From Mytilisepta virgata (Eukaryota; Mollusca; Bivalvia; Mytilida; Mytilidae): a stretch of 64,000 bases of DNA. The notes beneath the pieces were generated by a model, which worked only from the letters and a program-made list of their open reading frames with translations, had not been told where the DNA came from and did no database searches. The stretch covers positions 57,044,230 through 57,108,229 of the forward strand of contig CM051516.1 in NCBI GenBank assembly GCA_028015205.1, given 5' to 3'. Shown here piece by piece: positions 1 through 64,000 of this stretch. Positions within the stretch are counted from its first letter, which is position 1, and the number at the start of each line of letters is the position of its first letter. The translations under genes and the position numbers were made by a program.

Positions 1-258
1 GGACATTGGTCCCTGATTATAATGCAGGAAGCATAATAAAAACCATGTTGTATATATTATTCACTAGAGCCTTTGAAAGAAGATGATACAAAATAATAAT
101 TTGTACTAAAATTCTCTACCAGTAAAATCTTCATATATTCTTTCTTTATTTAATTTTATTTATAGATTATATATATTCAAAACAGGACAAAAAGAATAGA
201 TAAGATGAAAAAAATCATTAATCATGCAGTAAGTTTTAAGCTGTTACAACATATAACA
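1..258. other. Non-coding, no gene seen
   Basis: AT-rich sequence with no recognisable exon, RNA gene or defined repeat boundary. Confidence 0.5.
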
Positions 259-1652
259 AGAGGCTCTCAAAGAGCCTGTAATCGCTCACCTGGGTTACTG
301 CTTTTATAGTCAAAACATAGGTAATCAACGATTACAAAGTCCGCCTCGTTATGTCATTTAATTTGAAATTAATGGTTTACTGGTAAGATTGCACTATCCC
401 TAGCATCAAACATGCATGCATGTACAATGTACAAGATAAGTTGTTCCTAACATGAACAGTGACTGAGATTTGAACTCGGATGTAAACTTGAATGTAAGTC
501 ACTGATAGCGAAAATATAGGTCAAAGTGACCTAATTTTGCCTGGATGCTGACCTGCCTTTTGAGATGGATACACAATTAGATGATCCTATTATGTATAGT
601 AACTGAGATATAAAAACAAGACTTGTACATTTGTTACCATCATTATTTTTCTTTATGCGCATGCACATGTCCTATATGGGTTTCAGCATTTCCTTCAAAA
701 TTGCACAGTTGGTAGATCTTGTCATGGCAAACATTTTATCAATTTACACTTGACTTCTATCTTTTATAGTTTTCAAATTAGAAACCCAAATATGAAAAAA
801 TTGAAAAATTTTGATGAACAAAGGGCAAAAACTCCTACAAGGGTTTCAGGATTTTCTTCAAAATTGCACAGTAGGTAGATCTTGTCATGGCAAACATTTT
901 ATCAATTTACACTTGACTTCTATCTTTTATAGTTTTCAAAATAGAAAACGAAATATGAAAAAATTGAAACATTGATGAACAAAGGGCAAAAACTCCTACA
1001 TGGGTTTCAGGATTTCCTTCAAAATTGAAGGGTAGGTAGATCTTGATATGGCAAACATTTTATCAATTTACACTTGACCTCTACCTTTTATAGTTTTCGA
1101 AATAGAAGACAAAGTATGTAAAAATTGAAAAAAATTGACGAACAAAGGGCAAAAACTCCTACATGAATTTCAGGATTTCCTTCAAAATTGCAGGGTAGGT
1201 AGATCTTGACATGGCAAACATTTTATCAATTTACACTTGACCTTTATCTCTTATAGTTTTCGAAATAGAAGACCAAGTATATGAAAATTTTGAAAATTTG
1301 ATGAAAAAAGGGCAATAACTCCTACATGGGTTTTTGGATTTGTCTAAAAATTTCAGGGTAGGTAGATCTTGTCATTTTGAACAATTCTAACCTTTGTCAG
1401 ATTTTTAATATCTGCAACGGTTTTCGAGTAATTTGCCAAAAACTGCAATTTACCCCTATGTTCTATTTTTAGCACCAGCGGCCATGTTTTTCATCGGATC
1501 AAAATAAAATGAGGATCGTTTGTAGAGGACATGTCATACATTATTCCTGTAAAGTTTCAAACCAATCAACCCAGTGGTTTCAGAGGAGAAGATTTTTGAA
1601 AAGTGAGTTAACGACGGACGACGGACGACGGACGGACGGACCAGGTGAGCTA
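259..1652 (+). repeat. Interspersed element with ~165-bp core tandem repeats
   Basis: The left end has an AGAGGCTC...GAGCCTGT hairpin followed by GCTCACCTG. The right end has repeated GACGGACG units followed by CCAGGTGAGCTAA. Between about 671 and 1380 there are four to five imperfect copies of a ~165-bp unit containing GGTAGATCTTG, TTATCAATTTACACTTGAC and GGGCAAAAACTCCTACA. The same end motifs recur near 15309-15868, 25392-26365 and 45361-45500. Conserved ends around a 160-170 bp core resemble bivalve pearl-type elements; this family assignment is inference. Confidence 0.6.
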
Positions 1653-2008
1653 ATAACCAAATGTTTTTATAATTTTACATATAATCAAAGCGCTAAAGAA
1701 CTGGTGGCCATTTAAGTTGCAATAAAATATTGCCTGGGCTGGTACCAATGAATATTTAATTCATACGTGTGCATGCAATTTTTATCATATATTTTAGGTT
1801 TTACAACATCAAGTAAAAGTAACAAAAAAAATTGTTATTGTCTCGTGTTCTCGTAAACGTACGTAGTAAGTTCTTGAAAAAAAATGTAGTTTTATATTCC
1901 AATCGTAAAGATAGTCACTTCCCTTTAATTGATATGTTTACTTCCAGATTACAGATCGAGTACAAAAAATTGATTCCCAAAAAAATTACCTGTTTTAATT
2001 ACTAGCAC

Positions 2009-2517
2009 CAGGGACGTATATAACAGAGGGATGAGAAACTGGAGAAATATCGTAAATATATGGCAAGGCTTGAGTTCAGCACCATATTTTTAAACCATTA
2101 AAATTAATACTTTTACTTTGAATACAGACATAAAATTTAAAAGGGACGTCAGAAAAGATGTAAATTTTATAATAAAACTTATTTCATGAAAATCCATCAA
2201 GTATTTTTGAAGTCTTATGCTGTAAACTTCGGGCGCTTTTTTGTCAATTTTAACGAGAAAATGGTGAAAAAACAATGTTCTCTGTGTATATACATTAAAA
2301 AATATAGGATGGACTTATATATCTTTATGAATTTTCTAAGGGAGTTGCAGAAATGATTTAGCTTTCAAACCGTTTTTATTTCATCAAAATCTGTTATATA
2401 AGAACTTGCGAAGCCTTTTGATGCATAAGGTAAGTGTATCAAGCATAATGTCATATATTTTAAATAATTACATGAATTATCATAGAGTTGCTCATCCCTC
2501 TGTTATTTACATCCCTG
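2009..2517. mobile_element. hAT-like MITE (509 bp)
   Basis: Terminal inverted repeats begin CAGGGACGTATATAACAGAG on the left and, read on the minus strand, CAGGGATGTAAATAACAGAG on the right. The element is bracketed by CTAGCAC at 2002-2008 and 2518-2524, a 7-bp duplication or an 8-bp one with a changed base. CAGGG termini and this duplication length suit hAT elements. The short frames inside show no recognisable transposase, so it is non-autonomous. Confidence 0.7.
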
Positions 2518-2749
2518 CTAGCACAAAAGTAAAAATTGAACATTTAGAATAGTCTCGACAAATACATGAATCGATTATAGCATTGAACTGCAGTGAGCTG
2601 TTCAAAAATGGTTAAATTACATGGTAACAGTAGCATATTTATACCTGTCAACACATGCACTTGATTCACTTATGTTTAAATACAATTTTAATTGAATTAT
2701 ATCACAACAACAAAAATCTGTCAACACAAATTACAATTCAATAGAAAAG

Positions 2750-2908
2750 ACATGTAAAATTATAATTAAATTATAGTATGACATAACATGTCGACATCAA
2801 TTAAATTCGAATTATTCTTACCTATTACAATACATGTAAAATTATAATTTAATTATAGTATGACATAACATTTCAACATCAATTAAATTCAAATTATTCT
2901 TACCTATA
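2750..2908. repeat. Tandem duplication, 82-bp period
   Basis: Two adjacent copies begin ACATGTAAAATTATAATT at 2750 and 2832. They share TATAGTATGACATAACAT and TTATTCTTACCTAT and differ at a few positions. There is no coding content. Confidence 0.65.
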
Positions 2909-2914
2909 ATTTCA

Positions 2915-4425
2915 ATGTAAAGGTTACACATGTAAAGGAAGTGTAAAAAAGTGTCTGTTGTGTAAAGATTTGTACTGTATGCACCTGGTTGCCACTGGAT
3001 GTTAAACAATAATTCATCCATCTATGAAGAAGGAAAAATATGATATTGTCACCTAATTGTTAAAAAATTAATAACCGATTGCTTTACATGTTAATTTGTC
3101 TCATCTTCTTTCTTTTTGGCAAGCTGAAAAAAATAATTTTTAAAGAACTTTCTAATTTATTACAAAGATGAAAGACAGAAGATGTTTTTTGCAGAAAATT
3201 AATTTGAAATTCGAAAAACAATTGGAAAATGATGTTGGCAGTACTTCCAAGTTTCAAAAGTGTGTTCTGATGTCCCATGGCCATTCAACGTCAGTCTGGA
3301 AATGGAAGCAACAATAGTCTAATTTGTAAAAAATATTGTTCTGCAATGTAAAGTTATGAGATAGGCATCAGTGAGTCAATATCAGTTTGTGTTTTCAATC
3401 TATAACAATATACATGTTTAAGTTTTTGTACAAAATTAACCCATAGTCCACACACTAAATACTCATTAATTTGTACAAATAAAGATTGGCAGAAGTAACA
3501 TCACAAGTTAGGTTCCAAATGTAAATGAATTTTAATTCGTGGCATTGAACAGGCACATATATTGGGAAACTCGGACTTTCTTCTGAATTCGTAGGTGTTT
3601 CAACATAAGATAATGTGGATATGTAAATCAGGTCACATAACATCTTGATCAAGGTCAGACAACATGTCAGACTGACAGGTACTAACAACGGTTGAATTTG
3701 TTGAGAAACCCGGCTTATAAACTTAGCGAAGAATGAGCTAAAAACCAGGTGATCAGTCTTGAGTGACACATTTACGTGTATATTGTAAGCTTTATTGTGA
3801 CGAACTTTGGTTTTCCTAGGTCAAAAGGTTTCAACAAGAATTTGATACAACCACCACTGGAAAACGATGCCTATGTCTCACCTTCAGCAAATTTGTTGCA
3901 GGTGAGACGAGAATGGTCAGCAAAATAAAAACATTATTTTTGAAAAGGTCCAAGACAATGCTATCTATGATACAAATGTCATTAAAATCTGAGTGCTTTC
4001 AAAGACAATTTTGCATATTTTCAATGTTTTAAGGGGCATTACTACAAGAAATTGATATAGACCTTTGGCCTACTATTAGATTTCATTCAAAGCTTTTGAA
4101 GCCCTTACAAAGAAATTTTCTGTATTTTTACTGTCAGTGAGAATAACTACAAGACAATTGGTGGATTTGCGTAAAAATGTTCCAAATGTATCCACAATAG
4201 GAGGTGCACATGTGCATTATATATACAAACACTGCCAAGTTTGAAGGCTCTGGATTGAAAACTAGGAGTTGATTACACAAAATAAGTACCCTACTTTCCC
4301 TGCCCGCCCAGCATTCACCATACTATAACCTGGATTTCTCTCTGTGTAACCCGGCCAAAAATGATTACTTACTGAAACACAATATTACGCCAAGATAAAT
4401 GAACTCTGGGGAAAATCAATCACAA
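2915..4425. other. Non-coding, contains an interspersed repeat fragment
   Basis: No gene is recognisable. The stretch from about 3780 to 4150 shares TCAAAAGGTTTCAA, CACTGGAAAA and CTCACCTTCA-type blocks with 10380-10640, so both are copies of one dispersed repeat family. Confidence 0.4.
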
Positions 4426-4429
4426 AATC

Positions 4430-4830
4430 AGTATAATATGAACATGTTCAGGTAATGCTCAACCACCATGCCAAATATGAATGGTACCAAAACTTAAACG
4501 TAATTGTAGTAGCTTACACAAGGTTTTAAGACAAAATATATGAAATAGGTTAAGCAGAAACTGCAAAATCAATCAACCCTTAATTCGATAAAGTAAGATT
4601 ATGTTCAGGTCATGCCCAATCATGATACCAAATATGAACAAAATGAATGACTAGTTGTGTGGACAAGGTTTTCAGACAAAAAAAAAATGAAAAGGGCAAC
4701 GACTGCAAAAATCGATCAACCTTGAAATCTTTATAATATGCTCATATTATGCCCGACCATGATACCAAATGGTATGAACAAAATCCACAAAAAAATGAAT
4801 GACGAGATGTGTTTACAAAAGACGTGAAGA
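4430..4830. repeat. ~150-bp tandem repeat, about 3 copies
   Basis: Recurring blocks include ATGTTCAGGT, CATGATACCAAATATGAACA and AAGGTTTTCAGACAAAA. The copies are diverged. It resembles the core array of the other interspersed elements in the window. Confidence 0.5.
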
Positions 4831-4839
4831 ACTCTTGCA

Positions 4840-6847
4840 AACTTTGCTCCAGTCTAACAAACACATTTTATTGTAATTCACTTTATTATATATCACCAGA
4901 TAAATAAGAATTCAGAACACTATAGATAATGGCATCTAGATATTAAAAACATCTTTGCACAGCAAAACTTCCATCACCATAAAATCCATGTGAAATCAAA
5001 AATAAGATTTATAAATTAAACAACTTGATGTTGGCAACAAATGTGAGAAATTCAGAAAAATTCATAAAAGATGTTATGGCTAATTAAAATATTAAAGACA
5101 ATTACAAAAGCACTGTTCATATATTGTGCGTACACATCTTATGCTGCCACTGAAAAAAAAAGATCTTCTATCCACTATTCAAGGTGAAAGTATACTGGAT
5201 TTGGAAGCATCTATTTGAATTTTTTTTTTTTATTCTCATAATGGTTCTAAAATAATATTAAACTGCATATTTTATGCATTATTATTGGGCACTTTAATAC
5301 TGGTTAAACCTTAGTTCAAGGAACAGAAGTAGTGTATCTAAAAATAATTTAAAAGTTAAAAAAAACAATATTATTGAAACAATGACTAGAACTACAATAA
5401 AGAGAACACATTCTACAAGGTTTTAAAATACAGAAACTTTCAGAACAAGAAAAACATTTGACATGTAACAAAGAACAATTTTTAAATAAAATACAAGTTA
5501 AGGTTTATATTTTAATATGAGAACAATTGTACAAAAAAGCAAAGTCTGCAACAAGAAAATTGTCTATTTTTCAATTTAAAATGTATTATCTCCCCTGATT
5601 TCCAATCCTGGCTTTTATTGATATGTGTTTATAATACAATCCAGGTAATGTTTATTTCTATCATTAAAAATTATTTTACCTATAAATTGACTAGAATGTT
5701 TGGACATCATCTAAACAAATAGTTTTAATATGCATACTGGTAAAAAATCTGCAAAGGTATATACATGTTTAAAATGTACATAATTCATGACAGCCATACA
5801 TTAGCAATATCAGTAAACACTAGGGGCACCACTGGGCAGAAACCAGAGTTTGTTTACAGTATACTGGTCCCAAATTAGGCTGGAAAAGGTTGTAAAGAAG
5901 CGGAATCCAGTTTTCAAATAACTTCCACCAAAACAGCTCCACCTGGTGTTTACTGACATTGCTACATGTACATACATCTGGAGATTTCAATATTGGTAAC
6001 ATTATTTGAGCAAATTTTATCATGAGCAGTTAGCATATGGTTGTACTGGATTCTAATACAGCAAAAACAGAAATTACTTATTAACTTAGTAATACTAATA
6101 TGCTTTTCCAATGGAGAAGAAGAACGGCATTATAAATTTCACTAAGACTTCAGCCACATGCTACCCATAACAAATCACTTGAATGCCATATTAGAATATA
6201 CCATAACAGCTAGAAATCAAACAACAAAATAAATGTCACATACAATCATATATATCATTCTATTTTTTTGCTTCATCAGAGTTTTGAAAAATGAAGGTTA
6301 ATTTCTTTAAATAATTTTTCCAGTGGCAAAACCTTGTAACAACTACAATTTAATAATAAAGAACTTTAATAGGTAGTGTGCTAGACTCTGGCTGATTCTA
6401 TTTCATACATGTTTGTTTCCTATAAACAACAGACTAATAATGAAATTAATAAAAAATATTCTATACATAATTAATAATAATAGTAACATTTTCACACATA
6501 CATGTATATTCATGGCTGTTCCAGAAACAATTGTATGGAAAAAGTAAAGGGCAGTTCTATTATAATCTGAGGCAAGGAGGGAGTAAAATAAAATCTTGAC
6601 TTCCAACTGCCCCATACAATTCAGGAACAGACCTTATGAATCATAAAAGACATTGTGTACAGTCATATATGTCATTACAACCAAATAGTTGCTGTTAATT
6701 AACTTCTTAATAAAATATCTTTGAATGAAATGAGCCAGCCATATGCAAAACAATTTCAAACAACCTTTAAAGCTTGATTTCATATTTTTAAATATCACAT
6801 TTTACATTAAAAAATGCATGTGTGTATCATGCTAATATCAATCTATA
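4840..6847. other. Gene-free AT-rich stretch, possible long 3'UTR
   Basis: No coding homology is visible. It lies downstream of the ALKBH3-like stop codon (minus strand). AATAAA signals on the minus strand near 4870-4895 could mark the end of a long 3'UTR, but this is a weak inference because the sequence is AT-rich. Confidence 0.25.
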
Positions 6848-6848
6848 A

Positions 6849-7074
6849 GGGACGAGATCAAAAGTTCAATGTCGGATAAAAAACTTAATTCACATAGTTT
6901 TTTCACTGACCCCCCCACCCCCCTCTTAACTTAATTTGGGAAAAATTGATTGACCAATATAGGCGTATACAAAAATCGATGTCGGATAACAAAACTTCCA
7001 GTGATTTTTACCCCCCACCCCCAAACTATTTGAATTAAGTTTTTTATCCGACATTGAACTTTTGATCTCGTCCC
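6849..7074. mobile_element. PIF/Harbinger-like MITE (226 bp)
   Basis: The ends are near-perfect inverted repeats of about 44 bp, beginning GGGACGAGATCAAAAGTTCA on both strands. TAA flanks both sides (6846-6848 and 7075-7077), fitting the 3-bp TWA duplication of PIF/Harbinger elements. There is no coding capacity. It lies just downstream of the ALKBH3-like stop codon. Confidence 0.75.
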
Positions 7075-7089
7075 TAACACTATACAAAT

Positions 7090-10000
7090 CTATTCAGGGT
7101 AAATAACTCTGTATGTCAAATTTATTCTTGGGCTTCTGTCATGATATTCTTTTGGTATTCGATGCTGGAAAAAAATTGGTGAAAACCATCATGAAAGCAT
7201 TTATTTAATCTAAAGTATGTATAATCTGGAAAAAGAGTTCAATCAAACAATTATCTACAAGTATTGTTGAAGAGTTAATTTAACAATTCCAAAAATCCAA
7301 TTCTTGTAACCATTTTAACACATAAAATCATGTTCAATGTATAAAAAAATATTCAGTATTTAACTTCTCAAATGAAGCCTCCCCCCCCCCCCCCCCCCCC
7401 AATGTCACAAGGAAATATGAATTACATGCAAGTTTAAAATTACCATTTTATCCATGATACAGAATACCACTCCTATAGACAAATCACGTGATAGCAAGAA
7501 CCTTGTCAAAGATATTTGCATAAAGTATTTTATCATGTTCTACATTTGTAAGACAATTCAAGTGGAGATAACTCTATATTTTTACCTGCCAATCTGTCTG
7601 TGATGCTCCTTCCATGATAAGTAGTGATCCGTGTGTTAGAGGTATCTTAACATGTTGCATATAAGTATAGTCATCTGAACCCTACAAGTATAATGTATAT
7701 TTGAGCACCAAAGATTTTACACTGAAAGAAATTTAGTTCACATTTAATCAGTAAGGCAAAAAGAAATTGTATGTTTTGTGTTCCCCTCTAAAAATAAAAA
7801 AGTTAGTAGGTCAGATTTTTGGAGGGTTAAGAGGTGAGGGGTCACAAATCACAAAAATTTTCTTTTCACCTAGTCTAGCCTTTCTACTTAAAAAAATGAA
7901 ATTTTATAAATAAGTACATGAACATCTTTTGCTTATTATTTGCAATGTAAATATTCATAATTATTCTAAAAAACTTAAATCGTTACTAAAATGGTGAAAA
8001 ATGGTTACAAAATATTGCCAAGTTCTATGTATTTGTGATCATAATTTAAAGTTGCTAAAAAGACTGGTACAAGACTTTCTAGACAATGTCTAGTGACATT
8101 TTCCTTAGGCTCCACTACTGTTACCTTATGAAAGTCAGATGTTGTTTTTAAGTCGCCCTGTCCATAAAAAAATCAGATATGCACGAAAAATGACAAAATT
8201 AGCAATTTTCGGGTAAATTAAAAAACGTGTCGACTAGATGGGCTCAATATATCTTGTTAAAATTTGAAACATACTTTGTTAAGATAAGTATCTTTTAATG
8301 GTCACCTGCTAATCAATGCTAAATATATAGCTTCAACTCCTATTTGTGTTTTAATTTAATGGAGTTTACCCTTGACTTAATGAAAAACGTCAAGTAAAAA
8401 GCCTACCTAGTCCTTACCAAATATAACACATACAGTATGAAAGGGAAGTCTGCTATTTGTAATCTGTTGGTAGACACACTGACAATGATTAATGTGGATT
8501 TTTTTCAATTCTGTGACTAAATTTTATAGAATAAGTTACCAGTTTTATTGTAAAAAATTTAATGTTGAAGAAATCCAAGATGTACTTCTAGGATAGGTGT
8601 TCATTATTATGGTCAGTTGGTAAACAGTAAACACATATCTCTCTCTTTTTTTGCTTTAAACTCAATTTTTTTAACATCAAATAGCAACAACTCACCACAA
8701 TAAAAGCACTAATTGGCCCCTTGAAACACTTATCATGTTGAAAAATCAACAAAACTTACCTTAATCCCAATCAATTTGACATGTATCTATATAATATAAT
8801 ATAATTTTTGTCATCACCAAACTTTCAGAATCAAGATAACAAGACATAACTTTAACAGTATTAACTAATTTTGACCTTCTTCAATGGTCTTATTGTCAGA
8901 AATGGTCTGGCAAGTTAAGAAAAAAAAAATATAGTACTCTAAATAGGTAAAACAAACAATCACACAGAACCTATAGATCATATACTAACATCGGCTGGCT
9001 TTTTCCTCATTTCAAAATTTCTTGTATCACCAAAAGATAATGATGCTATTGTTGGTTCAGGTCCTAACGTTATCTCGTCATCGGAATGCCAAGCCACACT
9101 ATCATGTCCATCACGATACATATTGGCCAATAATGAATTAAAGTTTATTCCTGTTACTTCTTCAAGTCTGTGTCTTAATACACGTAGAGTTGGATGCCAC
9201 TGGAAAAGATCAAACACAGTAATACTGTCAAAACTAGTTTTCTAAAAAACTTCTGATGTAAAGATTTCCTCAGATAGCTGGTTTTCTGTGTCTTACTGAT
9301 TTCATTACAGGTTCACTGCTCTACAATATGTTAAATTGCAGTGTAACAGAGGAGAAATTTCTTCGAACAATGTGCATATAGTGTATCAATAAATAATTTT
9401 AAAATAATTTGGGTACAGTGGAACTCCTCTAAACCGGCCCCTCTGAAACCGGATTCCTCTGCAAACCGAACAATTTATTTTGGTCTGGAATTTACACCTA
9501 TGTTTTCAAGTAAATAAATCCTCCAAAATCGGCCCCTCTGAATTCCGAATACCGGAGATAATTTCTAGTCCAAAACATATATATTCCTGTCAAATACACC
9601 TCTAAAAACCTCTAATTCTCTTCATTGACGGTAGCGTATTTTAAACAAAGCCTCATTGATGTGTACAGGAAAAACTTTGTTCTAATAAAGGATTTTAACT
9701 TGCCGTTCTACCAAAAACTAACGACGAGGCTAAAAGACTAAGATTTAGTAACAGTGAAAGAAGAAACAATGCAAATTTAGTAAATATGTAATTTTCATGC
9801 CTTCCAATATTTCAATTAATTTACTTCCAGTCAGATTTTAGTCCAGTCTGGAACCTCTCAAAACCGGCACCTCCGAAAACCGGTCAATTTCTACCGTCCC
9901 ATAGCTGTTCGGTTTACAGAGGTCCACTGTACATACATTTGTATCAATGGCTCAGTTTACTAAAAAAAACTCAAGGTTAAGACAAAATTAATACATGTAT

Positions 10001-13000
10001 GCCTCCTTCACTATTTTTCCTATGAAGATAAACTTGGGTAACATTTATTATATCAATCAAAAAGCTTCCAATCTTCAGATTAGAAGAGTTTCAACCTGAG
10101 TTTTTAAATGAACAAACAAAAAAAAAGTCCTTCAGATACCACATTTAACATCAAGTTTTCAAATAAATTCATCGAAGAGAATGTTCTAAATTTAAGTCTC
10201 AAAGATTTTAGTTTTCTCAATAAAGTTTTCAGTCTGACAAGTACCACACAAACACTATTGACCTACCATGTAAACTCAAGACAAAGTAAATGAACCATGA
10301 AAATGATGAAAAGGTCAGGTGATAGGTGTCTGAGTGACATTTTTATTATCGTAAAGTTTATTGCAACCAATTTTAGTTTTCCTATGTCAAAAGGTTTCAA
10401 AGTTATATGCAGCAACCAGTGGAAAAACCATGTTTATATCTCGCCTTCACACCGGAGACAAAAATGATCAGTCAAAGCTGATTTTCAAACAGGTCTGAGA
10501 TAGTACAAACCTTTGATTAATTTCATTAAAATCTGTTGAGATCTGTTGTCTCTTTGACCCCATTTCCATTCTCTATTCTATTAATGTGCTTACATAAACT
10601 AAATTTTCCATGTTTATCAAGGGGGATAACTACAAGAAAATTAATCATAAGATGCTAATTTTCAAACTTTTCCAAGATATTGCTCATATAAACCTCTGCC
10701 AAGGAACATGTCCCCCGAGTTTATGTTTTGTTCTGTGGTTCTTAAGATCAAAATGTAACCAGGTGAGCTTAATTCCTAATTTTCACATAGGTTTTGTTTG
10801 ATGAGTCCCCTATTTGAAAAGTGAGTTTTGTTTAGAACTTTTTTTTAATTTCAATTTTTTATCTTGTCCATGAATTAACAGTCTTGGCAACTTCAGCAAG
10901 TTCATGCATTTTATGAGTGATATTTCAATTTTATTTAATCAACAGCATGTCAACACTTAGTACCCAAGTTCAAATCCAGTTCATGGTGATGTGTCTTAAA
11001 GCTTTGACTCTGATCTTAATTGAAAAGGACTACCACGTTTTCCTGTTGTAGATTGGTGGTTATTCTTACTTCCTCAATATATATATATAAATCCCAATAT
11101 AAAATTGCCACAGCAATATAGCCAAATGAGTTGAAAGTGGCCTAAAACCTGATTTCATCAATCACATTTTATGATGTCAGGAAAATATCCATAATGCAAT
11201 TTTAAAATGCATATGGATATATGATGTTAAAAATTATTTATACTGTAACACTTTTATAATACAAACAAAAAAGTAATGAACAACTAAAACACTTCATGTA
11301 CATCATTCTGTCAAGTATAATGAAAAACTTACCTCTGTGTTAGCCTCATGATGAACACCAGAATAAGAATATGGGAAATCTCCGTACCATGCTGTTAGAC
11401 GTGGTTGTAAAAAAGACTCTCCATTTTTTACATCAGATCTCTGTCGCCAAGGAACTTCATGATACAAATCATTATACATGTCATCTGCTTCTGCTGGATC
11501 AAGGAAATTTGGAAAGAACCGAATCCTTCAAAATTAAAAATGAGCACAATAAGAAACCATTCTGCAGGTATATATTATCTTTCTGTCTGGAAATCTCAGT
11601 TCTTGCATTTTGAAAGTCTAAATGCTAGATTTTTAAGACAATTTTGGGGTAAATTTACCTTACTTTAGTCATTTAAGAAACTCACCAAATGACATTTAAA
11701 AAGTTTTGTCATAACACTCCAATGCTTAGCATTCTAATTTATTAGCTTTAAGTTTTCAGATTAACTGTATTTTGAAGTTATAACATGAATCAATAAGTGT
11801 ATGTACTGTATTAACCTTGAGACTCCAGATGGTTCTGTGCTTAGGTCACACACACCAGGCTTTCTACAAAACAAATGAATTTTAAAATTAAACACTAATT
11901 TCTACTAAGAATTAATTTCTCTTATGATTGACCGGTATTATCTAACAGACACTTATGGAAATTTCGTATCACATTGTGTACAGCGTGATATAAAAAAATC
12001 TGCCCATTTGATTGGTCATCACATGGTTATGTACGAAAATTCGTATATTTTGATTGGTCAATATATACAAATTATTAAATTTGGATTCAACAATAAACTA
12101 GCCACAGGATCCTTTATTATTATATCCAAATTAAACAACTTAAGCCAATATAAAACGATATCTAATTCTCACTCATTGTGAAACTTATATTTTTCTTAAA
12201 ACAATGTATAAACGCAAGAAAAGATTTTACGGTGCCATTGATTCCTGATTCACATGTGCAGTTTTACGGGAACAGGCAAAGACCTTTTATGTAGGCAAGT
12301 GATGTTGGATCCTGCAAATTGTTTTTTGGTATCAACAATGAGCATGCTCTTCTCTGCACAAAAGTACACTCCATCTTTTTTTTCAAAATATACTACTTCT
12401 TGACTCCAGATGATAATCAAGCCTGCCCTTTTTTCAAATTCCTTTCCTCTAAAAATCAAATGGTTGCTTCTGAAGGCAAATTTCTATCCCATTTTAACTA
12501 CATGTACCAAGTATGTTTCAATAATCAGCTATATACATTGCAGCAATTGTTTGAAATCCTTCTTGGTGTTAAGGCCTAGTAAAAAAATAAGTGCAGTTCC
12601 TGTTCACATACATCAAGATAAAAAAATTGGGTATGTAGCAATAGGGATTTTTTTCATTTTACAATTTTTTTAACATATAGAGTCTAGGTAGAGACATTCT
12701 GATTTAAACAGTGATTACTGAAAAATGTCCAAAATTATGTTAGGGTAGGTGCAAAAAATAGGGTACCGGTAGATAGAGTAACTTGAACCATACATATTTC
12801 TTTATTTGGCCTTAGTTTCTTTTTTCATTTCTTGTCCATTCCAAAAAGGTTTTCTTTCATTCAATGAGGTAGATAGGTTATAGAAAAGAAAAACTATTTT
12901 ATAGTTGAATTTACAAGCTTAAGGAAGTTAAACAACATCAAGTTTTATAATTTAGCTACACTTACGATATGACCTTTTCTATTGGTTTCTGTCTCATTTC

Positions 13001-13909
13001 CTGGAAAAATGTAATTATATATAAAATGAATATATTGTTGTTCATAAAAAGAATGTTATATTAACTCTCCTTATCTCAAACTCTTTTATCTCCAAATTTC
13101 TAATGTCTCAAAGTTATTAGTTGGTCTCAGACATGTGTATTAGTTGACAATAAATTTACAATCTAATTGTAAATAGTTGCTCCCTTAAATATTTCAATTT
13201 TATTTTATTTATTTTTATATCTATCATTATCCATTTCAGTAAAGTCAAGCATTCCATATTGCCAATTTCCTTAGTTAAGGTCACACTTGTTAAGTCGGAC
13301 AAAATTTCTCTTTAAACCTGTACATGTTTTGCCAAAAACTGGAAATCAGAAGAATGAGGACATGTATACTGATACAAAAATGACCTCAAACACAAAGATT
13401 AATGCATTTATTATCTATTGTACAATGTACTTTATCGTAACTAGATGTGATATAACAAATTGATTTATATACTTGTATCTCACTATATAGTAATATATTG
13501 CGGTACTTAATGACGTCAAAATGGCATAGAATTTACATTGAAAAAGAATGTGAATACCATGATATAAAGAAACCAACAATACAATGAGAAGGTAAATTTA
13601 TATAAATCATACTAATCACTAAATCATCAGTAATTGCATGAATCTTTGCGTTTTTGGTAATATTATTAAAAGTATGCATGATATAAGACAATAAACAAGT
13701 CGGGCCAAGATGATAATGATGTAAAAATGCACCTGCTCAGGTTCTTCAAATATAAATTTCTTTTCCGCCTGCTGCTGAACCTGGTCAACATTTTTATCAG
13801 TCCACGCAGGCGTTCGTGGAATCTGTACTTTGTTTTTGTCTGATCTGACATTTGTAGGAGCAGCCCATCCTCCTTGCACTCTGGATCTTCGCTTTTTGTC
13901 TGTATTCAT
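7090..13909 (-). CDS. ALKBH3: ALKBH3-like alpha-ketoglutarate dioxygenase, 7 exons
   Basis: Fe(II)/2-oxoglutarate dioxygenase of the AlkB family; the family removes methyl lesions (1-meA, 3-meC) from DNA and RNA. Seven exons with GT/AG borders and consistent phase are readable on the minus strand: 13733-13909, 12966-13000, 11816-11863, 11333-11525, 8990-9199, 7586-7681 and 7090-7164. They give 277 aa, against 286 aa in human. The N terminus has the ALKBH3-type RRSRVQGGWAAP and the core has PRLTAWYGDFPYSYSG. The iron ligands are His189 and Asp191 (WHSDDE) and His254 (HRIPKEYHD); the 2-oxoglutarate arginines are Arg266 and Arg272. IASLSFGDTRNFEMRKKP is also family-typical. The start is the first ATG of exon 1. 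Introns hold three MITE-type insertions or fragments. No inactivating change is seen. Confidence 0.93.
7381..7400. repeat. Poly-C tract
   Basis: A run of about 20 C in the intron between exons 6 and 7 of the ALKBH3-like gene. Its length is probably unreliable. Confidence 0.8.
7876..8404. mobile_element. hAT-like MITE (529 bp), intact copy
   Basis: The termini are TAGCCTTTCTACTT on the left and ...AAAAAGCCT on the right, a ~14-bp imperfect inverted repeat. ACCTAGTC flanks both sides exactly (7868-7875 and 8405-8412), an 8-bp duplication as in hAT elements. It lies in the intron between exons 5 and 6 of the ALKBH3-like gene. It is the uninterrupted paralogue, in opposite orientation, of the element split by the large palindrome at 26831-42244. 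Confidence 0.8.
9416..9929. mobile_element. pogo/Tigger-like MITE (514 bp)
   Basis: The ends read CAGTGGAACTCCTCTAAACC and, on the minus strand, CAGTGGACCTCTGTAAACCG. TA flanks each side (9414-9415 and 9930-9931). CCGG-rich subterminal repeats (AAACCGGCCCCTC and similar) occur at both ends. It lies in the intron between exons 4 and 5 of the ALKBH3-like gene. No transposase frame is present. Confidence 0.7.
10380..10650. repeat. Interspersed repeat fragment
   Basis: Shares blocks with 3780-4150 (TCAAAAGGTTTCAA, CAGTGGAAAA, CGCCTTCA). It is an intronic copy of a dispersed family with no coding content. Confidence 0.4.
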
Positions 13910-14060
13910 TATTATTTCACACTTAATCAGTCTATGGAAGTTGTATAACTTTAAAAATATTTTTCAATAACACAACCGGATGTCTCCATGGGCGCCGCCA
14001 TTCGTAAAGATTATTCGGAAGCCTCGAGAATTTTCGTACATTGCATTCTGAAAACTGACT
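13910..14060 (-). promoter_or_regulatory. Probable ALKBH3-like core promoter
   Basis: Directly upstream of the first coding exon, this AT-poor patch reads on the minus strand with GCTTCCG (ETS-like), ATGGCGGC (YY1-like) and CATCCGG (ETS-like) within about 60 bp. There is no TATA box. Housekeeping promoters commonly combine these motifs; transcription start use is inferred. Confidence 0.45.
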
Positions 14061-14260
14061 GCTTATCGTAGGGCTATTCTGATCATCCAAATTCATATAT
14101 ACATTTGCAAGGTGTCACAGTTTTTTTTTTCTCTAGTTATACAAGGCAAATGGGCTTTCCCAGCATTTGACATAAATAGTAAACCAATGGCAGGTTGGGG
14201 GAACCATCAATAATTTGAGGCTTTTTAGTTTTAGTTACCCAATTGGGCTATACAGTCACA

Positions 14261-14427
14261 GGGGCTCGTTTAGTGAAGTTAGAAGAGGTTTTACTGTCAA
14301 CAGCGGTGGCACTCATACATGTACACAATTGTATGAGTACCACCGCTGTTGACCGTAAAACTCAATTGTGTAAGCGCGCCACTGCTGTTGACAGTAAAAC
14401 CTCATCAAACTTCACTAAACAAGCCCC
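14261..14427. mobile_element. Palindromic MITE with nested hairpins
   Basis: Outer inverted repeats are GGGGCTCGTTTAGTGAAGTT and AACTTCACTAAACAAGCCCC. A second pair, TTTACTGTCAACAGCGGTGG and CCACCGCTGTTGACCGTAAA, is nested inside, followed by a third, direct copy of CTGTTGACAGTAAAACCTC. No clear target-site duplication is seen. Confidence 0.6.
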
Positions 14428-14429
14428 TG

Positions 14430-15305
14430 GCCTTGTGGGTTATAGTAACCTATTTGGGTATAATGTATACCCTTATAAATTAGGATAGTTGGACAACAAG
14501 ATGCACTTATTCATAAATGTTTTTTATCCACGGACATGAATTCATATATGACAAGAAATTAGTTGTTAGATATAACACAACAGGTATATCATTTAAATCT
14601 ATGACAGTTACACTGTAATAGGTTACTGCATTTATAAACATAATCCATTCAAAAGTAAAGCAACCCGCTTTGAATGCCAAAACTTGTCCACTCCTATACA
14701 TGTGTTTCCTCGTCAGTAATAGTATGATGACAATAAATTAAAAAAATAAATCCCAATCTTTGTATTTGTACCTTTTCTATCTTGGAGAAAATGAATTTAT
14801 TATTTTTTTTCATCTAATTTTTTTTTTATATCTGTATAGCAAAATTATAAAAAAGACTAAAATTGCAAATTAATTAAAATATGAACAAAAGATGAGCAAC
14901 ATTTCCTACTTGAATGCCATATAAATATTCAGATTTTAAAATTATCTTATTTAATAACATAGGAGAAAAGTTTAATGAAAAACTTTTCCCTCTGCCTTCC
15001 TTAGATAAAATAGTAATATTACTCGACACTGAAAAACAGCTTTTGCCTGATATGGGTACCGTTTTACAACAGTCATTAGCATTTTAAAATGATGATGTCC
15101 ATGTTGGTCAAAGCTCATTTCATCACACATTTATACATCTTGTTCTATTTAAATATGAATGTGTCATTTGTTTGTTTATAATGTTTTGCCTAACCCTTAT
15201 GGGAAAATATATATGCATTTACCAAAGGTTTAAAAGCATTTATATTGTGTCTTGTTCGTATCGTATTTCCAAGTCAGTTAATATGGACTTAAGATTTATT
15301 AAAGA
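14430..15305. other. Non-coding, nothing recognised
   Basis: AT-rich intergenic DNA between the ALKBH3-like and BORCS5-like genes. No gene, RNA or delimited repeat can be supported. Confidence 0.4.
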
Positions 15306-15308
15306 CAA

Positions 15309-15868
15309 GAGGCTCAAGAGAATTGAGCCTATATAGCTCACCTGACAGTCCCACAATCGGTTTCAGAAAAGAAAATTTTTGAAAGTTTGACCTATCAGAA
15401 ATAAAAATTCATCATGGCGGCCATATTAGCTGTCCGAACGGAACGAATATGCAAACTTTATAAAGGTGGTTCCACAGATGCTTCATACCAAGCTACAGTT
15501 CATTTGGATTTGTGGTTTCAGAGAACATTTTTGAAATTTCGACGAATCAGAAATTAGCTGTCCAACCAGGACAAAATATGCAAATTTTCTAGAGGTCTTT
15601 CCATAGACATGAGACGTTTAAGAAGATTTCGCAATGTTGTTTCAGAGGAGAAGATTTTTAAAATTTGTTCAATCAGAAATAAGAATGCATCATGGTGGCC
15701 ATATTAGATGTCCGACCGGGTCGAAATATGCAAACTTTATAAAGCTCCATACCAAGTTTCAGTTCATTTGGCTTAGGGGTTTCAAAGGAGAAGATCAAAA
15801 CGTAACAGTTTACAGACAGACACGAGTGATGACAAAAGCTCACATGGCCCTTTGGGCCAGATGAGCTG
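15309..15868 (+). repeat. Interspersed element with ~160-bp core repeats
   Basis: The left end carries GAGGCTCAAGAGAATTGAGC followed by AGCTCACCTG. The right end carries GCTCACATGGCCCTTTGGGC then CAGATGAGCTGAAAA. In between are about three diverged copies of a ~160-bp unit (GGTTTCAGA..AGAAGATTTTT, CATCATGG.GGCCATATTAG, ATATGCAAACTTTATAAAG). It has the same end architecture as 259-1652 and 25392-26365. Confidence 0.6.
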
Positions 15869-16145
15869 AAAAAGACTGTGTGGATACACGATAAAAGAAT
15901 AAGAACTAATTATGATAAATTCTCCAGATACCCTATTTGGGCTACACCATGATTAACCCCAATTAGCAGAGATGCAGATAATTCTTGTTATTTTTGTGTA
16001 AAGTTGAAAATAAATGTTTATTTAATTTAAAATTTAAAAATAATATTGTACTAAATTCATAGTACACTATTTTATAAGCTTTTATAATGGTTCTACATTT
16101 TTAAATATTTTGTAGATGTTTTAACTCATTGAAGGTGTAAGTAAA

Positions 16146-19100
16146 ATGGGATCAGATCAAAGTACACAACTCCCTGCTGGAGCACCTGGTAGTACTTTAA
16201 AATCACAGAGAGATGAAGAAATTCCATACACTTCATTCTCAATCAGTAAACCTATAGATGGAGGTAAGTGCAGTTAAGTAATTAGCTCCTGGTTGCACTT
16301 TAAAGTGGCTCCTCCCTGAATATTGGGTGAATTTCATTTTCTTGATTTGAGATACAATTTTTACCTCGGAGTAAAAGTACACAATCGCCAGAGCTTGAAA
16401 ATTTCATATTCTACTAATGGTTCTAATTAATACATTAAAGTATCTAAAATAAAATTTACATAAATTATAGGACTGGAACATTGATATACAGGTTACAAAT
16501 TGAACATTCTTCACTTTATCATAATTGGCAAATGATGTGACTGCTATTCACTCATTTTCTCATTGTTAAATAGCAGACTGTTCACACATATTTTTCTGTG
16601 AACCATTAAATTATGATAGATTAGTTTGTTGCTAGTTAAGTGAAACATGCTCAGAGCTGTGATCCCTTTTTTTCAGATTCACCAAGACAGTCCCCATGGG
16701 TTCCAATCAAAAACATGCTCAGACTATGATCCTATTTTTCATATTCACCAACACAGTCCCCAAGGGTTCCAATCAAAACATGCTCAGACTATGGTCCTAT
16801 TTTTTCAGATTCACCAAGACAGTCCCCAAGGGTTCCAATCAAAAATATGCTCAGACTGTGATCCTATTTTTTCAGATTCCCCAAGACAGTCCCCAAGGGT
16901 TCCAATCAAAAACATGCTCAGACTATGATCCTATTTTTTTCAGATTCACCAAGACAGTCCCCAAGGGTTCCAATCAAAAACAAACCAAGAGAAGATAAAG
17001 AAACAATTAAGATACCCAAACATGATATTGTAGTGGTAAAGGATGGTTCTCAGTATGTAAAAGATCCTGATCCGGAGTTAACTAAGTTAAACACGATTCC
17101 TGTCTTCTATCCGATAATGAGAGGATCTTTAAACGTTCCTATCAGTTCTCGGGATGCTGAATTACTGGATAAAATGGACCACGAAAAGTTACTGGATCTT
17201 TGTTTGAGATATCAAGAACATTTAAAACATCTGTCTGAAGCTGTGGCCTTTGACCAGAACGCTTTATGTGTTAGAATAAAAGAGGTAAATTAAAACAAAT
17301 GTAATGAATGTTTCTTAGAACATGTAGGAGTAAAAATATACCATGCAGAACACTCATTTTAAAATGTATTACCAGTTATTTGGGAGGTACAATGATGGCT
17401 AACCCACTTCTCAGTGAGGTATGTTCAACTCTGATTTTGATTTGTAAAAACTAAAGGTTACTGGTTCTCTCTTCGCTATCAAAGGTAAGTGGTTCTTTTT
17501 TCCCTATCACAGATAAGTGGTTCTCTCTTCCCTACCAAAGGTAAGTGGTTCTCTCTTCCCTACCAAAGATAAGTGGTTCTTCTTCCCTATCAAAGGTAAG
17601 TGTTTCTCTCTTCCCTACCAAAGGTAAGTGGTTCCCTCTTCCCTGCCAAAAGTAAGTGTTTCTCTCTTCCCTACCAAAGGTAAGTGTTTATCTCTTCCCT
17701 ACCAAAGGTAAGTGGTTCTCTCTTCCCTGCCAAAAGTAAGTGGTACTCTCTTCAGTTTCCTTCACCAATTAAAAGGATAATTAAGCTGAAAGTAGTTAAA
17801 ACTCAATAAACAAAAACAAATGATTACCAGATATTTTAAACAAATAATATAACAAACAGAAAAGGCATATTTTTCAACCAGCTAATATCTAAATAAAGTA
17901 AATATGTTGAATATGTTTATACAGTACAATGTACCAGTATGAATACATTGTATATATGTATATATATAAGTTTCCAGATTTCTAATGGCCATAACAACTG
18001 GCACACAGATTAGATCTGATGATAAGGAGAAGAATTGATATTGGATGTAATAAGCAACAGAACAGCACTTCAGTTTTTTTTAATATTGAATGTTGCTTTA
18101 TGAAAATGTTAGGATATGGGGTAGGCATATTGAGATATCTCATTGAATTGAAGCCAGAAAAATAATTTTAAAAATTGCACCTTATACTCCTCAAAGTAAG
18201 GTGTTTGTGTATAGATTATAATTTGCTGTGGTATTCAAGCACAATAATAAATCATTTTATATATATTTTCTACATGAAGAAATCTGTACCTTTCCATCTT
18301 ATCAGATTATTTTAGGTACTCAACTGGCAAGCAAATTTGTCAAGTATCAGTTCTCAACATCCTACCCTGTGTACTTAAAAAAAACAAGAATAAAGATGCC
18401 ATATGGTAGATACGAGTGTGTACATTTTTGTAACAAAAACTGTTTAATGATTTATTATTTAATGATACAACAGATGTGATGGCAAGAACTGGTACTTGGG
18501 GGAGATCTACTCCTTTACCAGCAGTGGTTGAATTGCAGCCAGTTCGCAATTTTTCATACATTTACCAGTGATCATTACATGCCTATCAATTCTGGTAGTG
18601 TGAATTAGAACAAACACAATGACAAGATGTGTTTTACCTCAGTCTGTATTGATAAGAAATTTTGAATTTTTGTGATGGAAATTACTTTGTCCTTTGGGTT
18701 TCTTCCAAGTGAAATTTTGATTATCCACTGGTCAGTCCGTCTGTGTTTTTCAATCATGTAATTGACATAGAACATTCATTATGTCACTATTTCCATTTTG
18801 AAGTTGTTTATTGTAATTATATACATATAAGAAGAAGGACACTGGGCTAAAATATATGGTATAATTAATATGTTATAGATTTTTTGTATTTATATATATG
18901 TTGATGTTCCATACATTATTATTTTGTAGATTGACTGTGCCATGCACATGTTGCACAATTTAATGCAAGAAAAACAGAAGAAATATCACAAATATGCAGA
19001 ACAATTCCAACGTGTTTCAGAAACTGTTACCACCTTAAATAAAATTAAAAGTTCAATGGATAATATAATACCTAAAATGGAAAGTTTGAATCAGTTACTT

Positions 19101-19160
19101 CCCCCTGAAGAGAGACTGGAACCTTTTGATACGAAAACTTCTAGTACCAGTGTAAAATAG
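16146..19160 (+). CDS. BORCS5: BORCS5-like (myrlysin) BORC subunit, 3 coding exons
   Basis: BORC subunit 5; in animals BORC acts on the cytosolic face of lysosomes and recruits ARL8 to drive kinesin-dependent positioning. Exons: 16146-16263, 16944-17284 and 18930-19160, all with GT/AG borders and consistent phase, total 229 aa (human 196). The start MGSDQSTQ keeps the glycine-2 context expected for N-myristoylation, which anchors this subunit. Diagnostic stretches are HDIVVVKDGSQ, LDLCLRYQEHLKHLSEAVAF and DQNALCVRIKE in exon 2, and QEKQKKYHKYAEQFQRV and LLPPEERLEPF in exon 3. The extra length is mostly in the N-terminal linker. Exon 2 begins at the last of a series of duplicated acceptor sites, and intron 2 carries a donor-site minisatellite. 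Confidence 0.92.
16640..16985 (+). repeat. Tandem duplication of BORCS5 acceptor and exon-2 start
   Basis: Five copies of a 66-68 bp unit. Each joins a pyrimidine-rich acceptor tract to the first ~35 bases of exon 2 (CACCAAGACAGTCCCCAAGG). Copy starts after the acceptor are 16677, 16743, 16809, 16876 and 16944. Four keep TTTTCAG; the second has CAT in place of CAG. Only the last copy leads into the conserved coding sequence. Confidence 0.85.
17455..17760 (+). repeat. 28-bp minisatellite rich in splice-donor consensus
   Basis: About eleven units of AAGGTAAGTGGTTCTCTCTT-CCCTACCA lie in BORCS5 intron 2. Most units contain AGGTAAGT or AAGTAAGT, close to the ideal 5' splice site. Variants include AGATAAGT and small length changes. 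Confidence 0.8.
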
Positions 19161-19400
19161 TTGTTGTTATCTTGTATGCTTGATTTTACGTGTGCAATAT
19201 TTTTTGTGTTTTTGTGATTTTTTTTGGTAAGATTGCAAATCGTTCCTATGGCATCGGCCTCCAAAACCGAAAGTGTGACCTCTTCGATACCATCAGACAT
19301 TAGTACATAAAATATAGTTGATGACAGCATTTTTAGCTCACCCTCCGTTAACTTTTACAAAATTCTTCTCCTCTGAAACTACTGGGCCAAATGGAACCAG

Positions 19401-19574
19401 TATATAAGATATCTTATAAAGTTTGTAAGATATCTTATAAAGTTTATAAGATATCTTATAAAAACTAGATTATATAAGATATCTTATATATTATATGAGA
19501 TATCTTATAAAGAAAATTATATGAGATATCTTATAAATTATATGAGATATCTTATAAAGTTTATTAGATATCTT
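19401..19574. repeat. Short palindromic AT satellite
   Basis: Eight copies of a self-complementary AAGATATCTT-type core spaced about 20-28 bp apart, joined by TATAAAGTTT-like linkers. It lies just downstream of the BORCS5 stop codon and may fall in the 3'UTR. Confidence 0.75.
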
Positions 19575-20099
19575 GAAGTTAGAATAAATAGTAAAATGGC
19601 TTGCCATATACATGTATGTCGGACATTTTTTTGATAGACATGAATTGTCAGTTTTAACTCTTTTTAGCAATTTCAACACATGATCTTATTTCATACAAAT
19701 GTTGTTATGCACGATTTATTAATGTTTTGGGTAAGACTTTAAATAAATGTCATGTGTATCTATAAATAGATCAACATGATCAATAGAAAAATGGACCACA
19801 CAACGACATAGAATGAATTAAATAAATGAATAAAATAAATTCAAGTTTAAATACTTTGAAATCAGTCTATGAAAGTCTTCCTGAAAGATGAATTTTTTTT
19901 TCCTTTTTCATATTTAACTACAAAGATTCGCACATGCTCAATCAATTATTTACTAAACTACACGTGCAAAAAATGGCAACAATGTGGAAATCTTCAAGTT
20001 TTGCCGAGTTAAATCTACCAAGGCGTTTCTGATTTTCTCAAGTTTATGATTGTGAACTGTTAGATCGTCCGATACATACCTTGTAATGGATTTTTTATA

Positions 20100-20880
20100 C
20101 GGCTGTCAAAATTTTGACGGGATGTATTATGGTATACAAATGTCTGGCATCTGTCTGTCCGTCTGTCCATCGTAAACATGTCGTGCCGTAACTTGAGAAG
20201 GGCTCATCCAAATTTCACGAAACTTAACATAGTTGTTTCTTATGATGGTCAAACGATCTGTATACTTTTTGGTGAAAATAAGATTAAAACTTTTTGAGTT
20301 ACGGGACTTTGTAACTAAAACAGAAGTGTGTTTTTTTTCACATGTCGCGCTGTATCTCAAAAACGATTTATGATTATTACTTAAAACTTTACACACTTCT
20401 TAATTATATTAATCTAAAGATCTGTATACTTTTTGGTGATGATTCAAAATTTTTTTTTAGAGTTGGTGAGTTTTTTGTAAAAAAAAGGGGGGGGGGGGTT
20501 TCACATGTCGCGCCATATCTCAAAAACGATTTATGATTATTGCTTAAAACTTTACACACATCTAAGTTATATTAATCTAAAGATCTGTATACTTTTTGTA
20601 GATGATTCAAAATTTTATTTTAGAGTTAATGAGTTTTTTGTAAAAAAAAAAGGGGAGGGTTCACATTTCGCGCCGTATCTAAAAAACGATTTATGATTAT
20701 TGCTTAACAAACTTTACACACTTCTTAGTTATATTAATCTAAAGATCTGTATACTTTTTGGTGATGATTCAAAATTTTATTTTAGAGTTTTTGAATTTTT
20801 TTGTAAAGAATGGGGGGGGGGGGGGTTCACATGTCATGCTGTATCTCAAAAACGATTTATGATTATGATTATACTGCATT
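20100..20880 (+). repeat. Interspersed element with ~163-bp core repeats
   Basis: The left flank is CAAAATTTTGACGGGATGTA and CTGTCTGTCCGTCTGTCC. It is followed by three full and one partial copies of a ~160-164 bp unit (AAAACGATTTATGATTATTG, ATCTAAAGATCTGTATACTT, GAGTTTTTTGTAAAAA, a G-run, TTCACATGTCGCGC). Short frames across the units repeat because of the tandem structure and are not genes. Confidence 0.7.
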
Positions 20881-20889
20881 TTAATTGGC

Positions 20890-22575
20890 TGAAAAACATA
20901 GAGCAACATTGGTTATTCTGTATAACCTTGTTTGGTCTTGTGACTGCCACTTGTAAATTCAAATAGTCCCATGCTATTATTGATGGTTGAATCAAGGAAT
21001 CATTGTGCTTCTGTTTGGAAATTATAGATTAGGAATGTTTCCAATTTTTGAACAGGTTATACTTCAATAACCTGGTTTGGGTCAGTTTACGGCATTCATA
21101 TACCGCTTCCCGGTTTATTATGCGTAAACTGATCCAAACCATATATAAACATTCCTTATATAATGTGAAAATTTAACATTATCAACTGTGAATCAAAAGA
21201 GAGATAAGCAGGCATGTTACAAAGTACCATACAGTTTAAAATGTAAAGGTTTGGGTAATCATCAATGAGACAATATCACACAGGACTTCTGGAGAGTCAC
21301 ATTTTACTTTCAGACACAAGGATTGCTGATAATTGCAATAGTAATTGCTCACAGTGCCTTCCTGACAAATGAGTCAACAGGGTTCTGTCTGTTACATGGT
21401 GTTGATTGATTGTAATGTCATTGTTGAACTTTCCTGTTATGGATATTGTTTATTTATTTATGCATTTTTGGGTTATCCTGCATCAGGTACATGTATGATG
21501 GTGATTAAAACTTCAGAAAACCAAACAAATAATGTGAGCAATACAAACACTAGGCTTAAAAGATCGGCCAAAATTCAGGTTAGTTAAAATTTTGGCTTAG
21601 AGAGTTGAAACCTTACTTTTAACACAACGTTATCAACTGAAAAATTAGGCCAAATAAAAATATAAATTTGTGCGTTAGGGTTTATTTTTGTACAAGAATC
21701 TTTAAAAACAAAAACTACAGGTACGTATCGACAATGTAAAAATTTAGTAAAAGAAAAAATACCTACTGTATGTCTCCTTTTTAGTGCAAATGTTTTCCTG
21801 AGAATATCTCAACTGTTTCATAAAGTGAAAGTAAATAGTATTACACAATCACTTGTTTTCAATAGTCCATATATAGTTTTTCCATTACTGAAATGCCTCA
21901 AATATTTTTCGAGTGCATGTGGATTTCGAAAAAAAAAGAAACGCGCTTTAGAATAGACCAATCATTGCCAATAGGAGTTTTGTTTGCACGGCTAATAATA
22001 AACAGCAACAGGGATAAACATTTGTAAAGCTATTGATCAATTGCATACAACCGGTCTAGTTCTACGTTCATGGTGTCTACACTAAGGGGGTATTCGTTAA
22101 CAGTAAGACGACAGCAAGAGAAGAAAAAATTAGAAAATTAGCTTAATAATAAATAATAACTGAAGTATGCTCGAACAGTTATTTCTATATAGTTTTGCGA
22201 CATCACTGTATTTGTCAAAAAGTCTATATGTTGAACTTGAAGCCATTGAGTCTGTTTAATTTTCATATGCCACAAGTTATTGGGAAGCTAGTACTTTGAC
22301 CAATTGGGCGCCCGACTTTGCTTTTCAAAATTTACTACTTAATTCAAGGTAATATTCAATATATACCCTTTTCAATGCTTTTTGTGCCCTAAGCCCATTT
22401 TAATTTTTCTCTGGTTGAATTGTAGTATATATTGTATATTTTAAGTTGTACTTTCTAAAAACACATACTGAAATTTTTGAATTAATTTGTTTTCTGTAAT
22501 GAACCTTGTAAGCAATATAAATATTCTACTTTATGACTGTTTACATTTTAGATATCGAATTCTTCACATATATTA
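20890..22575. other. Non-coding, one hairpin
   Basis: No gene recognised. A clean inverted repeat lies at 21074-21140, with arms GGTTTGGGTCAGTTTACG and CGTAAACTGATCCAAACC separated by about 31 bp. Confidence 0.45.
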
Positions 22576-22579
22576 TAAA

Positions 22580-22730
22580 ACGCCGCCTCGTTGGTCTGGT
22601 GGTAGCGTGTTCGCGTCGAGTGCGGAAGGCCACAGGTTCCATCCCCGGCCGGGTCAAACCAAATAAATTAAAATTGGTATTTGCGGCTTCTCCGCCAAGT
22701 ACGCAGCGGATTATGACATTCTAATGGGGT
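22580..22730 (+). mobile_element. tRNA-derived SINE
   Basis: A Pol III-like head has box A-like TTGGTCTGGTGGTAGCGTG and box B-like GGTTCCATCCCC about 30 bp later. A unique tail follows (TTGCGGCTTCTCCGCC). It does not fold as an intact tRNA because the ends do not pair, so it is a SINE rather than a tRNA gene. The 3' boundary is uncertain. Confidence 0.65.
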
Positions 22731-22739
22731 TCACATGCA

Positions 22740-24250
22740 GCTATATAGCATAAAATCAGTTTTACTGCAATTTTTTTTAAATGTTTAACAATCTTGCACT
22801 CTTTTAAATGACTGATTATGTTGTCTCTCATTTTACTGCTTCCTATATTATTTTTCGATTGGCCTCTTCTTGATATATCGGTAACTTACATTATATATAA
22901 ATCACTACATGCATTGTTTAAATTCAATGATCCATTCGAACTGAATTGTTTATGCATTTTATTCTAAAATGACACAAGACAATATAATTAAAATATAGAG
23001 GTTTAACTAATAATCAAATTAGGTTCAATATATAGGTAGTAGACAGTATTATATGGTTTTCACTGAAGAAAACGTTGCAAAAACTCGTGCAGTTTAAGCC
23101 AGAAAGTGACCTGTAAGCCAGTAATTTCAATGGAACTATTGTCTCCTTTTTATAATAGGACAGAGAAAAATAAAATACTTGAAGATTAACGAAAACAATT
23201 CTGATTGTTTATGAAGAAAACTACGGAAGCCGGTACGTGGAATGGGGAGTTTTTTTTTTTTTTTTTTTTTTTTTTGACTGTTATAAAATGTTAGCTAACT
23301 CGTTAATAGTATAACGACTTATTATTAACCAACTAGGTATAATTATTGCTAAAATTCACGTGTATTACAAATTTCCTAGCAGGTCCATTACGACAAAACA
23401 GGGCATTATTACAGGGCCGATTATGAAAAAACAGGGCCATTATTAAATCAGAAAATTAAAGATGGCTATACAGTTCTGAAGATTTTGTCGCATGGAATTT
23501 TATGTCGTTGATTGTGCTGTTCGTAGAATTCTGTTTTATGATATTGATTATAAAGAATCTCTGTTTAGTCGGAATTTGTTAAAAAGACTGTATTTTAACC
23601 CTTTTTTACCCTGGAAACTATTAGAAATTAGCAGACGACAGGTAAGAAATGTCATGTCTGTCCAGTAGAGTGCTTGCATTGCGAAATATCAATCAACGTG
23701 TATCTACTATAATGGGGGAACACATAACATACATTAACATTTACACTGGGAAGAGAAATTTTGAGACTGACAATTTTTAGTATCCCTATTATTCAACTTA
23801 TCCCATTTGTTACAGTTTCTGTGGTACAATGAAGCACGGCCACATGTATACACTTCTATTTGATACTTCACCATACGTACATGTAGTTAACAAATAAATT
23901 CTATTTCTCTTTTATCCCACACCCTTCATTACTTAAACTAGTAGCAACGAGCAAACATGATGTGATAACTCTTACGGCACAAACATTTTATAACAAGTTC
24001 TAACTGATGAAAGTTCGTAATAGGCATAAAAATACCTCTACAACATTTTTACACTAAATTTGCATTTCATCGGTTGGTTAATAAAAGTATTAGGATATGG
24101 CTGTTTTTCTTGGTCATCGGTCTGTAATAATGACCCTCGGGGCTATAATGGCCCTCGATCGGCGTTGCCTCGGGCCATTACAACCTTCCTCGGGTCATTA
24201 CAACAGACCTTGGACACATTACAGGACCATTATAAAAACGCCCATTCATT
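22740..24250. other. Non-coding, nothing recognised
   Basis: AT-rich, with a T-tract near 23251-23275. The stretch 24126-24245 has imperfect CCTCGGG..ATTA repeats. No gene is supported. Confidence 0.4.
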
Positions 24251-24261
24251 AATACTATAGT

Positions 24262-24380
24262 AATTCGTTATAACAACTTAGCTAACTCGTCTTACGACTA
24301 AGTAACTCGATATAACAACTTAGCACAGCTAACTTGTATTAACAACTTAGCTAACTCGTTATAACAACTTACCTAACTAG
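24262..24380. repeat. Short tandem repeat of TAACTCGT/ACAACTTAGC
   Basis: Four to five imperfect copies of a unit containing CTAACTCGTTATAACAACTT, with irregular spacing. A related sequence sits at 23290-23335. Confidence 0.55.
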
Positions 24381-24399
24381 TAAAATCCTTCAATTCCAC

Positions 24400-25390
24400 A
24401 TTCCACTATATAGATGATGTTTTGTTGCCAAAAATTCCAAGACATTTTACATATCATCGAATATCCCTTTGGTATTTCTTGACTTTACTTATAAAACTGA
24501 AATTTGGGATACTACAAAAAATGTACATCCAAGTCAGCATATTATTTTGCATGATTTGTTTCTCTAAATTGTTGAGTAAAGTTGGAAATAAAAACATGCA
24601 CCTTTTGTCCTGTATAGGCTGGCAATATACTAGCATAGCTTGTGTTTGACGTCCATATCACTCATCTTATACGATACCCGAGGGCATTAACAAGTTATCA
24701 GAGAGAGGTACTGCAGACTGTCCCAATAGCTTGGTTTGTTAAATTGTACCTTTGTCGCTTTTATGGTCAACATCAGTGCAGCCTTATTCACAAAATTTGT
24801 AAGACGTTATTTCAGACGTAACTCATATATATGTATGAAAAAAACAATAATGAAAATAAAATGGATAAGAGGAAAAGTCAACAATGATATACCAATCAAT
24901 CAACGCAACCCAACTGACAGAACTCCGGACAAAAAAATAACATAAAAGAGTACAATATGCATGCATTTGAGTTACGACCAAAATTTTGTGCAGAATTGTT
25001 CTTTACAGTGTACACACGACTTTGGACTTGTTGCACTGTCGTAACACATCTTGTACATCCGCTAAGTTTCTTTTATTAGAAGGTCATGTTGTACATGGGG
25101 GTTTTAGTTTCATTGTTTTGTATTTTTTAAATGCATTCTACATGTTATAGACTGTCTGTATCTTTATATGCATTCTTGACTTTAAATTACATGTAATCAA
25201 TGTTTTCCCTATGAATCTTTTGACTTCTTTTATTCCAATTAGATGCGTTATATATTTATTTCTACGAATTGTGTCTCGTCAGTAGCGCTGAAAGACAGAA
25301 CCTTGGAAACAAATACCCAAAATGTTATTATACCGCTGTAGGTTCGGATGCAAATATTTTAAAACGTGAAGTCAAAAATAACATATAATA
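24400..25390. other. Non-coding, repeat fragments
   Basis: Contains TCGAATATCCCTTTGGTATT at about 24457, repeated at about 43898, which is a dispersed-repeat end. No gene is recognisable. Confidence 0.4.
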
Positions 25391-25391
25391 T

Positions 25392-26365
25392 AACCAGAGG
25401 CTCCCAGGAGCCTGTATAGCTCACCTGATATTTACATTTATAATGTTTATTGCTAAATTTCAATCCATTCACTAATTTTCAAGAAAAATCCGTTTGTATG
25501 TAATTCCCATAGGGTCCCATGTTAAACTAAGTCTTCCACTGACGGCCATCATGGATGAAAGATCGGCACCAAAGTAACAATACTTGGTCAGAACATCATA
25601 AGGAACATTCTTGCCATGTGTGGTTTCAATCCATTCAGCAGTTCTCTAGAAGAAGATTTTTGTATGTATTTTCCAAAGGGTCCTATGCTAAACTAAGTCC
25701 CCTCTGGCGGACGTCTTGGATGATGAATCGGCATTAGAAGTAACAACACTTGATTAGTACCTCATAAGGATCATTCATGCCATGTTTTATTTCAATCCAT
25801 TCAGCGGTTCTCTAGAAGAAGATTTTTATAAGTATTTTCCATAGGGTTCTATGCTAAAAAAAAGTCCCCCCTGGCGGCCATCTTGGATGACGGGTCGGCA
25901 ACAAACTAATAACACTTGGTCAGCACCTCATAAGAAAGATTCTTGCTACGTTTGGTTTCAATTCCTTCAGTGGTTCTCTAGAAGAGGATTTTGTATGTAG
26001 TTCCCATAGGATCCTATGTTAAATTAAGTGCCCCGCTGTTGGCCATCCTGGATAACAGATCAGCACTAAAGTAACAACACTTAGTAAACACCCATAAGGA
26101 ACATTCATACCAAATTTGGTTTCACTCGATTAAGTGGTTCAATAGAGGAAGATTTTTGTAAGTAATTACCATAGGGTCCTTGTTAAACTAAGTCCCCCGT
26201 TGGCGGCCATTATGGATGACGGATCGGTTTCAAAGTAACAACACTTGGTCAGAACCTTGTAGGGAGCAGTTTAGCTATGTTTCGTGTCAATCCATTCAGT
26301 GGTTCTCCAGGAGAAGTTAAAAATGTGAAATGTTGACGGACGATGGACGACAGACGAAAAGTGAT
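25392..26365 (+). repeat. Interspersed element with ~165-bp core repeats
   Basis: The left end is AGAGGCTCCCAGGAGCCTGT followed by AGCTCACCTGA. Five to six copies of a ~165-bp unit follow (TTTCAATCCATTCAG.GGTT, CTCTAGAAGAAGATTTTTGT, CATAGGGTCCTATG, GGCGGCCATCTTGGATGA, GTAACAACACTTGGTCAG). The right end is GACGGACGATGGACGACAGA. It belongs to the same architectural family as 259-1652. Confidence 0.65.
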
Positions 26366-26395
26366 TGCAATAAATTTTGAAATACTCTGAAAGTT

Positions 26396-26665
26396 GGATT
26401 TTAACTCTCATGCAAAGTTTTAAGGATTACCCACATTTTCTCCATGTTATCCATCCCATAGAACTTGTCATTCAAGCATACAACGATTGAAATCAAACTT
26501 TGATGATTTTAACCTTCATTTTTTAAGCACTAACATTATGGTCTCCAACCTATTCTGTCTACAGCTAGTTCAATGTTGATTCGGATACAATAGCGACTAT
26601 ACAAAATGCTGGGGCTAATTCAATGACAGTTTAAACGAATCTTGATAAAAAAACAGGTTTAATTA
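26396..26665 (+). repeat. Segmental duplication copy 1, left part
   Basis: Matches 45710-45885, sharing TGCAAAGTTTTAAGGATTAC and TTATCCATCCCATAGAACTT. It continues after the nested insertion at 42630. This shows the copy was contiguous before the hAT-like element and then the palindrome inserted. Confidence 0.7.
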
Positions 26666-26879
26666 AGATAAATTAGGCTTTTTACTTGACGTTTGTCATT
26701 TAGTGAAGGGTAAACTTCATTAAATTAAAACACAAAATAGGAGTTGAAGCTATATGTTTAGCATTGATTAGCAGTTGACCATTAAAAGATACTTATCTTA
26801 ACAAAGTATGTTTCAAATTTTAACAAGATAAGTAGTATGTGGGGACAGTTCAGGTCGCATTTGAGGTGGTGCTGAGGTG

Positions 26880-27430
26880 GTGCTACCGGAAGTGACGTCA
26901 ACCGGAAATGACGTCACCGGAAGTGACGTGACCGGAACCGGAAGTCAGGTGACCGAAACCGGAAGTGATTTTTGCGCGCATGCGCAACCGGAAGTGGGTA
27001 GTTTTCCCGCCCTTTGTTGCCGGAAGTGACGCAAGTCATGTGGTAGGACCCGGATGTGTGTTCTGCGCATGCGTAGGCGGAACCGGAAGTACCCGGAAGT
27101 GATTTGCCCGCATGCGCAACCGGAAGTAGTGGATTTCCCCATGATTTGATTACGGAAGTGACGTCAGTCACGTGCCAGGACCCGGATGTGTCATCTGCGC
27201 ATGCGTGACCGGAACCGGAAGTACCCGGAAGTGGTTTGCGCGCATGCGCAACCGGAAGTGACGTGTTTTCCCGCCATTTCTTTACGGAAGTGACGCAAGT
27301 CACAGACCCGGACGTGCCGTCTGCGCATGTCTAGGAACCGGAAGTACCCAGAAGTCATGCGCAACCGGAAGTGATGGGTTTTCTCCATGATTTGTTTACG
27401 GAAGTGACGTAAGTCACGGACCAGGATGTG
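26880..27430 (+). promoter_or_regulatory. Dense ETS/CRE/NRF1/E2F motif array, left end
   Basis: About four units of 116-133 bp. By eye it contains 14 exact CCGGAAGT (ETS), three TGACGTCA (CRE/ATF), about five GCATGCG-type NRF1 cores (best TGCGCATGCG), two TTTTCCCGCC (E2F) and one CACGTG (E-box). The ETS and CRE sites fuse into the composite CCGGAAGTGACGTCA. These are established vertebrate binding consensuses; function here is inferred. Frames across it are by-products of the repeats. Confidence 0.7.
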
Positions 27431-28369
27431 CCATGCTTGACCAGGTTGAATTATCTCCATTTTCCTGCACTTCTCGGTCGTCTCTGGCTCTTTCGTCGGT
27501 CTCTAGGGTCTGATACTCTCACTGTTATGTCGAAGTCCGAGAGTATACGAAGTACACTATTGGATTATCTCCCCTTATCCCGCTCTTTTCATCTGCGGGT
27601 GATGTTTTCTGTGAGGACCAAAGGTAGGATTGGATTATCTCCCCTTATCCCGCTCTTTTCATTTGGGGGTATTTTCTGTGAGGACCAAAGGTAGGATTGG
27701 ATTATGTCCCCTTACCTCCAAGTGATGCTTGTCACCAATGGAGTGGTGTCCTTAGCAACCGCCTTAGCAACGGCGGTCCATTTCTATGATGCACTTCGTT
27801 TCTCTTCTCTTGCTCTATCCCGCTCCTCGCTGCTCTTCTCTTGCTCCGTGCTGCTCATCGCTACTCAGGCTTGTTGCTGTTCGTCATCGCTGCTCTTCTC
27901 TTGCTCTTTGCTGCTCAACGCCGCTCTGCACTGTACTCAGACCTGAAAGCACCCTAAAGACAATCGTTTACCCTAACACTAGTACCACTTCAAATTCATA
28001 AGGGATTGAGCCAGATTGAATAATCTCCCTTTTCCCGCTCTTCTCGGTCGTCTGGATCTTTGATTGAATTATCTCCCCTTATCCCGCTCTTTTCATCTGT
28101 GAGTGATGTTTTCTGTGAGGACTAGGATTGGATTATGTCCCCTTACCTCAAGTTGATGCTTGTCACCGCTCAATGGAGGGGAGTCCTTAGCAACGGCGGT
28201 CTATTTCATTGCTCTATGCTTCGCTTCTCTTCGCTTGCTCTTCGCTGCTCCATGCTGCTCATCGCTAATAATGACTATATTCACCTGCTGATTTAAGATT
28301 CTTGGGGTTACTTGTCGGTGTTTTCGCTGCTGCTTCCGCTCCTGCTGCTTGTTGGTGTTCGTCTATGCT
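27431..28369 (+). other. Left-arm spacer with duplicated blocks
   Basis: Contains three copies of a block with GGATTATCTCCCCTTATCCC and GTGAGGACCAAAGGTAGGA. RFX-like half sites CCTTAGCAAC occur twice in tandem at about 27751-27770. Scattered degenerate copies of the CTCTTGCTCTTTGCTGCTC minisatellite motif also occur. No supported gene. Confidence 0.5.
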
Positions 28370-30775
28370 GCTCTTATCTTGTTCATCGCTGTTTTTCTCG
28401 TGCTCTTTGCTGCTCATCGCTGTTTTTCTCTTGTTCTTTGTTGCTCATCACTGTTTTTCTCTTGCTCTTTACTGCTCATCACTGTTTTTCTCTTGTTCTT
28501 TACGGCTCATCACTGTTTTTCTCTTGCTCGTTACTACTTATCGCTGTTTTTCTCTTGGTTTTTGCAGCTCGTCGCTGTTTTTCTCTTGGTTTTTGTAGCT
28601 CGTGGCTGTTTTTCTCGTGCTCTTTGCTGCTCGTCGCTGTTTTTCTCTTGTTCTTTGTTGCTCATCACTGTTTTTCTCTTGCTATTTACTGCTCATCACT
28701 GTTTTTCTCTTGTTCTTTACTGGTCGTCACTGTTTTTCTCGTGCTGTTTACTGCTCATCGCTGGCTTTTCTCTCGCTCTTTGTTGATCATCACTGTTTTT
28801 CTCGTACTCTTTGCTGCTCATCGCTGTTTTTCTCTTGTTCTTTGCTGCTCATCGCTGTTTTTCTCTTGTTTTTTACTGCTCATCACTGTTTTTCTCTTGT
28901 TCTTTACTGCTCATCACTGTTTTTCTCTCGTTCTTTACTGCTCATCGCTGTTTTTCTCTTGCTCTTTACTGCTTATGGCTGTTTTTCTCTCGCTCTTTGT
29001 TGATCATCACTGTTTTTCTCGTACTCTTTGCTGCTCATCGCTGTTTTTCTCTTGCTCGTTACTGCTTATCGCTGTTTTTCTCTTGGTTTTTGTAGCTCGT
29101 CACTGTTTTTCTCGTGCTCTTTGCTGCTCGTCGCTGTTTTTCTCTTGTTCTTTGCTGCTCATCGCTGTTTTTCTCTTGTTCTTTGTTGCTCATCACTGTT
29201 TTTCTCTTGTTCTTTACTGCTCGTCGCTGTTTTTCTCTTGCTCTTTACTGCTTATGGCTGTTTTTCTCTCGCTCTTTGTTGATCATCACTGTTTTTCTCG
29301 TACTCTTTGCTGCTCATCGCTGTTTTTCTCTTGTTCTTTGCTGCTCATCGCTGTTTTTCTCTTGTTCTTTACTGCTCATCACTGTTTTTCTCTTGTTCTT
29401 TACTGCTCGTCGCTGTTTTTCTCTCGTTCTTTACTGCTCATCGCTGTTTTTCTCTTGCTCTTTACTGCTTATGGCTGTTTTTCTCTCGCTCTTTGTTAAT
29501 CATCACTGTTTTTCTCGTACTCTTTGCTGCTCATCACTGTTTTTCTCTTGCTCTTTACTGCTCATCACTGTTTTTCTCTTGTTCTTTACGTCTCATCGCT
29601 GTTTTTCTCTCGCTCGTTACTGCTCATCGCTGTTTTTCTCTCGTTCTTTACTGCTTATCGCTGGTTTTCTCTCGTTCTTTACTGCTTATGGCTGTTTTTC
29701 TCTTGCTCTTTACTGCTTATGGCTGTTTTTCTCTTGTTCTTTGCTGCTCATCGCTGTTTTTCTCGTACTCTTTGCTGCTCATCGCTGTTTTTCTCTTGTT
29801 CTTTGCTGCTCGTCGCTGTTTTTCTCTTGTTCTTTGCTGCTCATCGCTGTTTTTCTCTGGTTCTTTGTTGCTCATCACTGTTTTTCTCTTGTTCTTTACT
29901 GCTCGTCGCTGTTTTTCTCTCGTTCTTTACTGCTCATCGCTGTTTTTCTCTTTCTCTTTACTGCTTATGGCTGTTTTTCTCTCGCTCTTTGTTGATCATC
30001 ACTGTTTTTCTCGTACTCTTTGCTGCTCATCGCTGTTTTTCTCTTGTTCTTTGCTGCTCATCGCTGTTTTTCTCTTGTTCTTTACTGCTCATCACTGTTT
30101 TTCTCTTGTTCTTTACTGCTCGTCGCTGTTTTTCTCTTGTTCTTTACTGCTCGTCGCTGTTTTTCTCTCGTTCTTTACTGCTTATGGCTGTTTTTCTCTC
30201 GCTCTTTGTTGATCATCACTGTTTTTCTCGTACTCTTTGCTGCTCATCGCTGTTTTTCTCTTGTTCTTTGTTGCTCATCACTGTTTTTCTCTTGCTCTTT
30301 ACTGCTCATCACTGTTTTTCTCTTGTTCTTTACTGCTCATCAATGTTTTTCTCTTGTTCTTTACTGGTCATCGCTGTTTTTCTCTCGTTCTTTACTGCTC
30401 ATCGCTGTTTTTCTCTTGTTCTTTACGGCTCATCACTGTTTTTCTCTTGCTCGTTACTACTTATCAATGTTTTTCTCTTGGTTTTTGCAGCTCGTCGCTG
30501 TTTTTCTCTTGGTTTTTGTAGCTCGTGGCTGTTTTTCTCGTGCTCTTTGCTGCTCGTCGCTGTTTTTCTCTTGTTCTTTACGGCTCATCACTGTTTTTCT
30601 CTTGCTCGTTACTACTTATCAATGTTTTTCTCTTGGTTTTTGCAGCTCGTCGCTGTTTTTCTCTTGGTTTTTGTAGCTCGTGGCTGTTTTTCTCGTGCTC
30701 TTTGCTGCTCGTCGCTGTTTTTCTCTTGTTCTTTGTTGCTCATCACTGTTTTTCTCTTGTCCTTTGTTGTTCATC
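28370..30775 (+). repeat. 31-bp minisatellite, left arm (~78 units)
   Basis: The unit is close to GCTCATCGCTGTTTTTCTCT followed by TGTTCTTTACT. Because 31 is not a multiple of 3, translation gives a 31-residue hydrophobic repeat in each forward frame, and long frames arise only because the unit lacks stop codons. Frames end wherever the TTGTTGATCATC variant occurs. It lies convergent to the PC4-like gene. Degenerate outliers extend to about 31130. Confidence 0.9.
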
Positions 30776-31299
30776 GCTACTCCTTACCTTACTCGCGTGC
30801 TTATTTCGTTTTTTGGGGCTACTTGTCTCTGTTTTCGCTGCCACTACTGCTCCTGCTGCTTTTTGCTGTTCGTTATCGCTGCTCTTCTCTTGCTCATCGC
30901 TGTTTTTTCTCTTGCTCATCGCTGATCCTTTCTTGTTCTTTGCTGCTCATCCCTACTCAGGGCCTTACTCGTGTGCTCATTTCGCTCCTGCTGCTTGTTG
31001 CTGTTCGTCATCGCTGTTCGTCATCTCTGCTCTTCTCTTGCTCATCACTGCTCTTCTCTTGCTCTTTGCTGTTCATCGCTACACATGACCTTACTGGCGT
31101 GCTCATTTCAGTTTTTGGTGCTATTTGTCACTTTTAATCGCTGCTGCTGCTACTGCTGAAGGAATGTAGTTTACTGTTGATGATCGAAAGGCCACTCGGT
31201 ACTCATGTTGTCGGTTTGAGTGCTAGATCAAGACTGATCGTGGTGATTGTATACTGGGATATTTATCGACGACCAACACAAATGAAACAGTTTCATATT

Positions 31300-31545
31300 T
31301 TATTTTACAAAATCTACATCAGTCAATGTTTTAAGTTCTGGTTCTTTCTCTTCAAACAAAGGTATGATCTTCTTCAGTTCTTTCCATTCGAAGGTGTCCA
31401 AGCCGATTCCTCTCTTTGTTGGACGATAGGTCCAGTCTCCCCGGGGTATAAAGTGCTTTCTTATCCAAATAGTGGGGTATGGGGATTTGACGGTGACGAA
31501 TACATTGTCCCCAATGTGATATCTCCAGTCGACTAGTTCTTTATC
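31300..31545 (-). CDS. Second PC4-like domain, left arm (no start codon)
   Basis: Continues in the same frame after the TAG that ends the first PC4-like domain, 81 residues to TAA. It has the PC4 core pattern: a strand-rich first half, then PTKRGIGLDTFEWKELKKII. There is no ATG near its beginning, so it would need stop readthrough, an alternative transcript or ribosome re-entry. AATAAA overlaps the stop. Identical in layout to 37686-37931. Confidence 0.5.
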   Translation of the reverse strand, partial: DKELVDWRYHIGDNVFVTVKSPYPTIWIRKHFIPRGDWTYRPTKRGIGLDTFEWKELKKIIPLFEEKEPELKTLTDVDFVK

Positions 31546-31815
31546 CTATACTCTACCGATCAAATCATCCAGAACATCAGTAGTCTCGCATAAAGCTTTC
31601 CATTGTATCAAAGATAAGCTCACTCCGGTCTTGGTGGGCACCGTTTCACTTTCCCAAAATCTGAGATCTACTCTTTTACTGCCATTCCATTCTGTCAGCT
31701 CTGCATACGTTCCTCCACCAAGTAGTACTTTCAAAGGAATATCGGAAGCTGTCATGGCGTCTTGGACGATATCGCTCTCGGTCTGGTCTTTGGTTTTCTT
31801 TTCTTTACGAGACAT
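31546..31815 (-). CDS. PC4-like ssDNA-binding protein, left arm
   Basis: 89 aa. An acidic/lysine-rich N terminus (MSRKEKKTKDQTESD) is followed from about residue 35 by a PC4-type domain: RVDLRFWESETVPTKTGVSL then SLIQWKAL. PC4/Sub1 domains bind single-stranded DNA and act in transcription and genome maintenance. Five CCAAT boxes and a TATA box precede it. Inverted copy of 37416-37685. Confidence 0.6.
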   Translation of the reverse strand: MSRKEKKTKDQTESDIVQDAMTASDIPLKVLLGGGTYAELTEWNGSKRVDLRFWESETVPTKTGVSLSLIQWKALCETTDVLDDLIGRV

Positions 31816-31990
31816 GTCGGCTGACTGATTCTTCTTCTTGCTGGTCTATATATATATCTATTTGTAAAGATGGACTGGATTGGTTCTTATATTATGAAAC
31901 GTGAAACATGATTGGCTATCTTTCAGACATCGTGATTGGTTAACTTCTCCCATTCCGATTGGTCGAAAATCTGGTATTTTCATTGGTCAA
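31816..31990 (-). promoter_or_regulatory. CCAAT x5 plus TATA promoter, left arm
   Basis: Mirror of 37241-37415. ATTGG on the plus strand occurs at 31982-31986 and four further positions toward the gene, then a TATATATATAAATA-type box about 30 bp before the start codon of the PC4-like gene. Confidence 0.65.
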
Positions 31991-32170
31991 TTCCAACCGT
32001 TTCGATAGATCAACACGATGGTACACTGTCCAAATATGCGGCGCCCAATCCGGAAACTGCTCACAATAGGTACGAGTAAACGCCGACAATACGACCAGTC
32101 TTCCTTGGTTCACCACACCGTCTTCGAACATGGCAGAGACGATTGTCTCGTATACTCGTAGGGGGTCCAT
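31940..32170 (-). CDS. Short ORF with Bcl-2 BH1-like motif, left arm
   Basis: 76 aa from the ATG at 32170. MFEDGVVNQGRLVVLSAF resembles the BH1 signature of Bcl-2 family proteins (DG..NWGR.V), with Gln where the usual Trp stands. Downstream BH2 is not clear and the protein is much shorter than full Bcl-2 proteins (usually over 150 aa), so it may be a fragment, one exon, or a coincidence. TATAAAAGG lies about 40 bp upstream. Its 3' part overlaps the CCAAT boxes of the next gene. Copy of 37061-37291. Confidence 0.4.
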   Translation of the reverse strand: MDPLRVYETIVSAMFEDGVVNQGRLVVLSAFTRTYCEQFPDWAPHIWTVYHRVDLSKRLELTNENTRFSTNRNGRS

Positions 32171-32202
32171 CGTACGAATGACTTCTCTGACTATCTTCAC
32201 TT

Positions 32203-32211
32203 CCTTTTATA
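32203..32211 (-). promoter_or_regulatory. TATA box of the BH1-like ORF, left arm
   Basis: TATAAAAGG on the minus strand, ending 33 bp before the ATG at 32170, implying a very short leader. Confidence 0.55.
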
Positions 32212-32439
32212 CATTTATGACATGAGACTACTCTGCATTGACAAACTTGTAACTGTCTACATATATACATGTATATATAGTGTTGCCAGAAGATCCCGAT
32301 ACCGGGGTTTTGTATCTGAGGCACTGGCAGTCCACCCGGACAGAGGAAAATACCGACAATCGTGTTCAGGATGAACGAGATTACATCCGCCACCTTTCCT
32401 GATATGGTTCGCCACACATTCAATCTACAAAATACGACC

Positions 32440-32640
32440 TTCAAGATCAACGTGTCGTTTGGATTTATACTGAGAAACGGAGAGACCGGAGAACTAAGAT
32501 ACTTCCATTCCAGGACGGGGACGAATGTTCTCTGTCTCGATGATGTTAGATGGACATCAAAGATGGCTGCACCCATTCTCTTGCTTTTTGCTGCTCATCG
32601 CTGTTTTTCTCTTGCTCTGCTAATGATGACCTTACCTCAT
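32440..32640 (+). repeat. YY1-like repeat copy and minisatellite remnant, left arm
   Basis: Contains GGACGAATGTTCTCTGTCTC and GATGGACATCAAAGATGGCTGC-type sequence (AAGATGGCTGC resembles the YY1 site). It is a third, diverged copy of the unit repeated at 34178-34410. A few units of the CTCATCGCTGTTTTTCTC minisatellite follow. Confidence 0.55.
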
Positions 32641-32750
32641 TTCAGTTTTGGGGCAACTTGTCGCTGTTTTCGCCGCTGTTGCTAGTGGTGGTCGATTGTC
32701 GTTATTCAAAGATTGGATCTGTGCGAGAGCACCCTTAGATCCGGGTTATT

Positions 32751-32880
32751 TAAAAGTCCACTCTGCATTTATCCAGGCTTGTGACTGGCTATCATAAGAT
32801 AGGCTGCATTTATCCTGCTCAATTTTTTAAGGGCACTCTGCATTTGTCCAGGCTTGTGATAAACATATATAGGCTGCATT
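32751..32880 (+). repeat. ~65-bp direct repeat, left arm
   Basis: Two copies share CACTCTGCATTTATCCAGGC and TATAGGCTGCATT. Mirror of 36351-36480. Non-coding spacer between the acidic ORF and the BH1-like ORF. Confidence 0.55.
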
Positions 32881-33082
32881 ACCCTCCTTCCCTTTTTTTG
32901 TTATATTTTTTTCTGTTTTTCTTTGTAATATGTTCCAATTCCTCCGTCACATAGAGTCATTGCTGTCTCCAGCTGGAGGTGGGTCGTAGTCGTTCAATAC
33001 ACGGTTAAGCAGATATTTTCGTTTTTCTACGGCCTAATCACATGATTCTTTTGATTCGTAGTCTTCCTATTCTCTCCAGCGT

Positions 33083-33514
33083 TTAGCCGTTTTTCTTGAT
33101 CTCTCTATGTACGGGGTCTTTATTTTTGTCTTGATGCCAGGACACCAGTCCGAGGTAATGCTTTCGTATTTCGTCTCTGTATGAGTCAAACATGTCTCTA
33201 TATGCTGCCAAGCGTGCCTTGTCTTCTTCCATTCCGGCTTCCACTACTTCGTTTACTGTCTGTGAGTATTCCGATTGATGTACTTGAAATGTTATGTTCA
33301 AAACGACTTCCCATAGGGACTGTTCGCAAAGCTCTTCGGAGTCTTCGTTGGATCCATGGTCACTTCTTTGTTCCGATTCATCGTTATCGGCTTCTGTGGT
33401 GGTGTCTGAAGCTGAATCACTATAGTCTGTTGAATCCTCTTCAATACCATGTGCATTCTTTTTGTGTCGCACTAGGTTAAAGTTTTGCTTGGATTGGTAT
33501 CCACAGGTATACAT
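33083..33514 (-). CDS. Acidic ORF with partial C2H2-like N terminus, left arm
   Basis: 143 aa. It begins immediately after the upstream stop (TAAATG). The first residues, CGYQSKQNFNLVRHKKNAHG, look like the end of a C2H2 zinc finger, but the first cysteine position is occupied by the initiator Met. A long acidic Ser/Asp/Glu stretch (about residues 25-62) and a charged helical C terminus follow. Function unknown. Copy of 35717-36148. Confidence 0.5.
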   Translation of the reverse strand: MYTCGYQSKQNFNLVRHKKNAHGIEEDSTDYSDSASDTTTEADNDESEQRSDHGSNEDSEELCEQSLWEVVLNITFQVHQSEYSQTVNEVVEAGMEEDKARLAAYRDMFDSYRDEIRKHYLGLVSWHQDKNKDPVHREIKKNG

Positions 33515-33973
33515 TTAAGACGTCTTTATTTCCTGGTAGTCGATAGCAGAATGAGTTCCGGTCGTCCTGCAAGTGCTTATATTAGATACAGGTTCCTCAG
33601 CGGCTTGTTGATTCATACACAAGCGTTTGGCAAAGTATTCGTTTCGACATTGTTGCAGTTCAGATTTCACTTTTCTGATGAGGTCTCTTTTAAGTCTTTT
33701 CCACTCGTTGTCAATCCTTCTACATCCCTTGCAGATATTCATGTTTTTGTAGAAGTCCGCAAAGCTCTTGTTCGTTTGACACTTTTTACATTTCTTGTTT
33801 GGATCCACTTTGTTGGGTCCTCCACTTGTGTTATCCAGCCGTTTGGTTCTCTTCACTTTGGTTAGAAGTAATTTCCTTTTCCTTTGTGGTTTTGCTTTGG
33901 TGTTAGAAAGATCCACAGGTATTAAATATCTAGCAGGAACCACTAAATCAACGAGAGGCGTTTTCGATGCCAT
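33515..33973 (-). CDS. Basic protein with CxxC-CxxC zinc-binding motif, left arm
   Basis: 152 aa. Lys/Arg-rich stretch at about residues 26-45, then CKKC and CKGC (Cys62, 65, 81, 84) separated by 15 residues, followed by a basic helix. This treble-clef-like pattern occurs beside HNH-type nuclease domains and in DNA-binding proteins; no HNH catalytic residues are seen. Copy of 35258-35716. Confidence 0.55.
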   Translation of the reverse strand: MASKTPLVDLVVPARYLIPVDLSNTKAKPQRKRKLLLTKVKRTKRLDNTSGGPNKVDPNKKCKKCQTNKSFADFYKNMNICKGCRRIDNEWKRLKRDLIRKVKSELQQCRNEYFAKRLCMNQQAAEEPVSNISTCRTTGTHSAIDYQEIKTS

Positions 33974-34177
33974 TGATACGTGTGTGTTGTTTGACGGTCT
34001 TCAAACAACTGACGAAATTAAACAAAACCTCTGATTATATTTTCGTTAAAAGCTTTTCATTGGTGTCATAGAGACGAAGATTACCCCACACAGTTCGCTG
34101 TTCGTTGTTGCTATTGCTGCTGAGGAGGTGAAGGTGGGATTCTCACTGTTTCGTTATAAGTCACCTCTTAGTCTCGT

Positions 34178-34410
34178 TGATGTTACGATGAACATCAAAG
34201 ATGGCTGCCTCCATGTAACGCGGACCTGAAAGAGAGCACCCTTATGAAATAGAAGTTTTAGAGTCTTTCCGGACGGGAACGAATGTTCCCAGTCTCGTTG
34301 ATGTTACGATGGACATCAAAGATGGCTGCGCCCAAGTAACGCGGACCTAAAAGGGAGCACCCTAATGAAACGAAAATTTCAGAGTATTTCCGGACGGAAA
34401 CGAACGTTTA
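34178..34410 (+). repeat. 118-bp direct repeats with YY1-like sites, left arm
   Basis: Two copies share GTCTCGTTGATGTTACGATG, ACATCAAAGATGGCTGC, GTAACGCGGACCT and GTTT/GTATTTCCGGACGG. AAGATGGCTGC matches the YY1 core AANATGGC. The arrangement is promoter-like upstream of the zinc-motif gene but its orientation relative to any start is unclear. Confidence 0.6.
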
Positions 34411-34421
34411 CGGATTTCAGT

Positions 34422-34540
34422 CCTAACCATAACCCTAACTCCAGACCTAACCCTAACCCTAACTCGAGTCCTAACCCCAACTCTAATCCTAACCCTAACC
34501 CTAACCCTAACCGTAGTCCTGTCTCTAACCCTTATCGTAG
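34422..34540 (+). repeat. CCCTAA telomere-type repeats, left arm
   Basis: Runs of CCTAACCCTAACCCTAACC interspersed with degenerate units (CCTAACCCCAACTCTAAT). The G-rich strand points outward from the centre of the palindrome. Mirror at 34691-34809. Confidence 0.8.
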
Positions 34541-34575
34541 GTCTGTCTCGTACTCCTACTCTAACAACTCATACC

Positions 34576-34655
34576 TCACGTCGTTGGATCACCTAAGCAA
34601 GCGTGACTGTTTGCCTCATGTTTGTCACGCTTGCACCAGTGAACCACCGGCGTGG
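34576..34655. other. Imperfect central hairpin of the palindrome
   Basis: Where the arms meet, pairing continues with isolated mismatches. The inner stem is CAAGCGTGAC with GTCACGCTTG around a loop of about 16 nt (TGTTTGCCTCATGTTT). A stem with unpaired bases resembles hairpin telomeres of some linear DNA genomes; this comparison is inference. Confidence 0.7.
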
Positions 34656-34690
34656 GGTATGAGTTGTTAGAGTAGGAGTACGAGACAGAC

Positions 34691-34809
34691 CTACGATAAG
34701 GGTTAGAGACAGGACTATGGTTAGGGTTAGGGTTAGGGTTAGGATTAGAGTTGGGGTTAGGACTCGAGTTAGGGTTAGGGTTAGGTCTGGAGTTAGGGTT
34801 ATGGTTAGG
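34691..34809 (-). repeat. TTAGGG telomere-type repeats, right arm
   Basis: Inverted copy of 34422-34540, reading GGTTAGGGTTAGGGTTAGG on the plus strand with degenerate units between. Confidence 0.8.
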
Positions 34810-34820
34810 ACTGAAATCCG

Positions 34821-35053
34821 TAAACGTTCGTTTCCGTCCGGAAATACTCTGAAATTTTCGTTTCATTAGGGTGCTCCCTTTTAGGTCCGCGTTACTTGGG
34901 CGCAGCCATCTTTGATGTCCATCGTAACATCAACGAGACTGGGAACATTCGTTCCCGTCCGGAAAGACTCTAAAACTTCTATTTCATAAGGGTGCTCTCT
35001 TTCAGGTCCGCGTTACATGGAGGCAGCCATCTTTGATGTTCATCGTAACATCA
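34821..35053 (-). repeat. 118-bp direct repeats with YY1-like sites, right arm
   Basis: Mirror of 34178-34410. It lies about 200 bp upstream of the zinc-motif gene at 35258, where GCAGCCATCTTTGATGT is the plus-strand reading of the YY1-like site. Confidence 0.6.
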
Positions 35054-35257
35054 ACGAGACTAAGAGGTGACTTATAACGAAACAGTGAGAATCCCACCTT
35101 CACCTCCTCAGCAGCAATAGCAACAACGAACAGCGAACTGTGTGGGGTAATCTTCGTCTCTATGACACCAATGAAAAGCTTTTAACGAAAATATAATCAG
35201 AGGTTTTGTTTAATTTCGTCAGTTGTTTGAAGACCGTCAAACAACACACACGTATCA

Positions 35258-35716
35258 ATGGCATCGAAAACGCCTCTCGTTGATTTAGTGGTTCCTGCTA
35301 GATATTTAATACCTGTGGATCTTTCTAACACCAAAGCAAAACCACAAAGGAAAAGGAAATTACTTCTAACCAAAGTGAAGAGAACCAAACGGCTGGATAA
35401 CACAAGTGGAGGACCCAACAAAGTGGATCCAAACAAGAAATGTAAAAAGTGTCAAACGAACAAGAGCTTTGCGGACTTCTACAAAAACATGAATATCTGC
35501 AAGGGATGTAGAAGGATTGACAACGAGTGGAAAAGACTTAAAAGAGACCTCATCAGAAAAGTGAAATCTGAACTGCAACAATGTCGAAACGAATACTTTG
35601 CCAAACGCTTGTGTATGAATCAACAAGCCGCTGAGGAACCTGTATCTAATATAAGCACTTGCAGGACGACCGGAACTCATTCTGCTATCGACTACCAGGA
35701 AATAAAGACGTCTTAA
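35258..35716 (+). CDS. Basic protein with CxxC-CxxC zinc-binding motif, right arm
   Basis: 152 aa from the first ATG of the frame; the same protein as 33515-33973. After a basic stretch, CKKC at 62-65 and CKGC at 81-84 frame a segment with FADFYKN, followed by a Lys/Arg-rich helix. Nucleic-acid binding is likely from this composition, but no family can be named. It ends TAA directly followed by ATG of the next ORF in the same frame, suggesting coupled translation or a split longer protein. Confidence 0.55.
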   Translation: MASKTPLVDLVVPARYLIPVDLSNTKAKPQRKRKLLLTKVKRTKRLDNTSGGPNKVDPNKKCKKCQTNKSFADFYKNMNICKGCRRIDNEWKRLKRDLIRKVKSELQQCRNEYFAKRLCMNQQAAEEPVSNISTCRTTGTHSAIDYQEIKTS

Positions 35717-36148
35717 ATGTATACCTGTGGATACCAATCCAAGCAAAACTTTAACCTAGTGCGACACAAAAAGAATGCACATGGTATTGAAGAGGATTCA
35801 ACAGACTATAGTGATTCAGCTTCAGACACCACCACAGAAGCCGATAACGATGAATCGGAACAAAGAAGTGACCATGGATCCAACGAAGACTCCGAAGAGC
35901 TTTGCGAACAGTCCCTATGGGAAGTCGTTTTGAACATAACATTTCAAGTACATCAATCGGAATACTCACAGACAGTAAACGAAGTAGTGGAAGCCGGAAT
36001 GGAAGAAGACAAGGCACGCTTGGCAGCATATAGAGACATGTTTGACTCATACAGAGACGAAATACGAAAGCATTACCTCGGACTGGTGTCCTGGCATCAA
36101 GACAAAAATAAAGACCCCGTACATAGAGAGATCAAGAAAAACGGCTAA
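35717..36148 (+). CDS. Acidic ORF with partial C2H2-like N terminus, right arm
   Basis: 143 aa, same product as 33083-33514. The ATG abuts the TAA of the preceding ORF. The finger-like start (FNLVRHKKNAHG) precedes an acidic linker rich in Asp, Glu and Ser and a C-terminal region with WEVVLNITFQVHQSEY. The function is unknown. Both arms keep the frame open, which could reflect constraint or only recent duplication. Confidence 0.5.
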   Translation: MYTCGYQSKQNFNLVRHKKNAHGIEEDSTDYSDSASDTTTEADNDESEQRSDHGSNEDSEELCEQSLWEVVLNITFQVHQSEYSQTVNEVVEAGMEEDKARLAAYRDMFDSYRDEIRKHYLGLVSWHQDKNKDPVHREIKKNG

Positions 36149-36350
36149 ACGCTGGAGAGAATAGGAAGACTACGAATCAAAAGAATCATGTGATTAGGCC
36201 GTAGAAAAACGAAAATATCTGCTTAACCGTGTATTGAACGACTACGACCCACCTCCAGCTGGAGACAGCAATGACTCTATGTGACGGAGGAATTGGAACA
36301 TATTACAAAGAAAAACAGAAAAAAATATAACAAAAAAAGGGAAGGAGGGT

Positions 36351-36480
36351 AATGCAGCCTATATATGTTTATCACAAGCCTGGACAAATGCAGAGTGCCC
36401 TTAAAAAATTGAGCAGGATAAATGCAGCCTATCTTATGATAGCCAGTCACAAGCCTGGATAAATGCAGAGTGGACTTTTA
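36351..36480 (-). repeat. ~65-bp direct repeat, right arm
   Basis: Two copies of AATGCAGCCTAT...CACAAGCCTGGA..AAATGCAGAGTG. Mirror of 32751-32880. Confidence 0.55.
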
Positions 36481-36590
36481 AATAACCCGGATCTAAGGGT
36501 GCTCTCGCACAGATCCAATCTTTGAATAACGACAATCGACCACCACTAGCAACAGCGGCGAAAACAGCGACAAGTTGCCCCAAAACTGAA

Positions 36591-36791
36591 ATGAGGTAAG
36601 GTCATCATTAGCAGAGCAAGAGAAAAACAGCGATGAGCAGCAAAAAGCAAGAGAATGGGTGCAGCCATCTTTGATGTCCATCTAACATCATCGAGACAGA
36701 GAACATTCGTCCCCGTCCTGGAATGGAAGTATCTTAGTTCTCCGGTCTCTCCGTTTCTCAGTATAAATCCAAACGACACGTTGATCTTGAA
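36591..36791 (-). repeat. YY1-like repeat copy and minisatellite remnant, right arm
   Basis: Mirror of 32440-32640: remnant GAGAAAAACAGCGATGAGCA units, then the GGGTGCAGCCATCTTTGATG site. A long frame here (36655-37170) has no recognisable domain and overlaps the next gene, so I do not call it. Confidence 0.5.
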
Positions 36792-37019
36792 GGTCGTATT
36801 TTGTAGATTGAATGTGTGGCGAACCATATCAGGAAAGGTGGCGGATGTAATCTCGTTCATCCTGAACACGATTGTCGGTATTTTCCTCTGTCCGGGTGGA
36901 CTGCCAGTGCCTCAGATACAAAACCCCGGTATCGGGATCTTCTGGCAACACTATATATACATGTATATATGTAAACAGTTACAAGTTTGTCAATGCAGAG
37001 TAGTCTCATGTCATAAATG

Positions 37020-37028
37020 TATAAAAGG
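37020..37028 (+). promoter_or_regulatory. TATA box of the BH1-like ORF, right arm
   Basis: TATAAAAGG 32 bp before the ATG at 37061. It is a canonical TATA sequence, implying a leader of about 10-15 nt. Confidence 0.55.
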
Positions 37029-37060
37029 AAGTGAAGATAGTCAGAGAAGTCATTCGTACG

Positions 37061-37291
37061 ATGGACCCCCTACGAGTATACGAGACAATCGTCTCTGCCA
37101 TGTTCGAAGACGGTGTGGTGAACCAAGGAAGACTGGTCGTATTGTCGGCGTTTACTCGTACCTATTGTGAGCAGTTTCCGGATTGGGCGCCGCATATTTG
37201 GACAGTGTACCATCGTGTTGATCTATCGAAACGGTTGGAATTGACCAATGAAAATACCAGATTTTCGACCAATCGGAATGGGAGAAGTTAA
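37061..37291 (+). CDS. Short ORF with Bcl-2 BH1-like motif, right arm
   Basis: 76 aa, same product as 31940-32170. A BH1-like stretch (EDGVVNQGRLVVL) is preceded by a helix-like segment ending ETIVSAMF, the order seen around BH1 in Bcl-2 proteins, which control mitochondrial apoptosis. The invariant Trp is replaced by Gln and the rest of the fold is missing or spliced in from elsewhere. A frame extension upstream starts only from GTG at 37031, so I chose the ATG behind the TATA box. Confidence 0.4.
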   Translation: MDPLRVYETIVSAMFEDGVVNQGRLVVLSAFTRTYCEQFPDWAPHIWTVYHRVDLSKRLELTNENTRFSTNRNGRS

Positions 37292-37415
37292 CCAATCACG
37301 ATGTCTGAAAGATAGCCAATCATGTTTCACGTTTCATAATATAAGAACCAATCCAGTCCATCTTTACAAATATATATATAAATAGACCAGCAAGAAGAAG
37401 AATCAGTCAGCCGAC
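37241..37415 (+). promoter_or_regulatory. CCAAT x5 plus TATA promoter, right arm
   Basis: CCAAT pentamers start at 37245, 37269, 37292, 37316 and 37348, spacings 24, 23, 24 and 32 bp. A TATATATATAAATA box lies at about 37371-37384, and the ATG of the PC4-like gene is at 37416. This is the layout of a strong NF-Y-type promoter. The first boxes lie inside the 3' end of the BH1-like ORF. Confidence 0.7.
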
Positions 37416-37685
37416 ATGTCTCGTAAAGAAAAGAAAACCAAAGACCAGACCGAGAGCGATATCGTCCAAGACGCCATGACAGCTTCCGATATTCCTTTGA
37501 AAGTACTACTTGGTGGAGGAACGTATGCAGAGCTGACAGAATGGAATGGCAGTAAAAGAGTAGATCTCAGATTTTGGGAAAGTGAAACGGTGCCCACCAA
37601 GACCGGAGTGAGCTTATCTTTGATACAATGGAAAGCTTTATGCGAGACTACTGATGTTCTGGATGATTTGATCGGTAGAGTATAG
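37416..37685 (+). CDS. PC4-like ssDNA-binding protein, right arm
   Basis: 89 aa, same product as 31546-31815. The PC4 hallmark is the segment TKTGVSLSLIQWKAL following a beta-rich stretch with WNGSKRVDLRFW. PC4-type proteins bind melted DNA as dimers; in DNA viruses and mobile elements such proteins would suit transcription or replication. The open frame continues beyond TAG (37683-37685) into a second PC4-like domain. Confidence 0.6.
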   Translation: MSRKEKKTKDQTESDIVQDAMTASDIPLKVLLGGGTYAELTEWNGSKRVDLRFWESETVPTKTGVSLSLIQWKALCETTDVLDDLIGRV

Positions 37686-37931
37686 GATAAAGAACTAGTC
37701 GACTGGAGATATCACATTGGGGACAATGTATTCGTCACCGTCAAATCCCCATACCCCACTATTTGGATAAGAAAGCACTTTATACCCCGGGGAGACTGGA
37801 CCTATCGTCCAACAAAGAGAGGAATCGGCTTGGACACCTTCGAATGGAAAGAACTGAAGAAGATCATACCTTTGTTTGAAGAGAAAGAACCAGAACTTAA
37901 AACATTGACTGATGTAGATTTTGTAAAATAA
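37686..37931 (+). CDS. Second PC4-like domain, right arm (no start codon)
   Basis: 81 residues in the same frame as the first domain, separated only by TAG. Key segments are DNVFVTVKSPYPTIWIRKHF and TKRGIGLDTFEWKEL. The stop is TAA at 37929-37931, overlapped by an AATAAA signal (37927-37932), so both domains probably share one transcript. Same in the other arm (31300-31545). Confidence 0.5.
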   Translation, partial: DKELVDWRYHIGDNVFVTVKSPYPTIWIRKHFIPRGDWTYRPTKRGIGLDTFEWKELKKIIPLFEEKEPELKTLTDVDFVK

Positions 37932-38455
37932 AATATGAAACTGTTTCATTTGTGTTGGTCGTCGATAAATATCCCAGTATACAATCACCACGATCAGTCT
38001 TGATCTAGCACTCAAACCGACAACATGAGTACCGAGTGGCCTTTCGATCATCAACAGTAAACTACATTCCTTCAGCAGTAGCAGCAGCAGCGATTAAAAG
38101 TGACAAATAGCACCAAAAACTGAAATGAGCACGCCAGTAAGGTCATGTGTAGCGATGAACAGCAAAGAGCAAGAGAAGAGCAGTGATGAGCAAGAGAAGA
38201 GCAGAGATGACGAACAGCGATGACGAACAGCAACAAGCAGCAGGAGCGAAATGAGCACACGAGTAAGGCCCTGAGTAGGGATGAGCAGCAAAGAACAAGA
38301 AAGGATCAGCGATGAGCAAGAGAAAAAACAGCGATGAGCAAGAGAAGAGCAGCGATAACGAACAGCAAAAAGCAGCAGGAGCAGTAGTGGCAGCGAAAAC
38401 AGAGACAAGTAGCCCCAAAAAACGAAATAAGCACGCGAGTAAGGTAAGGAGTAGC

Positions 38456-40706
38456 GATGAACAACAAAGGACAAGAGAAAAACAGTGATGAGCAACAAAG
38501 AACAAGAGAAAAACAGCGACGAGCAGCAAAGAGCACGAGAAAAACAGCCACGAGCTACAAAAACCAAGAGAAAAACAGCGACGAGCTGCAAAAACCAAGA
38601 GAAAAACATTGATAAGTAGTAACGAGCAAGAGAAAAACAGTGATGAGCCGTAAAGAACAAGAGAAAAACAGCGATGAGCAGTAAAGAACGAGAGAAAAAC
38701 AGCGATGACCAGTAAAGAACAAGAGAAAAACATTGATGAGCAGTAAAGAACAAGAGAAAAACAGTGATGAGCAGTAAAGAGCAAGAGAAAAACAGTGATG
38801 AGCAACAAAGAACAAGAGAAAAACAGCGATGAGCAGCAAAGAGTACGAGAAAAACAGTGATGATCAACAAAGAGCGAGAGAAAAACAGCCATAAGCAGTA
38901 AAGAACGAGAGAAAAACAGCGACGAGCAGTAAAGAACAAGAGAAAAACAGCGACGAGCAGTAAAGAACAAGAGAAAAACAGTGATGAGCAGTAAAGAACA
39001 AGAGAAAAACAGCGATGAGCAGCAAAGAACAAGAGAAAAACAGCGATGAGCAGCAAAGAGTACGAGAAAAACAGTGATGATCAACAAAGAGCGAGAGAAA
39101 AACAGCCATAAGCAGTAAAGAGAAAGAGAAAAACAGCGATGAGCAGTAAAGAACGAGAGAAAAACAGCGACGAGCAGTAAAGAACAAGAGAAAAACAGTG
39201 ATGAGCAACAAAGAACAAGAGAAAAACAGCGATGAGCAGCAAAGAACAAGAGAAAAACAGCGACGAGCAGCAAAGAACAAGAGAAAAACAGCGATGAGCA
39301 GCAAAGAGTACGAGAAAAACAGCGATGAGCAGCAAAGAACAAGAGAAAAACAGCCATAAGCAGTAAAGAGCAAGAGAAAAACAGCCATAAGCAGTAAAGA
39401 ACGAGAGAAAAACAGCGATAAGCAGTAAAGAACGAGAGAAAAACAGCGATGAGCAGTAACGAGCGAGAGAAAAACAGCGATGAGACGTAAAGAACAAGAG
39501 AAAAACAGTGATGAGCAGTAAAGAGCAAGAGAAAAACAGTGATGAGCAGCAAAGAGTACGAGAAAAACAGTGATGATCAACAAAGAGCGAAAGAAAAACA
39601 GCCATAAGCAGTAAAGAGCAAGAGAAAAACAGCGATGAGCAGTAAAGAACGAGAGAAAAACAGCGACGAGCAGTAAAGAACAAGAGAAAAACAGTGATGA
39701 GCAGTAAAGAACAAGAGAAAAACAGCGATGAGCAGCAAAGAACAAGAGAAAAACAGCGATGAGCAGCAAAGAGTACGAGAAAAACAGTGATGATCAACAA
39801 AGAGCGAGAGAAAAACAGCCATAAGCAGTAAAGAGCAAGAGAAAAACAGCGACGAGCAGTAAAGAACAAGAGAAAAACAGTGATGAGCAACAAAGAACAA
39901 GAGAAAAACAGCGATGAGCAGCAAAGAACAAGAGAAAAACAGCGACGAGCAGCAAAGAGCACGAGAAAAACAGTGACGAGGTACAAAAACCAAGAGAAAA
40001 ACAGCGATGAGCAGTAACGAGCAAGAGAAAAACAGCGATGAGCAGCAAAGAGTACGAGAAAAACAGTGATGATCAACAAAGAGCGAGAGAAAAACAGCCA
40101 TAAGCAGTAAAGAGCAAGAGAAAAACAGCGATGAGCAGTAAAGAACGAGAGAAAAACAGTGATGAGCAGTAAAGAACAAGAGAAAAACAGTGATGAGCAG
40201 TAAAAAACAAGAGAAAAACAGCGATGAGCAGCAAAGAACAAGAGAAAAACAGCGATGAGCAGCAAAGAGTACGAGAAAAACAGTGATGATCAACAAAGAG
40301 CGAGAGAAAAGCCAGCGATGAGCAGTAAACAGCACGAGAAAAACAGTGACGACCAGTAAAGAACAAGAGAAAAACAGTGATGAGCAGTAAATAGCAAGAG
40401 AAAAACAGTGATGAGCAACAAAGAACAAGAGAAAAACAGCGACGAGCAGCAAAGAGCACGAGAAAAACAGCCACGAGCTACAAAAACCAAGAGAAAAACA
40501 GCGACGAGCTGCAAAAACCAAGAGAAAAACAGCGATAAGTAGTAACGAGCAAGAGAAAAACAGTGATGAGCCGTAAAGAACAAGAGAAAAACAGTGATGA
40601 GCAGTAAAGAGCAAGAGAAAAACAGTGATGAGCAACAAAGAACAAGAGAAAAACAGCGATGAGCAGCAAAGAGCACGAGAAAAACAGCGATGAACAAGAT
40701 AAGAGC
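38456..40706 (-). repeat. 31-bp minisatellite, right arm (~73 units)
   Basis: Inverted copy of the left-arm array, five units shorter. The plus-strand unit is close to AGTAAAGAACAAGAGAAAAA followed by CAGCGATGAGC. Long minus-strand frames here are repeat artefacts. Confidence 0.9.
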
Positions 40707-41644
40707 AGCATAGACGAACACCAACAAGCAGCAGGAGCGGAAGCAGCAGCGAAAACACCGACAAGTAACCCCAAGAATCTTAAATCAGCAAGTGAATATA
40801 GTCATTATTAGCGATGAGCAGCATGGAGCAGCGAAGAGCAAGCGAAGAGAAGCGAAGCATAGAGCAATGAAATAGACCGCCGTTGCTAAGGACTCCCCTC
40901 CATTGAGCGGTGACAAGCATCAACTTGAGGTAAGGGGACATAATCCAATCCTAGTCCTCACAGAAAACATCACTCACAGATGAAAAGAGCGGGATAAGGG
41001 GAGATAATTCAATCAAAGATCCAGACGACCGAGAAGAGCGGGAAAAGGGAGATAATTCAATCTGGCTCAATCCCTTATGAATTTGAAGTGGTACTAGTGT
41101 TAGGGTAAACGATTGTCTTTAGGGTGCTTTCAGGTCTGAGTACAGTGCAGAGCAGCGTTGAGCAGCAAAGAGCAAGAGAAGAGCAGCGATGACGAACAGC
41201 AACAAGCCTGAGTAGCGATGAGCAGCACGGAGCAAGAGAAGAGCAGCGAGGAGCGGGATAGAGCAAGAGAAGAGAAACGAAGTGCATCATAGAAATGGAC
41301 CGCCGTTGCTAAGGCGGTTGCTAAGGACACCACTCCATTGGTGACAAGCATCACTTGGAGGTAAGGGGACATAATCCAATCCTACCTTTGGTCCTCACAG
41401 AAAATACCCCCAAATGAAAAGAGCGGGATAAGGGGAGATAATCCAATCCTACCTTTGGTCCTCACAGAAAACATCACCCGCAGATGAAAAGAGCGGGATA
41501 AGGGGAGATAATCCTATAGTGTACTTCGTATACTCTCGGACTTCGACATAACAGTGAGAGTATCAGACCCTAGAGACCGACGAAAGAGCCAGAGACGACC
41601 GAGAAGTGCAGGAAAATGGAGATAATTCAACCTGGTCAAGCATG
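40707..41644 (-). other. Right-arm spacer with duplicated blocks
   Basis: Mirror of 27431-28369, with GGGATAAGGGGAGATAATCC blocks and GTTGCTAAGG RFX-like half sites. No supported gene. Confidence 0.5.
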
Positions 41645-42195
41645 GCACATCCTGGTCCGTGACTTACGTCACTTCCGTAAACAAATCATGGAGAAAACCC
41701 ATCACTTCCGGTTGCGCATGACTTCTGGGTACTTCCGGTTCCTAGACATGCGCAGACGGCACGTCCGGGTCTGTGACTTGCGTCACTTCCTAAAGAAATG
41801 GCGGGAAAACACGTCACTTCCGGTTGCGCATGCGCGCAAACCACTTCCGGGTACTTCCGGTTCCGGTCACGCATGCGCAGACGACACATCCGGGTCCTGG
41901 CACGTGACTGACGTCACTTCCGTAATCAAATCATGGGGAAATCCACTACTTCCGGTTGCGCATGCGGGCAAATCACTTCCGGGTACTTCCGGTTCCGCCT
42001 ACGCATGCGCAGAACACACATCCGGGTTCTACCACGTGACTTGCGTCACTTCCGGCAACAAAGGGCGGGAAAACTACCCACTCCCGGTTGCGCATGCGCA
42101 CAAAAATCACTTCCGGTTCCGGTCACCTGACTTCCGGTTCCGGTCACGTCACTTCCGGTGACGTCATTTCCGGTTGACGTCACTTCCGGTAGCAC
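41645..42195 (-). promoter_or_regulatory. Dense ETS/CRE/NRF1/E2F motif array, right end
   Basis: Mirror of 26880-27430: ACTTCCGG (ETS), TGACGTCA (CRE), TGCGCATGCG (NRF1), GGCGGGAAAA (E2F) and CACGTG. A frame of 181 codons runs through it only because of the repeat composition and is broken in the other arm by a single-base indel. Confidence 0.7.
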
Positions 42196-42629
42196 CACCT
42201 CAGCACCACCTCAAATGCGACCTGAACTGTCCCCACATACTACTAAGATATATTGAGCACATCGAAGTCTACACGATTTTTAATTTACCCAAAAATTGTT
42301 AATTTTGTGATTTTTCGTGCACATTTGATTTTTTTACGGACAAGGCCACATAACTCCAGAACAACATCTGACTTTAATACGGTAACAGTATAGACATGAT
42401 AGAGGAGCCTAAGGAAATTTCAGTCTAGTGAGTCTTTTTAGCAACTTCAAACTTTGATCACAGATACAAAGAACTTGGCAATATTTTGTAACCATTTTTC
42501 ACCATTTTAGTAAGGATGATTTAAGTTTTTTAGAATAATTATGAATATTTACCCTGGAAACAATAAGAAAAATGTGTTCATGTACTTATTAATAAAGTTT
42601 CTTGTTTTAAGTAGAAAGGCTAGATAAAT

Positions 42630-45350
42630 AGATAGTCCTATATCTTTTCCCAAAATAATCTAAAATACAATACATAGAAATAAAAAAACTATAATTATTT
42701 TTTCCGAAGAAGTCGGTATAGTTTAGATTTTTTTACCGTTTGGACAAAACATAATGTTATTTTTGATGTTCTAAAAAAATAGAAAAAACAAGGGAGGGGT
42801 GAATTTTTAAAAAAAAAATCTTCTATCAAACTACGTGGACGGATGGAACCAAACTTTGCTGAAAGGGTCCTTATGTGGTCCTTTCATAATTGTGTCCATT
42901 GAACGTACCAGACCGTCAACCAAGATGGGCCCCACAGCCGAACTTAGTTAAAAAAATAACAATCCAAAGATACTAATATTAATAGGACCCTATTTTAAAA
43001 TTCATTTAAAAATCTTCTTGTCTGAACCTACTGAGTCAGTTGGAACAAAGTTGGCAGCAATGACCTTTAGTTAATTCTCTCTCAAAACTGTGTCTGATAA
43101 CATGAAATATTAACCAAGATGGCCACTACAACAGATCTTCTTTTAACATAGGACCATCTGGGAAAAATGGGAAAATTCACTTTGAAACCTTCTCAAGTTG
43201 TTTGAAAACACAGAGGCAATTGGGACTTAATGTGGCAGCTACATTCCTTAGGTGGTCCTCTTTCAGGATTTTCTGATGACACTTACGACCTACCAAGATG
43301 ACTCCCACACCTGAACTTACTTAAACACAGGACCCATGTGGACATTTATTCTAAACATCTACCCTGAGACAACTGAGCTAAATGGAACCGAATTTGGCAG
43401 CATTGATATTTATCTATTTCCAAGAATATCAAATAAGATGGCCACAAATGCCTTACATATGACTGGATGGGAAAATTAACGTCTATCAAACTGTATCCAG
43501 TTTAAACAAATTGTGGCATCCATAGTATTTACATGAAGATAATCCAATTTAAAACAATTTATTGATTTCATTGATCCCAATCAGACAATAACCAAGTAGC
43601 CTTTCATTTACTGCTTTTATGACCGTCAATTGGAAAATTGAATCCATGTGAGCAATAAAGGCTCCTGAAAGTCTCCAGTTCAAAGATAGTACTTGTAATT
43701 AAATATTGACGATATAGTTCTTTCTAAGTACATTTGTTGCGTACAAGATATTGGAGCACCTGAGTCTACCCCCGGTTTTTTTGGTGGGGTCCATGTTGTT
43801 CATATGTTTTTAGTTTTTAATTGTAGTACATGTATTGTTTTGGTCTTGTCTTCGTTGTTCTCCGGAGTTTGTCAGATGTTACGATTTTTCTCTCCTTCGA
43901 ATATCCCTTTGGTATTTCTTGACTTTACTTACTATGCACAAGAAATTCAATAACTGGACAAGACAACCCGGAGAGCAATACATAAGATTTATTTATAATT
44001 TATACGTTCAACTCGTGAATACATTCTGACTTACCCAAAAACACATAACAAAAATGAAGCATGAAGGTCTGAAAACTGATACATAAATTCCAACAGTGTC
44101 AATGGTCTGAATGCTAGTATTCATGTGTTATTCAAGAATTTACACATTAAGGGATTTGGTACCAATATTCAGAAAACGAAATTTCAGAAGGAAAGAACAA
44201 CAATAGGTGTACGAAATTCAAGTCAACAATGTTATCAAGCTAACCCAACATTATTGACAAAAGATCTGTGTGTGTGAGATAGTAAACTAACCCTAAATCA
44301 CACTACACATAGTGCCATGGATCAATGAACTTTCGTAGCCATCACCTGAGCCCCTAAAGGCAGAGATCAGATGTGTTGAAAGAGTAAGCATCTCCTTACA
44401 CGCTAGCATCACCCGAAAGAGTCAAATCCTATGAAAAGTCTTGTCAATGAAATCAAATATGAACGAAAGGGAAAGACCTATGATAAAACGAAGAAATTCA
44501 CGCGTAAGTTAATACACAGAAACAGTATATCGATCAAACATCTCGTGATGTCGTCCGAAAAACTTTCGAAGAGACAATTTCAGTCTTTTTTCCTCATACC
44601 TCTGAGTGAGTAACTTCCATGTTAAGTAAATACTTCTAGTTATTGATGGTGGTAAGAAGACAGCATAGGCTGGAGCTCAAGGAATATTGCTGCTCATTAT
44701 ATACAATTGAACGGGATATTGGCTTTTTAACACTAGTCTTGTTTGTTTTTGTTTTCACCGATAGTTACATGTTTATATTTGGATATCTGCCATACTTTAC
44801 TCTGAACTATTTAATGATCCCGGTAATACAATTTAGTAAAAGCGAGTACCAGAAAGATCTTATCCGGGTTCTTGTTACTGATTAATAATACATATCTGTG
44901 TCATTTTTTTTAAAGTTCACTATTTTTGATAACTACATGAAGTAAGTCAAATAAAATTTAGTGAATAAATAACATACTTGTCAATTTTTTAGGGCAAATA
45001 CGTTTTGTTCTTAACCGACATATCTATTACGCAACTTAACTGATTGAATGCGCCAACCATAACTGTAAAAATGTCTTGTCGTTGCGTTGGTATATTGTAT
45101 ACTAACCTCCCTTTATGTTCATTTTTTCAGTTTTTATCTCTATATACCACTCACTAACATGATAAAAACTAGTAATAAATAGATAAATAAAGAGTATAAA
45201 GTAACAAAAATGTACCGGAAGGTTTTAAAATAATATAACAATCCAGTCCACTACCATTCAGCTGCAAATAAGAACACGAATAAAATAAAACCACGAAGTA
45301 AAGTTAACACAGAGTCAGGATAGTCAGACTTCTCTCTCTGAGGTACACCA
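42630..45350 (+). repeat. Segmental duplication copy 1, right part
   Basis: Matches 45894-48100 with moderate divergence and indels: shared blocks include CCGACATATCTATTACGCAA, TTGAATGCGCCAACCATAAC and CACAGAGTCAGGATAGTCAG. It contains a ~165-bp repeat core at about 42830-43500 (AAGATGGCC, TTTGGCAGCA). No gene recognised. Confidence 0.65.
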
Positions 45351-45360
45351 ATAAAAATGG

Positions 45361-45500
45361 CTTTCATGCCAGGTGAGCGATACAGGCTCAGCCCTGTGAG
45401 CCTCTTGTTAAGAAGAACATTGAAATGTGAAAAATTAACGGACGACGGACGCAAAGTGATGGCAAAAGCTCGCCTTTGCTTTTAGCCAGGTGAGCTAAAA
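45361..45500 (+). repeat. Fold-back remnant of the interspersed element family
   Basis: The left half (CCAGGTGAGCGATACAGGCT, then GTGAGCCTCTTG) is the family left end in reverse orientation. It is joined to the right end in forward orientation (GACGGACGACGGACGCAAAG, then GCCAGGTGAGCTAAA). Both outer borders therefore read CCAGGTGAGC. Confidence 0.55.
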
Positions 45501-45709
45501 AAACATGTTTAAATACTTACAGTTTCTTTGAAAATTATTTTTGACCAAGATACTCTTTCCATGGATACTAATATCTGTGGTTATCGTTGGTGGAGTGGAA
45601 CATTCGGCGAACTACATTTTTCTTATTCGTGTAATTGTGTTTTAGGCTGTACCCTGCTCGTAGGCTTTTAGTCCCCGTGGTATCATCCTCTCAGTAGTCC
45701 TTAGTTCAA

Positions 45710-48100
45710 CTCTCGTGCAAAGTTTTAAGGATTACCCACATCTTCTTCGTGTTATCCATCCCATAGAACTTGTAATTCAACCGACGCGACCGACGCATCC
45801 TCTTCTGTTATATACCTATAGATAAGAAACTACGACTGAAATCAGTTTTAACGAATCCTGATGCAAAAAAAAACAAGTTTCATAAAGATAAATAGATAGT
45901 CCTTTACATTTTTTCCAAAAATAATAATTTGAAATCAAATACTTCGAAATAATAGCTATAATTATTTTTTTCGATGCAGTTTGTATAGTTTCGATTTTTT
46001 TACCCTTTGGACAAAAATGATGATATTGATGATATTTTTGATGTAACGGTTCTAAACAAAAATTATAAAAACGGGATGAATTTTTTTTTAAATCTTCTAT
46101 GAAACTATATGGACAGATCATCGGGAGCTAAGGTGGTCCTTTCAGAATTGCGTCCGTTGAACTCACCAGACCGTGAATCAAGATGGGCACCAAAGCAGAA
46201 CTTGGTTTAAAATAGAACCCTATTTGAAAATTCATTTTAAAATCTTCTTGTCTGAAACCACTGATCCAATTTGAACCAAGTTGGCAGCAATAACCGTTTG
46301 GTGATTCTCTCTCAGAATTTTGTCTGATAACATGAAATGTTAATCAAGATGGCCACTACAGCAGATCTTCTTCTAACATAGGACCATACCGGAAAATTCA
46401 CTTTCAAACATTCTCAAGTTGTTTGAAACCACAGAGGCAATTGGAACTTAAACTGGCAGCTACAGTCTTTAGGTGGTCTCTTTCAGAATTTTCTGATGAC
46501 ACTGACGACCTACCACACCTGGACTTAATTACACATAAGAACCATGTAGACAATTTACCTAAAATTTTACCCTGAAACAACTGAGCAAAATGGAACAAAA
46601 TTTGGCAGCATTGATAATTATCTTATGGCCAAGACTGTCAAACAAGATTGCCACCAATGCCTAACATATGATTCGATGGGAAAATTATTTTAAAATTCAT
46701 AAAGTCTTTTTCTATGAAACTTTATCAGTTTAAAATAATTTTGGCAGCAATAGTATTTAGATGAAGATGACCCAATTTAAAAGAATTGTCTATTGATTTC
46801 GTTGATCCCAATTATAAACAAAGTAGCCTTTCGGTTACTGCTTTTATGGCCGTCGATTAGAAAATTAAATCCAGAGCCTCTAGTTTAATGATAGTACTTG
46901 TGATCAAATTTTGACGATATACTTCTTTCTAGGTATACTTGAATTTATTGTTTATGCTATACACAATAAATACAAAAACTGGACAAAAACAGCACAGAGA
47001 GGAATACATAAAATTTATTAATAAGTTATACGTTCAACTCGTGAATACATTCTGACATTCCCCGAAACACAACATAAAAATGAAACATAAACATGATAAA
47101 GGACTGAAAACTGATATAAATTCCAAAAGTGTCAATGGTCTGAATAAGCATGTGTGAAAACTGATATAAATTCCAAAAGTGTCAATGGTCTGAATATGCA
47201 TGTGTTTTTCAAGAATTTGGACATAAAGGGGGTTGTTAGTAATATTCAAAAACCAAATGTAAGAAGGAGAGAGCAACAATAGATGTACGAAATTCAAGTC
47301 ATCGATGTCATCATACTTATTGACAAGAGATCTGTCTAACCCGAAATCTCACAGCACAAAGTATCATGGGTCAATAAACTTTGGTAAATATTGCCTTTTT
47401 AACTCTAGTCTTGTTTATTATTTTTTCACCAATGGTACATGTTTATATTTGGATATCTGCCATACACGTTTTTGCCATACTTTGTTCCAAACTATTTAAT
47501 GATCCCGGTAATACCATTTACTAAAAGCAAGTACCAGAAAGATCTTATCCGGGATCTTGTTACAGATTATAAATACATATCTGTGTCATTTTTTTTAAAG
47601 TTCACTATTGTTGAGAAGTAAATGAAGTAAGTCAAAATTTTTTTAGTGAATAAATAATATACTTGTCAAATTTTAGGGCCAGTACGTTTTGTTCTTAACC
47701 GACATATCTATTACGCAACTTAACTGATTGAATGCGCCAACCATAACTGTAACAAAATATGTAATTTATGTCTTGTCGTTGCGTTGGCATACTGTGTACT
47801 AATCTTCCTTTATGTTCATTTTTTCAGTTTTTATCTCTATATACCACACACTAACATGATAAAAAAGAAGAAATAAAAGATAATAAAAATAATAATAAAA
47901 AAGACATTTTGGGGATTCATTAGTGGAAATCTTGACAAAAAAAAAATAAAGTAACAAAAATGTAATGGAAGGTTTAAAAATAACATACCAATCCAGTCAA
48001 CAACCATCCAGCTGCAAACAACAACACGAACAACAATAAAAACACGACGTAAACACAGAGTCAGGATAGTCAGGTTTTCTACAGATTTACACCAAAATGG
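45710..48100 (+). repeat. Segmental duplication copy 2
   Basis: Second copy of 26396-26665 plus 42630-45350. The hAT-like insertion and the palindrome are absent; the single AGATAAAT at 45886-45893 marks the empty site. No gene recognised. Confidence 0.65.
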
Positions 48101-48639
48101 TATGTCCTGTGTACTATTATGTATTTTTTGACAATTTTATTATTTACAGACATGAAAAACATGTCATTTCTCGTGATTCTGTAAAAATTAGGAAACAGTA
48201 TTTTGTCTTTATTGTTATTGGCAACAATAATTTATCGGTATCTTCTCATTTCAATTGATAATAGACATAGATAATATAGACAATTTAGATAGCCATGACA
48301 TTTTGTACAGACGTAGGGAATGTCAATATTGTAGTTGTTTTAAATTGTTGAAGCCCGTACATGTTTCTTTATCTGTAATTTCTAAATTCATTTAAAAGCA
48401 TCATTGATGATTAATACTAAACATAAAGTATATTTGCATATGATTATTCCTTTAATTTTGTTTATAAGAAATATTTTAGTCGAACGATAATGATCCGTAG
48501 CACTATAGTCCTAAATAAAACCACAAAGGGACGGTTTCAGTGAAATAAAATAGAGACAACAAATTCTGAATTTCCCAAGTTCCATAAAATTTGAAGAACA
48601 AAGCATCATAACTATCATTGAAAGGATACTAATTTTTCT

Positions 48640-51322
48640 GCTCGTTTTACAGCTTAAATTTTAACGCTTTTCTGGGCATTTCCAAACTTTGAGCCTAAAC
48701 TTCATGAACTTTGGAAATCCATAATTATTGTGAACTATATCATGATGCTCCTATTGTATATCAATATTTAAAATTTACTTAACATTGACATATTTGTTTA
48801 CTTGTGAATGGTAAATAATTGCCTATTTTACTGTTATTAGAAAAACAATAACCAACTGGCTTGTACTCTTGGATAATCAAAGGCGGTTCGTGTTATCTTG
48901 ATCAGAAACCCGTATCGACTGCTAGAAAAAAACACGTTTTAAATTATTTTTTCTAGCAGCCGTGCAATGTCATGAATGTGGATAGTGAATATTTTGTCAG
49001 TTAGTCAACAGACCAGTTTGCTGGGATAAAAAATTATTCAATGAAAAAAATCGAAAAGAAATCAAAATCTTTTTTTGTTGTTGTTGAAAAAGCAGGTTAT
49101 TATGAAAATTTTGATGGACTTCCAAGGTCCCGTTAAAATATTATAACGAGATCAAAACTGTAAGTTTGGTTGCTGGTATACATTGTACTTTTTCACACGA
49201 CGGAAAAATAGATTAAGTAAAAGAAACGATTTGAATCGTTACATTCACAACAGAAATAGTAAATTGAAACTATACTATATTAATGCATTTGCAATTCGGT
49301 TCGGTAGATAACCTTGACATGCTTTATATATATATAATTGTATACTTTTACAGTTACGTTATTCAATGATATCGTTTGCATTTGTCGTCATAATTGCATT
49401 GTTTACTTTCCAAAGCTTTTTTTAAAGATATGTTCCTTTGTTTTATGAGACAATAGAAATATTGATTTCTGCGACTAATCAGTTCAAAATAGGGGTGGCT
49501 CAGAATATTATTTTCGCCCTTAAAACGTGACGAACAACGTGGGGTTCAATCGCAGCACAAGACTGCACACGATTAACTTTGTATTGAAAAATAATTTTTA
49601 TCTAACCCATACATAATCACTTTTAGACTAACTTCAACTGTTAATGATAAAGAAATGGTGTGAAATACTTTTTTTTTAGGAAATCTGTTTTTCTTTTAAA
49701 CAAAATGTGGATTATTACTGTATTAGTATCACATGTATTTCTTTATGGAGTTACTGCAGCAGGTAGGTTCAAATGAAAGCAGACAGGAAAACAATAATAA
49801 TAACCTACCAATGTCGCTGAATTTATATTAAAAATCGTGATATTAAGTTTATCATATAACATGTATGTATATCATTCTTATTTAAATTTTTTGCTGCATA
49901 AAAATTTTATAACGAAATATAAAAACAAATCCCATCAAAATGTTAAATTTTAGCAGTACTCCGATCTGACTTAATTTTTTGCGTACCGTAAGAACTCCTG
50001 CACTGCTAGAACGTTTAGGATATATATATTCATGATATAAACAATTTTCTCTATCCATTTTTTTAAATATTTTTGCTTGTCCTTTGAAATTGACATAAAT
50101 GGGTGGGGGTTAATTGTAGCTAAAATAAGTTCAAAAGTGGATATATATAGATGCAGCAAAAAACGCATTTCGGAAGATATGTATAATATGATATATTTTG
50201 TGAGCTATTTTTTAAAAAATACAAATTTTCTCACTGTTTTGATAACTAGAATTTTGTGGTGAAAGTCATTTAAGGTATTGTCATCTGAGTTTTTGTGTAA
50301 TATTTCTCACAATCAAATAAATTAGTGGCAATATTGGTGAAAATGTGCAAATTCGATGGTTTATCACATATAGATTAACATTTTCACTAGAAGCGCCACT
50401 AATCTATTATGAAAATATGTCTTGTAAAGTGCCAAGACTAATTCTTTTTGTTTGTAAGACGTCTTCCTCCACTTAGTATTTATAACTGTTTATTTATTTA
50501 TTTAATATTTATTTATTTATTTTATTTCAAAAATAAATGTACATGTATGAGTCAGTAAGTCAGCGTCAAATAAGACTTGAGCTTATTCTGTATGTGAAAA
50601 TAAGCAAGTTATCGAAAATTATTATCATGTTGCAATTTTATCAATTTACGATTGTTATGAATAATTTTCTTAATTTTAAATTCCATGGCAAATATATAAT
50701 ATTGAAAAATTACACTAAGATTTCGAATAGAAGTAACCAGCAATTAGTACATGTTGTATACAGTTGTTGCCCTGTTCGGAATTGGATATCATAATTATCA
50801 CCTTATACAAAGTTATTTGCCAAGAGCTTGCCCGATAATATCCACCGACTTGACAGACCGTAAGTGTTTTACTTTATAGCGTAAAAAACCTTGGAGGAGT
50901 GTATAGATTATAATTCCCTTGGTAATAACATTTTACCGCCTGGCAATTGCGAAATTGGAATTAAAAAAATACTGTAATAACCTCATGAACCCAATCTACT
51001 TTATTAGTGTAAGATATAATAATGTAAAATATACATGTAAAATTAGCGTCGGTTATAGATTTAAACACAATTTATCCCGAGTTTATTGATGTATAAACTG
51101 AACCAGCTCAAATTGTGATTCTTTAATTAACTATCTGATCATATACATTTGTATGTCCGCAGACATTGATCTATATCGCGCATGAATATAGCCGACACTA
51201 GACTAAATATGGAATCATAAAATGTAAAATGTGACGTTAAAAAATTATAGAAATGTATATCAATTTCATAAAATATAGGCATTTCTCACTTTTAAATATT
51301 TTGTATCTGTAACATGAATTAA
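48640..51322 (+). repeat. Segmental duplication A
   Basis: Matches 51893-59025 apart from insertions in that copy. Shared landmarks are TACAGCTTAAATTTTAACGC, CAACGTGGGGTTCAATCGCA, GCTTGCCCGATAATATCCAC and TAATTAACTATCTGATCATA. It contains the signal-peptide exon at 49705. Confidence 0.75.
49680..49762 (+). CDS. Candidate signal-peptide exon, copy A
   Basis: An acceptor (TTTTTTTTTAG, 49669-49679) is followed by 25 nt of leader, ATG at 49705 and 19 codons plus one base (MWIITVLVSHVFLYGVTAA) up to a GTAGGT donor. The encoded sequence is a hydrophobic signal peptide. Downstream exons were not found in this window, so the mature protein is unknown. A second copy lies at 53639-53721. Confidence 0.45.
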
Positions 51323-51399
51323 TAGTGTTAATTTTTCTTTTAACTTTGAACTTTACTTTTAAAAAGAACAATAAAGATAAGATAATAGAAAATTGTAAA

Positions 51400-51610
51400 A
51401 TTTGTGAAAACTAATGAGTATCTCCATCGTGCATAGCTCTGTCTTTAGATAGCCCCTTTTGGCTGTTATGGCATATTTGAATTTGCTCTTCAATTTTTTG
51501 TACAACTGTTGTTTTGGTTTTCAACATTTTAGGCCTTGAGCGCAACTGATGAGTCGTAAATCGACGTAATGTGCACATCTTGTGCATCAAAAACTGGTAT
51601 CAATGAATTT
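51400..51610 (+). repeat. Dispersed bivalve-type repeat fragment
   Basis: Contains TTGAGCGCAACTGATGAGTC followed by GTAAATCGACGTAATGTGCA, the layout of a repeat end common in mussel DNA as I recall it. No coding content. Confidence 0.35.
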
Positions 51611-52529
51611 TATTATTTACATTTTGTGACATAATTAAGATAGCAGAGAGAAGGTGGGCTCGTTTTCAATATTAAATCAAAATTCACATAGAAAAAAAAA
51701 GATTAAAATCTAACTTGTATCAGTTTGTTACATGGTGCAACGTACAAAAGTGATCTATCCATATCATTTTTCATTTCTACATTAGTTTTTATATCAACAG
51801 GGAGAAATAAATATATTTGTAATAGACGTGGACATTTTACTCATTACCAGATAAAGCGTTTACCGATTGCTAGTATTATGAAAGCACATATTAAAGCTTT
51901 ACAGCTTAAATTTTAACGCTTTTCTGGGCATTGCCAAACTTTGCCCTGAACTTTAAGAACTTTGTAAATCCAGAATTATTGTGAACTATATTATGTTGCT
52001 CCTATTGTATATCAATATTTAAAATTTACTAAACATTGACATATTTGTTTACTTGTGAATGGTAAATAATTGCCTATTTTACTATTCTTAGAAAAACATT
52101 AACCAACTGACTTGTACTCTTGGATAATCATATGCGGTTCGTGTTATCTTGATCAGAAACCCGTATCGACTACTAGAAAAAAACAAGTTTTAAATTATTT
52201 TTTCTACAAGCCGTGCAATGTCATGAATGTGGATAGTGAATATTTTGTCAATTAGTCAACAGACCAGTTTGCTGGGATAAAAAATTATTTAATGAAAAAA
52301 ATCGAAAAGAATTCAAAATCTGTTTTTGTTGTTGTTGTTGTTGAAAATGCAGGTTATTATTAAAATTTTGATGGATTTACAAAGTCCCGTTAAAATTTTA
52401 TAACGAAATCAAAAATGTAAGTTTGATTGCTAGTTTACATTGTACTTTTTCACACGACGGTAAAATCGAGTTGAATCGTTACATATACAACAGAAATAGT
52501 AAATTTAAACTAAACTATATTAATGCAAT

Positions 52530-53243
52530 GCACCTCAATTAAGGGTATAAGCATACAGTTTATATACATACAATATACATAAATCATAATTCACATTTCA
52601 CCCACACACATATTCATAACATAATACATTTTTTAAAGACAAACGACTGTCTATTAATTTGGAGTATCCTCTCCCCTCAGTTCTAATGACTGTTTTATAA
52701 AGGTGCCCCACCATTTTAATGTCAGTTGGTGTTGGTAGATTTAGAATAGATTAGAGAATGGAAACGGGGAATGTGTCAAAGAGACAACAACCCGACAAAA
52801 GAGCAGAAACCAGCTCAAGGCTACCAATGGGTCTTCAATGCAGCGAGAAAATCCCGCACCCGGAGGCGGGCTTCAACTGTCCCCTAAACAATAATGTATA
52901 CTAGTTCAGCAAAATGGACGGACACTTAACTCCGAAACATAAAAATGAACCAAAATTCAAAAAACACACAAGACTAACAAAGGCTAGAGAAGTCTATTAA
53001 TTTTAACAGTCTCTGTGTATTGAATAAAGTTAACATCTTCTTTACCAACGTGGTCAAACACGTTTATTAGAATTACAGTATAAGAAAAAAATGGCATTCA
53101 TCTTCGGTATAAGTTTTACATTTACGTGATTTAGTGCATACTCTTTTTTCTCTGGGTATATTTTTTAGAGCCCAATTTCTATTTGAAGAGTATGGTCCCT
53201 AATTCTAAACTTGGTTAACATTTAACCTATACTACGGTAACTG
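52530..53243. mobile_element. Insertion in copy B with mussel-type interspersed repeat
   Basis: Absent from copy A, where TATTAATGCA continues directly into GCAATTCGGTTCGG. It contains 52747-52985 (GGGAATGTGTCAAAGAGACA, CAATGGGTCTTCAATGCAGC, TCCCGCACCCGGAGGCGGGC), a sequence I associate with a very abundant Mytilus repeat. Exact ends are unclear. Confidence 0.5.
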
Positions 53244-53638
53244 TGCAATTCGATTCGGTATTTAACCTTGACATGCTTAATATATATATATATAATTGTA
53301 TACTTTTACAGTTACGTTATTCAATGATATCGTGTGCATTTGTCATCATAATTGCATTGTTTACTTTCCAAAGCTTTTTTTAAATATATGTTCCTTTGTT
53401 TTATGAGACAATGGAAATATTTATTTCTGCGACTAATCAGTTCAAAATAGGGGTGGCTCAGAATATTATTTTCGCCCTTAAAACGTGACGAACAACGTGG
53501 GGTTCAATCGCAGCACAAGACTGCACACGATTAACTTTGTATTGAAAAATAATTTTTATCTAACCCATACATAATCACTTTTAGACTAACTTCAACTGTT
53601 AATGATAAAGAAATGGTGTGAAATACTTTTTTTTTTAG

Positions 53639-53721
53639 GAAATCTGTTTTTCTTTTAAACAAAATGGGGATTATTACTGCATTACTATTACATGTATTTC
53701 TTTATGGAGTTACTGCAGCAG
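53639..53721 (+). CDS. Candidate signal-peptide exon, copy B
   Basis: Paralogue of 49680-49762: acceptor TTTTTTTTAG, ATG at 53664, 19 codons plus one base (MGIITALLLHVFLYGVTAA), then GTAGGT. Coding changes are few and keep the hydrophobic core, and the frame and both splice sites are retained. No downstream exon was found. Confidence 0.45.
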
Positions 53722-53789
53722 GTAGGTTCAAATGAAAGCAGACAGGAAAACAATAATAATAATCTACCAATGTCGCTGAATTTATATTA

Positions 53790-56700
53790 ATCAAAGTACT
53801 GAAGTACTGAACATCAGAGGACCTCAAGTTGTGTTGGATTATTGATAAATGACAGGTGTTTATACAGTACCTGCCAGACAGATGTTCACCTTACAATATA
53901 GTACACATAATATAATTTGCTATCATATCTGAGATACTGTCTTATAGTAAGAAACTTATCTTTGTGAATTATCCATGAAATGTTGACTTGGTCAAATGAG
54001 AACTGCTAGATTGGCATTATGACCGTATAGTTGCACACTTGCAAAAATCTTTAGCTTATTACTTATGACAGAGAATCAACATAGCAAATATTTTTTTGAC
54101 TAGTCACTGAATTATGAGAAAGAGGTCAAGACAATCATATTAAAACAGATAAATTGTAATATTTGGGTGAAAGATACCACATGAACAGTAAACTCATATA
54201 TCGATAATATTATGTCTAAAACTGAAAAAGACAAATAAGAGTACACTAGAAACAACATAGAAAACTAAAGCCTGAGCAACTTAACCCCACCAATAGTTGG
54301 GGTGATCTCAAGTGCTCTGGATGGGTAGTAGCAATGAGATGATTTTGCACCATACATATAGATCACAACTACAATATGAAAGCCTCGGTCCTTAGAGGCC
54401 TGTAAAACGGGGCTTGTAATTCTTTGGTGTATATCTTTTGATTTTCTGTTTGTACATTGATGTGGCCATTAGTTTTCTGATTTATATTGTTTAATATTTG
54501 TCATTTCATGGCTATTTCTAACTGATTTTAGTATAGTTTTTTTTCTGATTGTAAAGATGTTGTATGGTTAGCTTTATTTCTTTTTCATAATTTTGTTTCT
54601 GTGTCTGATTACCAATCATACCTCCCTTTTTGTTTCTTTTCTTTAATAATGACAACAGTTTGGTTTCAATTTTCATTTATATATGTAACAATATAAAACA
54701 GTATATATATAATCTCATATTACATCATTAATATTGGTCATTGTTGGAATGTATTCATCTTTAACAATGTACTGTAAAAGTGATATTTTCTAACAGGTAC
54801 TTAGTATTATGGTTATTGTGATATCACTTTTTCAAAGGACACAGTTCATTTATAGCCCAAAACGGTCTAAAATATAAATCTTACAATTAAACTCCAAATA
54901 GTTCACAATTTGGTTCTTAAATTGGTCGATTTCAAATGTATTAACGCTCAATAAATCAGTTCTTTCATAATAGTACATTACATTCTCCAAATTAGGCCCA
55001 TTTTGTCCAAATATAATGATTTGGTGCAATTTTCAGACATGAAAGCTTTAGGAAAATTTGGCCACCATCTACAATCCAAAATATTTTGTAACCAAAAGAC
55101 TCAAAATTTTATAAAGAATTCATCAAAATAAAAACTTTTCGGAATTGTATGGCGGCCATGGTTAATTATGCCAAACCATTGCAGACAAAATTGACCAAAA
55201 ATACAAATAATGTATAATTATGGGGTTATAGCTTCAAGATATTTAATAGTAGGTGCCAAAATAGTATATTTTAGTCTTAATAGAATTATCACAAGTATTT
55301 CTATTTGAAATTTGTAATCGCTTGACCAATTTAGGGCCATTCTAACCCTTCGTGAACCTCTCTTTTCCTATAATATGTAGTAAATTTCTATTTGATATTC
55401 CTTAAAATATTCACATATACCAAAATACATTTTTTTTATATTACATTTAACGAGAAAAATTTTACATGATCCCATATATTTGATTTAATCCAGTTATATA
55501 TATGCTAAGCATACAGTTATAATGACTTTCAAATTAGGACTATATTATATGAACAGAATTGAGCATTTTATTATTTATTTAGCATATCTGTTATGTTTTC
55601 AAATCATTTATCTGTATGCTGAGCTAGCATTTGTATAGTCTCTTAATATTCTAAAATGGATTAAAAGGATCACATGTGTTACAATCAAACTTTGGATTGA
55701 CCTTTAGATAACTTTAAAAAATGTCATAACTGGTATATATAAACATTTGGATTTATTATTGTATTATCCATTGAATTCATGCTATTTCCATTTAATACAG
55801 TTCAATAGATTATCTATACCTATTATTAATAGTAAAAAAATGCAAAAAACTATAAATATATACATGGACTAACATATATACATTATTCATAAAAATTAAT
55901 CATTTATCAAACTTTAAAAAGTTCATCACATCGCATAGCATATACATGTATACATGTAGTTGTACATAACTCTAAACTATATATAACAGTGAATAATTTG
56001 TGAATGTATCAGTGGTACTTGCTTGCATATTAGTTACTATGGGACACGTCTCTAGAATAGTGAAAGAATCACCATTCAATTTTGCGTTTGATTAATTTTT
56101 TTTTGTGGGAATGAGCACTTTAAAATAAATAGTGTTTTGTTTGACATTTGTCTGCGGCAAATAAGAGTTCGAAATATTATTAAGATAGTAAAAATATTTC
56201 CACATATAAATGGAAATATAACTATAATGATAAGAGGGACACAATCCAAATTTTAAATTTATCTGGTTTTTTTTTTTTTGGTGATAATAAACATTGTTTA
56301 TATATTTAATAACATTCAGTTGAGCCATATTAATATTATAAAACGGAAATCACTTTCATGATGAACAGAGATTTACATACAGACAGACAACGGTAACATT
56401 GACTGCCCCCATCGGCTTAGCAAAAAGGGCATTAACATTGTAATGACTAGTATAGATGCATTGGGAATGAGAGCATTATTCATGCATTGACAATCTTGTC
56501 TACATATATATATATCCAAACAGTAGTTCATAGCACACAGTTTTAGTTCAAAAATCTATATATATATTTATATATATTCATCCGCAACAACAATTTTTCG
56601 GTACGTCATTGATATTAAAGATTGTTTGATTAATATACTAATATTTCTAACGACAAAACATTTTCATATTATTAATTTGGATTAAAAAAATCTGAGTATT

Positions 56701-56877
56701 CATTGAAAACATGAATTTAAAAGAAGCGATAAGGAATTTTATTTTGCACTATATAATGTCCGCGGGTCTATAATTGTTATAGGTCGGTTATCATTCCAAA
56801 ACTAATTTAAATATATGCAAATAAGCGGGAAATTTAGGCGATGGCAATACACCCGAGGCCCTGACGGTCCTCTGATG
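53790..56877. mobile_element. ~3.1-kb insertion with CATCAGAGGACC inverted ends
   Basis: Missing from copy A at 49830. CATCAGAGGACC at 53812-53823 is inverted at 56866-56877 (GGTCCTCTGATG). Flanking TA may be a 2-bp target duplication, but the left boundary has 22 extra bases outside the inverted repeat. No transposase-like frame is seen inside; the interior is AT-rich and non-coding. Confidence 0.5.
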
Positions 56878-57495
56878 TAAAAATCGTGATATTAAGTTTC
56901 ATATAACATGTAATATGTATATCATTCTTATTTAAATTTTTTGCTGCATGAAAATTTTATAACGAAATATTAAAAAAAATTCCCATCTAAGTGTTTTAAA
57001 TTTTGACAGTACTCCGATCTGACTTAATTTTTAGTGTACCGTAAGAATTCTTACACTGCTAGAACGTTTCGGATATTCATAATATAAACAATTTTCTCTA
57101 TCCATAAACATTTTTTAATTTTTTTGCTGGTCCCTTGAAATTGACATAGATGTGAGGGGGTTAATTGTAGCTAAAATAAGTTCAAAAGTTGATATATATA
57201 GATGCTGCAAAAAAAGCATTTCGGAAGATATGTATAATATGATATATTTTGTGAGCTATTTTTTTTAAAATACAAATTTTCTCACTGTTTTGATAACTAG
57301 AATTTTGTGGTGAAAGTCATTTAAGGTATTGTCATCTGAGTTTTTGTGTAATATTTCTTACAATCAAATACATTGTGGAAATATTCGTGAAAATGTGCAA
57401 ATGCGATATTTTATCGCACATAGATTAACATTTTTACTATTAGCGCCACTAATCTATTATGAAAATGTGTCTTGTAAAATGCCATGACTAATTCT

Positions 57496-57600
57496 TTTTT
57501 TTTTTTTTTTTTTTTTTTTTGTAAGACGTCTTCCTCCACTTACTTTTTATAACTATTTATTTATTTATTTAATATTCATTTATTTATTTATTTTATTTCA
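57496..57600. repeat. T-tract and TTTA microsatellite
   Basis: A run of over 20 T from about 57497, then TTATTTATTTATTTA repeats to 57600. The T-tract is absent from copy A and the microsatellite is slightly longer here. Confidence 0.7.
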
Positions 57601-58137
57601 AAAATAAATGTACATGTACGTGTCAGTAAGGCAGCGTCAAATATGACTTAAGCTTATTCTGTATGTAAAAATATGCATGTTATCGAAAATTATTATCATG
57701 TTGCAATTTTATCATTTTACGATTGTTATGAATAATTTTCTTAATTCTAAATTCCATGGCAAATATAAAATATTGAAAAATTCCTATCTTAATCATATTT
57801 TAAAATAAGATTTCGAATAGAAGTAACCAGCCATTAGTACATGTAGTATAGAGTTGTTGTCCTGTTCGGAATTGGATATCACAATTATTTAAAGTTATTT
57901 CCCAAGAGCTTGCCCGATAATATCCACCGACTTGACAGACCATAAGTGTTTTATTTTATTGCGTAACAAACCAAGTGTATAGATTATAATTCCCTGGGTA
58001 ATAACATTTTACCGCCTGGCAATTGCGAAATTGGAATTAAAAATAATACGGTAATAACCTCATGAACCTAATCTTCTGTATTAGTGTAAGGTATGATAAA
58101 GTTAACGTCGGTTATAGATTTAAACACAATTTATCAT

Positions 58138-58771
58138 GGGGCCAGTTTCACAAAGCTGTCTTAGGATTGTCTTACGACATATCTTAGTCCTAATTTGGTT
58201 TCACAAAGTGGTCCTAACTAATTAGGTACATCTCTCAAAGTTGGTCATAAAGTTAGGACTACACGGAAGGTGTCTTGTGATGGTCTAGGGATCATAATAG
58301 GTTGAGGGAATATTTAAAATGATTAAACAATAATGAACATTCAATGTATTTATAGCAAGTATGCACGATTTTATCCTTTAACCTTTTTATAACCGATACA
58401 GAGACAAAAACAACTCACTTGTAGAAAAAATGTAGTTATTATTTCTTTCTTTTTTTCTCTTCATTTTGTATTGTAATGTTCATATGTATATTGGTGTCTA
58501 ATTAATAGATTATTTTATAATTACACTTCATTTTTTTCTCTGAAAAATGAATTTTGAAATTATGTTATTAGGGAATATTAATCAATACGTTTAGCAATAT
58601 TTGGGAAACATATACTAAATTTATACTAGATTTTTCATAAATATTTAACTTCCGACACGTTTAGGAAATCTTTGCTAAGATCATCCTAAGACAGCTTCGA
58701 GACGAGGTCTAAGATATGTCCTAAGATATATCTTATGACAGGCCTTAGGATAGCTTCGTGAAACCGGCCCC
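58138..58771. mobile_element. MITE with GGGGCCRGTTTCAC termini (634 bp)
   Basis: Ends read GGGGCCAGTTTCACAAAGCT and, on the minus strand, GGGGCCGGTTTCACGAAGCT, followed by TCTTAGGA/ATCCTAAGG repeats. It interrupts copy B; copy A at about 51077 reads straight through. The duplication at the target is not clear. No coding capacity. Confidence 0.7.
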
Positions 58772-59029
58772 TGAGTTTATTGATGTATATAAACTGAACC
58801 AGCTCAAATTGTGATTCTTTAATTAACTATCTGATCATATACATTTGTAGGTCCATAGTCCGCACACATTGATTTATATCGCGCATGAGTATAGCCGACT
58901 CTAGAGTAAATATGGAATCATAAAATGTAAAATGTGACGTTAAAAAAATTATAAGAAATGTATATCAATTTCATAAATTATAGATATTTTTCACTTTTAA
59001 ATATTTTGTATGTGTAACATGAATTCAAA

Positions 59030-60335
59030 TAGCCATGTTGATGGTATTTCGTCTACCGAAAAATAGCTTGACAAAAAAATCTGTACCGAAACCAATCAAA
59101 GAAAAGGTTTTCGAATTACTCAAATTATATAAGAATTATATGATCATTTACATCATGATGCCATAAAATGTAAATAGATATCCAGCATTTATCTGCCTAA
59201 GGGGTATATACAATACATACATGTAGTTTGCATGTTGCGAAACAGCTCATACGACAACATAATACAATTATATCTATATTATTATAACTACATTTAGCAC
59301 ATACTTACAACTTCTCGTCCAATCAAATATCTAGAATTTGCCTTCTAATTTTCATAGTACATACTTTTTCCGTGTACTAAGTAACTACGCATGAATGACC
59401 ACAAGGGTAAGATTTCATTGTATCGTAATCAAGATATTAAAACAAAAATTGCCACTGGCTATTTTGAAATAAAATGCTGTGTTCCAAATTAGATTAAATA
59501 GTTCGTAATATAGTTTTCACATTGATTTTTAAATATCCTACTATTAAAATCTTTGGCTCTAAAAAAATGTTTTTGACGATTGCAAGTTTCTTTCATTTAA
59601 ATAAAGAGTAACAAATATGGTTCTTTATATCTTGATTATATCTTGATTAGAGTACAACGTCATCTTAACCCCCCCCCCCCCCCCGGATCCGCCACTGCAT
59701 TCTATCTATCTATATGTTTCAGATTTATAATAGCTTTAGTTTTACTGTGAAATTGAAAAATGTTTTCAAGACATGTAAAGCTTCCACTGCAATCTAATTA
59801 TTGCCTGCTTTTGGTCAATTTATTTTGTCATCTAACCATGTAAACTAAAAGAAGTACATGTATAATAAAACACCGCTTTATACCGATAAACATACTTACA
59901 CCAGCAGCTACCATCTTTTCATTCTGGAGTCAAGGGCCTTTTGAAATCACATATTTTACTATAACAAAATGAAGAGTTATTTTCTCCCGAGGAAATTCAA
60001 GGATTTCGGATAGTTCTATTTTGGATTTTGTTTTGATAATTCGCAACTGTAAATATTATTATCTGTACTACGTATTGAGTTAAAGTAATCTTGATTTTGT
60101 GTATCCTGCCACCCATTTTCAAAATGCACATTTAGACAAAGAACTGTTTAATATTCATTGTGACCAGGCCTGAACATCCCCTCTGGCCATTGACAGTACT
60201 GATAAGATTGAAAACAGTTCACAACACGAAAGATTAAATTGGACTTTGTACCCGTAGTAAATACAGCTGATTCATAGTAAACACATAGTAAATATAACCC
60301 TGTGACCTTTTGTCCCAACTAATCAGAAGCCAGCT
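59030..60335. other. Non-coding; possible LINE 5' region near the end
   Basis: No gene recognised. A poly-C run of about 17 lies near 59668-59686. The last few hundred bases may be the 5'UTR of the LINE that follows; its start cannot be placed. Confidence 0.35.
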
Positions 60336-61355
60336 ATGTCTTTGAATGAAACTTCTTCTCTCATAGCGGAAAGTAGGAAAATTGTGGAGGCGGCCCACGA
60401 TGAAAACCCTGGTTCGAATGTTATTCTTAACATGATACTACAAATAGTAACAAACATAGAATCTAGAATGAAAAGAATGGAATCTAATCTAGATAAACGT
60501 GTTGAAGAGCTAAAACATTCCATTTTATCTGTGTCATCCAGGGTCACAGAATTAGAAAAACAAACAAGTGAGGTAAAAAGTAAAGTTTCTGAATGTGAGA
60601 TTAGCTGCCAAGGAGTGAGTAATCTTTTCGACCAAGCTGACAAGCATATTAAAAGAAATACAAGAAACATTATTCATCAAGACATGAGAATTAAAAAACT
60701 AGAAGAATCTCCAGTCATTCAGCCAGTCGTTCAGCCAGTGGTTGAGTCTGCAGTATTACAAACTCTAAAGTCTTCTATTTGTAAAATAGAAGATACAGTT
60801 GTTGACTTGCAGTGTCGTTCTATGAAGAACAATCTAGTGTTTACCAATTTAGCTGAGCAGAAAACAGAAGATGTCGAACAGAAGCTCCGTTGCTTTATAT
60901 ATGAGCAGCTAGGTATAAAGCACCATATTGAGTTTGGGAACGTGCACAGGTTTGGTAAGCGCTTCAATAATAAACCAAAACCTATTGTTGCAAGGTTCCT
61001 TTACCACAAGGATTTGAGGCTGGTATTGGATAATGCTAAGTGGTTAAAAGACACACCATTTGGTATCCATGAACAATTTCCGCTAGTAGTTGAGAATCGC
61101 CGTAAAAAGCTATATCCTGCGCAAAAAGAAGCAAGACGAAACGGTAAAGAGACTGTACTAGTTAGAGACAAGCTCTTTATAGACGGCAAGTTGTATCAAC
61201 CACCAGACGAACAAACAACAAACACTAGGACACATCAGACATTTAGCTATCGTGATACGCTATTAAAAACACCAAAAGAACACGAGAGGCCTTTTAAAAG
61301 ACAGCGACCCAGTTCGGACTCTTCACCTCAGGCTAGTGGGACAAATAGTGACTAG
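60336..61355 (+). CDS. LINE ORF1p (coiled coil, RRM-like, CTD)
   Basis: 339 aa, intact, from the first ATG of the frame. Residues about 40-125 are heptad-rich coiled coil (trimerisation in L1-type ORF1p). From 163, MKNNLVFTNLAEQ starts an RRM-like domain. The HRFGKR and KPIVARFLYHKD segments, then FPLVVENRRKKLYPAQKEAR and VRDKLFIDGKLYQPP, match the C-terminal RNA-binding region of this ORF1p family. The role is RNA binding and chaperoning in the retrotransposition particle. The tail after 285 is basic and low-complexity. ORF2 starts about 100 bp later. Confidence 0.8.
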   Translation: MSLNETSSLIAESRKIVEAAHDENPGSNVILNMILQIVTNIESRMKRMESNLDKRVEELKHSILSVSSRVTELEKQTSEVKSKVSECEISCQGVSNLFDQADKHIKRNTRNIIHQDMRIKKLEESPVIQPVVQPVVESAVLQTLKSSICKIEDTVVDLQCRSMKNNLVFTNLAEQKTEDVEQKLRCFIYEQLGIKHHIEFGNVHRFGKRFNNKPKPIVARFLYHKDLRLVLDNAKWLKDTPFGIHEQFPLVVENRRKKLYPAQKEARRNGKETVLVRDKLFIDGKLYQPPDEQTTNTRTHQTFSYRDTLLKTPKEHERPFKRQRPSSDSSPQASGTNSD

Positions 61356-61458
61356 GAGAGCCGTGGGGGTGAACAGCTAATTGAAAATATTATATGTAAC
61401 AACGACTATGTAAATAATGAGAAAAAAAAATGTGTTAAGTTAAATATAAATTCTGTTA

Positions 61459-64000
61459 ATGACACTAAAAAAAATACAATTAAACTCAGGTGTAAATGCA
61501 ACATATTTTAAGAGTGAAAATAGTATATGTATTAATAATTCTTTGAATGAAAATGCGAAAACTACATGCAACTATATACTATCTGATCATATAGAATTAG
61601 AAAATGCTGAAGAAAAATACCATGAATGTATCTTTGCTTTTTATCAGAATAGTTCTAGAACAAAATTTGATAATGTGATTTTTAGTTCACCGAATGATGA
61701 AAATTTACATGATTATTTTTTAGTTTTAAATGCTGTATGTGAATATCAAAATGTTACATATGAATTTTATGCAAACATTCTTAATAATAATAAGATAGAA
61801 AGTATGGAGGAAACAAGTCACGAAGGTGTTGATTTAGATTTGAATGTCTCTAATTATACTGAATGTAATAGTGATACTGGTAGTGCATGTGTTAATACAT
61901 GTAGTAGTGTGGATAGTTCTTTTAATAGAAATCTAAGTTCAGCCCCTGTAAATATCGTATGTCTGAATTGTTGTGGGATTAGGACCCGTCTTAACTATCC
62001 GGAATTTGGTAGCATGATACAAAAACATGATATAATCTGCTTGGTAGAAACTAAAACCGATGATCTTGACTCCATACATCTTTCAGGATACCAATTCAAA
62101 ATGAAAAATAGAAAAAAGATCGCAAATAGACGGTCTGGTGGTATTATGGTTGGGTACAAGAATGAACTGTCTAATATGATAGAATTTAAAAACACTGACT
62201 GTAAATATGTGTTCTGGTTCAAATGCGATGGTAAATTATTTCAGTTAGATCAACCGGTAATATTTGGAGTTGTTTATATTCCTCCAGAATACACCAAATA
62301 CACTTCTGATGAAGCATTTACTGAAATTGAAAGAGAGTATCTATCTTTTTAAAATACTACAAAATATATCTGTTTATTAGGGGATTTTAATGCCAGAACA
62401 GGTACAGACACTGATTTTGTAGAACTAAATGACAGAGAACATGGGGATAATAATATTACGGAATTTGTTGATAATGATATAAATATATTAAAATCTTTAT
62501 CGTACCCTGTACATAGAAATAGTATGGACGGTGACAAAAACTTGCATGGTAATCTTCTGCTAAACCTATGTAAGAGTAACAAACTCTTTATTGTAAACGA
62601 TAGAGTGGGCGGTGATAAAGATATTGGAAAATTTACTTGTAGAGACTCTAGCATAGTAGATTATTGTATATGTTCTGCACAGTTACTTAGATCTGTTGTA
62701 TATTTTGATGTATTGGAGACTAGTAAGTTACTGTCGGATGTTCATTCGCCTCTTTGCTTGTCTATTCTTAGTGAAAATGATTTTGCAGATATGGTAGATT
62801 ATAAAGATGAGGGTAAAGCTACAGTCAACGATGTCTTAAGAATTAAAAAGTGGGACCCTTCAAAATATATAGATTTTCTTAACAATATCGATGTTGTAAA
62901 AGTGATAGAGTTGGAATCTAAACTTAGTGTAGTCAATGGTAATGTAAGTGATATAAATCAAATATCAGTTGATGCCTTATTAGACGAGTTATGTGGAATT
63001 TTTATTTCATCTGGAAAGGATACTTTCGGTACAACACCCATTAAAAGTAGTAACCCCAAAAAACATAAGAGAGATAATAAACCATGGTTCGATGTGGATT
63101 GTAAATTCGCCCGTAAGAATTATCGTAAACTTAAGAGAAAATTTAAAACCAATAGATCTCGCAATAATTATAATAATATGAAACAAGCGGAAAAAGGTTA
63201 TAAAAAGACTATGGATGAAAAATATAAGTTGTATTGTAAAAATGTGACAAAAAATATCATCGATATGAAGTCTAACAATTCGAAAGAATTCTGGAAGTTT
63301 CTGAAAAATGCTAAAAAGAAATATCAACCAAACATAGACATTTCCAAACTTTATGAATTTTTCAAAAATTTGAATACCGCTCCTCAGTATGATGACGGAG
63401 ATGAATTACCCGATATCGATAATCCTGAATTAGATCGTATTAATAACGAACTTAATTCATACATTACAAAAGACGAAATTTATAATTGTATAAAAAAACT
63501 TAAGAATGACAAGGCTTGTGGAGAAGATCAAGTCGTTAATGAATATATAAAATCCACATCGGATCAGTTTATTGGAATATATGAAAAACTTTTTAATATC
63601 ATATTTGACACAGGATTGATCCCCAGCAGTTGGGTTATTGGAACCATAAAACCAATTTATAAAAATAAGGGTAATTTCAATGACCCGAAGAATTACAGAC
63701 CAATCACTATTGTAAGTTGTCTGGGAAAACTTTTCACTTCTGTTTTGTGTAATAGACTAAATGAATTTTCAAATGAGTACAGCATTATAAAAGAAAATCA
63801 ATGTGGATTTCGTCAAAACTATTCAACTCTTGACAATATATTTACTTTGTATGTATTTTTTGATATTATGAAATATAAGAAAAAGAAAATGTATTCTGCT
63901 TTTATCGATTTTGAAAAGGCCTTCGATACTGTGTGGAGAGAGGGCCTTTTCCACAAAATGTTGCTAAATAATATTCATGGTAAAATGTACAATGTGATTT
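61459..64000 (+). pseudogene. LINE ORF2 (endonuclease-RT), one in-frame stop, 3' end outside
   Basis: The first 163 residues are an acidic, non-conserved region. From about 164 the APE-type endonuclease begins: LNCCG, LVETK, RRSGGIMVGY and GVVYIPPE precede an in-frame TAA (62350-62352); LLGDFNAR, DYC and SDVHSPL follow in the same frame. Reverse transcriptase follows: NYRPITIVSCLGKLF, QCGFRQNYSTLDN and AFIDFEKAFDTVW (motif A, near residue 814). The window ends before the catalytic YxDD. Apart from the one stop, the frame stays open for about 850 codons, so the lesion looks recent, or it is an assembly or allelic difference. Confidence 0.8.

Follow-up and report, generated by a model that had tools for sequence, protein, structure and literature searches.

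The stretch of Mytilisepta virgata DNA analysed here (64,000 nucleotides, hereafter the window) contains a palindromic element of 15,414 bp at 26831..42244, inserted as a single unit and assigned to neither strand. A global alignment that sets 26831-34607 against 34624-42244 in reverse complement defines a left arm of 7,777 bp (26831..34607, minus strand) and a right arm of 7,621 bp (34624..42244, plus strand), which span the element around a 16-nt loop. Between the arms there are 28 substitutions and two indels, of 1 bp and 155 bp, and their aligned positions are 99.6% identical when indels are excluded. The longer indel equals 5 x 31 bp and lies inside a 31-bp tandem array, which occupies 28383..30778 in the left arm (plus strand, 77.3 copies) and 38453..40693 in the right (minus strand, 72.3 copies), while eight of the 28 substitutions are packed into the 21 bp adjoining the centre of the palindrome.

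The ends of the element read AGTAGTAT..ATACTACT (AG..CT), and both borders carry AAGATA, a target-site duplication of exactly 6 bp (26825..26830 and 42245..42250, plus strand). The 500-bp flanks on the left and right have a common match of just 12 bp (E 0.03). Terminal arrays with a CpG observed/expected ratio of 1.16 lie at 26831..27450 (plus strand; 14 CCGGAAGT, 9 TGACGT and 7 GCATGCGC) and at 41630..42244 (minus strand; 13 CCGGAAGT, 9 TGACGT and 7 GCATGCGC). No tRNA was found, and no Rfam match reached the gathering score. An earlier note on this DNA had described an inverted dimer forming a near-perfect 15.4-kb palindrome, and its arms, AG..CT ends, AAGATA pair and unlike flanks were all verified. 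The palindrome is real as observed, and it is not a product of chance, since other sites in the genome have the same ends and centre with different 6-bp duplications.

At the centre lies a conserved, imperfect hairpin with an internal bubble (34561..34670, plus strand), closed by the 16-nt loop (34608..34623, plus strand), which has two variable positions among 12 aligned elements. The outer stem covaries between elements: changes on both sides were found in nine of 47 stem pairs, a count reached by none of 500 shuffles and falling to 0-2 when the stem was slid, and the number of further pair types in the central stem was matched by nine of 500 shuffles. Telomere-like stretches near the centre had raised telomere fusion as a candidate origin, which was rejected because these stretches are oriented opposite to what the end of a fused chromosome would show.

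Coding content of the element

One gene encodes a two-domain PC4-like protein. In the right arm, domain 1 (37416..37685, plus strand) matches Pfam PC4 with an E value of 1.8e-9, in agreement with the earlier note, and domain 2 (37686..37931, plus strand) matches it at E 4e-4, with 20.3 bits against a cut-off of 25. The mirror of this region in the left arm, placed by the arm alignment at 31300..31815 (minus strand), is identical to it. An in-frame stop breaks the gene in the window; it is open in five of nine other copies, and elements C27 and C10a are without the PC4 region. The dN/dS ratio of PC4 is 0.23-0.25 between its two types; within one type, where changes are few, it is 0.66-1.67 or undefined. 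A protein search with domain 1 matched 29 of 29 candidates at E values up to 0.001; these are JGI or ENA entries to which no functional name is attached, and one of them, P0020, has by alignment both PC4 domains in a single frame.

Two further ORFs are present in both arms. The first is a Cys-rich, zinc-ribbon-like frame of 152 aa (35258..35716, plus strand; left-arm copy 33515..33973, minus strand) with a PHROG endonuclease VII match at E 0.003 and a dN/dS of 0.89-1.26 in divergent pairs. It had no protein relative among six candidates, no solved-structure match at E up to 1, and no link to the frame in a resident Polinton that faintly matches Endonuclease_7. The second is a C2H2-like frame of 143 aa (35717..36148, plus strand; left-arm copy 33083..33514, minus strand), which is 191 aa long in one other copy. 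The BH1-like gene that had been proposed corresponds to an 88-codon frame (37025..37291, plus strand) with weak Bcl-2/BH1 similarity, below the cut-off (Pfam Bcl-2, E 9e-4, 20.2 bits against 31.4), and this assignment was not upheld. A virus-derived origin likewise gained no backing, as the scan of seven element ORFs recovered neither a capsid gene nor any other viral gene. The available portions of PMC11071296 do not mention PC4, Bcl or palindromes.

The same scan found no integrase (rve) and no PolB in these seven ORFs, array-coded and other overlapping ORFs lying outside its scope, and no PolB was listed at the window locus among the 91 of 461 candidates that were scored. The earlier description of the element as an inverted dimer that is non-autonomous and has a PC4 gene was upheld.

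A family of palindromes with shared ends

The genome (1.03 Gb) contains 1,047 occurrences of the 18-base end motif of the window element (500 plus, 547 minus) and none of the reversed motif, used as a control. Among 100 listed ends there were 21 neighbouring pairs closer than 20 kb in plus-then-minus order, 12 of them measuring 14.0-15.6 kb, together with two same-strand pairs and none in minus-then-plus order; 58 of the 100 had no adjacent partner within 20 kb, counting exact matches only. Copies with different 6-bp duplications, as the earlier note had anticipated, were found with ends identical in type, and among 30 elements checked at their ends, the window's own included, 26 have a perfect 6-bp duplication (nine of ten in one set and 17 of 20 further end pairs). 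These results establish the family and its ends.

Of the 15 elements whose centres were examined (window counted), 11 proved to be palindromes with the same imperfect hairpin centre. One arm lacks its inner portion in C16, C22 and C27, and element p12 has no central core at its midpoint. When the terminal 300 bp of the two ends were compared in 20 pairs, identity was at least 99% in seven (in one of them over 131 bp), 93-94% in five, 83-89% in four and 71-79% in three, and the ends of the remaining pair aligned over 18 bp only. The pairs with unlike ends could be relatives that are old, chimeric or not palindromic. Viral contigs (five scans) and contigs of bacterial and archaeal genomes yielded no confirmed relative of the element, and literature searches showed no family of such architecture.

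Relation to resident Polintons

AG..CT ends are a family rule of Polinton/Maverick elements, and a relative with integrase and PolB had been proposed as worth seeking. Complete Polintons are present in the same genome, encoding PolB, an integrase with rve and chromo domains, an A32-like ATPase and a double-jelly-roll capsid protein, and they have the first six to eight bases in common with the palindromes. Both of two resident Polintons have 6-bp duplications (TATTAA and CGCAAA), their inverted repeats measure 134-135 bp, and two copies, C9 and C11, are 13.2 kb long. Thirteen further left ends begin with AGTAGT in 11 cases and with AGTAGTAT in five. The palindromes resemble Polintons in their AG..CT ends, 6-bp duplications and size, but differ in that inverted repeats fill the whole element and in that PolB and integrase were not detected in the seven ORFs scanned. 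No more than approximately the first eight bases are common to the palindromes and the sampled Polintons, with no gene or DNA match in the pieces compared. Judging from the ends and the duplication length, the palindrome is probably mobilised in trans by a Polinton-type integrase.

Arms resemble their own partners

Both arms could be aligned in six elements, and each of these 12 arms is closest to its own partner. Of the 32 within-element differences, 29 are private to one arm and three are also present in other elements, compared with 175 of 2,462 columns in which elements differ while both arms within each agree. A tree placed five of the six arm pairs as sisters, the window's arms not being resolved as such. 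The PC4 region of C14 differs from that of the window by 19%, and by 36% in one 200-column stretch, while the arms of C14 are identical to each other over 3,384 aligned positions. Arm divergence is unequal among elements: 16 differences over 7,790 aligned positions separate the arms of C14, and 82 over 6,991 those of C7. The pairing of all 12 arms with their partners and the 29 private differences argue that the arms matched at insertion, so that in the six elements tested the arms were evidently identical, or nearly so, when they inserted, though the elements differ from one another.

Discussion

We favor, with a probability of about 0.6, a reading of these palindromes as non-autonomous, Polinton-type inverted dimers, with a single-strand hairpin (snapback) as the copying form and a Polinton-type integrase carrying out insertion. 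The copying step is one that we infer from the pattern of sequences rather than from an observed intermediate. The element DNA would be copied by a strand-displacing polymerase, probably the protein-primed PolB of Polintons, and the displaced strand would fold on itself into a 7.7-kb hairpin with the element ends open and the conserved central loop closing it. Synthesis from the open end around the loop would regenerate the double-stranded 15-kb palindrome. Copied round the loop in this way, the hairpin would let one arm template the other in each cycle, or the arms would be mismatch-corrected mutually, with the imperfect loop retained. An integrase of Polinton type, supplied in trans, would recognise the ends, and the intermediate may be coated, or its annealing helped, by the PC4-like protein, whose two domains presumably bind single-stranded DNA.

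The strongest competing explanation, though an unlikely one, is a foldback-type DNA transposon with long repetitive inverted repeats that moves by cut-and-paste, its arms being equalised by recombination or repair as it transposes. Foldback elements and Galileo, as described in the available text of PMC3573991, likewise have inverted repeats that are very long, vary in length and are repetitive inside, and derivatives with one arm shortened exist here (C16, C22, C27). Conservative cut-and-paste, however, should transmit arm differences, whereas here the arms coalesce within each insertion. In the same source, Galileo has inverted repeats of up to about 1.26 kb and 7-bp duplications; the palindromes have 7.7-kb arms joined by a conserved 16-nt loop with no unique middle between them, and their end starts and exact 6-bp duplications fit the resident Polintons instead.

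Arms of chromosomal palindromes can convert one another. Gene conversion after insertion, homogenising the arms as in large chromosomal palindromes, would make their identity uninformative on copying, an explanation that we consider improbable. The three differences common to other elements are what conversion or recombination predicts, but the 29 private to one arm are what ordinary mutation after insertion predicts, and the variation in divergence between C14 and C7 also speaks against it.

Covalently closed hairpin telomeres are known from parvovirus or poxvirus-like DNA. A slightly poorer candidate still is a replicating form consisting of a 7.7-kb linear monomer with such a telomere, the dimer being a replication junction inserted by a borrowed integrase. 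This alternative differs from the favored reading mainly in the stored form. It would accommodate a central hairpin that is imperfect yet nearly invariant, and snapback genomes are reported, in the portion of PMC8235507 available, as a major class of AAV defective particles; Rep, resolvase and capsid genes, on the other hand, went unrecognised in the Pfam scan of seven element ORFs. These AAV genomes are similarly self-complementary and in snapback configuration (PMC8235507, same portion), but they are parvovirus virion DNA, whereas the palindromes are a chromosomal family with target-site duplications and Polinton-type ends. An assembly artefact of hairpin or chimeric reads is very improbable: in p1 (C1:120317-135340), among the 20 pairs sampled, the flanks are mirror images, as expected of such an artefact, but the elements have differing perfect 6-bp duplications, dissimilar flanks, arms separated by private mutations and a conserved centre in common.

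According to the accessible parts of the respective articles, IS3EU and GingerRoot also make 6-bp duplications but have TA..TA ends (GingerRoot mostly so) rather than AG..CT (PMC10045372), Ginger1 and Ginger2 have TGTNR ends and 4-bp duplications (PMC2836005), and KolobokP is ruled out by its direct long repeats and 3-5-bp duplications (PMC9587614).

The palindromes may, at what we would call even odds, represent a class of their own, "snapback transposons" that are normally inherited as complete inverted dimers, replicated as a giant hairpin in each cycle, with a conserved loop and a borrowed Polinton integrase. Such an element would be a stable Polinton satellite, akin in build to a defective virus genome in snapback form, and many of its copies have a presumed single-strand-binding protein.

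Long near-perfect palindromes are considered unstable, and this genome may hold at least 100 of them; a crude scaling of the 21 two-ended and 12 full-length pairs per 100 ends to 1,047 ends would give roughly 220 and 125, respectively. Transcribed palindromes could yield very long double-stranded RNA. If each copy is remade as a hairpin, the comparison of its arms would date every insertion by an internal clock and record, as a natural experiment, how a folded single strand is replicated, and the mode of Polinton replication would become testable from sequence.

Structure of the palindromic element

Comparison of the two arms confirms that the assembly contains a 15,414-bp palindrome at 26831-42244, with the ends assigned to it in the earlier note. 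In a global alignment, the left arm (26831-34607) and the reverse complement of the right arm (34624-42244) differ by 28 substitutions, eight of them within the 21 bp adjoining the centre, by one 1-bp indel, and by a 155-bp indel corresponding to five units of a 31-bp repeat. The 16-nt loop between the arms (34608-34623) is enclosed by 11 innermost base pairs, all perfectly paired. AAGATA is present on either side, as previously noted, giving a duplication of exactly 6 bp, and a 12-bp match is the sole similarity between the left and right 500-bp flanks. Elsewhere in the window, a 166-bp tandem repeat (25458-26316) stops approximately 500 bp short of the element's left end, an exon-like ORF (16862-17293) starting within a 67-bp minisatellite matches LOH1CR12 (Pfam E 2.2e-14), and 60306-62352 is possibly a non-LTR retrotransposon remnant, in which an Exo_endo_phos ORF (Pfam E 5e-4, sub-threshold) comes after one that is coiled-coil-like.

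Each arm begins at its outer end with a CpG-rich terminal array of 0.6 kb (26831-27450 on the left, 41630-42244 on the right); the CpG observed/expected ratio is 1.16 in the terminal array, 0.88 in the arm interior, and 0.62 in the flanks. Within its 0.6 kb each array carries 13-14 copies of CCGGAAGT, nine of TGACGT, and seven of GCATGCGC. The arm interior contains no copy of these three motifs, and all 13 CCGGAAGT copies of the right array lie on a single strand. We take these motifs to resemble ETS, CREB (CRE), and NRF1 promoter sites, and the terminal arrays are possible promoter arrays. Next come minisatellites, together with 72-77 tandem copies of a 31-bp unit, followed by a two-domain PC4 gene (Pfam E 1.8e-9 for the first domain and 4e-4, below its cut-off, for the second) that is broken in the window, its left-arm and right-arm versions being identical. 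The fourth segment is a short frame that resembles Bcl-2 weakly (E 9e-4, sub-threshold), whose best match to a solved structure is Bcl-2-related protein A1 (E 0.13). Of the gene content proposed earlier, the PC4-like gene is upheld, and the BH1-like gene is a sub-threshold match. Two small ORFs follow, one C2H2-like and the other Cys-rich with a faint match to endonuclease VII (PHROG E 0.003), and innermost are telomere-like CTAACC/GGTTAG stretches and then the central hairpin.

Distribution of the family in the host genome

The genome searched (109 contigs totalling 1.034 Gb; the window is C9:57044230-57108229) contains at least 42 matches to the first 601 bp of the element (40 scored of 3,306 candidates), many of which sit as inverted pairs spaced 9-16 kb apart. 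Nine such inverted-pair elements were fetched and are named here by contig. Eight possess a perfect 6-bp duplication, each with its own sequence; C5, the remaining element, no longer has its left end. The segment order seen in the window, including the PC4 region, is kept in seven of the nine; the PC4 region is absent from C27 and C10a, whose arrays also differ from those of the window. Six elements (C14, C3, C5, C7, C10a, and C10b) are palindromic over the same centre, beside which some 1 kb is missing from one C10b arm and some 0.2 kb from one C7 arm, and C16, C22, and C27 are missing the inner part of one arm.

The end motif AGTAGTATRTGGGNACAG has 500 exact matches in the genome on one strand and 547 on the other, and the reversed pattern, used as a control, has 0. 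In a spacing analysis of 100 listed matches, on contigs C1-C3, 42 ends make 21 "+ then -" neighbours less than 20 kb apart, 12 of these pairs being 14.0-15.6 kb long; these 100 ends include two same-strand neighbour pairs and no "- then +" neighbours. Both ends were read for 20 pairs beyond the elements already fetched, revealing perfect 6-bp duplications in 17, agreement at five of six bases in two, and mirrored flanks in the remaining pair, p1. At p1 (C1:120317-135340; loci L053 and L054) the mirror continues into the flanks, as expected either of an inverted duplication of greater extent or of an artefact of assembly. Other copies with differing 6-bp duplications, a search for which had been advised in the earlier note, are present: 26 of 30 elements, counting that in the window, have perfect duplications, and the 25 tabulated sequences are all different, with that of C3 making a 26th. 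The central core and a palindrome were found at the midpoint of four of the five pairs from which 600 bp was fetched; the 600 bp from p12 (12.8 kb) is neither palindromic nor contains the core. Seven shorter pairs (p14-p20, loci L079-L092; 3.5-8.2 kb) share the end motif, with perfect duplications in five of seven and mostly diverged ends, and may be either derivatives formed by deletion or a set of related elements that are not palindromic.

Relationship between the arms

The gene region (34700-38090) was compared among the 12 arms of six elements with both arms available, and for all 12 the nearest arm is its own partner. Over 2,462 gap-free columns, 175 distinguish elements from one another while the two arms of every element are the same, compared with 32 differences between arms within elements; of these 32, 29 are confined to a single arm of a single element and three are common to others. 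A FastTree tree of 13 arms recovers sister arms in five of six pairs, the window's pair being unresolved beside its close relative C3. C14 is the clearest example: its PC4 gene is 19% different from that of the window, and from 35100 to about 37060 the two elements differ by 0-1.5% per 200 columns; the two arms of C14 are identical at 3,384 of 3,384 aligned positions. Such a mirrored recombinant requires that one arm template, or correct, the other. Because arms are nearest their own partners, their differences are mostly private, and the C14 recombinant is mirrored, the arms of these elements matched at insertion and then decayed independently.

Loci L009, L016, and L017, compared with other copies, show two PC4 types approximately 19% apart with nearby sequence approximately 1% apart. 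The occurrence of two PC4 types in elements about 1% different nearby is evidence of recombination between elements.

The central hairpin

The innermost 38 nt are nearly invariant among 12 aligned elements, apart from a single stem difference in C7 and variation at two positions of the loop. A bubble adjoining them lacks pairing in six of eight rows, the exceptions being C27 and p2, and the outer stem varies in sequence between elements with pairing retained. Covariation was counted in eight rows covering nine of the 12 elements, C5 and C14 being identical and sharing one row, with C3 (the same as the window) and C7 and C10b (one outer-stem side missing) omitted. Both sides are changed at nine of 47 stem pairs (19 cells), a count equalled by 0 of 500 shuffles, and the number of further pair types is equalled by nine of 500, although kinship between rows alone can beat shuffles without any structure. 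Slid alignments give 0-2 both-side-changed pairs, with 28-42% of cells paired versus 88% in the true register.

Relationship to resident Polintons

Polintons are reported to encode a protein-primed PolB (PMC6431247). The host genome has at least 117 PolB (PF03175) matches (91 scored of 461 candidates), and none of the matches listed is at the window's place. Two related Polinton copies, on contigs C9 and C11, are 13.2 kb long, with inverted repeats of 134-135 bp and the duplications TATTAA and CGCAAA; their end motif occurs 17 times per strand, often paired about 13 kb apart. Sequence pieces from the C9 copy contain genes for a chromodomain-bearing rve integrase, an A32-like ATPase, and a protein of the double-jelly-roll type. 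In 11 of 13 further PolB loci AGTAGT stands at, or within about 10 bases of, the homology boundary, and among the left ends read, AGTAGTAT, the start of the palindromes, also starts five of the 13. Beyond the start bases and duplication length we found nothing common to palindromes and Polintons: neither five element protein queries (E up to 0.01) nor one arm (E up to 0.001) matched loci L026-L052. As for the integrase- and PolB-bearing relative that the earlier note proposed to look for, the resident Polintons have like starts and duplication length. As these two features are all that we found in common, we regard the palindromes as probably Polinton-type and non-autonomous, rather than as Polintons. 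We found no palindromic Polinton-type family in the open-licence literature searched, which is no proof of absence; a bivalve transposon survey names Mavericks and does not contain "foldback" or "palindrom" (PMC10294476).

Selection on the element genes

The C14/C16 type of PC4 differs from the common type with dS of about 0.6 and dN of about 0.15, a ratio of 0.23-0.25, and this between-type ratio indicates that PC4 was under purifying selection at some point, either within the family or in a source with which it recombined. Changes within one type are few (dN/dS 0.66-1.67 or undefined), and the frame is open over 171-172 codons in five of the nine fetched elements. The dN/dS of the C2H2-like ORF is 0.34-0.35 in its three divergent pairs, and that of the 152-aa Cys-rich ORF is 0.89-1.26 in its divergent pairs. 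Public JGI and ENA sequence yielded 29 PC4 relatives (P0001-P0029), so the gene is not confined to this genome. For four of them the longest contig exceeds 100 kb, and in one the two PC4 domains share a single frame.

A proposed copying mechanism

Protein-primed strand displacement, as in adenovirus, throws off single strands. A displaced strand of the element, being self-complementary, would fold into a single hairpin with the origin at its open end, and copying round the loop would remake the dimer. Among the defective particles of AAV, those with snapback genomes are reported to form a major category (PMC8235507). The model as applied here rests on the sequence pattern, and several points count against it: no hairpin-copying intermediate was seen, several of the 20 sampled pairs have unlike ends, and 58 of the 100 listed ends lack a near partner. 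In addition, much the same trace would be expected of a foldback transposon whose arms are strongly repaired as it transposes, an explanation that we consider unlikely. Copying of a non-autonomous Polinton-type element through a single-strand hairpin would explain the identity of the arms at insertion, the mirrored recombinants, the conserved asymmetric loop, and the lack of a unique middle.
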